A stretch of DNA of 44,094 nt from Caldifarciminota bacterium (GTDB lineage Bacteria; Hydrothermota; Tepidihabitantia; SM23-42). The notes under the pieces were generated by a model. The model was not told the origin of the DNA, did no database searches, and saw only the letters and a list, made by a program, of their open reading frames with translations. Position numbers and translations under genes: made by a program. Below are positions 1 to 44,094 of this stretch, in pieces; position 1 is the first letter of the stretch; every line of letters begins with the position of its first letter. The DNA is taken from the NCBI GenBank assembly GCA_020353055.1, contig CP070686.1, forward strand, positions 418,888 through 462,981, in the 5' to 3' direction.

Positions 1-1
1 G

Positions 2-1765
2 AATGCGCGTGATGGTTGGGAGTATGTGATCATTGTGCCGGATGATCCGGTTTTTGAGGCTTGGGCGGATACGATCAAGGCCTGGCGTAAGTTGCAGGGG
101 ATCAGTTGTGAGGTTTTCACCTTGACCGAGATCGGTGGCAGTTCGGCGAGTGCGATCGAGGGTTTTTTGAATACGGCGTATGCGACCTGGGATCCGGCGC
201 CGGTGGCGTTTTTGATCCTGTCCGACTATCCGTCGTCCGGTGACCTCTACGGTGTTACATCACCGATATGGAATGGCTATAGTGTTTCGGACAACATGTA
301 TGCCGATGTCGATGGTGATGACCTGCCGGACATGCATCACGGACGTATTTGCGCGCAAACAGGCACGCAATTAGCGTTCATGGTTAATAAATTTCTGAGT
401 TACGAGCGTGACCCATATGTAGAATACAGATTCTATGATGAACCGCTGGTCGTTGCTGGTTGGGCCAGCACTTCTTGGTTTCAGATCACCGCTGAAATAG
501 TACGTGGCTTTTTAGACTATGGTTTATCAAAGAACCCTGTTCATCAGTATGCAATATATTCTGGCAGCGTGTTTCCAGGCTGTCCATGGTCGGCCGCGCC
601 CAATACGTCCGGTATAGTGCAGTATTTCTACGATCTCGGCTGGCTCAGTGACACTTTGAACCCCCATAATGCCAGTTACTGGAGCAATGGTTCAGCATCA
701 GGCATAAACTCCGCTGTAAATTCAGGTGCCTTTTTCGTTCAGCATCGTAGTGTCGGCGGCGAGACTGCCTGGCTGTATCCTCAATATACGGTCAATGATC
801 TTTCTGGTTTAACAAATGACATGTTTGCATTCATAAATTCCACCAGTTCATCGACCGGTAAATACAACTGGGCAGACGAGTGTTTCGTCGAGAGATTTCA
901 CAGAATAAGCCACGGCGCGTTAGGGGCGAATGCACCCGCAGAAATTGGTTATTCCTTTGTTACCGATATATATCTGTGGGGCATGATCGACGGCATGTGG
1001 CCACAATTCATGCCTGACTATCCTGGACCACGTATGTCAGGGTATGACAACCTCAGGCCTTGTATGGGTATGACCTCGGGCAAGTACTACCTCGCGCTGC
1101 CGAGCTGGCCTTATATCGCGCAACAAAAAGCGAACGTGTATCATTTGTTTCATCATCATGGTGATGTTTTCATGACTTTGTACTCGGAGGTACCTCAGAA
1201 TTTGACTGTGGTTCACGATACTTTGCTACCTGCTGGCCAGAACTCTTTCACAGTCAGTGCGGATGACAGTTCGATCGTTGCGCTTGCGGTGGATGGTGAG
1301 ATCATTGGAGTTGCGGAGGGGACAGGATATGCTGTTGAAGTCAGTATTACTCCGCAGAGCGGGGGAGATACGCTCAAGGTTACGGTGACCAAGGCAAACT
1401 ACTACCGTTATGAATCGGACGTGCCTGTGGTACAGGTCGGCATTCTTGAGAACGGTACTGAAGCATCAGGGTTGGTGCGGAACATTGAAATCGAGCCAAA
1501 TCCTTTTACACAGACAACTGATATCAGATATCAGATGTCAGATAATGGGACAACGCAATCCGAACAGAGTGTGAATCTCAAGATCTATGACGTTAGTGGT
1601 CGACTTGTGAAGTATTTTAGCCGATTATCTGTTGTCAGTCATCAGTTATCGGTGCAGTGGTGTGGCGATGACAACGCTGGCAACAAATTGCCTGGTGGCG
1701 TATACTTTGTTAAGTTGAGCACTGACGGGATCGACATATTGAAAAAAGTAGTACTGCTCAGATAA
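2..1765 (+). CDS. Gingipain-fold (peptidase family C25-like) secreted protein, 5' end cut by the window
   Basis: The reading frame is open from base 2, and the residues before the first internal Met (NARDGWEYV) continue the typical C25 opening, so the true start lies outside the window. Counting from that Met (base 26), the C25 fold covers about residues 1-340, followed by a beta-sandwich linker and a sorting domain (about 490-579; IYDVSGRLV, LPGGVYFVKL, KKVVLLR). The catalytic His region is visible (QHRSVGGETAW, about 238). The second conserved Cys motif is present (DECFVERF, about 285). The nucleophile Cys that should lie about 11 residues before it falls in a Ser/Thr-rich stretch (INSTSSSTGKY), and no Cys is there. 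It is therefore probably a non-peptidase member or one with altered chemistry. Its predicted role is cell-surface or secreted. It converges with the next gene. Confidence 0.8.
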   Translation, partial: NARDGWEYVIIVPDDPVFEAWADTIKAWRKLQGISCEVFTLTEIGGSSASAIEGFLNTAYATWDPAPVAFLILSDYPSSGDLYGVTSPIWNGYSVSDNMYADVDGDDLPDMHHGRICAQTGTQLAFMVNKFLSYERDPYVEYRFYDEPLVVAGWASTSWFQITAEIVRGFLDYGLSKNPVHQYAIYSGSVFPGCPWSAAPNTSGIVQYFYDLGWLSDTLNPHNASYWSNGSASGINSAVNSGAFFVQHRSVGGETAWLYPQYTVNDLSGLTNDMFAFINSTSSSTGKYNWADECFVERFHRISHGALGANAPAEIGYSFVTDIYLWGMIDGMWPQFMPDYPGPRMSGYDNLRPCMGMTSGKYYLALPSWPYIAQQKANVYHLFHHHGDVFMTLYSEVPQNLTVVHDTLLPAGQNSFTVSADDSSIVALAVDGEIIGVAEGTGYAVEVSITPQSGGDTLKVTVTKANYYRYESDVPVVQVGILENGTEASGLVRNIEIEPNPFTQTTDIRYQMSDNGTTQSEQSVNLKIYDVSGRLVKYFSRLSVVSHQLSVQWCGDDNAGNKLPGGVYFVKLSTDGIDILKKVVLLR

Positions 1766-1812
1766 CATCGTTTCGAGATTTTGCCAATTGGCGAAATAGT
1801 GAATTTTGCTTA

Positions 1813-1847
1813 AAGACCCAGCACTCCGTGGAGAAGCGCCGGGTCTT
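1813..1847. terminator. Hairpin between convergent genes
   Basis: AAGACCC (1813-1819) pairs with GGGTCTT (1841-1847) around a 21-base loop. It sits in the 145-bp gap between two convergent stop codons. There is no clear T-tract, so intrinsic termination is likely weak. Confidence 0.45.
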
Positions 1848-1910
1848 GTCCCTCCTGGGATTGCCCATGTCAGATTTGAAGAGAGATTTCCCGCGTTTGT
1901 TTTGGTGCTA

Positions 1911-4406
1911 TTACTTAACCAATAATACCTTCCTCGTTTCCGAAAAATCACCAGTTCTCAGTGTGAGAAAATATGTGCCGCTGGCGATATTATCGCCTGG
2001 CTGCCATGAGAATTCGTGGATACCAGCATGCAGTTGTCCGTCGATCAATTTTTCGACCAAGCGACCCGTGATATCAAAGACGCTTATCTGCACTTCCTGA
2101 CTGCGCTGCAGATTGATACTATAGTTGAATTCCCGGTATGAGGGGTTTGGAAATACATTACCCAATACTATTGAGGAGAGCGGCTCGCCTGTTTTGTTTT
2201 CCTCTATGCCGACAGGATACGCACCGAATTGACAGACGAATCCATCCCATTGACCGTTATGTGTTGTATCATATGCACCGGAAGTTACCGGGAAGTCGGG
2301 GCTGTAAGTGCGCCCCACTGCCACCAGAGTGGAATCATCAATGAGGGCAAAATCATTCGCCATTTCAGAGAAATACCCTCCAAGATAGCTACAATAAACC
2401 AGATCGTCGGTCCCATTGTTTTCAGGATATAGCCGTGCTATATAGGCATCGTAGTTGCCACCCATGATCGTGTCATATGCACCGGACGTAGTAGGAAAGC
2501 CGGACTCAGCTTGTCCGGCTAGAACGAGATTACCTGAATGATCAAAAATCAGAGCACAAACAACGTCGCCTTCTTGTATCGCGTCACCGCCGAGAAAAGT
2601 CGAGTAGATCAATTGGTGGCCTGAGGCAGAAAATACGGATACGAAGGCATCCCAGTCTCCTGGTCCTGCGTTGAAAGATGTGTCGTAGGCATTAGGCGTG
2701 GTAGGGAAGTCGGGTGAATGGGTATATCCGCCGATTGCCACCCTTCCACCTGGAGTTATGGTGATCGCGTTCAGAAAGGGACTTTCGCCTGCTGAACCGC
2801 CGAAAAATGTGGAGTATATAAGATCGCTGCCCGCAGCATTCAGTTTTGCCGCGAAGTTATCCCAACCGCCATTATGCGATGTGTCGTAAGCACCGGCTGT
2901 CGTTGGGAAATCGGGTGATAGAGTACCGCCAGCGATAAATACATTATCCGCGTCGTCAACCGCCAACATCAGGTAGTCTGTATTTTCAACAATCGGGTAC
3001 ATATAATACCACCCGTCGTCAGAGCTTCCACCGAGGAAGGTTGAATATACGAGTGAGTCGCCGTCTGCACTCAAACGAGTTATAAATGCATCTCTTACCC
3101 CACCATTGTAACTTGTATCGAAAGCGCCGGGGGTCGTCGGAAAATCCGTCGATGCGGTGTAGCCACAGACGATTGCATCTTCTGTGTTGGAAAGAACCAA
3201 GGACATGATCATATCGTCGGTGTCGGTACCCAGGAATGTTGAATAGATCAACTCGGAACCATCGCTGCTTATACATGCTACAATCCCGTCAAATTGCCCA
3301 TTGTAGCTTGTATCGTATGCCGATGGTGTAACCGGGAAATGGGACGAATAGGTAAAACCACCCACTACAACGTTGTTTGAATTATCGAGAGCAACTTCCA
3401 TTAGAGCATCCACGTCATCTCCGCCAAGAAATGTTGACCATAGCAATACTGTGAGATCAGCATTGAAACATGATATGAATCCGTCATTCTGTCCTTGGTT
3501 ATAGGTTGTATCATATGCACCGTAAATCGTAGGGAAATCTGATGATGCGGTCACACCGACTGTGACTATTTCACCTGAAGACTTGATTGCCACTGAGACA
3601 CTTACATCATTATCTAAGCCGCCTAAGAACGTAGACCACTCGACGCCCGGGTCGATGACGAGGGCGAGACCGAGATCGTTTTCGACCTCAAAGCCATAAC
3701 GCTGGTCATCTATTTTGCGGAAGTTGCAGGCGACAGGTAAACGGTCGCCGAGCGGAAGTTCATACCATGCGGTCGGAAGTTTTTGAGTAATCGGGCCAAA
3801 TTCGGTATCCATTACTAAAACACCATCATCACCGATATGTAGATCCTTCAACCCCTCACAGCAGATGACAACATCTTCGAGGCTCGCTTCTTCGGACAGC
3901 AATAGATCATACTCCAGCCATCCGTTGTGTTCACGCACGCAGAGATCAATACCATCGTAGAGATCTTTATAGATGACTTTTGCATACGACGGCACACTGC
4001 TGCGCCATTGAGTACGGTCATTGCCCAGGAAGAAATTGTGTTTAGTTGCTTGCTTTTCCTGACCCTCAACCAACACCTGTTCAGAGGCACCTTCAAAGGT
4101 TAGTTGGAGCACCGCGCCCTGGGTTTGATCACCGTCGCTGCTTTTATCGAAACGGAAGGTGATGCCGTCCTTTTGCAGCCATGCGCTCATTGCTCCTTTG
4201 CGTGCCAGGTAAGCGACTTCATCTGGCCATTGTCCCTGGTTTTCGATGAATGCCATGGGGCTTTGGGCTAAGTGCCTGACTTGAGGTGAGGCCTCAGCGA
4301 TAAGTTGTGTGTGCTTCCGAGAACCAATGACACCGACCAGACCGATCATTACTACTAGTACACAACATAGCAATACAGATATCCATATTTTTTTACAGAT
4401 CTGCAT
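1911..4406 (-). CDS. SBBP-repeat beta-propeller protein with C-terminal sorting domain
   Basis: An exported protein of 831 residues. The start is set at ATG 4406 because a perfect AAGGAGG (4411-4417) lies just upstream; a longer frame reaching 4487 has no ribosome site. A hydrophobic signal segment (ICKKIWISVLLCCVLVVMIG) is followed by an N-terminal all-beta domain with FIENQGQWPDEVAYLARK, typical of proteins that precede SBBP repeats. Then come about eight SBBP repeats of roughly 55-60 residues (pattern YSTFLGG..DD, DFPTT..AYDT..NG.WD.F). The end is the sorting domain (FDITGRLVEKLIDG, SGTYFLTL, KVLLVK). The likely role is a surface-bound or secreted propeller; the ligand is unknown. It is transcribed alone or from upstream of 4.6 kb. 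Confidence 0.85.
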   Translation of the reverse strand: MQICKKIWISVLLCCVLVVMIGLVGVIGSRKHTQLIAEASPQVRHLAQSPMAFIENQGQWPDEVAYLARKGAMSAWLQKDGITFRFDKSSDGDQTQGAVLQLTFEGASEQVLVEGQEKQATKHNFFLGNDRTQWRSSVPSYAKVIYKDLYDGIDLCVREHNGWLEYDLLLSEEASLEDVVICCEGLKDLHIGDDGVLVMDTEFGPITQKLPTAWYELPLGDRLPVACNFRKIDDQRYGFEVENDLGLALVIDPGVEWSTFLGGLDNDVSVSVAIKSSGEIVTVGVTASSDFPTIYGAYDTTYNQGQNDGFISCFNADLTVLLWSTFLGGDDVDALMEVALDNSNNVVVGGFTYSSHFPVTPSAYDTSYNGQFDGIVACISSDGSELIYSTFLGTDTDDMIMSLVLSNTEDAIVCGYTASTDFPTTPGAFDTSYNGGVRDAFITRLSADGDSLVYSTFLGGSSDDGWYYMYPIVENTDYLMLAVDDADNVFIAGGTLSPDFPTTAGAYDTSHNGGWDNFAAKLNAAGSDLIYSTFFGGSAGESPFLNAITITPGGRVAIGGYTHSPDFPTTPNAYDTSFNAGPGDWDAFVSVFSASGHQLIYSTFLGGDAIQEGDVVCALIFDHSGNLVLAGQAESGFPTTSGAYDTIMGGNYDAYIARLYPENNGTDDLVYCSYLGGYFSEMANDFALIDDSTLVAVGRTYSPDFPVTSGAYDTTHNGQWDGFVCQFGAYPVGIEENKTGEPLSSIVLGNVFPNPSYREFNYSINLQRSQEVQISVFDITGRLVEKLIDGQLHAGIHEFSWQPGDNIASGTYFLTLRTGDFSETRKVLLVK

Positions 4407-4459
4407 ACTACCTCCTTTTTCTGCAGATTCGTTGCACAGTAGATGCAAACTGATTGATA

Positions 4460-4546
4460 CACCCCCACCTTTTTCCTCCCCCTTCAAGGTGGCGGTGAAG
4501 AATAAGGTGTTTCCTCCTCCATGAAGGGAAAGGAAAGGCGGGGGTG
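4460..4546. repeat. Long imperfect inverted repeat
   Basis: The arm 4460-4486 (CACCCCCACCTTTTTCC...) is an imperfect reverse complement of 4522-4546 (TGAAGGGAAAGG...GGGGGTG). A second, smaller pairing (CCACCTT 4465-4471 with AAGGTGG 4486-4492) is nested inside. It fills the gap upstream of the SBBP gene and may act as terminator for the hydrolase gene, as an mRNA leader structure, or be a dispersed palindromic element. Confidence 0.5.
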
Positions 4547-4572
4547 ATGATTGAATACATATTGCCTCAATC

Positions 4573-6033
4573 TCACTTCACTTTGATGACTTTTTGGATC
4601 ATATGATCATCTGTTCCAATGAAGTATATCCCCGGCTTCATCGTTTCCGGCATGACGACTCTTCCTGTGATATCGAAGACCTTATAACTCGTATTTTTCG
4701 GCAGCTGCAAGGGTCCACGTAGAATGGTTGGAAATAGGTCTTGAGTTTCGTACGACCTGGATATTCCTTCCTGCACGCCGCTCTCTGAGGCGATTTCTGA
4801 ATTATACTCTAATGCGTAATCCATGAGCGCGAAAGCAATAGGCACGATGACATTCAACTCTGATGAGGCGTTGGTCAAAACAATGAAGGCAGAACCTTCT
4901 GCAGGACAGAAACCGTACAATGTACGGTAACCGGAAGAACCACCATCATGAAACCATAGCCATCGACCCAGATAATACTGGTAGTGCCATGTGAGGCCAC
5001 CTTTCCAATATGTAGGATCGACGGTGAAATGCGGTGTGAGCATTAGTTCGACGGTTGCACTATTCAAGATCCTATTCGCCCCAAGGGTACCGTATTGCAG
5101 CATTACGGTGAGGTGCTGCGCGAGGTCTCTAACATTTGCCCTAAGTGATGCAGCAGGATAATATGGCATGCCCCAGAGACCCGTGCTGTCGTAGTGCGAG
5201 CCTTTCCATTCATATCCCATTGCGAGGTGCTGTGCATTGAGGTCCGCGAGGAACCAGGACGTCTTATTCATGCGCAGGGGCTGAAAAATGGAGTCCTGAC
5301 AATGAACAGGGAAGCTGTCTTCAATGACTTCAACGAGATAACCAAGGAGGCTAATCGCTGCATTGGAGTACTCATAGTTAGTGCCAGGAGCAACTAAGTC
5401 GTAGTTATAACGTTGATAGTAGATGCCGCCAGGCACGAGGTAGTTCTCCAAGTATTCACCCAAGGGAACAGGAGAGTCGCCATGTATCCAAAGGAGAGAA
5501 TGAATAGTACCGTTATCGCGGATACTTGAAGTATGGGTCATGAGCATGCGGAATGTGATAGGGATATCCGGGAACCGGGGATTGCGCACATCAAAGGGCA
5601 GGTAGTCATTGACGTCATCATCGAGATCGAATTCGCCGCGTTCCCAGAGTTGCATGATCGCGGAGCCTGTCACGGTTTTCGAGATCGACATAAGCGTCCA
5701 TATCGTTGCATTCGTGACCGGCATACTGTCCTCGAGCCGCGCATAACCATAATTCTGCTGCCAGATGACCTGACCGTCCTTGCTGCACCAGGTAGCAACA
5801 CCGGGGACGTGTTCAGTCGTCATTATATTCCGTATTAATGCATCAAGACCGGCGGAATCATAGCGGACGAGTGTGGGAAATGGTTTGACCTCTCGCATAT
5901 CCTGGACCATTTCACGCGCAGCGTCGGGCCGCTTTGACTCATCCATTGCATTTTCTGTATTTGGTGCAACCGGTTGCGCATTACTGGCAACAAACAGCAA
6001 TGATACTGCAAAGACTACTGCAAGAAGCTTCAC
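4573..6033 (-). CDS. Exported beta-lactamase-fold serine hydrolase (class C / PBP4* type) with C-terminal tail domain
   Basis: Serine hydrolase of the beta-lactamase / D-Ala-D-Ala peptidase superfamily (Pfam Beta-lactamase, PF00144 type). Visible motifs in order: SISK (SxxK, nucleophile), YSN (YxN) in YEYSNAAISLLGYL, and HDGG in the third motif position. A signal peptide (KLLAVVFAVSLLFVASNAQ) opens the protein. The last about 55 residues resemble a short sorting domain (YKVFDITGRVV, PGIYFIG). I place the start at GTG 6033, because GGGAGG lies 4 bases before it; the ATG at 6045 would put that ribosome site inside the gene. The substrate is unknown: a peptide, ester or peptidoglycan-like compound. 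A second hydrolase with the same architecture lies at 11744-13207. Confidence 0.85.
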   Translation of the reverse strand: MKLLAVVFAVSLLFVASNAQPVAPNTENAMDESKRPDAAREMVQDMREVKPFPTLVRYDSAGLDALIRNIMTTEHVPGVATWCSKDGQVIWQQNYGYARLEDSMPVTNATIWTLMSISKTVTGSAIMQLWERGEFDLDDDVNDYLPFDVRNPRFPDIPITFRMLMTHTSSIRDNGTIHSLLWIHGDSPVPLGEYLENYLVPGGIYYQRYNYDLVAPGTNYEYSNAAISLLGYLVEVIEDSFPVHCQDSIFQPLRMNKTSWFLADLNAQHLAMGYEWKGSHYDSTGLWGMPYYPAASLRANVRDLAQHLTVMLQYGTLGANRILNSATVELMLTPHFTVDPTYWKGGLTWHYQYYLGRWLWFHDGGSSGYRTLYGFCPAEGSAFIVLTNASSELNVIVPIAFALMDYALEYNSEIASESGVQEGISRSYETQDLFPTILRGPLQLPKNTSYKVFDITGRVVMPETMKPGIYFIGTDDHMIQKVIKVK

Positions 6034-6137
6034 GTTTCCTCCCATTATACGTGTACTATACTATATTGACGCAAACTCATGTCAAAGATGCATCCCCACT
6101 TTCTTTCTTCCTGCTTTAGGAAGAAGTGAGGATTATA

Positions 6138-6349
6138 CTATCTGACAAATAACACCTTCCGCGCTTCTGAATAATTACCTGCACGAAGTGTGATGAAGTA
6201 TACGCCACCAGGCAGTTTCCTGCTGGCGTCATCATTACTACTCCACACTAGAACCGATTCTTGATTCTGGATAGTTGTCATGCGCGGCGGGACGAGTGTC
6301 GTTGTTGTAACAATACCACCACAACATCTGAGAGAACATAATGCTTCAT
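6138..6349 (-). pseudogene. Remnant of a sorting-domain protein gene
   Basis: The 3' part (6138 to about 6260) encodes the end of a sorting domain (SSNDDASRKLPGGVYFITL, ARKVLFVR). The 5' part keeps a ribosome site (GGGGGG) and an ATG at 6349 that starts MKHYVLSDVVVVLL, like a signal peptide, but in another frame and with a stop after about 24 codons. The body of the gene is missing. The simplest reading is an internal deletion that left the start and tail of a secreted protein gene. A short expressed peptide is possible but unlikely. Confidence 0.6.
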
Positions 6350-6487
6350 ATAAACCCCCCTTCAAAATACAATTATTACTGGTTATGAAAGATCACTATA
6401 CAAACCCTAGCCACAGACATGCAACTACAGATTGCACAGCTTATTATGAATACACAGCAAGCTGGCCGCCCTCCAGCTGTTGAAATA

Positions 6488-6552
6488 GAGGTGTAGTGCG
6501 GACAGGACGCATTACACCTCCAGCCACGCGTGCCGTACCGCCACGCGTGGCT
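6488..6552. repeat. Two tandem strong hairpins
   Basis: Hairpin 1: GAGGTGTAGTGCG (6488-6500) pairs with CGCATTACACCTC (6508-6520), 13 bp with one G-T pair and a 7-base loop. Hairpin 2: AGCCACGCGTG (6522-6532) pairs perfectly with CACGCGTGGCT (6542-6552), 11 bp with a 9-base loop. They are one base apart. The surrounding gene-poor stretch 6350-6711 shows nothing else I can name. They lie downstream of the response regulator and may end its transcript, although no T-tract follows on the minus strand. Confidence 0.6.
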
Positions 6553-6711
6553 CCCCTCATTATAGAGTATCTACATAGAATGTCTACGTTTCTACCTTAT
6601 TTAATTATAAGCGCGTTGTTGCATTTCCACAATTGGCAAATTCCTTAAATTGTACTTCGAATTTTCTTAGAAAGCGAAGCTGGTATGTCTGAGCTGGTGG
6701 TTTATGATTTT

Positions 6712-7365
6712 CTAACTATCGAGTGTAATTATACCCTCACTGATCGCGTATCTGGTCAGTTCGGCAACGCTCTTGGCCTTCAATTTTCGCATGATGTTTC
6801 TGCGATGCGTCTCGACAGTCTTTGTGCTTTTGTACAGGTGATGTGCGATATATTTAGTGTTTTTTCCTTCAGCTATGAGCTGAAGTATTTCTCGTTCCCG
6901 CGGTGTCAAGGTTGATTTCACAGCTTTCTTTTTTGTCTGTTGCTTGCCAATACTCTCATCTATAACTATGTGAGCGATTTGTGGACTTATATATTTCTGA
7001 TTTGCCGCGACAATATTGATCGCATCTGTCAGTTCCTTGTAGGCGCAGCTCTTGATAAGATAACCCGAGGCGCCAGCGCGGAACATGTCGACTACATATC
7101 GGCGGTCTGAGTGCATTGATAAGCAAATGACTTTGATTTGCGGAATTGCTTTTCTGATCTTACGGGTCGCCTCCATTCCATTCAGGTCCGGCATCGTGAT
7201 GTCCATTACTATAACGTCAGGTTTGAGTTCAAGAGCGAGTTTTACGGCTTCCCTGCCATTCTCAGCTTCACCAATAATTCTTATGTTGAGTTCCTTCTGG
7301 AGTAGGCTGCGCATACCTTCGCGAAATAGCGTATGATCGTCCGCAAGTAGTATCTTTATACTCAT
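6712..7365 (-). CDS. NarL/FixJ-family response regulator
   Basis: A two-component transcription regulator of 217 residues. The receiver domain (1-120) has the acidic pair D9/D10, phospho-acceptor D55 (VIVMDITMPDLNG) and the conserved Lys in SGYLIKSC. The C-terminal LuxR-type helix-turn-helix (about 148-210) has LTPREREILQLIAEG and the recognition segment STKTVETHRRNIMRKL. A ribosome site AGAGGAT precedes ATG 7365. It lies 86 bp downstream of a histidine kinase of the matching HisKA_3 class and is almost certainly its partner. The target genes cannot be read from the sequence. Confidence 0.93.
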   Translation of the reverse strand: MSIKILLADDHTLFREGMRSLLQKELNIRIIGEAENGREAVKLALELKPDVIVMDITMPDLNGMEATRKIRKAIPQIKVICLSMHSDRRYVVDMFRAGASGYLIKSCAYKELTDAINIVAANQKYISPQIAHIVIDESIGKQQTKKKAVKSTLTPREREILQLIAEGKNTKYIAHHLYKSTKTVETHRRNIMRKLKAKSVAELTRYAISEGIITLDS

Positions 7366-7451
7366 TTATCCTCTGCCATGAGATTTTTTTTCTTGCATTA
7401 CTTTGAGTTGCACACTGACGCCATGTAGGGCATATGTTATCATTATGGCTC

Positions 7452-9341
7452 TTATGTCACTGGCGAAGAAACTTCCAGGGGTGCAATGAGCGCGACCGAT
7501 GATCCTTGACCAACCTTAGATGAGATTTCGAGTTTTCCACGCATATGCCGCAAGCGTTCCTTCAGATTGAATAAACCAAAGCCTTCATTTCTTGTGGTTT
7601 TTTGCTTAAGCATATCTGGGTCAAAGCCAATGCCGTTATCTGTGACTTCAATTCTCATTACATTATCTTTTTTGAATACCGATACGTTTATTTTGCTCGC
7701 TCGTGCATGCTTAGCCGCATTTGTGAGCAATTCGCGTACCGATTGAAAGAGAAGCACGCTGGTATCGTTATGCATCGGTTTTGGTTGCTGATCACATGAA
7801 AAGGCACATTCGATGCTGTGTTTCTTGCTAAATTGTCCTGTTAGCCATTCCAGAGCCGGTTCGAGACCCATGTCATAGAGAATGGGAGGGCTGATTTCAA
7901 AAGTCAGCGAGCGTGTCCGTTCATTAGTATGTTCTATTATTTCTTCAACATCCTCTAGTGCTTTTCCTATTTTGGGTATTGAATTCTCTTCCCGAACAGA
8001 TTGCAATTTGAGCGCTGCAAGCGCTAATGCTTGACTTATATCATCATGCAGATAAGTGGCGATCTTGCGGCGCTGTCGTTCTTCAACAAGAGATAGTTCG
8101 TGAGCAAGTGATCTGAGGTCTGCAGTCCGTTCTTCAACCAATCGTTCCAGGTGGTCACGATGTTTCTTGAGTTCCTTTTCCACCAACTTGCGCCGCTTGA
8201 TCTCATTACGTAATTTCACATTCTTGAGTTGCGAAACCTCGGCTTCTCTCTCTTTCTTTTCAGTCTCGTACCGTGTTCTCAGTGCTTCAATCTGTTTGCT
8301 TTTCGTTGCATTGAAAACTTCTTGTGTGAGTTTCTGGTATTTCTTATAATTCCGCAGTGCTCTCATATGGTCGCGTTGCTTTTCATATAGGGTTGCCAGA
8401 TTTTCATATGCTTCGATCTGAACGTCTTTTGCGCGCTTTTCTTTTGCGTATTGTAGACTATTTTCAAAAGAAATGAGCGCTTCCGTATACTTCCGCGATT
8501 TCATGTAGATATTTCCTAACGCGAGGTGGGTTCTGGCAATACCATACTTATCTCCGATCGTGTTAAAGATTTCTATCGCTTTTGTAAGATATCTGAGCGC
8601 TTTGTTGCTGTTACCCTGTCTGAAGTGGAATTCTCCAATATTTTGATGAGAAAGCGCATAGCCTTTTTTGTCATTGATTTTCTTGAATATTCTCAGGCTT
8701 CTAAGAAAATATCGAAGTGCCTTTTCATGGTAACCTGTTTCGTAGTAGTTGGCACCGACATTCAGGTAAGTTGCTGCGATGTTACGATAGCTATGCATTG
8801 ATTCAAAATACTTAAGGGCTTGCAGGAAGTACTCTGTTCCCTGTTTGAGATCGTGCTGGCGGGACGACATTACGCCCATGTCAAGTAATGCCTGTGCACA
8901 CCCTACTTTATCTCCTATATTCTCAAGCATCTTTAGAGCTTCAACATAATTTGCCATTGCATTCTTATAATCTCCAATTTCAGTATTGATTATGCCATTA
9001 TTCAGCAGACAGTTTGCCCGTCCATTTTCATCCCCGATTTCCTTGTATATTTCAATCGCCATTTTGCAATATTCCTTAGCCTGTGAATACTCAGAAGCGA
9101 TTCGATGAGCGCTGCACATAGTTTCGTAACTGGTGGCAATGCCCTTCTTGTATTTTGATTTTTTTGCGAGCGTTAGGCTGCGTTTGGCAAGCGCTATGGC
9201 TTGCTTCGGATCCGATGCCCGGATTTTGTCGGCAGATTCCAGTAGTGCGTCAATTTTCATCTTGGTAGGATTCCGTTTTATCGCTTCAGAGCGAGGGGTT
9301 CTAGATTTCTTCACTTCATGGGCTCTCTTATTCTCAGGCAT
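7452..9341 (-). CDS. Cytoplasmic TPR-containing sensor histidine kinase (NarX/DesK class)
   Basis: 629 residues and no signal peptide or membrane segment. Residues about 65-345 are tetratricopeptide repeats in pairs of helices (patterns such as GDKVGCAQALLDMGVM, GNSNKALRYLTKAIEIF). A coiled coil follows at 350-420, then the HisKA_3 dimerisation domain with phospho-His H432 (RRKIATYLHDDISQALALA), then a HATPase domain (N box RELLTNAAKHA, G1 box DNGIGFDP). It phosphorylates the regulator encoded just downstream. With no membrane sensor, the signal is probably cytosolic and read through the TPRs. The kinase ATG has no good ribosome site of its own and overlaps the end of a small upstream frame, which suggests translational coupling. 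Confidence 0.92.
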   Translation of the reverse strand: MPENKRAHEVKKSRTPRSEAIKRNPTKMKIDALLESADKIRASDPKQAIALAKRSLTLAKKSKYKKGIATSYETMCSAHRIASEYSQAKEYCKMAIEIYKEIGDENGRANCLLNNGIINTEIGDYKNAMANYVEALKMLENIGDKVGCAQALLDMGVMSSRQHDLKQGTEYFLQALKYFESMHSYRNIAATYLNVGANYYETGYHEKALRYFLRSLRIFKKINDKKGYALSHQNIGEFHFRQGNSNKALRYLTKAIEIFNTIGDKYGIARTHLALGNIYMKSRKYTEALISFENSLQYAKEKRAKDVQIEAYENLATLYEKQRDHMRALRNYKKYQKLTQEVFNATKSKQIEALRTRYETEKKEREAEVSQLKNVKLRNEIKRRKLVEKELKKHRDHLERLVEERTADLRSLAHELSLVEERQRRKIATYLHDDISQALALAALKLQSVREENSIPKIGKALEDVEEIIEHTNERTRSLTFEISPPILYDMGLEPALEWLTGQFSKKHSIECAFSCDQQPKPMHNDTSVLLFQSVRELLTNAAKHARASKINVSVFKKDNVMRIEVTDNGIGFDPDMLKQKTTRNEGFGLFNLKERLRHMRGKLEISSKVGQGSSVALIAPLEVSSPVT

Positions 9342-9483
9342 GATATTCCATGATACTTCGGAATCGCCCTACAAAAGTGATTTCGGGAAGAAGTTTGCTT
9401 CCACTGTGCTCTACGAAGCAATCTCTGTACGATATAAAACGACAATACTTAAACAGCACGACCACAAGATTTACGCATCTCAT
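9334..9483 (-). CDS. Possible 49-residue leader ORF coupled to the histidine kinase
   Basis: ATG 9483 follows a strong ribosome site (GGGAGG, 7 bases upstream) and a good promoter. The frame runs 49 codons (starting MRCVNLVVVLFKYCRF) to a TGA that overlaps the kinase ATG by 8 bases. It could be a small protein or a leader peptide whose translation opens the kinase start. I recognise no family. The composition is not strongly protein-like, so the coupling is better supported than the product. Confidence 0.4.
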   Translation of the reverse strand: MRCVNLVVVLFKYCRFISYRDCFVEHSGSKLLPEITFVGRFRSIMEYHA

Positions 9484-9544
9484 GTTATTTCCTCCCTGAT
9501 ATTTGTTTAGTACGGGGCCTGTCGATACTCAGATATATAACTTA

Positions 9545-9572
9545 ATTCTATTCATAGTACTAGAACTGTCAA
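9545..9572 (-). promoter_or_regulatory. Sigma-70-type promoter of the histidine kinase unit
   Basis: On the minus strand TTGACA (9567-9572), a 16-base spacer, then TAGAAT (9545-9550). The bases before the -35 box read AATATTGACA, as at the three Ser/Thr kinase genes. Confidence 0.6.
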
Positions 9573-9608
9573 TATTTAAACTAAAGACTTAATCCTCGTC
9601 GGCGGTTG

Positions 9609-9638
9609 GCCCCCGCATCCTCAAGCGGATGCGGGGGC
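9609..9638. terminator. Perfect 12-bp GC-rich hairpin
   Basis: GCCCCCGCATCC (9609-9620) pairs perfectly with GGATGCGGGGGC (9627-9638) around a 6-base loop. It lies 26 bp beyond the stop of the beta-helix gene and is its likely terminator, although it lacks a T-run on the minus strand. Confidence 0.55.
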
Positions 9639-9663
9639 TATTGACCGGGCATCGGATGATGCG

Positions 9664-11643
9664 CTATCTGACAAACAGGATTTTCTGTGATTCTGTTCTA
9701 TCTCCACACGATAATCTAACGAAGTACACGCCAACTGGTAATTTCCTGCCGGCGTTGTCATCGCCGTACCAACTAATCTGCACGGGGCCTGTGGCATGGG
9801 CCATAGCGTTGTACAGATCCCTAACCAAACGACCAGTAGCGTCATAGATTTTCACTTCCATACGCTCTGCGTTTTGTTCCACGCTGAAGTTGATAGTAGT
9901 CATGTCACGGAATGGATTCGGATGGACCTGCAGATTCAATATGCTGGGTTTTGTGACTTCGTATTCCTCAATACCGATTAGTACTGAGTCTGTGAGCCAT
10001 GGATCAAAGTCAACCGGCCCGGCGATTGTTCCGACGGGACTACTTGGGCTGCCCCACCAGTTATATTCCGCATCAATTGTGTTAGGTTCTTCGTTCATGA
10101 TCACCCATCCTCCGCTATTGCCATAGATGTTTGAGTAATGAATATCGAAAGGAGCACAGCCACCACCGTCGACATGTATACCATTACTACCAATGTTATT
10201 GGCGATGGTACAGGAGTCGATGGTCGGTGAACAATTTGTGTCGCAGTCTATAGCAGAGGCATAGACGGTTGCGGTGTTGAAAGTGATTACAGTATGCTTG
10301 ATGACCGGAGAACAATCGTTTAGTAATTGTATACCAGCTGCCCGTGTAGCGTTATTATATGTGATAGTATTTTGTTTGATGAAAGGAGAGGAGTTACTAT
10401 AACAACAAATACCTGCACCAGCTCCATTGTATACTGTGTTACTGTCGATCATATTCTCGAGAATATATGGTGAACTCGTTATGTAGCACATGATACCTGC
10501 ACCGCCAGGTGTATTAACGGTATTCTTACGAATAGTATTACCCTGAATCGTTGGTGACGAACCATACGCACACGTGATTCCACCACCTACACTATCCGCA
10601 GCGTTATCCATGATATCATTGTCATAGATATAAGGGTGGGAGTAATCTGAACAGCGAATACCAGCGCCAGAACTTGCTGTGTTTCCGCTGATGGTATTGT
10701 GTCTGATCTGGGGGCTTGAATTCTCGTGCACCCATATACCGCCACCTTTGAACGCGGAATTATTAGAGATTAGGTTACTATCTATCACGGCTGTGGAGTT
10801 CGTGTAACTCGCGATTCCGCCTCCCATGGAATCAGCAACATTGCCGATAATGTCATTATCAATAATAATTCCGGCGCCTTCAAGACCGATACCGGCTCCC
10901 CACATGGCTTCGTTGTTCTCGATAGTGTTATCCCTGATGGTCGGAGCACAGGCTCCTCCTGCGCCAATTCCGCCAAACCAGTAAGTACCTGTATTGCCGG
11001 AAATAGTATTTCCAATAATCGATGGTGAAGACGAATAGGCGCAGCAAATGCCTACTGACCCAAAGTCGGCGAGATTATTCGAAATGACATTGTTCTGGAT
11101 CGTCGGGTGTGAGCTTTCATAACATCCTATACCGGCTCCAACGAAATGGGATATGTTACTGAAAATACTGTTGTTTTGGATCAAGGGCGAAGAGTTATTG
11201 GCACATTCGATACCAGCACCCATTGAATCCACTACATTGTTCGCGATGACGTTTTCTCTGATAGTGGGTGATGCACCGTTTCCACAGTAGATACCACCTC
11301 CAGCGACACTGTGATATCCATTTTGGATTGTGAATCCTTCGATTACGGTTGCATTGCTGAACGTACCAATGATCTCTATTACCCGTGCTGTTCCGCCGCC
11401 ATTTATCATTGTAACCGCTGCACCGTTTTCACTGATGAGATCGATCCCCTGCATAATAGGCCAGACGATGTTTTCGTAGTATGTACCTTGACCGACGAGC
11501 ACCGTGTCACCGGTTGAGCATGAATCGAGACAATGTTGTATGCAGTTCATTGTCGAGTCTGGATGGACGTACCAGACCGTTGCGTTTGCCGTGCTGAACA
11601 GTAATACTGCGATTACTGTTGCACATATGCTTGTGTACTTCAT
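9664..11643 (-). CDS. Secreted right-handed parallel beta-helix protein with sorting domain
   Basis: 659 residues. The start is placed at ATG 11643: a ribosome site (AGGGGGT) precedes it and a signal peptide follows (KYTSICATVIAVLLFSTANA). An upstream extension of the frame overlaps the neighbour and has no support. Residues about 60-540 are parallel beta-helix (NosD / pectate-lyase-like) rungs of about 23 residues: repeated NTISNN, GGGI.C..SSP.I..N. The family binds or cleaves polysaccharides or acts as a surface fibre; no catalytic residues stand out. The end is a sorting domain (IYDATGRLVRDL, LPVGVYFVRL, KILFVR). It probably follows the hydrolase gene in one transcription unit. Confidence 0.87.
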   Translation of the reverse strand: MKYTSICATVIAVLLFSTANATVWYVHPDSTMNCIQHCLDSCSTGDTVLVGQGTYYENIVWPIMQGIDLISENGAAVTMINGGGTARVIEIIGTFSNATVIEGFTIQNGYHSVAGGGIYCGNGASPTIRENVIANNVVDSMGAGIECANNSSPLIQNNSIFSNISHFVGAGIGCYESSHPTIQNNVISNNLADFGSVGICCAYSSSPSIIGNTISGNTGTYWFGGIGAGGACAPTIRDNTIENNEAMWGAGIGLEGAGIIIDNDIIGNVADSMGGGIASYTNSTAVIDSNLISNNSAFKGGGIWVHENSSPQIRHNTISGNTASSGAGIRCSDYSHPYIYDNDIMDNAADSVGGGITCAYGSSPTIQGNTIRKNTVNTPGGAGIMCYITSSPYILENMIDSNTVYNGAGAGICCYSNSSPFIKQNTITYNNATRAAGIQLLNDCSPVIKHTVITFNTATVYASAIDCDTNCSPTIDSCTIANNIGSNGIHVDGGGCAPFDIHYSNIYGNSGGWVIMNEEPNTIDAEYNWWGSPSSPVGTIAGPVDFDPWLTDSVLIGIEEYEVTKPSILNLQVHPNPFRDMTTINFSVEQNAERMEVKIYDATGRLVRDLYNAMAHATGPVQISWYGDDNAGRKLPVGVYFVRLSCGDRTESQKILFVR

Positions 11644-11743
11644 GTTTACCCCCTTTTGCGAATCTTGCCCAAAATCCAGTTTGGTCGCAAAATTCAGCAT
11701 TACGTTTTTTGTGAGAAAAGGCGGGATGATAGCTGCCTTCTGA

Positions 11744-13207
11744 TTATCTAACAAATAACACCTTCTTTGTATCTGAAAACTCACCTGTGTGGAGCGTGAC
11801 GAAGTAGACGCCACCCGGCAATTTGCTATCATTTTGGTCTGTACCATCCCACTGCACCGATGACTGATGACCGATAATAGAAAACGGTCCAAAATCCTTA
11901 GCTAAACGACCGCTAACATCGTAGATCTTGATATTCACTTCTTGCCCGGATTGTGTTGCTCTATTATCTGTCATCTGATATCTGATATCAGTTATCTGCG
12001 TAAAGGGATTCGGGCTGACCATGAGATTTGCGAAGCCAGATACTGTGGTTTTGTGTTCAGCGATTCCGTATTGTAATGCCCAGTCAAGGAGTACCACTAC
12101 CATGGGTCCCAGATCATTGAATGTATCGACTTCTCTGTTAGTTAGTATGATCGCACCAGAATTCTCAGCCGGGCAAAACATCATGGTGGCTGAAGTCCCA
12201 ATCCAACCACCGGTGTGCCCCCAGACCCAGCGGCCCGAGTATTGACTCAGAAAATACCACCATGTCATACCGATGTATGCATTTGGGAACAAGGTGATAG
12301 TATCCTGTATCGTGCGCATTAAGGCTACAGTCGTGCTGTCCAATATCCTGACACTATCAAATTCTCCGTATTGCATGAACATCATGAGAAAACGTGTGAG
12401 GTCCAACACACTGGATTTGAGGGTGCTCGATGGATAAATACAGGTACTGGGATAACCCTGGGGAACGTACTGACCACCTGAGTAAACATAGGGCATGGCA
12501 ATATTACTCAGATTCAAATTCGCGTAGAACCATGATGTCCTGGTCATGTCTAAGGGATCGAAGATGTGTTGCTGGCAGTAAACTGGGAAGCTGTCGGCTA
12601 CTGCTTCTGTAAGATAGCCGGCGAGCGAATTCCCGACATTGGAATATTCCCAGTGACTGCCTGGTGGATAATTCAGGAAGTTTAGGGAGTTATACCAGTA
12701 TCCGCTAGAATTGAAGTAATTGTACGTGAATGTGTCCAGGGGTACCGGTGAATCGCCACCAAAAACTGTCAACATACTCCACAGGGCCCAGCGGTCTTCA
12801 ACGCAACTATTATGGACAAGTAAATTGCGTGGTGTGATCGTGTCATTCGGGTAGTAGTAGTGGACTACGTCGAAGGGAAGCAAGTCGTTTATGTTCTGAT
12901 CAAGCTCAAACAGATCGTCTTCCCACGCGTTCATAGCAGCAACCGCCGTGACCGTTTTGGAGATCGAACCGAGATTCCATATCGTGGTGTCTGTGGCTGG
13001 AATGCTGTTTTCAATATTTGCCCAACCGTACGCGCCTGTCCATATTATCTCCCCGTTCTTTACGATGCTTGCTGCAAGACCAGGTAAATGGAGTGAATCC
13101 ATCCAGAAAAGAAAACACGAATCCAGGTTTGTGGAACCAGGATATTGAGCATATGCACTGCTGCACAAGAACAGCATTGCGAGACATAATATACGAACAT
13201 ATTTCAT
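11744..13207 (-). CDS. Exported beta-lactamase-fold serine hydrolase with sorting domain
   Basis: 487 residues. The start is ATG 13207, preceded by AAAGGAGG and followed by a signal peptide (KYVRILCLAMLFLCSSAYAQ). The motifs are SISK (nucleophile), YSN in HWEYSNVGNSLAGYL, and HTGG in WGHTGGWIG, the class C / PBP4* layout. The sorting domain closes it (IYDVSGRLAKDF, LPGGVYFVTL, KKVLFVR). Its nearest relative in the window is 4573-6033, but with a full-length tail. It lies 2 bases after a small ORF and 152 bases after the LVIVD gene, so it probably belongs to the sigma-54-driven unit. The substrate is unknown. Confidence 0.88.
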   Translation of the reverse strand: MKYVRILCLAMLFLCSSAYAQYPGSTNLDSCFLFWMDSLHLPGLAASIVKNGEIIWTGAYGWANIENSIPATDTTIWNLGSISKTVTAVAAMNAWEDDLFELDQNINDLLPFDVVHYYYPNDTITPRNLLVHNSCVEDRWALWSMLTVFGGDSPVPLDTFTYNYFNSSGYWYNSLNFLNYPPGSHWEYSNVGNSLAGYLTEAVADSFPVYCQQHIFDPLDMTRTSWFYANLNLSNIAMPYVYSGGQYVPQGYPSTCIYPSSTLKSSVLDLTRFLMMFMQYGEFDSVRILDSTTVALMRTIQDTITLFPNAYIGMTWWYFLSQYSGRWVWGHTGGWIGTSATMMFCPAENSGAIILTNREVDTFNDLGPMVVVLLDWALQYGIAEHKTTVSGFANLMVSPNPFTQITDIRYQMTDNRATQSGQEVNIKIYDVSGRLAKDFGPFSIIGHQSSVQWDGTDQNDSKLPGGVYFVTLHTGEFSDTKKVLFVR

Positions 13208-13209
13208 GA

Positions 13210-13347
13210 TTACCTCCTTTTGATAGCTTCGTTGTGCATGTTGATCCAACGAATTTGTTGTATGGCTACCCTTTCTTTTTCTTCTTCCGTCAATGGAGCG
13301 TCTAAATGACATGCAGCAGTTGGTATATTCGCGTAATCCATAATCAT
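13210..13347 (-). CDS. Small 45-residue charged protein, unknown
   Basis: ATG 13347 to TAA 13212-13210. It begins MIMDYANIPTAACHLD and continues as a likely amphipathic helix rich in Glu, Lys and Arg (LTEEEKERVAIQQIRWINM). It starts 12 bases after the LVIVD stop, and its TAA lies within the ribosome site of the hydrolase, so it fits as a linking gene of an operon. The protein-like composition favours a real gene, but I know no family and the ribosome site (GGGAAC) is weak. Confidence 0.45.
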   Translation of the reverse strand: MIMDYANIPTAACHLDAPLTEEEKERVAIQQIRWINMHNEAIKRR

Positions 13348-13359
13348 TTATGCAGTTCC

Positions 13360-14391
13360 CTAGTAGCTTGCAGCCAGGTTATCTGATGATTCGTTTGTAG
13401 CAGTGTTGCCGCGGGTCACTTCATGTGCATAGATGCCCAGACCGGATGCAGCTTGCGCGACATAGGCATGTTTTGCTGTTGCGACGACACTCAGTGCTTC
13501 TTGAGATGTCGTTCTGACAGTAACTTCCTGTGGGTTTGTTGGATTCGAAACATCAACAACCTTAAGCCCTCCATCGCATGTAGCGATATAGAGATTCGAA
13601 CCAGCCATCTGGATATCCCAGGCATATCCAGATGTGTAGACCTGTCCGACTTCCTTGGGGTTGGTTATGTCATGAATGTCTATAATCCTGACACCACACC
13701 AGTCATCAGCAACATAGGCATAACAACCTTCAACATGCAAATCGCGAGCAATTCCTGGCGTCTCGACATAAGAAATTTCTTTTGGTTTGACCGGTACTGA
13801 AATGTCAAGGATTCTGAGTCCAAGGTCGGCGACAAAGGCATAGGAATCATTAAGTACTATGTTGGTAGCGCATGCCATTTCAAAGTTACCAACTATGTAG
13901 GGGTTTGCAGGGTCTGCGACGCTAATCACCTGTACACCTGCATCACCATCTGCAATGTAAGCATAGTTGTCTCTTGTGGAAAGCCCGCAGGCATATCCTG
14001 ATGTGTCAAAACTGCCGCATTTCTTTGGTGCCTCAGAATTGCTGATATCCCAAATATCTATGCCCAAATCGCCCTTGGCGACATAGAGTCGATAAGACTC
14101 TTCGTCGAAGTAGAGGTCGCACAATGCGAGCGCAGAATGCTCAAAGTGGCTGAGTTTGGTTGGCCGGTCAGGATCTGAGACGTCAAGAATGCATACGGAA
14201 GTTCTGCATCCTGCAAAGATAAGTTGACGCCGTTCATCCTGCGCGACGGTGCAGACGGCATCTGAAGCCCATTTTCCGATACAGCACATGCTTGCGGTCG
14301 AAGACATCTCTCGGGCACTGAGTGACTCTGTATACCATATTCCACCAAATAGTATGATGGTGGAGATGAGTGCAATGGAACACTTCTTCAT
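13360..14391 (-). CDS. Exported LVIVD-repeat beta-propeller protein
   Basis: 343 residues from ATG 14391, which has AAGGAGGG just upstream; a start at 14427 lacks one. After a signal segment (KKCSIALISTIILFGGIWY) come about seven LVIVD-type blades of about 40 residues, for example GVQVISVADPANPYIVGNF and GLKVVDVSNPTNPQEV. Unlike its neighbours it has no sorting domain; it ends soon after the last blade (GLGIYAHEV). Such propellers usually mediate protein or carbohydrate contacts outside the cell. It is the first gene downstream of a sigma-54 promoter and probably heads a unit with the small ORF and the hydrolase. Confidence 0.85.
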   Translation of the reverse strand: MKKCSIALISTIILFGGIWYTESLSAREMSSTASMCCIGKWASDAVCTVAQDERRQLIFAGCRTSVCILDVSDPDRPTKLSHFEHSALALCDLYFDEESYRLYVAKGDLGIDIWDISNSEAPKKCGSFDTSGYACGLSTRDNYAYIADGDAGVQVISVADPANPYIVGNFEMACATNIVLNDSYAFVADLGLRILDISVPVKPKEISYVETPGIARDLHVEGCYAYVADDWCGVRIIDIHDITNPKEVGQVYTSGYAWDIQMAGSNLYIATCDGGLKVVDVSNPTNPQEVTVRTTSQEALSVVATAKHAYVAQAASGLGIYAHEVTRGNTATNESSDNLAASY

Positions 14392-14439
14392 TTTACCCTC
14401 CTTGGTTGTTTTTCTACAAAGTATCATACTTCTCTATAA

Positions 14440-14455
14440 AGCAACATCCATGCCA
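14440..14455 (-). promoter_or_regulatory. Sigma-54 (RpoN) promoter of the LVIVD gene
   Basis: The minus strand reads TGGCATGGATGTTGCT. Against the sigma-54 consensus TGGCACG-N4-TTGCW only one fixed base differs. The -24 GG and -12 GC are spaced exactly. The predicted transcript start is near 14430, about 40 bases before the ATG. The sigma-54 activator gene next door carries the GAFTGA loop needed to use such a promoter. Confidence 0.8.
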
Positions 14456-14542
14456 TAATGGTGATTTGAGATTAAGTGGTTATATTTAAAGACTTAATGA
14501 ATTTATTTAATGTACTACTTTATAATACTGTAAGGATAATTC

Positions 14543-14556
14543 GGTCATATTTGACC
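14543..14556. promoter_or_regulatory. Dyad operator GGTCA-N4-TGACC, copy 1
   Basis: A perfect palindrome, GGTCATATTTGACC, centred about 120 bp upstream of the predicted sigma-54 transcript start. This is the normal place for an enhancer bound by a Fis-type activator. Confidence 0.65.
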
Positions 14557-14659
14557 TCTCCATATCTATGTATGACTTCTAGTCTGTATGAGCCCTTTAC
14601 TATGTTCTGGTATTGTGTTTTTGTTGATGAGGCTTAATATGACCGATAATCTACGAAAT

Positions 14660-14673
14660 GGTCATTATTGACC
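14660..14673. promoter_or_regulatory. Dyad operator GGTCA-N4-TGACC, copy 2
   Basis: A perfect palindrome, GGTCATTATTGACC, with the same half-sites and spacing as copy 1, 117 bp farther upstream. It overlaps the last codons of the activator gene. A lone half-site (ATGACC) lies about 16 bp away. Two identical dyads fit cooperative enhancer binding. Confidence 0.62.
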
Positions 14674-16197
14674 TATATTGTACTTCCTGAGTTTGCCCCT
14701 GAGTGTTGAACGGGGAATACCCATTATTTTGGCTGCTTTTGCCTTGTTGCCCTTTGCCTGTCGAAGTACGTACTCAATGTATTTTCTTTCAAAGTCATGA
14801 TAATTCAACGATTGTCCTTGATCATCGGTGAGCACGGCAACTGTGTCCGGAATGTTTCTTATTCTTTCTGAGAGGTCATTGACCCCGATACTCTCAGCGT
14901 CTTTAGTGAAGATTACAGCGCGTTCGATCTCGTTCTCCAATTCACGAACATTGTTCTCAACCCAATCATACGCAGACAACGCGTCCAACGCTTTCTTGTC
15001 GAATCCACGTATTGATTTGGCCTTTTGCCTTGCGTATTTCTCAAGGAAATGTTGGGCAAGCAAGGGAATGTCATCACGCCTATCCCTCAATGCTGGTACA
15101 TCTATTGTTACTACATTTATTCGATAATAGAAGTCCTGGCGGAAGCGTTTTTCCCGCACTGCTTTCTGGAGATCTTCATTCGTAGCGCAGATAAGACGAA
15201 CATTTACCTTTGCATTCTTGGTCCCGCCGACTCTACGGATTTCCTTCTCCTGCAATACGCGCAGTAACTTGATTTGCATAGCTTCGCTAGTATGATGGAT
15301 CTCATCCAGGAAAAGGGTGCCACCGTTTGCAGCTTGAAAGAGCCCTTGCTTGTCAACTGCTCCGGTAAATGCACCGCGTACACTTCCGAAGAGTTCAGCC
15401 TCTAAGAGCGTGTCAGGCAACGCCCCACAGTTGATAGCCAGAAATGGTTTGCTCTTTCTATTTCCATTGTAATGGATTGCCTTGGCAATGACTTCCTTGC
15501 CAGAGCCAGATTCGCCGGTCAGGAGGACCGTGCAGTCGTCATCCATGATCTGTTTTGCTTCATGAAATACCTTCTGCATGATTTGACTCTTGCTGATGAC
15601 GCCGGGGAATTCATATATCTTTCCGACTTCTTCACGCAGATGAATGTTTTCATCGATTAGTCGTTCCATGAGATGCGCGTTGTTTATGGCGATCGCTGCC
15701 AAATTGGCAAAGGCCTCAAGGAATGCTGCGTCTTCTTGAGAGAATGCCTTTATATGAACACGTTGATCAACATATAGCGTTCCCAGGGCGCGATCTTTAA
15801 AAGGAACGATGAGAGGGACGCAGATGAATGAGTAGATACCTAGTTGTCGTATGCTATCGGCATCCTTGAAGCGTACGTCAGACCGCAGGTCAGCGCTCAA
15901 TAGTGTTTTCCTGTTTTCTAATGTTGCGTTGACGATACTCTTACTGAAGGTTGTATCTTTTTCTTTGAGCAGATCGGACGCTACGGTGCGATAGTTCTCG
16001 CCAGATTCGTCAACCAAAATGATCATTCCCCTTTCCGCGTCGATATTTGCTATTGCTGAGTTTAATAACTCGCGCAGTAACTGCTGTAGGTCATTTATTT
16101 GATTTATGCGCTGGCTGAGTTCAAAAAGCGCCGTCAGTTGCTCCTGGGGTAGAGTGGTCTTTTGTATCTTGTGCTTTTGTGTTTGTTCTCCGGTCAT
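14665..16197 (-). CDS. Sigma-54-dependent transcription activator (GAF, AAA+, Fis HTH)
   Basis: 510 residues. The GAF sensor domain is at about 20-180. The AAA+ core has Walker A GESGSGKE (228-235), the sigma-54 contact loop GAFTGA (275-280) and Walker B GGTLFLDE (292-299). A Fis-type helix-turn-helix is at the C-terminus (KAKAAKIMGIPRSTLRGKL). There is no receiver domain, so control runs through GAF ligand binding or the co-encoded kinase. Its start is 5 bases after the glycosyltransferase stop, in an operon kinase - glycosyltransferase - activator. This layout, a forkhead-like input replaced by GAF next to a Ser/Thr kinase, resembles myxobacterial regulators. Its probable sites are the two dyads just past its stop. 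Confidence 0.93.
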   Translation of the reverse strand: MTGEQTQKHKIQKTTLPQEQLTALFELSQRINQINDLQQLLRELLNSAIANIDAERGMIILVDESGENYRTVASDLLKEKDTTFSKSIVNATLENRKTLLSADLRSDVRFKDADSIRQLGIYSFICVPLIVPFKDRALGTLYVDQRVHIKAFSQEDAAFLEAFANLAAIAINNAHLMERLIDENIHLREEVGKIYEFPGVISKSQIMQKVFHEAKQIMDDDCTVLLTGESGSGKEVIAKAIHYNGNRKSKPFLAINCGALPDTLLEAELFGSVRGAFTGAVDKQGLFQAANGGTLFLDEIHHTSEAMQIKLLRVLQEKEIRRVGGTKNAKVNVRLICATNEDLQKAVREKRFRQDFYYRINVVTIDVPALRDRRDDIPLLAQHFLEKYARQKAKSIRGFDKKALDALSAYDWVENNVRELENEIERAVIFTKDAESIGVNDLSERIRNIPDTVAVLTDDQGQSLNYHDFERKYIEYVLRQAKGNKAKAAKIMGIPRSTLRGKLRKYNIGQ

Positions 16198-16202
16198 ATA
16201 TT

Positions 16203-17402
16203 CTAAAGTAGTTTGCTGATCAATTCTGCTGCCTTTTGTGCGCCGTTCGTTGAGACGTTTGCGCAGTCTACTTTTGTGCGGACGTTTCGAACAATAGCAT
16301 CTGCGAGAGATTGCGGTGTCGTATTTGAATAGTCCATGAATACGCCTGCATTGTGTCGGGCAAGTCTGTGGCGCACGTGAATTCTTTGTTCATAATGGTT
16401 CTCAAGTGGAAAGTAGAGAAAAGGTTTTCTGAGAGCAGTAAGTTCTATTGTGGTGGTGGCGCCTGCTTGCACGACCGCTAAGTCACATGCAGCAAAGTGC
16501 TCGTAGAGATTTGGTACGTACCCGCTAATTTCGGTTCCTTCCGTAGCCTTCAGTGTTTCAGACGCAAGACGGGGGCCGCAGACCAGGACCATACGAGCGT
16601 TGGGGATTTTCTCTTTTATGATTGGAAACGACCGCCCACACAATCTCAGCATTTCTTTTCCAATTGATGTGCCGCCAATAGAACAAACAATGACGGGCTC
16701 ATCACCATAGCCAAGTTTGGCGCGTATTTCTTTCTTGTTCACGTATTTCTTTGGATCGAACCGTAATATATATCCAGAAAATGTGCATTTTTCTTGAGCC
16801 CATGCGCGTCGTCTAGGAAGTAGAAATCCGAATTTCGTATCTGGTATGTCCTCAAGTTCGCCAACAAATAGGCGCATATCCACAAAAGGTGAGGGTTTAT
16901 GAAAATCCTTTGACCAGAAATAGTTCCAGTAGTAGTTACCGAAGACATCCATTGGATTCTTGGTCATTGCATAGGAACCTATGAAATCGTAGATTATCAC
17001 GAAAGGCATTGTCTTTAGTTCTGGCTTCCTCTTAAACGCGACGATGATTTCGTATGTTTCATCACCGATGACAAGATCAAAATTCTCCTTTGCTGTGACT
17101 TCCATAAATACTCCGACATTGTGCTTCCATGCGTCGCGTATGTCTGATAACATCGTTACAAGATTTAGTTTATTCCCTTGGGCAGAACTTTCTGCAACAA
17201 CATTTTCATTTGCCCAATCTTTTGAAGCTGGAATCGTCTTCTCGCCGGCCTCGATAATTACATTGCTAGCCGGCTCTGATGCGATCCAGGATATTTCGAT
17301 TCCTGGATTCTGTTTGCGCAATGAGTTAGCTATCGCCAGGTCTCTTGTTACATGACCTAAGCCGATCGACCCGCTGATGAAGAGTATTTTTCTACCAGCC
17401 AT
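16203..17402 (-). CDS. MurG/MGT-like glycosyltransferase (GT-B fold)
   Basis: 399 residues from ATG 17402, chosen because GGGAGG lies 4 bases upstream; an ATG at 17414 would contain that ribosome site. The N-terminal half opens with ILFISGSIGLGHVTRDLAIA, the acceptor-side glycine-rich loop of GT28-like enzymes. The C-terminal half has VCSIGGTSIG and the nucleotide-sugar site region (VVQAGATTTIELTALRKPFLYFP, with ENHYEQ following). It is soluble or membrane-peripheral. Donor and acceptor are unknown. It lies between a Ser/Thr kinase and a sigma-54 activator, which suggests regulated synthesis of a surface glycan or glycolipid. Confidence 0.82.
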   Translation of the reverse strand: MAGRKILFISGSIGLGHVTRDLAIANSLRKQNPGIEISWIASEPASNVIIEAGEKTIPASKDWANENVVAESSAQGNKLNLVTMLSDIRDAWKHNVGVFMEVTAKENFDLVIGDETYEIIVAFKRKPELKTMPFVIIYDFIGSYAMTKNPMDVFGNYYWNYFWSKDFHKPSPFVDMRLFVGELEDIPDTKFGFLLPRRRAWAQEKCTFSGYILRFDPKKYVNKKEIRAKLGYGDEPVIVCSIGGTSIGKEMLRLCGRSFPIIKEKIPNARMVLVCGPRLASETLKATEGTEISGYVPNLYEHFAACDLAVVQAGATTTIELTALRKPFLYFPLENHYEQRIHVRHRLARHNAGVFMDYSNTTPQSLADAIVRNVRTKVDCANVSTNGAQKAAELISKLL

Positions 17403-17416
17403 TGTTCCTCCCATAC

Positions 17417-19687
17417 TTATTCAATAGTGGTTGAGTGCAAAATTTCATAGTGCATGGCTTTCTTATGTTTGTACAAGCCGATTTTCTTGAGCAGGTCGTC
17501 GAATCTCGGGTCTGTTCGTATGCAATCCACCGATTCGTCAGTGAGTAAATGTGAAAGAGAACAGTCGCGTTCTTGATATGCTTTTTCCAACCATTCAAAT
17601 GCTTTATCATTCTCCCCAAGAGCTGCGTGTATTTTTGCGAAAAGAAACGGCCAGACGTATGATTTCCTTGCTTTTTCGTGTAGCTCCTTGAGTACTCTTC
17701 GAGCTCTTGTTCTGTCACCACTCATTGCGAAAAACCAACCAAGAGCCGCAACTATTGGAGGGTAGCCTTTTGCTACATTTAGAGCGTCGTGCAGTAATTT
17801 AATTCCTTTATTGTATTGGGAATCCAAGGCATATGTTATAGCAAGGAGCCATAATGCCCAGGGATGGTCGGTTGAGAACTCGAGTGTTTTGAGTAGTTGT
17901 TGCCGTGCTTTTTCCGGTTTCCTGGCCTTGATATAGTAGAGACCCAGGTGAACATGATGGTTGACGCTGAGTGGATCTAATTCCAACGCTCGCTTCAATT
18001 CTGCAATAGCGTTGTCCATTTTGCCTATCATTGCATAATACCCGGAGCAGTCACTGTGGCTAGAAACACAGTTAGGGTCCAATTCGATAGCCCGCTCAAT
18101 CCTCTGCCTTGCACTCTCATAGTCCCAATCATATAGAAAATGAATGACCGACATTGCAGCGTGAGCGAGAGCGAGCATGTCATCCATTTCCAGTGCTTTT
18201 TTTGCTGCTATTCTCGCCACCGGGAATGAGTCTTTTGGTGGTAAATAATAATATAGTCCGAATAAGCAGTAACAGTGTGCCATAGCAGCTTGGGCACGTG
18301 CGTAGTGGGGATCTAGTTCTATTGCCTGTTTGTAGAATCTGATGGCTTTTTCAATATCTGCCTTGGCGAGCCTTTGCGAAAAGAAACGGCCTTTCAGATA
18401 TGCATTATGAGCATCCACATTTGAAGTGTGTCGCTTCTGTAGGGATGTTTTCTCATCACTCAGAATTTCTACTCTAAGTTTATCGACAATTTTCAATGAG
18501 ATCTCATCCTGAATCGTGAAAATATCCTCCTCCTCTCGGTCATAGCGTTCTGACCAGAGATGATAACCATCTGCTACATCAACCAGTTGCGCAGTGATGC
18601 GAAGCCGGTCACCAGATTTTCGCACACTGCCCTCAAGTACGTGATCGACGTTCAGCATTCGACCGATTTCGCGGACATCAGTATCTCTACCTTTGAACGC
18701 AAATGCTGACGTTCGCGCTACGACCCGCAGGTCAGTGATATGAGTAAGGGAATTTATCAGCTCTTCGGCAATGCCATCACAGAAGTATGCCTGATCTTTA
18801 GCCGGACTCATATCGGTGAATGGAAGGACAACGATTGAAGCAGAGGGTTTTGCTGCAGCGATCAAGGATATATCCTTAGTATCGACGGCCCAGAGGTCTG
18901 CCACGACGGTCTTAATGTCTTTGTACCGGTCTTGCGGTTTCTTCTGCAGCGTTTTTGTAATAATACGCTCCAGGGATAGGGGAATATCTTTGCGTAATTG
19001 TATGACAGAGACTGGTGCGGTGTTGGAGATCGCAAACATGGTTGCTTCCCAGTTGTCACCCTTGAAAGGCAACCGGCCGGTCAGCATCTCATACAATACA
19101 ATACCCAGAGACCAGATATCAGTGCGGTGGTCCATGTCGTCTGCACGTACCATTTCGGGCGACATGTAAGCAACTGTGCCGGTGATGGATTCGGTTTTTG
19201 TTATACGCGATGTTCCAGCTAATTTTGCCAGTCCAAAATCAAGTATTTTGATCTGATCATCACTGGTAATGAATATGTTGGCTGGTTTTATATCCCGGTG
19301 CACGATACCCTTTTCATGTGCTTTAGCCAGACCTTGCGCAACACCCAGAGCGATTTTTGCTGCTTCATTGATGGCAAGTGGACCTTTTTCGGCTCTGTGT
19401 TTTAACGTTTCCCCTTCATAGCATGCCATGGCGATAAAGAGTTGGCCTTCATAGGTTTCACTGATTTCGTGGATCGTACAGATATTTGGATGGTCTAGCG
19501 AGGAGGCGGATTGTGCTTCCTGGATGAATCGCTTTTTTGCGGTTACATCATCAGAGAATTCGTGGGGAAGGAATTTGAGGGCAACAATGCGCTTGAGTTT
19601 GATATCCTCAGCTTTGTATACCACACCCATGCCACCACCGCCAATCTTTTCAAGGATTTTGTAGTGTGATATAACTTTGCCTATCAT
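17417..19687 (-). CDS. Soluble Ser/Thr protein kinase with FlgO-like and TPR domains, copy 1
   Basis: 756 residues. The kinase domain is at 9-270: glycine loop IGGGGMGVVYK, ATP-anchoring K38, catalytic HRDIKPAN (D132), DFG (150-152), and activation segment GTVAYMSPE. A FlgO/TolB-like domain follows (about 283-400, SIVVLPFTDMSPAKDQAYFC...EGSVRKSGDRLRITAQLVD). TPR helices fill about 430-740. There is no transmembrane segment. It is the first gene of the operon with the glycosyltransferase and sigma-54 activator (2-14 base spacings), so it likely governs that activator. It has two close paralogues upstream; near-identical DNA over the kinase half with copy 2 suggests recent duplication or gene conversion. 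Confidence 0.92.
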   Translation of the reverse strand: MIGKVISHYKILEKIGGGGMGVVYKAEDIKLKRIVALKFLPHEFSDDVTAKKRFIQEAQSASSLDHPNICTIHEISETYEGQLFIAMACYEGETLKHRAEKGPLAINEAAKIALGVAQGLAKAHEKGIVHRDIKPANIFITSDDQIKILDFGLAKLAGTSRITKTESITGTVAYMSPEMVRADDMDHRTDIWSLGIVLYEMLTGRLPFKGDNWEATMFAISNTAPVSVIQLRKDIPLSLERIITKTLQKKPQDRYKDIKTVVADLWAVDTKDISLIAAAKPSASIVVLPFTDMSPAKDQAYFCDGIAEELINSLTHITDLRVVARTSAFAFKGRDTDVREIGRMLNVDHVLEGSVRKSGDRLRITAQLVDVADGYHLWSERYDREEEDIFTIQDEISLKIVDKLRVEILSDEKTSLQKRHTSNVDAHNAYLKGRFFSQRLAKADIEKAIRFYKQAIELDPHYARAQAAMAHCYCLFGLYYYLPPKDSFPVARIAAKKALEMDDMLALAHAAMSVIHFLYDWDYESARQRIERAIELDPNCVSSHSDCSGYYAMIGKMDNAIAELKRALELDPLSVNHHVHLGLYYIKARKPEKARQQLLKTLEFSTDHPWALWLLAITYALDSQYNKGIKLLHDALNVAKGYPPIVAALGWFFAMSGDRTRARRVLKELHEKARKSYVWPFLFAKIHAALGENDKAFEWLEKAYQERDCSLSHLLTDESVDCIRTDPRFDDLLKKIGLYKHKKAMHYEILHSTTIE

Positions 19688-19717
19688 CCGATCGCCTTGT
19701 TTTGCTACAACAATACA

Positions 19718-19745
19718 ATTATATTACACGGCGGTTTGTTGTCAA
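19718..19745 (-). promoter_or_regulatory. Promoter of kinase copy 1
   Basis: Minus strand TTGACA (19740-19745), 16-base spacer, TATAAT (19718-19723): a full consensus. It is preceded by CAATA, as at the other two kinase genes. It is also likely to drive the glycosyltransferase and activator. Confidence 0.75.
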
Positions 19746-19891
19746 TATTGATTTGATGACACCGGGGATGTAATTGGTAATGCTACCGATGTCTTTCAAT
19801 GATCAATCGTGAGCGGCTGGTTATCTACCGTGCTTTCCAATATTGATGCAATCTGTCTCTTGCGCTGCTGGCACTCTTCCATCGTGCGTTG

Positions 19892-22138
19892 CTATGATAA
19901 TCCTTTTTTGTATTTATAAAGACCTATTTTCTTAAGTAGTTCATCAAACCTTGGGTCGTCGCGTACACAGTCGACCGATTCGTCGTTAAGTAGCCATGAA
20001 AGAGAACTGTCACGTTCTTGATAAGCTTTTTCTAGCCAATCAAAGGCAATGTCATTTTCGCCAAGAACCGCGTGTATTTTCGCGAAGAGAAATGGCCTTA
20101 TGTACGATTTCTTTGATTTTTCTTTGAGGTTTGATAGTATTTTTCGGGCACTCTTTTTGTCGCCGCTCATTGCGTGAAACCAACCAAGAGCAGCAATAAC
20201 TGGAGGATAGTCTTTGGCCACGTTCAAGGCCTGATGTAGCAATTCTATCCCCTTACCATATTGATAATCATGAGCATATGTTGTCGCAAGCAGCCAGAGC
20301 GCCCAGGGGTGTTCTGGTGAAAATTCACGAGTCTTCAGTAGCTGCTGTCGAGCCGCTTCAGGCTGTCTATCCCAAAGGTAAAAAAGACCCAGGTATACGT
20401 TTTGTATGAAATTAATCGGATCGATTTCGAGCGCGCGCTTCTGTTCTTCAATTGCTCTATCAGTTTTTCCTATCGCTGCAAAATACCCACCTAAAGCACT
20501 GCGACTTGAAACACAATTTGCCTCGAGTTCGAGGGCCTTTTCAATGCTCAGTCGTGCACTGTCAAAATCCCAATCGTAAAGGTAATGAATATACCCTATT
20601 GCACTGTGAGCGAGCGCGAGCGTTTCATCTATTTCTAAAGCTTTTTCAGCTGCGATTCTTGCTTTCGGTAAGACGTCCTTTGATGGTAAATAGTAATAGT
20701 TCGAGTACATGCAGTAGCAATATGACATAGCCGCGTAGGCCAGAGCATAATTGTGATCCAAGTCTATTGCTTGCTGATAATACTTGATAGCTTTTCCGAG
20801 ATCTGCTTTTGAGAATTTCTGTAAGAAGAACCGAGCTTTAAGAACCGCATTATATGCATTAATATTAGAGCTATGTCTTTCTTGCACTGAAATCTTTTCA
20901 TCACCGAAAATCTCAACTTTAAGTTTGTCGACTATTTTCAACGTGATCTCATCCTGAATTGTAAACACGTCATCTGCTTGTCGGTCGTACCGTTCCGACC
21001 AGAGGTGATAACCATCGTTTACATTGACAAGCTGAGCAGTGATGCGCAGTTGATCGCCGGATTTGCGCACGCTGCCTTCCAGTACATGATCGACATTAAG
21101 TGTCCTGCCGATATCACGGACATCGACATCTTTCCCTTTGAACGAAAATGCTGAAGTGCGTGCAACAATTCTGAGATCTTTGATATGAGTTAGAGAATTA
21201 ATGAGTTCCTCAGCCATACCGTCACAGAAATATTCTTGATCTTTGGTCGGGCTCATGTCGATGAATGGTAAGACAGCAATGGACGCTGAAGGCTTGACCG
21301 GAGCGACTCTCAAGAGGTTTTTTGCCTTAAGATCGATTGACTGCAGTTGCGTGATAACTTCTTGCATGTCATTGTATCGGTGCTGTGATTTCTTCTGCAG
21401 CGTTTTTGTAATAATACGCTCCAAGGATATGGGAATATCTTTACGAAATTGTTTGACAGAGGCTGGTGCGGTGTTGGAGATCGCAAACATGGTTGCTTCC
21501 CAGTTGTCACCCTTGAAAGGCAATTGGCCGGTTAGCATCTCATACAATACAATACCCAGAGACCAGATATCAGTGCGGTGGTCCACGTCGTCTGCCCGTA
21601 CCATTTCCGGCGACATGTAAGCCACTGTGCCGGTGATGGATTCGGTTTTAGTTATACACGATGTTCCAGCTAATTTTGCCAACCCAAAATCAAGTATCTT
21701 CACGCCGCCATCGTTGGTGAGGAAGATGTTGGCCGGCTTTATATCCCTATGCACAATACCCTTGGAATGTGCCTTAGCCAAGCCTTGTGCAACATCTTGG
21801 GCGATCGTTATTGCTTCAGCAATATTTGGTGGATATTGTTCTATCTTCCGCTTCAACGTTTCCCCTTCATAGCATGCCATGGCGATAAAGAGTTGGCCTT
21901 CATCGGTTTCACTGATTTCGTGGATCGTACAGATATTTGGATGGTCTAGTGAGGAGGCAGATTGTGCTTCCTGGATGAATCGCTTTTTTGCGGTTACATC
22001 ATCAGAGAATTCGTGGGGAAGGAATTTGAGGGCAACAATGCGCTTGAGTTTGATATCCTCAGCTTTGTATACTACACCCATGCCACCACCGCCAATCTTT
22101 TCAAGGATTTTGTAGTGTGAAATGATTTTACCTACCAT
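19892..22138 (-). CDS. Soluble Ser/Thr protein kinase with FlgO-like and TPR domains, copy 2
   Basis: 748 residues from ATG 22138 (MVGKIISHYK), preceded by GGGGGG. The ATG at 22165 is only 3 bases from the -10 box and so is probably not transcribed in full. Same order as copy 1: kinase (HRDIKPANIF, DFGLAKL), FlgO-like (SIAVLPFIDMSPTKDQ), TPR array. The final block shared by all copies is SLSWLLNDESVDCVR..DPRFDELLKKIGLYKYK. Codons in the kinase half are nearly identical to copy 1, while the TPR half is closer to copy 3. It has its own promoter and about 200 bp before copy 1, so it is probably a separate unit. Confidence 0.92.
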   Translation of the reverse strand: MVGKIISHYKILEKIGGGGMGVVYKAEDIKLKRIVALKFLPHEFSDDVTAKKRFIQEAQSASSLDHPNICTIHEISETDEGQLFIAMACYEGETLKRKIEQYPPNIAEAITIAQDVAQGLAKAHSKGIVHRDIKPANIFLTNDGGVKILDFGLAKLAGTSCITKTESITGTVAYMSPEMVRADDVDHRTDIWSLGIVLYEMLTGQLPFKGDNWEATMFAISNTAPASVKQFRKDIPISLERIITKTLQKKSQHRYNDMQEVITQLQSIDLKAKNLLRVAPVKPSASIAVLPFIDMSPTKDQEYFCDGMAEELINSLTHIKDLRIVARTSAFSFKGKDVDVRDIGRTLNVDHVLEGSVRKSGDQLRITAQLVNVNDGYHLWSERYDRQADDVFTIQDEITLKIVDKLKVEIFGDEKISVQERHSSNINAYNAVLKARFFLQKFSKADLGKAIKYYQQAIDLDHNYALAYAAMSYCYCMYSNYYYLPSKDVLPKARIAAEKALEIDETLALAHSAIGYIHYLYDWDFDSARLSIEKALELEANCVSSRSALGGYFAAIGKTDRAIEEQKRALEIDPINFIQNVYLGLFYLWDRQPEAARQQLLKTREFSPEHPWALWLLATTYAHDYQYGKGIELLHQALNVAKDYPPVIAALGWFHAMSGDKKSARKILSNLKEKSKKSYIRPFLFAKIHAVLGENDIAFDWLEKAYQERDSSLSWLLNDESVDCVRDDPRFDELLKKIGLYKYKKGLS

Positions 22139-22168
22139 CCGATTCCCCCCAATGCTACTAGCCATTCT

Positions 22169-22196
22169 ATTATAGCTAACAGGGGTCTAATGTCAA
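22169..22196 (-). promoter_or_regulatory. Promoter of kinase copy 2
   Basis: Minus strand TTGACA (22191-22196), 16-base spacer, TATAAT (22169-22174). The predicted transcript start is within about 4 bases of the ATG at 22165, which supports the downstream start at 22138. Confidence 0.75.
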
Positions 22197-22339
22197 TATT
22201 GGGTTGATGGTCGAGAGAAAGTTATTAGTTATAACGATCAGGTCTTACAGATACCAATTGTAACCGAGTAGTTGAGTATGGTATTGCGTAGTATTGATGG
22301 TTGGGTTTCTTTTATTTAAAATTGTCCTTCCATACTCTT

Positions 22340-24586
22340 TCATGCTAGCTCATTTTGTGGTTTATACCTGTAGAGACCTATTTTCTTAAGTAGTTCATCA
22401 AATCTTGGATCGGAACGTATACAGTCGACCGATTCGTCGACAAGTAGCCATGAAAGAGAACTATCGCGTTCTTGATAAGCTCTTTCGAACCAATCAAAGG
22501 CAATATCAGTTTCACCAAGAGCCGCGTGGATTTTTGCAAAGATAAAGGGTCTTATGTATGATTTCTTTGATTTTTTTTCGAGAATTGACATTATTTTTCG
22601 AGCGCTCTTTCTGTCGCCGCTCATTGCGTGAAACCACCCAAGAGCAGCAATGACTGCAGGATAGTCTTTTTCCACGTGCACTGCATCATGAAGTAATGTG
22701 ATGCCCTTGTGGTACTGCAAATCAAGCGCATATGTTGTTGCATGTAGCCAGCGCACCCAAGGATGTTCCGGTGAGAATTCGCGAGCCTTCAGTAGCTGTT
22801 GTCGAGCTTCTTCAGGTTGCTTGGCCCAAACGTAGTAAAGAGATAGGAGTGAGTTATTGCCGAAACTTATCGGGTCAAGTTCAAGCACCCGTTTCTGTTC
22901 CGCAATTGCTCTATCCATTCTTCCTGTCGCCGCGAAATAGCCACCGTAGGCAATTCGACTGGGGACACAGTTAGGCTCGAATTCGAGAGCCTTCTCAAGA
23001 CTCATGCGTGCACTGTGAAAGTCCCAATCGTAAAGGTAATAAATATACCCTAATGCACTATGAGCGAGAGCGAGAGTGTCATCTATTTCCAATGCCTTCT
23101 TAGCAGCAACTCTTGCCTTCGGCAACACGTCTTTTGATGGTAAATAGTAATAGTTCGCGTACAGACAGTAGCAATATGATATACCCGCATAGGCCTGTGC
23201 ATAGTCGTGATCTAGGTCAATTGCTTGCTCATAATATTTGATAGCTTTCCCAAAATCAGCTTTAGAGAGTTTCCGGACAAAGAAACGCCCTTTGAGATAT
23301 GCATTGTATGCTTCAATACTCGAAGTATGCCTCTCTTGTAACGAGATTTTTTCATCGCCTAAAATCTCGGCTCTCAGTTTGTCAACTATCATGAGTGATA
23401 TCTCATCTTGGATGCTAAAGATATCCTCTGCACAACGGTCATATCGTTCTGACCAGACGTGGTAACCGTCGGTTACATTTACTAGCTGAGCAGTAATGCG
23501 CAGTTGATCGCCGGATTTGCGCACGCTGCCTTCGAGTACATGATCGACGTTGAGCGTCCGGCCGATATCACGGACATCGACATCTTTACCTTTGAACGAA
23601 AAGGCTGAGGTTCGGGCTACGACCCGGAGGTCCTTGATATGAGTGAGTGAATTTATCAGTTCTTCAGCGATACCATCACAAAAATATTCCTGATCTTTAG
23701 CCGGGCTCATGTCGAGAAATGGCAGGACAACGATCGAAGCAGATGGTTTCGCTATTGCGATTTTCGAAATGTGCTTACTATCGCTGGCTTGGAGGTCGAC
23801 CATGACGGTCTGAATATCTTCATAGCGGTCCTGGGGTTTCTTTTGCAGCATTTTTGCGATAATACGCTCCAAGGATAGGGGAATATCTTTGCGTAATTGT
23901 ATGACAGAGGCTGGTGCGGTGTTGGAGATCGCAAACATGGTTGCTTCCCAGTTGTCACCCTTGAAAGGCAATTGGCCGGTCAGCATCTCATACAATACAA
24001 TACCCAATGACCATATATCAGTACGATGATCCACGTCTTCTGCCCGTACCATTTCCGGTGACATATAGGCAACCGTGCCGGTTATGGATTCGGTTTTTGT
24101 TATGCGCGTTTCCCCAGCTAGTTTTGCCAATCCAAAGTCCAGTATCTTCACGCCGCCATCGTTAGTGAGGAAAATATTGGCTGGTTTTATGTCCCGGTGT
24201 ACAATGCCCTGGGCATGTGCTTTTGCCAGACCTTGCGCAACACCCATGGCAATCGTTATTGCTTCATTGATTTCAAGCGGACCTTTTTCGACTCTGTGTT
24301 TTAAGGTTTCCCCCTCATAGCAGGCCATGGCAATGAAGAATTGTCCTTCGTCGGTTTCGTCGATTTCATGAATTGTGCAGATGTTGGGGTGATCAAGGGA
24401 AGAGGTAGATTGTGCTTCCTGTATGAATCGTTTCTTTGCGGTTAGATCATCGGTGAATTCGTGGGGCAGGAATTTGAGTACGACCGTGCGCTTTAGTTTT
24501 GTATCCTCGGCCTTGTAGACGATTCCCATGCCGCCGCCGCCGATCTTTTCTACGATCTTGTAGTGTGATATAGTCTTGCCGATCAT
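22340..24586 (-). CDS. Soluble Ser/Thr protein kinase with FlgO-like and TPR domains, copy 3
   Basis: 748 residues. Kinase domain with IGGGGMGIVYK, HRDIKPANIF and DFGLAKL; FlgO-like domain (SIVVLPFLDMSPAKDQEYFC); TPR repeats to the end. ATG 24586 is preceded by GGGGG and the bases AATCGG, as in copy 2. The catalytic residues are intact, so all three copies should be active. TPR surfaces differ most among the copies, which suggests different partners or signals. The likely role is cytosolic signalling; substrates are unknown. Confidence 0.92.
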   Translation of the reverse strand: MIGKTISHYKIVEKIGGGGMGIVYKAEDTKLKRTVVLKFLPHEFTDDLTAKKRFIQEAQSTSSLDHPNICTIHEIDETDEGQFFIAMACYEGETLKHRVEKGPLEINEAITIAMGVAQGLAKAHAQGIVHRDIKPANIFLTNDGGVKILDFGLAKLAGETRITKTESITGTVAYMSPEMVRAEDVDHRTDIWSLGIVLYEMLTGQLPFKGDNWEATMFAISNTAPASVIQLRKDIPLSLERIIAKMLQKKPQDRYEDIQTVMVDLQASDSKHISKIAIAKPSASIVVLPFLDMSPAKDQEYFCDGIAEELINSLTHIKDLRVVARTSAFSFKGKDVDVRDIGRTLNVDHVLEGSVRKSGDQLRITAQLVNVTDGYHVWSERYDRCAEDIFSIQDEISLMIVDKLRAEILGDEKISLQERHTSSIEAYNAYLKGRFFVRKLSKADFGKAIKYYEQAIDLDHDYAQAYAGISYCYCLYANYYYLPSKDVLPKARVAAKKALEIDDTLALAHSALGYIYYLYDWDFHSARMSLEKALEFEPNCVPSRIAYGGYFAATGRMDRAIAEQKRVLELDPISFGNNSLLSLYYVWAKQPEEARQQLLKAREFSPEHPWVRWLHATTYALDLQYHKGITLLHDAVHVEKDYPAVIAALGWFHAMSGDRKSARKIMSILEKKSKKSYIRPFIFAKIHAALGETDIAFDWFERAYQERDSSLSWLLVDESVDCIRSDPRFDELLKKIGLYRYKPQNELA

Positions 24587-24616
24587 CCGATTCCCCCGTT
24601 TACTACAACTGATATT

Positions 24617-24644
24617 ATTATAGTATGCTGTAATCGATTGTCAA
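24617..24644 (-). promoter_or_regulatory. Promoter of kinase copy 3
   Basis: Minus strand TTGACA (24639-24644), 16-base spacer, TATAAT (24617-24622), again preceded by CAATA. Confidence 0.75.
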
Positions 24645-24655
24645 TATTGGTATTG

Positions 24656-24691
24656 AAAAAGCCCCGTACTACGTAGGATTAGGCGGGGCTT
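24656..24691 (-). terminator. Rho-independent terminator of the ankyrin / metallo-beta-lactamase gene
   Basis: AAGCCCCG (24659-24666) pairs with CGGGGCTT (24684-24691). On the minus strand the stem is followed by a T-run (plus-strand A-run 24656-24660). It lies 26 bp beyond the stop at 24717. Confidence 0.8.
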
Positions 24692-24716
24692 AGAAGTTAT
24701 CGGATGTGAGAGGAGA

Positions 24717-26237
24717 CTACTCTAATATATGTCTGTCCGTATAGAAATACCTGTCGCCACGGTTTTCGGTCGTGACAATTTGGGTCTTCACGTCACGATC
24801 AGCTGCCTGTTCGGCAAAGTCCCTGTATACTGATTCGCGCTCACGCGCGTGGAACGGGAAGGCAACCTTTGATTGAACCGCTTCTATCGTAAGCAGGGCC
24901 TCCTCATTTTGCCAGTCATTGCCGATCCTGAGGAAAAGGATATCGGCACCTTTGGCAATTCCACATAGGTATTGGATGTCTTTCTTGAAAAGGTCATATT
25001 GTGTCGTGTCATGAATGTATCCACCCTGGTGGAAGATGACCAGCCCGTCAACCGTTACCACAAATGTACCGCCGGCGTCTTCGGCATCCGGCGATTGGAT
25101 CGTTTTTATCTCTATTTCGCCGATCTTCTTCTTTGCTCTTGGACCAAGACGGATATTTTCCGAGTCCGCTGTATCGGACCAGCCGAAGACATACGTAATG
25201 TTCGGGACGGTTTCTTCCCAGTAGTATATGATCGAATCATGATGGTCAATATGGTTATGAGTTACAAATACGGTGACATTTTGGTTTTTGATTTCATCGG
25301 TGTTTATATGTCCATTGGCGAGACACGGCTCATCCGGTTGCTGTCCGTAATTCCAATAATCAAAGATCAGCAAGTTGTTTTTGGTTTTTACCGCAACTCC
25401 ACTATGCCCGAGATACCACAATACTGCTTCACCCTTCTTGATCTCTTTCTGCAGCAGGCCAGAGGGGCCGAAGTTCTTTTCCGTGTCCTTTGCTTTTGCA
25501 CCGTGCGCCGAGAGGATGTCTGCGACTTTCTTGTTGCCATGTTTTGCCGCATAATATAATGGAGTTCTGCCATAGTTGTCCGTTGCATAAACCTGCATAC
25601 CTCGGTTGAGCAGCAAGTCAGCTAATGCGGAGAAGCCTTTTATACTAGCCATGTGCAGATATGATTTACCATCGTCTTTAGTTATGCCTAAATCCGTCCC
25701 GCCGTCGATCAACGTTTCAGCGATGTCGTCATATCCCCAACGGATTGCAAAATGCAAAGGCGTTTCACCGATGTTGTCCCGGATGTCCAGTTCTGCATTA
25801 TTATCGATGAGCAACATCAGTGCGTCCATACTGCGTTGTCTTGCTGCATAATGGAGTGGACTTCTTCCGAAGATATCCTGGTCGTTTAAGGTTGCGCCAC
25901 TTGCAATGAGTTCTTCGGCGATTTCCGCATTGCCAAAGTACGCTGCGTATAAAAGGACGCTCTGATTCACAGTATTCAATGCATTGACATCTGCCTTTTC
26001 TGAGATTAAGAACCTGGCAATTTCCACCTGTCCGCCTGCGGCCGCATAGTGCAGTGGCGTGTGACCCGTTTCGTCCGCAAGATTAACCAGTTCAGCGTTC
26101 TCTTCCACGAGAGTCTTTACCCTATCGAAGTCGCCTTGCTGAGAGGCATCATGGATCTCATCCGCTCCCGCAACCATGACAAAGAGAAAAGTGAGCACAG
26201 CTATGAGGATTTCAGTAAATCCCATGCGAATCTTCAT
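24717..26237 (-). CDS. Exported ankyrin-repeat protein fused to an UlaG-like metallo-beta-lactamase domain
   Basis: 506 residues; ATG 26237 has AAGGAGG 8 bases upstream. A signal peptide (about 1-25, ILIAVLTFLFVMVAGA) is followed by about seven ankyrin repeats (28-245; GHTPLHYAAAGGQVEIARFL, GRTPLYYAAKHGNKKVADIL). A metallo-beta-lactamase fold follows (about 265-506) with VTHNHIDHHD, the HxHxDH zinc motif, and a later HQGGYIHD. The family hydrolyses small molecules or phosphodiesters; the exact reaction is unknown. The ankyrins should tether the enzyme to a partner in the periplasm. This domain pairing is unusual. It ends in a clear terminator and looks monocistronic. Confidence 0.88.
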   Translation of the reverse strand: MKIRMGFTEILIAVLTFLFVMVAGADEIHDASQQGDFDRVKTLVEENAELVNLADETGHTPLHYAAAGGQVEIARFLISEKADVNALNTVNQSVLLYAAYFGNAEIAEELIASGATLNDQDIFGRSPLHYAARQRSMDALMLLIDNNAELDIRDNIGETPLHFAIRWGYDDIAETLIDGGTDLGITKDDGKSYLHMASIKGFSALADLLLNRGMQVYATDNYGRTPLYYAAKHGNKKVADILSAHGAKAKDTEKNFGPSGLLQKEIKKGEAVLWYLGHSGVAVKTKNNLLIFDYWNYGQQPDEPCLANGHINTDEIKNQNVTVFVTHNHIDHHDSIIYYWEETVPNITYVFGWSDTADSENIRLGPRAKKKIGEIEIKTIQSPDAEDAGGTFVVTVDGLVIFHQGGYIHDTTQYDLFKKDIQYLCGIAKGADILFLRIGNDWQNEEALLTIEAVQSKVAFPFHARERESVYRDFAEQAADRDVKTQIVTTENRGDRYFYTDRHILE

Positions 26238-26342
26238 GATTATGTCCTCCTTGTTATTGATTTATATATTGTAATTGCACACCTTACAGCATTCTCACAA
26301 GGATGCTAACAGCCCGTGTGGTTCTTAACGATGTCGTATGTG

Positions 26343-28016
26343 CTATCTGATCAGCAGTAATTTCTGCGTTTCAATGTGACTGTCAATTGACAGGGCGATG
26401 AAATATACACCCGGCGGTAATTTTCTGTCGTCATCGTCGTCGCCACACCACTTGACCGATGACTGATAGCCGATAGTGGATAACCGGCCAAAATCCTTCA
26501 TAAGTCTTCCGCTGGCGTCATATATTCTGAGATTCACATCTGCTTTACTGTTTGTTATTCCGTTATCAGTTATCTGGTATCTGATATCAGTTATGGTCGT
26601 AAAGGGATTCGGACTGATGTTAAGTTGAGTTATTTCTATTGTGGTTTGGCTTTCGGCTATCGCAAGCGGGTCGATTATTATGTCGCAGATTACAGTGTCA
26701 CCTGTAATTACGATGTTTTTGACCGATACGTGAGTCGGGTGGCCCCAGTAATCAGTACTTGTAGGGTAGCTCAGTGAGTCAAAGATGATACTATTACTGT
26801 CGCCTGGATAAGGATCACCTGGATCACCAAGTTCATGATGGTAATAGTGCGGGTCGGGACGGTAACCCCATCCGTTATCCAGGTCATCGCAGCCGTCCGC
26901 TTCCTCGAGGTCGACGCGATTGTGATAAGCTGAATAGTGGGGGTCTATATGCCATACGAGGAGCCCGCTACCTGGCAATGGTGCGTCGAACCCCTTATTT
27001 TGACGGTTCTCGAGAATGAAAAAAGTGTCGTTCGCCATTCCATTTCGCCAGACCCGATATGCGACCGGATAGGTTTCTGCATCGAGTATTTCAAGATCAA
27101 ATGTGTTGTTAGTAATATCGATCGGAGTCAGCCAGTTTGTTGCACTCTTGCACCAGGCATCGGCATGTGACGGACTCCACGGTGTGTTGCCGCCAGCGCC
27201 CCATGCACCATACCCCATAAGGCTCCAGTATCCAACTCCCCAGGTATCGCGCGAACCATCATAAAGGTCAGGTAAACCGACAATGTGACCCAGTTCATGA
27301 CACATGACACCGATACAGCATAGGGTAGTATCAAGGCTGGGTGTTACGAGGTTTATTTCCGGCACATTGGTTGCTCCATCGATTGTGACACCGTCATTTG
27401 TCGGGTAGTTGAAGTAAGGTATCGCATGTGACCAGCAATTGTTAAGATCTCCCGAATCTTCTGCACCTGGACCTGCATGCACAATAAAAATACCGTCAAT
27501 GTGTCCGTCATTGTTCAAATCGTACTGACTGAAATCAACGCTGGCATCGACCAGAGTTACGGCATCTGTTGCGAGTTGATGACCGGTTGAGAGCATGTAG
27601 TATCCATCGTAGTAGTAACTGTAAGGGTTGATCGACATGTGCCATTGATTACCTTCAATTGCACCTTTAACATCGGTCGTACCGTATGAATTTTCCAGGA
27701 AGAAGTCATTAAGACTCCCGGCGCGGTATTGCCCCTGGTAAACACCAGTTGAGTAGAACATGCTGTCATATCCAGCAGGGGAATGGTTAATTGTATCCGC
27801 AAGGTTGTCACTAAATTGGATCAATATTGCGCAAGTCTCAATCGTGGAGTTTCGTAGACTCTTAGGATGCTCCAGTGCACGACCGACGATGCATGAATTG
27901 GGTCCATCATCTCGATGATGCGGTGGCATAGCGGAAAGGAGCATTGGCACGGTTAGAACTAAGACCACGATAACTTTAAGTGGCATTAAATCATTTGTCA
28001 CTGATCTATCTGACAT
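26343..28016 (-). CDS. Secreted M6-family (immune inhibitor A-like) metalloprotease with sorting domain
   Basis: 557 residues; ATG 28016 follows AGGAGG. A hydrophobic export segment is at about 12-30. The M6 domain has the zinc motif HELGHIVGLPD (about residue 240), the Met-turn region WSLMGYGAWG, and an aspartate-rich calcium-type loop DLNNDGHIDG. A beta-domain follows, then the sorting domain (IYDASGRLMKDFG, LPPGVYFIAL, KLLLIR). It is predicted to degrade extracellular protein. Its gene diverges from 28121 with a promoter each way in 104 bp. Confidence 0.9.
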   Translation of the reverse strand: MSDRSVTNDLMPLKVIVVLVLTVPMLLSAMPPHHRDDGPNSCIVGRALEHPKSLRNSTIETCAILIQFSDNLADTINHSPAGYDSMFYSTGVYQGQYRAGSLNDFFLENSYGTTDVKGAIEGNQWHMSINPYSYYYDGYYMLSTGHQLATDAVTLVDASVDFSQYDLNNDGHIDGIFIVHAGPGAEDSGDLNNCWSHAIPYFNYPTNDGVTIDGATNVPEINLVTPSLDTTLCCIGVMCHELGHIVGLPDLYDGSRDTWGVGYWSLMGYGAWGAGGNTPWSPSHADAWCKSATNWLTPIDITNNTFDLEILDAETYPVAYRVWRNGMANDTFFILENRQNKGFDAPLPGSGLLVWHIDPHYSAYHNRVDLEEADGCDDLDNGWGYRPDPHYYHHELGDPGDPYPGDSNSIIFDSLSYPTSTDYWGHPTHVSVKNIVITGDTVICDIIIDPLAIAESQTTIEITQLNISPNPFTTITDIRYQITDNGITNSKADVNLRIYDASGRLMKDFGRLSTIGYQSSVKWCGDDDDDRKLPPGVYFIALSIDSHIETQKLLLIR

Positions 28017-28041
28017 GTTTTTACCTCCTGATTGGTTTCAT

Positions 28042-28070
28042 ATAATAGTCATTCTACTACAGCTTGTCAA
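28042..28070 (-). promoter_or_regulatory. Promoter of the M6 protease
   Basis: Minus strand TTGACA (28065-28070), 17-base spacer, TATTAT (28042-28047), with the ribosome site and ATG about 25 bases downstream. Confidence 0.65.
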
Positions 28071-28079
28071 CTTAAGTTC

Positions 28080-28107
28080 TTGACCCCTGGCAAAATGTAG
28101 GTAGAAT
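28080..28107 (+). promoter_or_regulatory. Promoter of the unknown exported protein; near-leaderless
   Basis: TTGACC (28080-28085), 16-base spacer, TAGAAT (28102-28107). The ATG at 28121 is only 13 bases past the -10 box and has no ribosome site, so the mRNA leader would be about 6 bases or none. Confidence 0.5.
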
Positions 28108-28120
28108 GTAGAACTATAAA

Positions 28121-29251
28121 ATGCTGAGAACACGAATTATTCCATTGATATTGCTGCTTTTTTATTTCGTATCGGTCGGTCGTACGGACAATGAGCAGAG
28201 TGATGCTACAACGGTAGCCAGGAGTGATACGACTCCATACTTTTTCTATCATGCTTTGCCCTATGGAACGCAGGCGAACTATAATCCTGTGAACGTGATC
28301 ATTAATGGAGGGTACGGTATTCTTCAAATCATTGATTATGATGATGAGTATGATAGGAAGATCTTTACCTATCCGTACAGAGAATGGGGCGGAAATGTGT
28401 GGGAAACCGTACGTCATCCTCTGAGCACAATCAATGAGTTTGGATGGTGGCGCTTTATTTCAACAGAAGTTTTGCCACTTACCATCAAGGGTAGAGGTAA
28501 TCAATGGGTTCCCAACTATTTCTTGCACATGATAGGCGGCGGGATGCATTTTCGCGCCACAGAGGAGTGGTATCGCTATCACGGATTCCGAGCACCGCGC
28601 CTCTGGTCGGTTGGTACGATGCTTGCCTATCATGCCTTGTCGGAAATCGTTGAAAATAGAGGCAATGAAGAGTTGACCGTGGATCATCTTGCAGATCTGC
28701 TAATATTCGATCCTGCCGGGATGCTGCTTTTTTCCAGTGACAGGGTATGCCGATTTTTCTCCGAGACGTTGAATCTCGCTGAATGGTCTATGCAACCGGT
28801 CATCAATGTGAAAAACGGCAACCTCGAGAATATGGGGCAGTTCTACGTCGCAAAATATCCGCTGACAAAGGAAGAGAATTGGCATGTCATGGCACATTTT
28901 GGTCTGCATGGTATGTTCGGCGTTACCCATCGATGGGCTGATGGAGAAGCGCTCAGCTTTGCTGGCGGGTTCCTTGTGGAGGAACTCATCAGGGCAGCAC
29001 AAGAGGACACCGGCAGGGTGCTGACTGCTACTTTAACCTGGCGTGCTGGTGTATTCTATGATCGTGATAATTCACTTCTTGCTTCCCTAATGGTTTCGAC
29101 CGCGCCTGAATATAGGATAAGATTGAATCTCTATCCCGGTATACTCAAGTTAGGTACGCTCAGTCCGGGTTTTTTCATTTCCGGCAGCAAAGAGTGGGTG
29201 GTGGGTATGACTATTCAGTACATACCGCTTGGCGCCGGCTGGGGTGAATAA
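28121..29251 (+). CDS. Exported protein of unknown function, possibly outer-membrane
   Basis: 376 residues. A signal peptide (RIIPLILLLFYFVSVGRT) is followed by aromatic-rich sequence, a helical middle part (about 125-205: NQWVPNYFLHMIGGGMHF, YHALSEIVE), and a C-terminal half with alternating beta-like segments ending in QYIPLGAGWGE. The middle part (asparagine-tryptophan-x-x-N, a His-containing helix, then a DLLIFDPAGMLLF segment) recalls DUF3943-type membrane proteins, but I am not sure of the match. It is one of few plus-strand genes and diverges from the M6 protease. Confidence 0.7.
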   Translation: MLRTRIIPLILLLFYFVSVGRTDNEQSDATTVARSDTTPYFFYHALPYGTQANYNPVNVIINGGYGILQIIDYDDEYDRKIFTYPYREWGGNVWETVRHPLSTINEFGWWRFISTEVLPLTIKGRGNQWVPNYFLHMIGGGMHFRATEEWYRYHGFRAPRLWSVGTMLAYHALSEIVENRGNEELTVDHLADLLIFDPAGMLLFSSDRVCRFFSETLNLAEWSMQPVINVKNGNLENMGQFYVAKYPLTKEENWHVMAHFGLHGMFGVTHRWADGEALSFAGGFLVEELIRAAQEDTGRVLTATLTWRAGVFYDRDNSLLASLMVSTAPEYRIRLNLYPGILKLGTLSPGFFISGSKEWVVGMTIQYIPLGAGWGE

Positions 29252-29274
29252 AAAAGGTATTTTGACAGCGCGTC

Positions 29275-29303
29275 TTGACTTTATGCCCGATTTTCGGTAC
29301 AAT
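29275..29303 (+). promoter_or_regulatory. Candidate promoter of tRNA-Sec
   Basis: TTGACT (29275-29280), 17-base spacer, TACAAT (29298-29303). It lies just after the stop of the upstream gene and about 130 bases before the tRNA. Confidence 0.5.
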
Positions 29304-29332
29304 TCTCGCAGGAATGACTCGCGAGTGCGCGG

Positions 29333-29354
29333 CAAATCATAGATTTGGGTTTTT
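29333..29354 (+). terminator. Small hairpin with T-run
   Basis: CAAATC (29333-29338) pairs with GATTTG (29342-29347), followed by GGTTTTT. It could end the upstream gene or attenuate a tRNA-Sec transcript that starts near 29310. Confidence 0.45.
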
Positions 29355-29365
29355 GAATCAATGAT

Positions 29366-29395
29366 GCCTCATTCCAAAAAGAATTGGAACGAGGC
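29366..29395. repeat. Hairpin in the tRNA-Sec leader
   Basis: GCCTCATTCCAA (29366-29377) pairs with TTGGAACGAGGC (29384-29395), 11 of 12 positions. Confidence 0.5.
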
Positions 29396-29399
29396 CACT

Positions 29400-29436
29400 A
29401 AAATCTGCAATCAAATCGTAGATTTGAGCAGATTTT
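29400..29436. repeat. 16-bp hairpin ending 2 bases before tRNA-Sec
   Basis: AAAATCTGC (29400-29408) pairs with GCAGATTTT (29428-29436) and, inside it, TCAAATC (29411-29417) with GATTTGA (29421-29427). It ends in TTTT. The inner AAATC-GTA-GATTT repeats the core of the 29333 hairpin. It directly abuts the tRNA 5' end, where RNase P must cut. Confidence 0.6.
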
Positions 29437-29438
29437 GT

Positions 29439-29532
29439 GGAGGCGGATGGGTGCTGGTGTGCCTGACGGGCTTCAAACCCGGATGTCCTTCGAAAGGGGG
29501 ACGGTAGGTTCGATTCCTACACGCCTCCGCCA
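29439..29532 (+). tRNA. selC: tRNA-Sec (anticodon UCA)
   Basis: 94 bases with encoded CCA. The acceptor stem is GGAGGCG with CGCCTCC plus discriminator G and CCA. The anticodon loop is CTTCAAA, which reads UGA. A long variable arm (GTCC...GGAC) and a T arm GTAGG-TTCGATT-CCTAC are present. Length and long variable arm match bacterial tRNA-Sec. An eighth acceptor pair would be G-A, a small oddity. It serves the UGA codons in selD and the small selenoprotein gene of this window. Confidence 0.93.
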
Positions 29533-29707
29533 TAATTAATGCGGACTATCGACTGAAAAGTTTTGGTTTGTAATTGATCGCATAGTTTCAGCACACAGAC
29601 AATATCCGTATAAAAAAAATCACCAAAAAGCATAGGTCGCTGAATAATATGAATTTGGTGTTGTCTTTGCATGAGTGAATCTTGTATTAATAGTGAGAGG
29701 AGGTTCT

Positions 29708-30121
29708 ATGGAATCCAGCGAGACCAATGCGATAAGGCATTTTACAGATCTGAGAGTGTGGCAGAAATCGCATGATCTGTTTGTATCGATTTACCGTGCA
29801 TTGGATAAACTGCCCCGGACGAAAACTGCCAGTATCATATTCGAAGAGCTGCTGAGAAGTTCTGGAAATATCAGTTCGAACATCGCAGAGGGATTTAACT
29901 CGAGAGGAAGAAGGAAATATGTTCGCTATCTAGATACAGCGCACTCCAGTGCAGGCGAAACAGAGAATTGGTTGCTCAAAATAATCGACCTTCACTGTAT
30001 TGAAAACGATATCGTGAAGCCGTGGATCCAGACTTGTGTTGATATCGGGAAGATGCTTAATTCTCTCATGCGTAAACTGGAGGAAAGGACAAAAACCAAA
30101 CCAAAAACGGTAGATGATTAG
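29708..30121 (+). CDS. Four-helix-bundle protein (23S rRNA-IVS / TIGR02436 type)
   Basis: 137 residues from ATG 29708, which has GAGAGGAGG upstream. Family hallmarks: FTDLRVWQKSHDL at the start, then LLRSSGNISSNIAEGF, then RYLDTAHSSAGETENWLL. All alpha-helical, cytosolic. The family was first seen within intervening sequences of 23S rRNA but is often found alone with no known function; there is no rRNA here. It lies after tRNA-Sec with 175 bp between. Confidence 0.9.
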   Translation: MESSETNAIRHFTDLRVWQKSHDLFVSIYRALDKLPRTKTASIIFEELLRSSGNISSNIAEGFNSRGRRKYVRYLDTAHSSAGETENWLLKIIDLHCIENDIVKPWIQTCVDIGKMLNSLMRKLEERTKTKPKTVDD

Positions 30122-30160
30122 GATCCGATTTGTTACTGATTCAGGTGTGGCAGCGTGTAT

Positions 30161-30946
30161 TTATAGTTTCGCTTTTATCGCTGCGTATTCGCTTTCGTAA
30201 TAGGGTAGCGCGGTACCGCCAATTTTCTGGATTTGTTTGTTTCCGTTGCTGATGCGATCGCCGGCGGGCGGGTGTGACATCAACAGTTTTTCGAAAGTAT
30301 TGGGCGGCTTTCCTTCCATCTGCTTGAATTTTTCGAAGAGCTGCACCATCCCTTTGGTATTGTATCCGGATTTCTTCGCGTAGAGAATGCCGTAATCATC
30401 TGCCTCGTATTCATTGTCTCGTCCATAACCGAGAAGAATGACTCCAGCTGCTGCGTCAACCATTTGTCGTGCCGTCTGTCCCATTTTTTCCCCAAGGGCG
30501 ACTTCCATTACGATGCTGTAACCGTAGATTGCTTGTAGGCGTTTAATCGAATGCCGTGCTACGATATGCCCGACTTCATGAGACAGTACTGCTGCAAGTT
30601 GTGCTTCATTATCCATTTTTTTCATCAGTCCCTTGTAAATGTAGATAAAACCGCCAGGGCAAGCGAAGGCATTTATCTCCTCGCTATCGAGTACTTTGAA
30701 TGAGTAGGTAACGTCCTTTCTATCACATACTTTGGCGACTTTGCGGCCGACTTTGCTGACGTAATTCTGTACTTCGGAATTATTGAGTACTTTTTCGGTT
30801 GATTCGACTTCCTTTACTACTTCTTTGCCGAGTTCAACTTCTGTTTCGGTCGGGATTAAGATAAGACTTTTCTTCCCGCCGGGACCAGTGGTGACACAAC
30901 CAATAACAAAGATAAGTAATATGGGTACTAGTAATATTCTCTTCAT
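30161..30946 (-). CDS. M48-family metalloprotease, lipoprotein
   Basis: 261 residues. A lipoprotein signal with lipobox VIGC (Cys17) is followed by the peptidase M48 domain with HEVGH (123-127) and the third zinc-ligand region YEADDYGILYA. It resembles LoiP/BepA-type periplasmic proteases for outer-membrane protein quality control. The length is typical. It has no ribosome site, and the -10 box is 5 bases from the ATG, so the mRNA is probably leaderless. Confidence 0.92.
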   Translation of the reverse strand: MKRILLVPILLIFVIGCVTTGPGGKKSLILIPTETEVELGKEVVKEVESTEKVLNNSEVQNYVSKVGRKVAKVCDRKDVTYSFKVLDSEEINAFACPGGFIYIYKGLMKKMDNEAQLAAVLSHEVGHIVARHSIKRLQAIYGYSIVMEVALGEKMGQTARQMVDAAAGVILLGYGRDNEYEADDYGILYAKKSGYNTKGMVQLFEKFKQMEGKPPNTFEKLLMSHPPAGDRISNGNKQIQKIGGTALPYYESEYAAIKAKL

Positions 30947-30951
30947 ATAAC

Positions 30952-30979
30952 ATTATAATGGGTAGATAAGAGAAATCAA
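30952..30979 (-). promoter_or_regulatory. Promoter of the M48 protease; leaderless
   Basis: Minus strand TTGATT (30974-30979), 16-base spacer, TATAAT (30952-30957), then GTTAT and the ATG. Confidence 0.55.
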
Positions 30980-30997
30980 GACCCAATGGAACGAATA

Positions 30998-31051
30998 CGT
31001 CTTGTTCGTTATTACCGCTAATATCGTTAGTATCGCTAGTACCGTCGTGTC
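30998..31051 (+). repeat. Array of six degenerate 9-bp repeats
   Basis: Read on the plus strand, consecutive 9-mers are CGTCTTGTT, CGTTATTAC, CGCTAATAT, CGTTAGTAT, CGCTAGTAC, CGTCGTGTC. The consensus is CGYTARTAY. The surrounding gap 30947-31303 has no gene I can support. Confidence 0.6.
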
Positions 31052-31184
31052 TTTTTTACGATATAAATTCGTAATCAGTGTTCGTAAATTACATTCGTTG
31101 CAATTGTTTATAAGGCAAGAACAGCTTTTTTTTCGATATCCCATCGAGGAAATTCACTCCTTGTTCTAACAAGGCCCTGTCATG

Positions 31185-31220
31185 TCTTAAACGGAAATAA
31201 CGACACTAACGGAACCAACG
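31185..31220 (-). repeat. Second 9-bp repeat array, opposite orientation
   Basis: Read on the minus strand, consecutive 9-mers are CGTTGGTTC, CGTTAGTGT, CGTTATTTC, CGTTTAAGA: same CGTT start and 9-base period as the first array but inverted. Confidence 0.5.
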
Positions 31221-31303
31221 GCAGGTTGTGCTGTTTCGTGTATGCATTGCTAACAAGTTTGTTTTCAGTATTATGAATGGACTTGTTGTTTTAGAATGGG
31301 AGG

Positions 31304-33226
31304 TTAGCGGTATTTTTGTCCCAACACCCTTACGTCGCCCCGTTTGATCGTGACGCCGCGCGTGTCGAAGTAAATCAGCAATGGCAGGACGAACTTACGG
31401 CTTGCGTCGAGCAAGTCCCGAAATTGAGAAACTCTGATTTCTTTGTTTGTCTTCAAAAAATCGACCAGTTTTTGCTCTGCTTCTTTAACATTCTTCTGGT
31501 GTAACACAATACCTTCACCGGCATTCACAAGTAATCCCGTATCGAGCATATAGCGGTATGCCTTTTTGATTGTGCTCTCAGAACCTAGGTTGCGGCTGAG
31601 CAGACCATCATAATCAGGTGGTTTATAACCGCTTTCAAGAAAGAGTTGCTCGATCTTCTTGATCATGGTATCAAGGTCTTTATCGACAACAACTTTGTGT
31701 TCAAAAAGATTGACCTTCCCATCCGGTGTGAGGCGCACTATTTTTGCTTCTTCCATCGCGCGGAGCGTACGGTCGAGTAGAATTTTATCAAGACCACGGC
31801 TGATGCTCTTCAATAATTCAAGGGTCGATAGTCCGACCCCGGTTGGATTCGCTTTGTGATATGCGTGTAGTTTTTCATTGATTTGCGCCATCAGTTTCTC
31901 ATGATTCTCCTGGTGATAGTAAAGTCCGCGTTTCTCGTCAAGGCATATGATCTTCTTTTGCTGCGTCAAATTCTCAGTCAGTTTCTTGATTTCCTCTAAT
32001 GGTAAATTCACATCGTGGGCGATTTCTTCGAGTTTTCGCGGCAGGTCAAAATTCGCCAGTAAATCTTCCTCCACCACCACGAGGGGTTCACCGACTTCCA
32101 TTCGTTGCAGGTGGCTGATCAATTCCTCGTCGAATCCCTTAGCCTTGGTTGCTTTTGGCTCGATGATGAGACCCCCACCAATAGTTATTTGGGGCGAGTA
32201 GGTTCTTACTACATAATTATCGTTAATATCACAAACGGCCGGGGATTCCAATCTGAACTGAACCATAGCCTTTAGACCAGGTTCGAGTAGCTTCTTGTCA
32301 AGTAGTACCACGCGTCCGAATATTTCATTCGTACCGACATGAATCCGCAGTCTGGTAAAATTCTTTAGTGGCTTACCAGCAGACGACAACAAGTATAAAG
32401 AAGCATTAAGATACTCTGAAGGTTCGAAAAAACCTGGTTGGGCAAGTACATCGCCACGTTCGATTTCGCCTTTGTCAGCACCTACAAGGTTTATAGCAGC
32501 GCGAAAACCAGTCCGTGCGGTATCTATTTTCTTGTTGTGAACCTCGATCCCCCTGACCTTGACGCTTTTCTTCTCAGGTAGTAACTCAACGCTATCGCCA
32601 ATTTTGACCTTACCGGACAGCACAGTGCCCGCGACCACGGTGCCGAATCCTTTTATCACGAACCGACGGTCAATGGGCATTCTGAAAATTCCGCGGTCCG
32701 TCTTCGGTTCGGTCTGGGCGATCAGTTCATCGAGTGATTTTCTCAGTTCTACAATACCTTCCTTTGTGGTATTCGAAACCGTAATGATCGGTGCATTCTC
32801 AAGGAATGAATTACTCAGCGCACCCTTCACATCCTCTATCACTATTTCAAGCATATCTTTTTCAACGAGATCCTTCTTGGTGATCACAACAATACCCTTC
32901 TTTATACCGAGCAGTTTGAGGATCTCAAGGTGTTCGTGGGTCTGTGGCATGACTCCATCATCGGCGGCGACCACGAAAATTACGAAGTCGATAGTTGAGG
33001 CACCAGCCACCATGTGCCGCACAAACTTTTCGTGACCGGGGACATCGATTATCGTAACATCCTCGCTGTAAAAAACAAAGCCGAGGTCAGTGGTCATGCC
33101 GCGTTCTTTTTCTTCTTTTAGTCTATCTGGATCGACGCCGGTGAGTGCTTTTATCAATGCACTCTTTCCGTGGTCGATATGACCCGCAGTGCCAATGACT
33201 ATGTGCTTCTTCGAGACACTGGTCAT
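31304..33226 (-). CDS. selB: Selenocysteine-specific elongation factor SelB
   Basis: 640 residues, a normal bacterial length. GTPase domain: G1 GHIDHGKS (15-22), G2 GMTTDLGF, G3 DVPGHE (61-66), G4 TKKD. EF-Tu-like domains 2 and 3 follow. The C-terminal part is the chain of winged-helix domains that binds the SECIS hairpin; its last domain has ISQFRDLL-like [23 protein letters not shown] and [10 protein letters not shown]. SelB delivers Sec-tRNA to UGA codons followed by SECIS hairpins. It lies downstream of selA in the same direction. Confidence 0.97.
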
Positions 33227-33229
33227 GGG

Positions 33230-33379
33230 TTATGCGGTTACGATGTCCGTATCGTCTGGTGTTGGAAGATTACGGTTTTCGTAACGGTGGATGTTGTCTT
33301 CGACCGAAGCAAGATTCATTGCCTTTCGACGTAATACTTTACCTATATTATTGAATGCGCAGGAGCACTTATTATGCAT
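33230..33379 (-). CDS. Possible 49-residue ORF between selA and selB
   Basis: The frame from ATG 33379 to TAA 33230 fills the gap: it begins 9 bases after the selA stop and ends 3 bases before the selB ATG. It starts MHNKCSCAFNNIGKVLRR with a CxC pair. No ribosome site is seen, and the second half contains inverted CGTAA/TTACG pairs, so it may instead be a structured spacer or a dispersed repeat. Confidence 0.25.
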   Translation of the reverse strand: MHNKCSCAFNNIGKVLRRKAMNLASVEDNIHRYENRNLPTPDDTDIVTA

Positions 33380-33388
33380 GAGACGTGG

Positions 33389-34780
33389 TCAAATTGGTTT
33401 CAGCACTGTCTTAAAAGCTTCCAATATGACTTTCTCCTCACCTTTCAACACGGTGCGGAAGTCGAGAAGCAGGGTATCTTCAGCAACCCTGCCATAGACT
33501 GGTTTGTGAAAAAGCCGCAAAGCACGCGCCAGATCATCAATCGGCAGATCTACAGATTGTACGGCTACCAGGAAGGTTGGTAATTGCTCTGTACTGAGTG
33601 AACCTCCGCCGATTTCACTCACACCGGGTTTTACAGAAACCCGAAGGCTACTGCCAAAAGATGCTTTCAACGCTCTTGCACATCGGTTTGCATGTTTTTT
33701 GATTTCATCGAGTGGCTTGAGTAGAATGCCTAATACAGGGTGATTCAGGAGGAGGTCCTCCTCTTTGAGCAAGAACGTTTGAAGCGTTGCCTCGAGTACG
33801 GCATTCGTGAGTTTATCGCACCTCAAAGCGCGCGTCAGCGGATTCTTCTTTATTTTCTCGATGTATTCCTTTTTGCCGATGATTATTCCACACTGTGGCC
33901 CACCGATCAACTTATCGCCACTGAAACATACCACATCAGCACCCGCTGCAATGCTCTCCTGGACCATGGGTTCTTTGGGCAAGCCGTAAATGGAAAAATC
34001 GATTAAAGCACCGCTCCCGAGGTCATCGATCACGGGGATATTGTTCTCTCGCGCCAGCGGGACTAGCTCCTCTAAGGACACTTCTTTGGTGAATCCTATA
34101 ATACGGTAGTTTGATTGATGTACTCGTAGTATTGCACCCGTATTCTCGTTTATGGCTCCTGCATAGTCCTTCAGGTGGGTACGGTTTGTGGTGCCTATTT
34201 CATGCATTGTTGCTCCGCTCTGCGCCATTATGTCCGGTATCCGGTATGCGCCACCTATCTCAATGAGTTGGCCTCTTGATACGATCACTTCTTTACCTTT
34301 TGCCATCGCATTGAGGATGAGCATCGTTGCTGCAGCATTATTGTTTACGATAATGCCTGCCTCGGCCCCGGTCAATATCTGCAGCAGACGATTGATTTTC
34401 CTGTAGCGATCAGCCCGTTTGCCTTCCTCATCGATCTGCAGACGGGAATAGCCCCTTGACATGTCATGAACTACTTCGGCAATGCGCTTGTTGAAGGGCG
34501 CACGGCCAAGGCCCGTGTGCAATACAATGCCAAGTGCATTGACCGCATAGCAGAAGTAGGGACTGATCAGATCTTGAATTTCGAAGAGAATCGCTTTCTT
34601 CAGATGACTGAGGTCAAGTTTTTCCCCTGCCAGCAGACGTTTGCGGTATTGTTCTATGTTATCACGGATAATTTCTGTGACGTGGTTTTGTCCAAGAATT
34701 TTTAGTGATTCTTTGATTTCATTCCAGTTCAGTACCTTATCGACTGAGGGGATATTCCGTAGTATATCTTTATTTTTCAT
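33389..34780 (-). CDS. selA: L-seryl-tRNA(Sec) selenium transferase SelA
   Basis: 463 residues, family-typical. PLP enzyme that turns Ser-tRNA-Sec into Sec-tRNA-Sec using selenophosphate. N-terminal tRNA-binding part, then INALGIVLHTGLGRAP-type segment (NALGIVLHTGLGRAPF, 81-96), and the PLP lysine K290 in FSGDKLIGGPQCG. ATG 34780 is preceded by GAAGGAAA. The unit selA-selB has its own consensus promoter. Confidence 0.97.
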   Translation of the reverse strand: MKNKDILRNIPSVDKVLNWNEIKESLKILGQNHVTEIIRDNIEQYRKRLLAGEKLDLSHLKKAILFEIQDLISPYFCYAVNALGIVLHTGLGRAPFNKRIAEVVHDMSRGYSRLQIDEEGKRADRYRKINRLLQILTGAEAGIIVNNNAAATMLILNAMAKGKEVIVSRGQLIEIGGAYRIPDIMAQSGATMHEIGTTNRTHLKDYAGAINENTGAILRVHQSNYRIIGFTKEVSLEELVPLARENNIPVIDDLGSGALIDFSIYGLPKEPMVQESIAAGADVVCFSGDKLIGGPQCGIIIGKKEYIEKIKKNPLTRALRCDKLTNAVLEATLQTFLLKEEDLLLNHPVLGILLKPLDEIKKHANRCARALKASFGSSLRVSVKPGVSEIGGGSLSTEQLPTFLVAVQSVDLPIDDLARALRLFHKPVYGRVAEDTLLLDFRTVLKGEEKVILEAFKTVLKPI

Positions 34781-34796
34781 GCTTTCCTTCGTGCAA

Positions 34797-34824
34797 ATTA
34801 TAATGATATGTGTGATATTGTCAA
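34797..34824 (-). promoter_or_regulatory. Promoter of selA (selAB)
   Basis: Minus strand TTGACA (34819-34824), 16-base spacer, TATAAT (34797-34802). Confidence 0.72.
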
Positions 34825-34887
34825 GTGATGGGGGCAGGAAAAAAGATTCTTTGCGTTTTGCTGTGTTGGCATAAGTAATGAATCATG

Positions 34888-35610
34888 TCAGATCGACAAC
34901 GCAGCGCCGATCGCTCCCACAAACTGGGCATCTTCCGGTATTATGACTTTTTTGAAAATGCGTCTCATAGATTTGACAAGTCCAGGGTTCAGTGCACCAC
35001 CACCACAGAACAATATCGGTTCCTCGATGCCTATCTGGCTACCGATGCCGTCGATTCTTCGCACGAGGGCATCGCATACCCCGGCGACAATATCCTCAAT
35101 CCTTTTACCTTCACCGACGAGGCTGAGGATTTCGGTTTCAGCCATGACCACGCAGAGCGAGTCGACAATTTCTGCACGGTCTGCTTGTACTGCTAACTCG
35201 CCGAACTCAGCTAGGGTAAGGCCGAGGGCTTGCGCAATCTTCTCAATGAAATTGCCCGTTCCTGCGGCGCAACGATCGTTCATAATGAAACGGTCAACGC
35301 GTCCATCTTTGACCTTTATGATCTTGCTATCCTGTCCTCCTATATCGATGACCGTTCGTATCGATGATTCAAAGAACAGAGCACCACGTGCGAAAGCCGA
35401 AATTTCGGTAATCATTTTACCGGCAGAAACGACGAGCTCCCGTCCGAATCCAGTAGCGACGACAGTGTCATATCCCTTGAGTTCATGTAGTGCTCGTTCG
35501 ATCGCCTGTCTTGGTTTGAAAGAGGTTTTGAAAACGATTTTGCTATTTATCCCACCGTCGAAGACAACGCCTTTGGTGTAACTTGAACCTACGTCTAAAC
35601 CCAGTACCAT
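34888..35610 (-). CDS. ATP-dependent activase of the 2-hydroxyacyl-CoA dehydratase family (HgdC/BcrA-D-like)
   Basis: 240 residues, ASKHA ATPase fold: LDVGSSYTKG (phosphate 1), DIGGQDSK (about 89-96), NDRCAAGTGNF. The two Cys that hold the bridging [4Fe-4S] of the homodimer are C114 and C153; their 39-residue spacing equals that recalled for Acidaminococcus HgdC. In the family, ATP hydrolysis pushes one low-potential electron to a Fe-S partner. It is the last gene of a six-gene overlapping operon, and its start overlaps the preceding gene by 16 bases (ribosome site AAGGAGA). Confidence 0.93.
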   Translation of the reverse strand: MVLGLDVGSSYTKGVVFDGGINSKIVFKTSFKPRQAIERALHELKGYDTVVATGFGRELVVSAGKMITEISAFARGALFFESSIRTVIDIGGQDSKIIKVKDGRVDRFIMNDRCAAGTGNFIEKIAQALGLTLAEFGELAVQADRAEIVDSLCVVMAETEILSLVGEGKRIEDIVAGVCDALVRRIDGIGSQIGIEEPILFCGGGALNPGLVKSMRRIFKKVIIPEDAQFVGAIGAALSI

Positions 35611-36626
35611 CCTGTCTCCTTCGCAGCGTTCACAAAAGCTATTAAATTTTCAGCGGGTGCTTGTGTGGGGACTTCGCAGCCAGTTGCTGCAATGTAACCC
35701 TTAGCCGCATTCTTCGATTGTCTGACCATTTCTGTTACTTCGTGTGTAATGACATCCGGGGAGGAAAATGCGAGTTGCGATGTGTCATAATTGCCAATGA
35801 GGCGCAGTTTTCCAGATATTTCTTCTATTGTGTCCGACATGCTGACACGATCAATGCTGATGAGGTCGGCATGCGTTTCCGGCAATAGATTGACAATGGG
35901 CGTCGTTTCGCCGCAAATGTGGAGTATAACATCGAGGTCATAGCGGTGCAGATAATCAATGAGCCTTCTTTCGTACGGTAGCGCATACTGCTTGTATGCT
36001 TTTGGACTTATTACACTGGATGACGCAAGCGGATCAACAATGATCGGCAGACCACCAGCATCGATGGTATGGTAGCATAATTCGATTGCGGCATCCAACG
36101 ATTTTGCCAGAATCCTTTCGATCTGAACAGGTTCTTTGATCGTCTGCATGAGGAATTCATTTGGCTCGGATAGCATCATCCCGGTGGTAAATGGAGCAGG
36201 TATGTAGACAAGAATGGGAACTTTGTCTCCGAGAGCATCGTACGCGTACTCAATTGCTTCGAGATATACAGGGAGTCGTGCTGTAGTTTTTGGATTGGGG
36301 ATCGTTAATTCGTCGATTTTCTTTTTCTTTAACGCGGGTACCCTCTGGATTGGCAGGTCGTTTTCCGGATATTCGAACACTGAGCCCATTGCTTCTGCAA
36401 TGATACCTACTTCGGAGAAAATTGATATAGCATCGTGTCCGTATTTCTCGAGTGCGGCAATCTGTGCTCGTGCCATGTTCTCGCCGTTTGTGTAATAATC
36501 CCTGAGTTTCATATCTTTGACAGTTGCGGCATGCGATGTAACCAGGGGCATGATATTACAGCGGTCGGGTCTTTCGTCGATTACTAATAATCCGAATCTT
36601 TCACGCGGTGTCAGGATATCATTCAT
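35595..36626 (-). CDS. MtaA/UroD-family methyltransferase-like protein, copy 2
   Basis: 343 residues. The start is ATG 36626, whose ATGA overlaps the stop of the gene before; the frame is open a further 162 codons, but that part lies antisense to nothing and in the wrong frame of the preceding gene, with nonsense-like composition. Uroporphyrinogen decarboxylase / MtaA fold with zinc-ligand motifs LHICGETTP (HxC) and, near the end, TGCEVPTQ (Cys). In MtaA-type enzymes these hold Zn that activates a thiol to accept methyl from a corrinoid. The partner is likely the corrinoid protein at 39907-40536. Confidence 0.9.
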   Translation of the reverse strand: MNDILTPRERFGLLVIDERPDRCNIMPLVTSHAATVKDMKLRDYYTNGENMARAQIAALEKYGHDAISIFSEVGIIAEAMGSVFEYPENDLPIQRVPALKKKKIDELTIPNPKTTARLPVYLEAIEYAYDALGDKVPILVYIPAPFTTGMMLSEPNEFLMQTIKEPVQIERILAKSLDAAIELCYHTIDAGGLPIIVDPLASSSVISPKAYKQYALPYERRLIDYLHRYDLDVILHICGETTPIVNLLPETHADLISIDRVSMSDTIEEISGKLRLIGNYDTSQLAFSSPDVITHEVTEMVRQSKNAAKGYIAATGCEVPTQAPAENLIAFVNAAKETGWYWV

Positions 36627-38014
36627 CTCAGCATTTCCAAGAATGCTGCAATTCTTGTTCTGAGTTGTTCGGTTATTCCCAAAGGCCCGGGAACATCGAT
36701 CGCGAGCACTGGCACTCTCTTCAATTTTTCTTCGATCAATCTTGTTTCCATTGCGCAGTGAGAACAACCCAACATGTTGCTTATGATCACCCCGGCCACC
36801 TTGCCAGAATCGACACCTGTTGTAATGTTGCGGATTCGTTCCTCTGTTGAACCGATCATGGAAGCATCCATGAATGATCTGGCAAGAGCGACGAACGGAT
36901 CGATTTCTTCGTCGATCTCTACCAATGCCTGGTTGATCACATATTCGGTTGCCACAACTCGACCGCCCAAATCTTCTACAATATTGAGTAGCAAAGGATC
37001 CGCGGTAGGGGTGACCCAGGCGAGAGGAATTGCATCCGGACGCAGTACACCCAAACCTTTTTCGATACGACCCAGGATTGTTTCTTTTACCATACTCAGA
37101 ATATTCAACCATTCATCGATGTCCGCATAACCATATAGATTACCGAACTCGATGACCATCATTTCGAGCCCGGGGTATGGCGCGATATTTGCATTGTGGG
37201 TGAGTTCCCTGATTTCATGTGTCAAACGGCGCAGCCTGTTATTCTTGTTGATACTCTGTTTGAGTCTTTCTGTATCATCAGTGCCTGTCAGCTGCTTCAT
37301 CTTATGCCAAACGCGTTTATATTCATCCACCAAGTATGTTTCGAAACGTTCCGGGTATTCAAAACCGTGGGCTGTCTTAGTATATCTTTCCTCTACGTGG
37401 TAATCTTTTCGGTGCCTGCGATAGGGGATCTCGAGCCAGTTCAGTTCGTAACCCATGTCTTCGACCATTTGCATGATGCACGAGTAGTCATCACAAGATG
37501 CTCCAGTCGATGCGAACAGAATATCTGGTTTTGGGAAATATGCCATTTTGTGAAAAGCGGCAAGTGTTGAGCGTACAAAACAGCTCCCTTCAGGCGTGCC
37601 GAGTTCACTTGCTTTGTCGAGTAGTACAGTTGATTCATTGAAGAATGGTGTCCACCATGTGCAGTCAGGGTAGAACGGAACACACTCTGGGAAGGACATA
37701 GTGATCACGGGTACGGTTCCAAGATCGCCCATTGCGGCGACGATGTGCTTTCCACTCTGGCGGGCACGGAACAATCTTTCGGATTCGTTGAATGCAAACC
37801 CCCAGAGCCTGAGTGCTGATAGTGAATTATCGAACTTTAATTTCTTCAGTTCTCTGGCGCCGTAAACCATGAATGTTGCTGGAGGAGAGAGATACACGCC
37901 CCATTCATCATTGCCATAATACTTGAACTGTTTTATGTCCGTATCCTCAAGCAGGCGGAATTGGGTGCTCCATTGTCTTAGGTCGATCTTCTGAGGGGCT
38001 ATGTTTTCGAACAT
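36623..38014 (-). CDS. 2-hydroxyacyl-CoA dehydratase-family Fe-S protein, large
   Basis: 463 residues from ATG 38014, which has GGAG 5 bases upstream; it overlaps the gene before by 16 bases. An ATG at 38047 lacks a ribosome site. HgdA/BcrB-like two-lobed fold with several Cys that could ligate a cluster: PECVPFYPDC, GSCFVRS, GASCDDYSC, and the C-terminal LGCSHC with the family ending VLAIDVPGP. It probably pairs with the 329-residue protein as a heterodimer that takes electrons from the activase. No CoA substrate genes lie nearby, so a dehydratase role is doubtful. Confidence 0.88.
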   Translation of the reverse strand: MFENIAPQKIDLRQWSTQFRLLEDTDIKQFKYYGNDEWGVYLSPPATFMVYGARELKKLKFDNSLSALRLWGFAFNESERLFRARQSGKHIVAAMGDLGTVPVITMSFPECVPFYPDCTWWTPFFNESTVLLDKASELGTPEGSCFVRSTLAAFHKMAYFPKPDILFASTGASCDDYSCIMQMVEDMGYELNWLEIPYRRHRKDYHVEERYTKTAHGFEYPERFETYLVDEYKRVWHKMKQLTGTDDTERLKQSINKNNRLRRLTHEIRELTHNANIAPYPGLEMMVIEFGNLYGYADIDEWLNILSMVKETILGRIEKGLGVLRPDAIPLAWVTPTADPLLLNIVEDLGGRVVATEYVINQALVEIDEEIDPFVALARSFMDASMIGSTEERIRNITTGVDSGKVAGVIISNMLGCSHCAMETRLIEEKLKRVPVLAIDVPGPLGITEQLRTRIAAFLEMLR

Positions 38015-38988
38015 AACATCTCCGCAAAAGCCTCGATTCTTGTCCATAACTGGCTATTGCTTTGATAGGAGAAATCACTCCGTATTCTCAATGTCGGTAG
38101 ATTGAATTCCTTTTCGATCTTGCGCAATTCGAATTCATATACATCACAGTAATCAAGTGTCCATGCAATGACGCCGGCACAATGCAACCTGATAATTTGC
38201 TCGCCTACGAAGTCGTAATATTTTCGATGAGGTCTTTTGTGCATACAAGGTGGCTGTTGGTAGTATGCATGTTTTATACCGGCAATACTTTTCTCCGTTA
38301 TTCTTATTTGAAGAGGGCGTGAGATACCACAGTTGAAATCACCAACAATACGCAGTTTTTTCTCTATCAACCGCAGGATGTGATTGGCTTCATACGCTAT
38401 GGCGCTGCCCACCAGGTATACTCTCGGTTTCTCCGATATGTCATGGCGAGGAGTAGCAGATTCGTCAAAAGAACTTTGGTGATAACTGGTCATCACGTTG
38501 TGGAAGTCCGCGGTCGATACAAGCGATGGGCATGCTGCCCTTTCCTCATCGATTTTTCGCAGTTCGGCGCGTATTCCTTCCCATTTGTCGATTTCATTTT
38601 TGACTATTCCATCTGTGTATTTAATTTGCGAAAATGATTCGAGCTGTTTGACCAGCCAGTCAATTTCGTCAGAATATATATATGGCTTGTCGGTTCTTGG
38701 ATTGTTCACAACGTAGACCGGGATTGATGTGCGTTCGCTCAGCACGTCGAACATTCTGCGAGACATATCGCATCCGGTTGATCCTATCAGCATTGCGAAT
38801 TTTTCTTCATTTTCAAGGACGTAGGTGAGGTTTGATTTAACCATTGGACAAGCATCTACACGTACTATTTTTTCCCCTCTTTTTGAAAGGTTGATGTCAC
38901 CGTGTAGTAGCCGATATGGTCGCAATCCAGTTGCCGAGAGTAATTCGACGGGTACGTAGGCACATGCATATCCGATCATCTGCATCAT
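37999..38988 (-). CDS. 2-hydroxyacyl-CoA dehydratase-family Fe-S protein, small (HgdB/BcrC-like)
   Basis: 329 residues. The start is at ATGATG after GAGGGAT, with ATGA overlap of the preceding stop. Family features: C9 in GYACAYVPVELL, C47 in VDACPMVKS, C73 in STGCDMSRR, the usual three Cys for a [4Fe-4S] cluster; later Cys in RLHCAGVIAWTLDYC and the closing TLRIRSDFS. It is the likely partner of the 463-residue protein. Both subunits are full length with Cys sets kept, so an active Fe-S protein is expected. Confidence 0.88.
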   Translation of the reverse strand: MMQMIGYACAYVPVELLSATGLRPYRLLHGDINLSKRGEKIVRVDACPMVKSNLTYVLENEEKFAMLIGSTGCDMSRRMFDVLSERTSIPVYVVNNPRTDKPYIYSDEIDWLVKQLESFSQIKYTDGIVKNEIDKWEGIRAELRKIDEERAACPSLVSTADFHNVMTSYHQSSFDESATPRHDISEKPRVYLVGSAIAYEANHILRLIEKKLRIVGDFNCGISRPLQIRITEKSIAGIKHAYYQQPPCMHKRPHRKYYDFVGEQIIRLHCAGVIAWTLDYCDVYEFELRKIEKEFNLPTLRIRSDFSYQSNSQLWTRIEAFAEMLCSKT

Positions 38989-39929
38989 ATCCCTCTAAGT
39001 TCATTACCACATTCGCTGGCAATACGGAGCATGGTTTTGATATTTTCAGGATTTGTTTGGGCAGGAACATCGCAAGAGGTTGACAGGATTATTGGTTTTT
39101 GTCTGAGCGCGTTTTCTACCTCAGATCTTATGCGTCTGATATCGCCGTTCAATATTGTATCGGTTCCTACGCCGCCCATTCTTACAGTGTCCGTCTGGAC
39201 GTCAATATTTTCAACGCTCAATATGTCAGCACCCGACGTATCAAGGTGTTTGAGTATGGGACTTACATCACCACATATGTGTATGCCGGCAAGCACGCCG
39301 TGGGCTTTTGATTTTTCGATAATACTCTTGATCCCCACTAACGCGTGTTTGGCAAAAACGGCGGGTGATATGACACTCGAAGATGCGAGTGGGTCTCCGA
39401 TCATTATGTTGACTCCAACGGATAGTATTCTCTCCAAATATTCAAGTTGGTTTTGCTGTGCGTCACGCAAGAGCTGTGAAGCCTCGTTTTCGTTTTTCAA
39501 TATCATTTTCAGAAAACGCTCAATGCCGCCAAGAAAAGCCGCAAGCGTGAACGGCCCTTTGACCGAAACGAATATGGGAACGTCAAGTTTGTCTTTCAAA
39601 ATCTCGGCGGCACGAATGATCTCTTGCGTGCGGTCGATAGAATTATTGCTCGCAGGTCCGAGCAGAGTAGGGTAAGGGTTCAATTTGACTGGGCAGCCCA
39701 TGGATTGTGCTTCGACATACGGATCTGAGAAGACGAGCACCATGTCATAACCATAAAGTTCATAGCAGCGCTGCAGGACCCGTGCGAGTTTTTTGCCGTT
39801 TTGGGCAACTTCCTTGAATTCGAGACGCAACAAATGTGCACCGTGGTCAGCGCAGACCATGGGGAAAACCGCAATACTTCTCTGCTGATTCAAGACTGCG
39901 GAGATTTTATCCACCGATGATTCTTTCAA
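38985..39929 (-). CDS. MtaA/UroD-family methyltransferase-like protein, copy 1
   Basis: 314 residues. UroD/MtaA-type barrel with zinc motif GIHICGDVSP (HxC) and third ligand in STSCDVPAQTNPENI. The phrase IGDPLASSSVISP is shared almost word for word with copy 2 (VDPLASSSVISP), so the two are paralogues; the rest has diverged, which suggests different methyl donors or acceptors. It overlaps the corrinoid protein gene by 23 bases, which ties it to methyl transfer with that protein. Confidence 0.9.
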   Translation of the reverse strand: MKESSVDKISAVLNQQRSIAVFPMVCADHGAHLLRLEFKEVAQNGKKLARVLQRCYELYGYDMVLVFSDPYVEAQSMGCPVKLNPYPTLLGPASNNSIDRTQEIIRAAEILKDKLDVPIFVSVKGPFTLAAFLGGIERFLKMILKNENEASQLLRDAQQNQLEYLERILSVGVNIMIGDPLASSSVISPAVFAKHALVGIKSIIEKSKAHGVLAGIHICGDVSPILKHLDTSGADILSVENIDVQTDTVRMGGVGTDTILNGDIRRIRSEVENALRQKPIILSTSCDVPAQTNPENIKTMLRIASECGNELRGI

Positions 39930-40536
39930 TTAATGTCACTGTGGAAGGGCCATCCGGGCTATAGCCATCGGCCTTGATCTTCATGGCGAATTCGTGGTTA
40001 ACCGGTGCGCCGCCAACGATGACTTTCACATCCCCACGCAGTTTGCGCTGTTCGAGTTCTTTGATGACCATATCCATTTGTGTCATCGTTGTCGTCATGA
40101 GACTCGACAAGGCCAGGATATCCGGTTTTTCTCTTTCTACAGCCTCGACGAATTGTGTATAGGGTACATCCCTGCCCAGGTCAATTACTTCATAGCCCGC
40201 TGCTTCCATCATGACTTTGACAATATTCTTGCCGATATCGTGGATGTCACCTTCTACCACGCCAATAACAATTTTCGCCTTGGGCTTACGGGATGATTTT
40301 CCGATCAGAGGTTTAATGATATCGAATCCCGCGTAGAAGGCTTCTGAACTGAGTAGTACTTCAGGTACGTAGTATTCTTTGCGTGCAAACAAGATTGCAA
40401 CTTCCTGCATTCCGGAAATTAATCCGTCCTCCAGGATGTCAACTGGGTTAATCTCCTCTCTCAGCGCTTGAGATACAAGGGCGGCAACCTTGCTGTCATC
40501 CATGTCGATAACGGCTTTTCTCAGCAATTCAAACAA
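39907..40536 (-). CDS. Methyltransferase corrinoid protein (MtbC/MtmC-like)
   Basis: 209 residues. Helical cap domain (about 1-85), then the B12-binding Rossmann domain with GDIHDIG (D97-x-H99-x-x-G102), H99 being the lower cobalt ligand, then SSLMTTTMTQM and VGGAPVN. It shuttles a methyl group between two methyltransferases. The start is TTG 40536, preceded by GGAGG. It is the first gene of the six-gene operon; there is no dedicated MtaB/MtmB-type substrate methyltransferase, so one of the UroD-like proteins must fill that role if the system is complete. Confidence 0.93.
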   Translation of the reverse strand: MFELLRKAVIDMDDSKVAALVSQALREEINPVDILEDGLISGMQEVAILFARKEYYVPEVLLSSEAFYAGFDIIKPLIGKSSRKPKAKIVIGVVEGDIHDIGKNIVKVMMEAAGYEVIDLGRDVPYTQFVEAVEREKPDILALSSLMTTTMTQMDMVIKELEQRKLRGDVKVIVGGAPVNHEFAMKIKADGYSPDGPSTVTLIERIIGG

Positions 40537-40561
40537 TAAACCTCCATGTGTGTTATATATT

Positions 40562-40590
40562 ATAATAATAAGGTATCACGTAGTAGTCAA
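40562..40590 (-). promoter_or_regulatory. Promoter of the corrinoid operon
   Basis: Minus strand TTGACT (40585-40590), 17-base spacer, TATTAT (40562-40567), about 25 bases before the TTG start. Confidence 0.6.
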
Positions 40591-40668
40591 GTATTCCGCT
40601 CTGCGCTACCTTTCTTTAAGTATGATGTTCTATCGCAATAATAGTAGTATCAAATTACCATCTATTTT

Positions 40669-41460
40669 CTATTTTTGCCCGATGAACAAGCCTCGACCCA
40701 CCTTATGTTCGTGGGCGGCTTTCTGCCAGATAGTGACCAGATTTGATGCGAAGTCGAAGAGGTCCTTCCCGAAATTGTCGAGTATCGTGGGTTTCAGATC
40801 GACATGTACCTTCTCGTAGTATTCGTCAAAGCATTTTGCGTACTCTTCGGTTTGGTCCAGCGCCTGGAGTAATTTGAAACCGTTCTTCTTAAGCAGTTCC
40901 TGATATCCATCAAATGATTCCATGTAGGGAAACGCCATTGTCTCGAGCAATGGGTCCAGCTCCTTTTCTGAGATTACCCCTGTGATTATCCAGTCGGTGA
41001 ACGCGATCTTTCCGCCCGGTTTTAGCACGCGGTGCGCCTCTTGGATGAGCCTGTTCTTGTCTGTGACATAGCACCATGCTTCCTGACCCCATACCACGTC
41101 GAAGGTTTCTTTCTTGAAGGGAAGGTCTATAGCATTGCCTTCGTAGTATTCGATGAGATGCTCGAGTTTGGCATCCTTTGTCCGCTGGCGTGCTTTTTCA
41201 AGCATTGTCTTAGTAGCGTCGACTCCCTTTACAGTCACTCCGTATTTGCTTGCGAGATGGCGAGCTGGTGCGCCCAGTGCACTGCATATGTCACATATGA
41301 CCATACCTTTTTTGAGGTCCACCTGCAATGCAAGTGCATCAGTCGCTTCTGGTCCGCCTGAGTGTATCTGTTCTCCCATTACTGCTTCCCATAACAGTCC
41401 TCCCGGACCATCATACACATCCTGTACGTCCTTTATTGTGAAGTCCTTAATGTACTTCAT
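40669..41460 (-). CDS. SAM-dependent methyltransferase, class I
   Basis: 263 residues. The Rossmann core has a modified motif I (VICDICSALGAPARHLA, 55-71), motif II GVDATKTML, and FDVVWGQEAW. The opening (WEAVMGEQIHSGG) resembles sarcosine/dimethylglycine N-methyltransferases, so a small amine, thiol or metalloid is a fair guess for substrate. ATG 41460 has AAGGAG upstream. It starts 1 base after the FTR-like gene stop, so the two are translationally linked. 132 bp separate it from the corrinoid operon, which has its own promoter. Confidence 0.88.
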   Translation of the reverse strand: MKYIKDFTIKDVQDVYDGPGGLLWEAVMGEQIHSGGPEATDALALQVDLKKGMVICDICSALGAPARHLASKYGVTVKGVDATKTMLEKARQRTKDAKLEHLIEYYEGNAIDLPFKKETFDVVWGQEAWCYVTDKNRLIQEAHRVLKPGGKIAFTDWIITGVISEKELDPLLETMAFPYMESFDGYQELLKKNGFKLLQALDQTEEYAKCFDEYYEKVHVDLKPTILDNFGKDLFDFASNLVTIWQKAAHEHKVGRGLFIGQK

Positions 41461-41461
41461 G

Positions 41462-41764
41462 TTATACTCCTTTCACTTTATAGAATAATTTACAGAAACA
41501 GTGCCCGTCTTTGTGAATCTCGTCATTCATTTCAGGACAGGGGCAAAGTGTATCTGACCGTGGGTTCAATGGATGGATATGTTTACAGGGACAATAATAA
41601 TTGCCGAATTCCATCTTGTTCATCGTCATGAGGCCGATGACTTTTCGTAGCCTTTCCACATCGGGATTGAGCACGTAACCATTGTCTTGTGCCATTTTGA
41701 CTATTCTTGCAAGATTTTTATTGTATTCAGTAGTGCCTGCTACCGAATCCCATCTACTTCTCAC
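41462..41764 (-). CDS. Ferredoxin:thioredoxin reductase catalytic-subunit-like Fe-S protein
   Basis: 100 residues; GTG start at 41764 with GGAGG 7 bases upstream. The cysteine set of the FTR catalytic chain is present: CPC (58-60), CPC (74-76) and CFC (89-91, usually CHC) in KDGHCFCKLFY. In the family four Cys hold a [4Fe-4S] and two form the active disulphide. Spacings differ from plant FTR (13 and 12 residues between the pairs), so it is a variant. It may reduce a disulphide or selenenyl-sulphide in a partner. First gene of an operon with the SAM methyltransferase. Confidence 0.88.
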   Translation of the reverse strand: MRSRWDSVAGTTEYNKNLARIVKMAQDNGYVLNPDVERLRKVIGLMTMNKMEFGNYYCPCKHIHPLNPRSDTLCPCPEMNDEIHKDGHCFCKLFYKVKGV

Positions 41765-42209
41765 TCGTTATCCTCCATTTGTTGTTGATTATCTTGTGTG
41801 ATTGCTGCTATGCAGTGTGTATTCTTGAAAGGCTGTACTAAGTTGCCGTTGCAGGGTAGTTGTGATTGGACTCGACCGAGTCCGGAAGTGTGCAGAGTCA
41901 TTTTCTGCCACCAAGGAAATAGAAAACTGCACCGTTATAGTTATGAATAGAATTATGTGATCGGTTTGCTGGGGGTGTTATTCTGATAAAACAGAGGTTG
42001 ACATGATGTCGCACCCGACCGGGTTGCGAAAAGACACACTTCATATCTTGCCTCCGTTATGGTAGAGAATATGCAAATTCATCTTTATGAGAGTATCCGA
42101 TTCAGAAATGATGTCAAGTGTTTATTTGTGTGTGGGCCAGGTTCGATTTTGACGGACCACACGAGGGATATTACGCAAGGTAGGTGTCAATCCCCGGGTA
42201 AAACAGAAA
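41765..42209. other. Structured intergenic region
   Basis: No gene I can support in 489 bp. Hairpins: GGACTC (41868-41873) with GAGTCC (41878-41883); TCGCACCC (42009-42016) with GGGTTGCGA (42021-42029, one bulge); GTGTGGGCC (42130-42138) with GGACCACAC (42154-42162). A TTGACA lies at 42113-42118 on the minus strand with a poor -10. If transcription starts there, the FTR-like gene has a structured leader of about 330 bases. I cannot match it to a known riboswitch. Confidence 0.4.
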
Positions 42210-42228
42210 GGGCGGGTTTGCGCCGCCC
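42210..42228 (-). terminator. Terminator of the small selenoprotein gene
   Basis: GGGCGG (42210-42215) pairs with CCGCCC (42223-42228). On the minus strand the stem is followed by TTTCTGTTTT. It lies 26 bp beyond the stop at 42254. Confidence 0.65.
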
Positions 42229-42253
42229 CTTCTTGATAGTCAAAGGTAGGACG

Positions 42254-42493
42254 TTATTTGTATTCGGTAACACTTCTTATTGATTCGACATGCACATTCG
42301 CCTTGGCAAATAATTCTTCGAGGCTTTTTCGATCAGGCGCACTCCAGCAGCATATTGCCTGGCTGTTCTCTTCATCAATGTATGCTTTGTCCATGCAGAG
42401 ACTGCCTCCTCCGGAAGCAGTGATGACGGCCTTTCAGGATGAAATGATTTCGTCTTTGGGCATTTTTGGAAGGGTGATGAGATATTTCGGCAT
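42254..42493 (-). CDS. Candidate new selenoprotein, DUF4242-like, 79 residues with in-frame UGA
   Basis: ATG 42493 follows AAAGGAGG and a strong promoter. Reading codon 20 (TGA, 42434-42436) as Sec gives one frame of 79 residues to TAA 42254. It starts MPKYLITLPKMPKDEIISS, then Sec20, then KAVITASGGGSLCMDK. It continues AICCWSAPD and ends VESIRSVTEYK. The second half fits the DUF4242 / nickel-binding SCO4226-like ferredoxin-fold pattern (..YC.YEAPs.e..re......v..I.eV). Both sides of the TGA are coding in the same frame, a SECIS-like hairpin follows at the right distance, and the full Sec machinery is nearby. Sec20 with C33, C48 and C49 suggests a redox or metal-binding site. Standard calling would show only a 19-codon stub. 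Confidence 0.82.
42401..42421 (-). promoter_or_regulatory. SECIS-like hairpin of the DUF4242 selenoprotein
   Basis: On the minus strand ACTGCTTCC (42421-42413), loop GGA, GGAGGCAGT (42409-42401): 9 bp with one G-T pair. It begins 12 bases after the UGA, and the loop is 21 bases after it, inside the range of bacterial SECIS elements, with G in the apical loop. Confidence 0.7.
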
Positions 42494-42509
42494 AACCACC
42501 TCCTTTCTA

Positions 42510-42537
42510 AATATAGCGCGGATCATGAATGTGTCAA
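42510..42537 (-). promoter_or_regulatory. Promoter of the DUF4242 selenoprotein gene
   Basis: Minus strand TTGACA (42532-42537), 16-base spacer, TATATT (42510-42515). Confidence 0.7.
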
Positions 42538-42541
42538 GTAC

Positions 42542-42569
42542 AATCTGCAGCTGATTGCTCCAGCAGATT
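42542..42569. terminator. Inverted repeat between selD and the DUF4242 gene
   Basis: AATCTGC (42542-42548) pairs with GCAGATT (42563-42569). It recalls the outer arms of the hairpin before tRNA-Sec (AAAATCTGC/GCAGATTTT). It lies about 220 bp past selD. The rest of 42570-42787 shows nothing I can name. Confidence 0.35.
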
Positions 42570-42787
42570 AGTGTGGGCAGCTTGCCAAATTCTAAATTCT
42601 AAGCATGAAATTCTGGACAAATGCAACACGAAGGTAACGTAAGCTGGTAAGGGTTGCGATGCCCGTTTCGTCCTCAAAGGTTGCGGTTAGGTCAACAACA
42701 ACTACAGGTTAAAGCGCATAGTGATTTCCTATTGTTATTCGAAATTATCGAAAATATTCAAGTGCTGAGGTATTTGGATTTGTATCG

Positions 42788-43822
42788 TTACGGGATCAGT
42801 GTTACTCGACCGGAGTTTTCTGCTGTTGCCCGGCCAATGATGGAAAAATCCTTCCTGTAATTATGTTTGAAGGCTTCAACCCGTTCTTCAGGCAGGGCAA
42901 CGATCAACCCACCGGAAGTTTCCGAGCCAAAGATCAGATTGACAAGATTCGAGTCGCTGTTTCCCTTGTTAACGCGATTACTAAAGGAATTGATATTCAT
43001 TGTGATGCCCGGTTCAAAAATACCTTTGTCCAGGATGCCCACGGCTCCTTTGTGGGTCGGGATTTTTTGCAGCGAGACTTCTATGCCGACGTTGCTTGCT
43101 TCGCACATTTCAACGAGGTGGCCGATAAGACCGTAGCCGGTGACGTCGGTTGCACCGTGTGCCTCGGCTTTTCGCATTGCCATTGAAGCATCTCTGTTCA
43201 ACGTAGTCATGGCAGCAATGACCGGTTTCATGTCTATTCCCTCATCTTTGCCCATAAGCATTGCCTGGATTACTGTTCCAACACCAACTGGTTTGGTCAG
43301 AATGAGCACATCATTGGGTTTTACCCCTGCGTTTGTAATGATCTTTTTGGGATGGATATAACCCAGAACCGACAATCCGTACATCACCTCAGGAGAGGCA
43401 AATGTGTGACCGCCGATCGTCGTAACGCTGGCTTCCTTTGCTTTATCACTGCCACCTTTAAGCATCTCACCCAGGATTTTGGAGTCACCCATACCAGGGT
43501 AGCCGACAATGTTCAACGCCAGTTTTGGATCGCCGCCCATAGCATAAACGTCCGATATGCAGTTTGCGGCCGCGATCATTCCGAAGGTGTAAGCGTCCTC
43601 GACAACCGGTGTAAGAATGTCAATCGTCTTCACCAGAGCAAGATCATCATTCAGACGGTAGACCCCTGCATCGTCTGCCGTATTCGTACCGACAAGTAGA
43701 TTGGGGTCTTCTACCGGTGGCAGATATTTCAGTGCCTGCGCCAACTGCGCGGCCGAGAGTTTAGACGCTCAACCAGCGCATTTGACCGTGGCGAGAATGC
43801 CTTTCTTCTTGTTTTCCATCAT
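42788..43822 (-). CDS. selD: Selenophosphate synthetase SelD, itself a selenoprotein
   Basis: 344 residues with Sec. Makes selenophosphate from selenide and ATP, the Se donor for SelA. The frame opens at ATGATG (43822/43819) and runs through a TGA (43769-43771) in VKCAGUASKL, the conserved Cys/Sec site with the essential Lys three residues on. Counted from 43819, Sec is residue 17 and Lys 20, as in E. coli Cys17/Lys20. Later motifs: TADDAGVY, GMIAAANCISDVYAMGG, GGHT, TDVTGYGLIGHL, SETSGGLIVALP. Without recoding the gene would be called from a TTG at 43744 and lose its active site. The -10 box is 5 bases from the ATG and no ribosome site is seen: a leaderless mRNA. Confidence 0.96.
43734..43753 (-). 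promoter_or_regulatory. SECIS-like hairpin of selD
   Basis: On the minus strand GCCGCGC, loop AGTTG, GCGC-A-GGC: 7 bp with one bulged A. It starts 15 bases after the UGA, with the loop 22 bases after it, almost the same spacing as in the DUF4242 gene. Confidence 0.6.
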
Positions 43823-43827
43823 GGGTT

Positions 43828-43855
43828 ATTATAGCCACCGACAACAAACTGTCAA
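43828..43855 (-). promoter_or_regulatory. Promoter of selD
   Basis: Minus strand TTGACA (43850-43855), 16-base spacer, TATAAT (43828-43833). The predicted transcript start coincides with the ATG. Confidence 0.75.
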
Positions 43856-43863
43856 CTGATGAT

Positions 43864-43896
43864 AAAAAAAGGGCAGCACGCTGGAACGCGCTGCCC
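43864..43896 (-). terminator. Rho-independent terminator of the gene at the window end
   Basis: GGGCAGC (43871-43877) pairs with GCTGCCC (43890-43896). On the minus strand the stem is followed by seven T (plus A-run 43864-43870). Confidence 0.85.
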
Positions 43897-43914
43897 ACAT
43901 GTATCTCAGACGTA

Positions 43915-44094
43915 TTACTTCAGCAGAACCGCCTTCTCGACGATCTTTCTATCACCGTTTTGCAGGGATACGAAATAGACGCCGCTAGGCAATTTCTGAT
44001 TAGTGTGGTCTGTACCATCCCAACTAATCTGCTTAGCGCATGGGGCAGGGGGTAATGTGTAATGAAAATCTCTTACCAAACGTCCTGTGGCGTC
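43915..44094 (-). CDS. C-terminal end of a secreted protein with sorting domain (5' part outside the window)
   Basis: The last 59 codons of a gene running off the window. They are the second half of the sorting domain: ATGRLVRDF, ISWDGTDHTNQKLPSGVYF, and the ending KAVLLK. TAA is at 43915-43917 and the terminator follows. The passenger domain cannot be known from here. Confidence 0.8.
   Translation of the reverse strand, partial: DATGRLVRDFHYTLPPAPCAKQISWDGTDHTNQKLPSGVYFVSLQNGDRKIVEKAVLLK

Follow-up and report, generated by a model that had tools for sequence, protein, structure and literature searches.

The locus and its signals

The window that we analyzed is a 44,094-nt stretch of the genome of a Caldifarciminota bacterium (GCA_020353055.1, CP070686.1, 418,888-462,981). 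On its minus strand lies a 79-codon gene that runs from an ATG at 42493-42491 to a TAA at 42256-42254 and that has an in-frame TGA as codon 20 (Table 1). Because of this TGA, the gene was missing from the list of open reading frames, and ordinary gene callers would end at the TGA, so that the gene would be missed or truncated. A first-pass annotation had proposed that the TGA splits what is otherwise one gene with its own promoter, strong ribosome site, and terminator. We agree that there is one gene, and we place it on the minus strand, which that annotation did not give. The ribosome site in front of it (aaaggaggtggttATG) is indeed strong. The promoter and the terminator are weaker: they are matches to a consensus or to a sequence pattern. 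The promoter-like sequence scores 11/12 and ends just upstream of the ribosome site, but this kind of match is weak on its own (2 were found versus 1.1 expected in shuffles), and a scan flagged the GC-rich hairpin downstream of the gene on the other strand only.

All four components of the selenocysteine (Sec) system that the first-pass annotation had placed near the gene (selA, selB, selD, and tRNA-Sec) are present in the window. One of them, selD, encodes Sec itself: its TGA (43771-43769, minus strand) lies in the sequence KCAGUASK, which is the classical UxxK motif, and a similar hairpin (GCGCAGTTGGCGC) follows downstream. Where SelD occurs in the class, most genomes have one TGA in it. The Sec-encoding selD is a positive control inside the window. 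(The N-terminus of selD was cut off in the list of open reading frames.)

Table 1. Positions in the window of the features discussed in the text.
Feature	Position	Strand	Basis or detail
Selenoprotein gene (candidate), 79 codons, SCO4226-like (PF14026), ferredoxin-like fold	42254..42493	-	Homologues, profile, predicted fold
79-residue product	42254..42493	-	MPKYLITLPKMPKDEIISSUKAVITASGGGSLCMDKAYIDEENSQAICCWSAPDRKSLEELFAKANVHVESIRSVTEYK
In-frame TGA, codon 20, read as Sec	42434..42436	-	TGA in 19/19 Sec-form genes, TGC in one orthologue
SECIS core hairpin GCTTCC-GGA-GGAGGC, 6 conserved pairs	42404..42418	-	Conserved in relatives; published bacterial model
Codon 48, invariant Cys of SCO4226-like family	42350..42352	-	Invariant in 19-member and broad alignments
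Sigma-70-like promoter TTGACA-16-TATATT	42510..42537	-	Consensus match only
GC-rich hairpin then TTTCTGTTTT, terminator-like	42210..42228	-	By sequence; weak
selD, Sec-encoding	42788-43819	-	Upstream neighbour of the DUF4242 selenoprotein gene
FtrB-like ferredoxin-thioredoxin reductase catalytic chain, Cys form (PF02943); start codon not fixed	41462..41764	-	
SAM-dependent methyltransferase	40669..41460	-	
Corrinoid protein, two MtaA/UroD-like methyltransferases, two HGD-D (double-cubane-like) proteins, BcrAD-type activase	34888..40536	-	
selA	33389-34780	-	
selB	31304-33226	-	
tRNA-Sec (selC), anticodon TCA	29439-29532	+	

Conservation of the TGA codon

We searched six-frame translations of 60 related genomes with the read-through protein as the query. 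Full-length homologues turned up in genomes that share its genus, family, order, or class, and all of them had exactly one internal TGA, except for one homologue that had none. A profile search that covered 147 genomes of the phylum found 19 TGA-bearing genes in 18 genomes, one gene with Cys, and, in G018, a remnant of the C-terminal part. All 19 of the sampled Sec-form genes have the TGA at the identical codon; they have one TGA each and are 51-92% identical to the window protein. They come from WOR-3/Stahlbacteria genomes of four families (f1, f2, f6, and f10), and the relatives that we found by scanning a genome collection with one short motif were all candidate division WOR-3/Stahlbacteria MAGs as well. 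The family was seen in MAGs of one phylum only, and a plasmid search with the selenoprotein found no real relatives.

The sole full-length exception, L019 (from genome G059), has TGC (Cys) at codon 20. It is the only Cys orthologue that we found. In a tree, it lies within the Sec clade on a long branch, with moderate support, and because of this nested position its sequence suggests a secondary change from Sec to Cys. Both of the kinds of homologue that the first-pass annotation had proposed to look for therefore exist: those with a TGA, and one with Cys aligned to residue 20. That annotation had also mentioned DUF4242 homologues with Cys near this position; the true Cys counterpart is the WOR-3 orthologue. 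We rejected the Cys-type DUF4242 sequences from Ilyobacter, Deinococcus, Paracoccus, and Natrinema as matches to residue 20: their Cys is about four columns off (about one helix turn), and it is not conserved among them.

The protein pattern had been said to continue across the TGA, and this is borne out by strong coding constraint. Comparisons between members of the genus give a dN/dS of ∼0.09 for the part upstream of the TGA and ∼0.04 for the part downstream, and both of these figures are rough because dS is high. Among the differences in the downstream part, the counts by codon position are 83/32/350, so that third positions account for 350 of 465. Given this constraint past the TGA, the downstream part must be translated in frame with the upstream part.

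The distribution of the gene also follows that of the Sec machinery. SelA or tRNA-Sec is present in 19/19 family-positive genomes (SelB is also present in G051, G117, and G010), and the gene is in none of the 15 genomes that have neither SelA nor tRNA-Sec (Fisher p 0.003, uncorrected for ancestry and with several MAGs incomplete). For tRNA-Sec, we counted only strong Rfam matches because loose thresholds match ordinary tRNAs in all genomes, controls included.

A putative SECIS hairpin within the coding sequence

In the published model, a bacterial SECIS element has a stem of 4-16 bp and a loop of 3-9 nt with a G in the first two loop positions; it lies 16-37 nt from the UGA and has a minimum free energy (MFE) of at most −7.5 kcal/mol (PMC13188914). 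The core hairpin (GCTTCCGTNGGAAGC) has, in the window gene, G as the first nucleotide of its loop (42412), and the loop starts 21 nt after the TGA. Its stem, its loop G, and its spacing fit the model. The first-pass annotation had described a 9-bp version of this hairpin with a G in the loop (42421-42401, minus strand, starting 12 nt after the TGA). The longer hairpin does exist, but conservation is confined to its six inner base pairs and the G of the loop. Taken alone, the window hairpin is not exceptional relative to shuffles (z about −0.9).

Across the 19 genes, there is almost no synonymous change in the stem part of codons 26-30 (GCT TCN GKN GGA AGC): Ala26 is GCT in 18/19, Gly29 is GGA in 18/19, and Ser30 is AGC in 16/16. 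The fraction of identical codons is 0.75 at codons 26-30 versus 0.34-0.46 elsewhere, and Ala and other codons outside the hairpin vary freely in their synonymous choice. The six stem pairs are 97.4% paired over the 19 genes, with compensatory changes at two stem pairs, in L006 and L018 (the covariation is slight, 2 cells). By sequence, all 19 genes have a core of 5-6 bp and a loop of 3-5 nt with G at loop position 1 or 2. The consensus MFE is −8.6 kcal/mol. When 45-nt segments were folded individually, 18 of the 19 reached −7.5 kcal/mol; L037 was at −6.0, and the best fold of L003 is another structure. No matching hairpin is present in the Cys gene L019, which has lost it. Across the relatives, the region that had been suggested for folding as a check holds a conserved SECIS with frozen synonymous sites.

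Relationship to SCO4226

The window protein scores 24.1 bits against PF14026 (the curated cut-off is 28.5), and this model matches all 19 members with E values of up to 0.1 (the best is 2.3e-8); 10 relatives from the genome search are above the cut-off. A search of NCBIfam with the window protein gave no model match, including to NF033706, the model for the SCO4226 nickel-binding protein; NF033706 has weak matches (best 9e-5) to 16/19 members. Searching the PDB with the single protein sequence gave chance matches only, and searching with a profile retrieved SCO4226. The predicted structure (pLDDT 91.9) also has SCO4226 as its best match in the PDB (4oi6, TM 0.79). The kinship with DUF4242 and SCO4226 that had been proposed is thus confirmed by profile and fold: by these models, the product is a divergent SCO4226-like (DUF4242, PF14026) protein with a ferredoxin fold.

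As had been supposed, no selenoprotein of this family seems to have been described. A 2026 inventory lists 119 bacterial and archaeal selenoprotein families, and DUF4242, PF14026, and SCO4226 are absent from it (PMC13188914). We found no paper that joins DUF4242 to selenoproteins (an earlier mention outside the literature that we searched is possible). On the sequence evidence, this is a Sec form of a family that was not known to use Sec, and the inventory would gain a family with a non-thioredoxin fold, from an uncultured phylum, and with strong comparative support. The gene resembles those of known selenoproteins with bacterial SECIS elements in its in-frame UGA, in the geometry of the hairpin, and in the exchange of Sec for Cys among orthologues, but its product has a ferredoxin-like fold and no CxxU or UxxC motif.

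SCO4226 of Streptomyces coelicolor (PDB 4OI3/4OI6) is a nickel-binding protein with a low affinity for the metal (Kd 10 uM; PMC4186839). We checked our numbering of SCO4226 against the ligand residues that are named in that report. The two proteins share the fold and the family profile, and Cys48 of the window protein corresponds to Cys51 of SCO4226 in the only invariant column of the broad alignment. Cys48 is probably the partner of Sec20. Sec20 itself aligns with His23, which is a ligand of Ni-2, and the SCO4226 group has His in this column. Asp40 aligns with Asp43, which is a ligand of Ni-1. However, of the ligands of Ni-1 (Asp43, Ser46, and His76), which is the best conserved of the SCO4226 nickel sites, only Asp43 is kept: His76 is replaced by Arg/Lys73, and the Ser46 position is variable. 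The nine histidines of SCO4226 are not matched in the window protein, which has only ∼15% identity to SCO4226-type proteins. Because the ligands of the main site are not conserved, nickel binding in the manner of that site is not supported, and the similarity to SCO4226 is kinship of family and fold rather than evidence of the same function. For the poorly understood DUF4242/SCO4226 family, the alignment offers a hypothesis for a reactive site that would combine Sec, Cys, or His in helix 1 with the invariant Cys in strand 3.

Genes near the selenoprotein gene

Six genomes of the genus have selD directly upstream of the gene. In members of the genus, the genes that come next in the cluster are those for FtrB, a methyltransferase, a corrinoid protein, and MtaA-like methyltransferases, and then selA and selB. 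Overall, three genera have selD next to the gene, one has YedE there, and several have a double-cubane reductase. For example, in G025, which belongs to another family, selD ends 11 nt upstream of the gene, and a double-cubane anaerobic reductase, which matches NF040772 above the cut-off, lies downstream together with its activase. In G022, a divergent selD and the putative selenium transporter YedE adjoin the gene, and in G059 a double-cubane pair is downstream of the Cys gene. The selenoprotein gene and the double-cubane reductase tend to co-occur (12/19 versus 7/46, p 0.0002, uncorrected for ancestry). In the stretches that we examined, 11/20 loci lacked any gene that we recognised as a selenium gene. 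In G005, of the same genus, the order selD-FtrB-double-cubane is kept and the selenoprotein gene is absent (L109:2803-4022), so the gene is accessory to the cluster.

The cluster in the genus resembles the type 1 mlp clusters, which also have a corrinoid protein, MtaA-like methyltransferases, and a double-cubane protein and reductase beside selenium genes and for which methyl-selenium or methyl-sulfur compounds have been proposed as substrates (PMC10418091; the term DUF4242 is absent from this paper). The copy in the window differs in having two HGD-D-like proteins in place of a double-cubane protein that reaches the cut-off. (Between FtrB and the methyltransferase, relatives carry a double-cubane reductase pair that reaches the cut-off; the window cluster, at 34888-41764 on the minus strand, lacks such a pair.) As for selD, it is like its neighbour in encoding Sec and in having a similar short hairpin, but SelD is an unrelated enzyme of 343 residues. 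In G014, a gene for a redox protein of the C-GCAxxG-C-C family is directly upstream of the selenoprotein gene and in the same direction (L091:10296-10736).

Decoding and function

We are highly confident, from the comparative sequence evidence, that the UGA at codon 20 is decoded as Sec. The host's SelA, SelB, SelD, and tRNA-Sec would carry out the decoding, and the short bacterial SECIS hairpin inside the coding sequence, just 3' of the UGA, would direct the insertion. If the TGA were instead a real stop, then the locus would be a pseudogene or an artefact of a frameshift or of sequencing, or else it would hold a short ORF upstream and a second start of its own downstream. The unremarkable hairpin of the single sequence could be taken in this way, and the remnant in G018 implies that the gene can decay, but a TGA that is kept in 19 genes from independent assemblies, with constraint on both sides, with frozen SECIS codons, and, in the full-length members, with start, ribosome site, and length all intact, makes this very improbable. 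Reassignment of UGA in this lineage, for example to Trp or Gly, is more improbable still. UGA is the normal stop of 6/27 genes in the window, including selA, and so the code is standard, with no general reassignment; a dedicated tRNA-Sec is present; and the one exception has Cys in this column, where Trp and Gly never occur. What might hint at reassignment is L053:1492-1734 (from G071, of another class of the phylum), a SCO4226-like DUF4242 gene whose in-frame TGA falls in a column of Trp. We rejected this gene as support for the Sec family because of the position of its TGA and because SelB was not found in its genome, and its TGA is probably an error or decay.

If codon 20 is indeed Sec, then what might the protein do? 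We picture a small protein with a ferredoxin-like fold, probably a dimer as SCO4226 is, in which Sec20 (helix 1) and the invariant Cys48 (strand 3) would form the reactive site. Its neighbours (the selenoprotein SelD, FtrB, the double-cubane reductase, the corrinoid methyltransferases, and YedE) make selenium acquisition the most likely role, for which we see a little less than an even chance. The protein might then work as a redox shuttle, or it might carry reduced selenium. We favor a step of this kind, based on Sec/Cys redox chemistry or on carrying selenium, because selD lies next to the gene in three genera and the FtrB/double-cubane/corrinoid cluster does so in several, and we hold either version of the precise chemistry only tentatively. 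It is possible, but we think rather unlikely, that the protein is instead a small, general oxidoreductase of thiols and selenols, or a scavenger of peroxides, with no part in selenium acquisition, and that its neighbourhood is incidental. The majority of selenoproteins are regarded as oxidoreductases (PMC13188914), the FtrB-like reductase adjoins the gene in the g1 genomes, the redox protein in G014 is just upstream, and more than half of the loci have no recognised selenium gene nearby. Against such a role, selD, YedE, and the double-cubane reductase recur beside the gene as described above, the fold is not thioredoxin-like, and the protein lacks the CxxU and UxxC motifs. Another idea is that the protein handles metals in the way of SCO4226, with a Sec/Cys site that binds nickel or some other soft metal. 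The nickel-bound protein is the best match to the predicted fold, Sec20 and Asp40 align with nickel ligands, and Sec can ligate nickel, as in the [NiFeSe] hydrogenases (PMC13188914). Nevertheless, we consider this unlikely: the conserved Ni-1 site is not kept, the affinity of SCO4226 itself is low, its histidines have no counterparts here, and the neighbours are selenium and redox genes, with no nickel genes identified in the annotated stretches.

Returning to selenium acquisition, we tentatively suggest a more specific scenario. Sec may have arisen in a ferredoxin-fold family whose SCO4226-type relatives have a metal-ligand His rather than a Cys in this column, and the protein may have become a dedicated carrier of selenium (as selenol or perselenide), or a redox partner, that supplies SelD, with its own Sec, as well as the double-cubane/corrinoid salvage system; the sole known Cys form would be a later replacement. 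How selenium reaches SelD was listed as an open question in a 2026 review (PMC13188914), and the repeated place of the gene beside a selenoprotein SelD and the double-cubane/corrinoid cluster gives a testable lead on this route.

Elsewhere in the window, the region 26-13312 encodes several secreted proteins with Por_Secre_tail domains (a C25 peptidase, a beta-lactamase-fold protein, and a beta-helix protein), which suggests type IX secretion in this WOR-3 genome.
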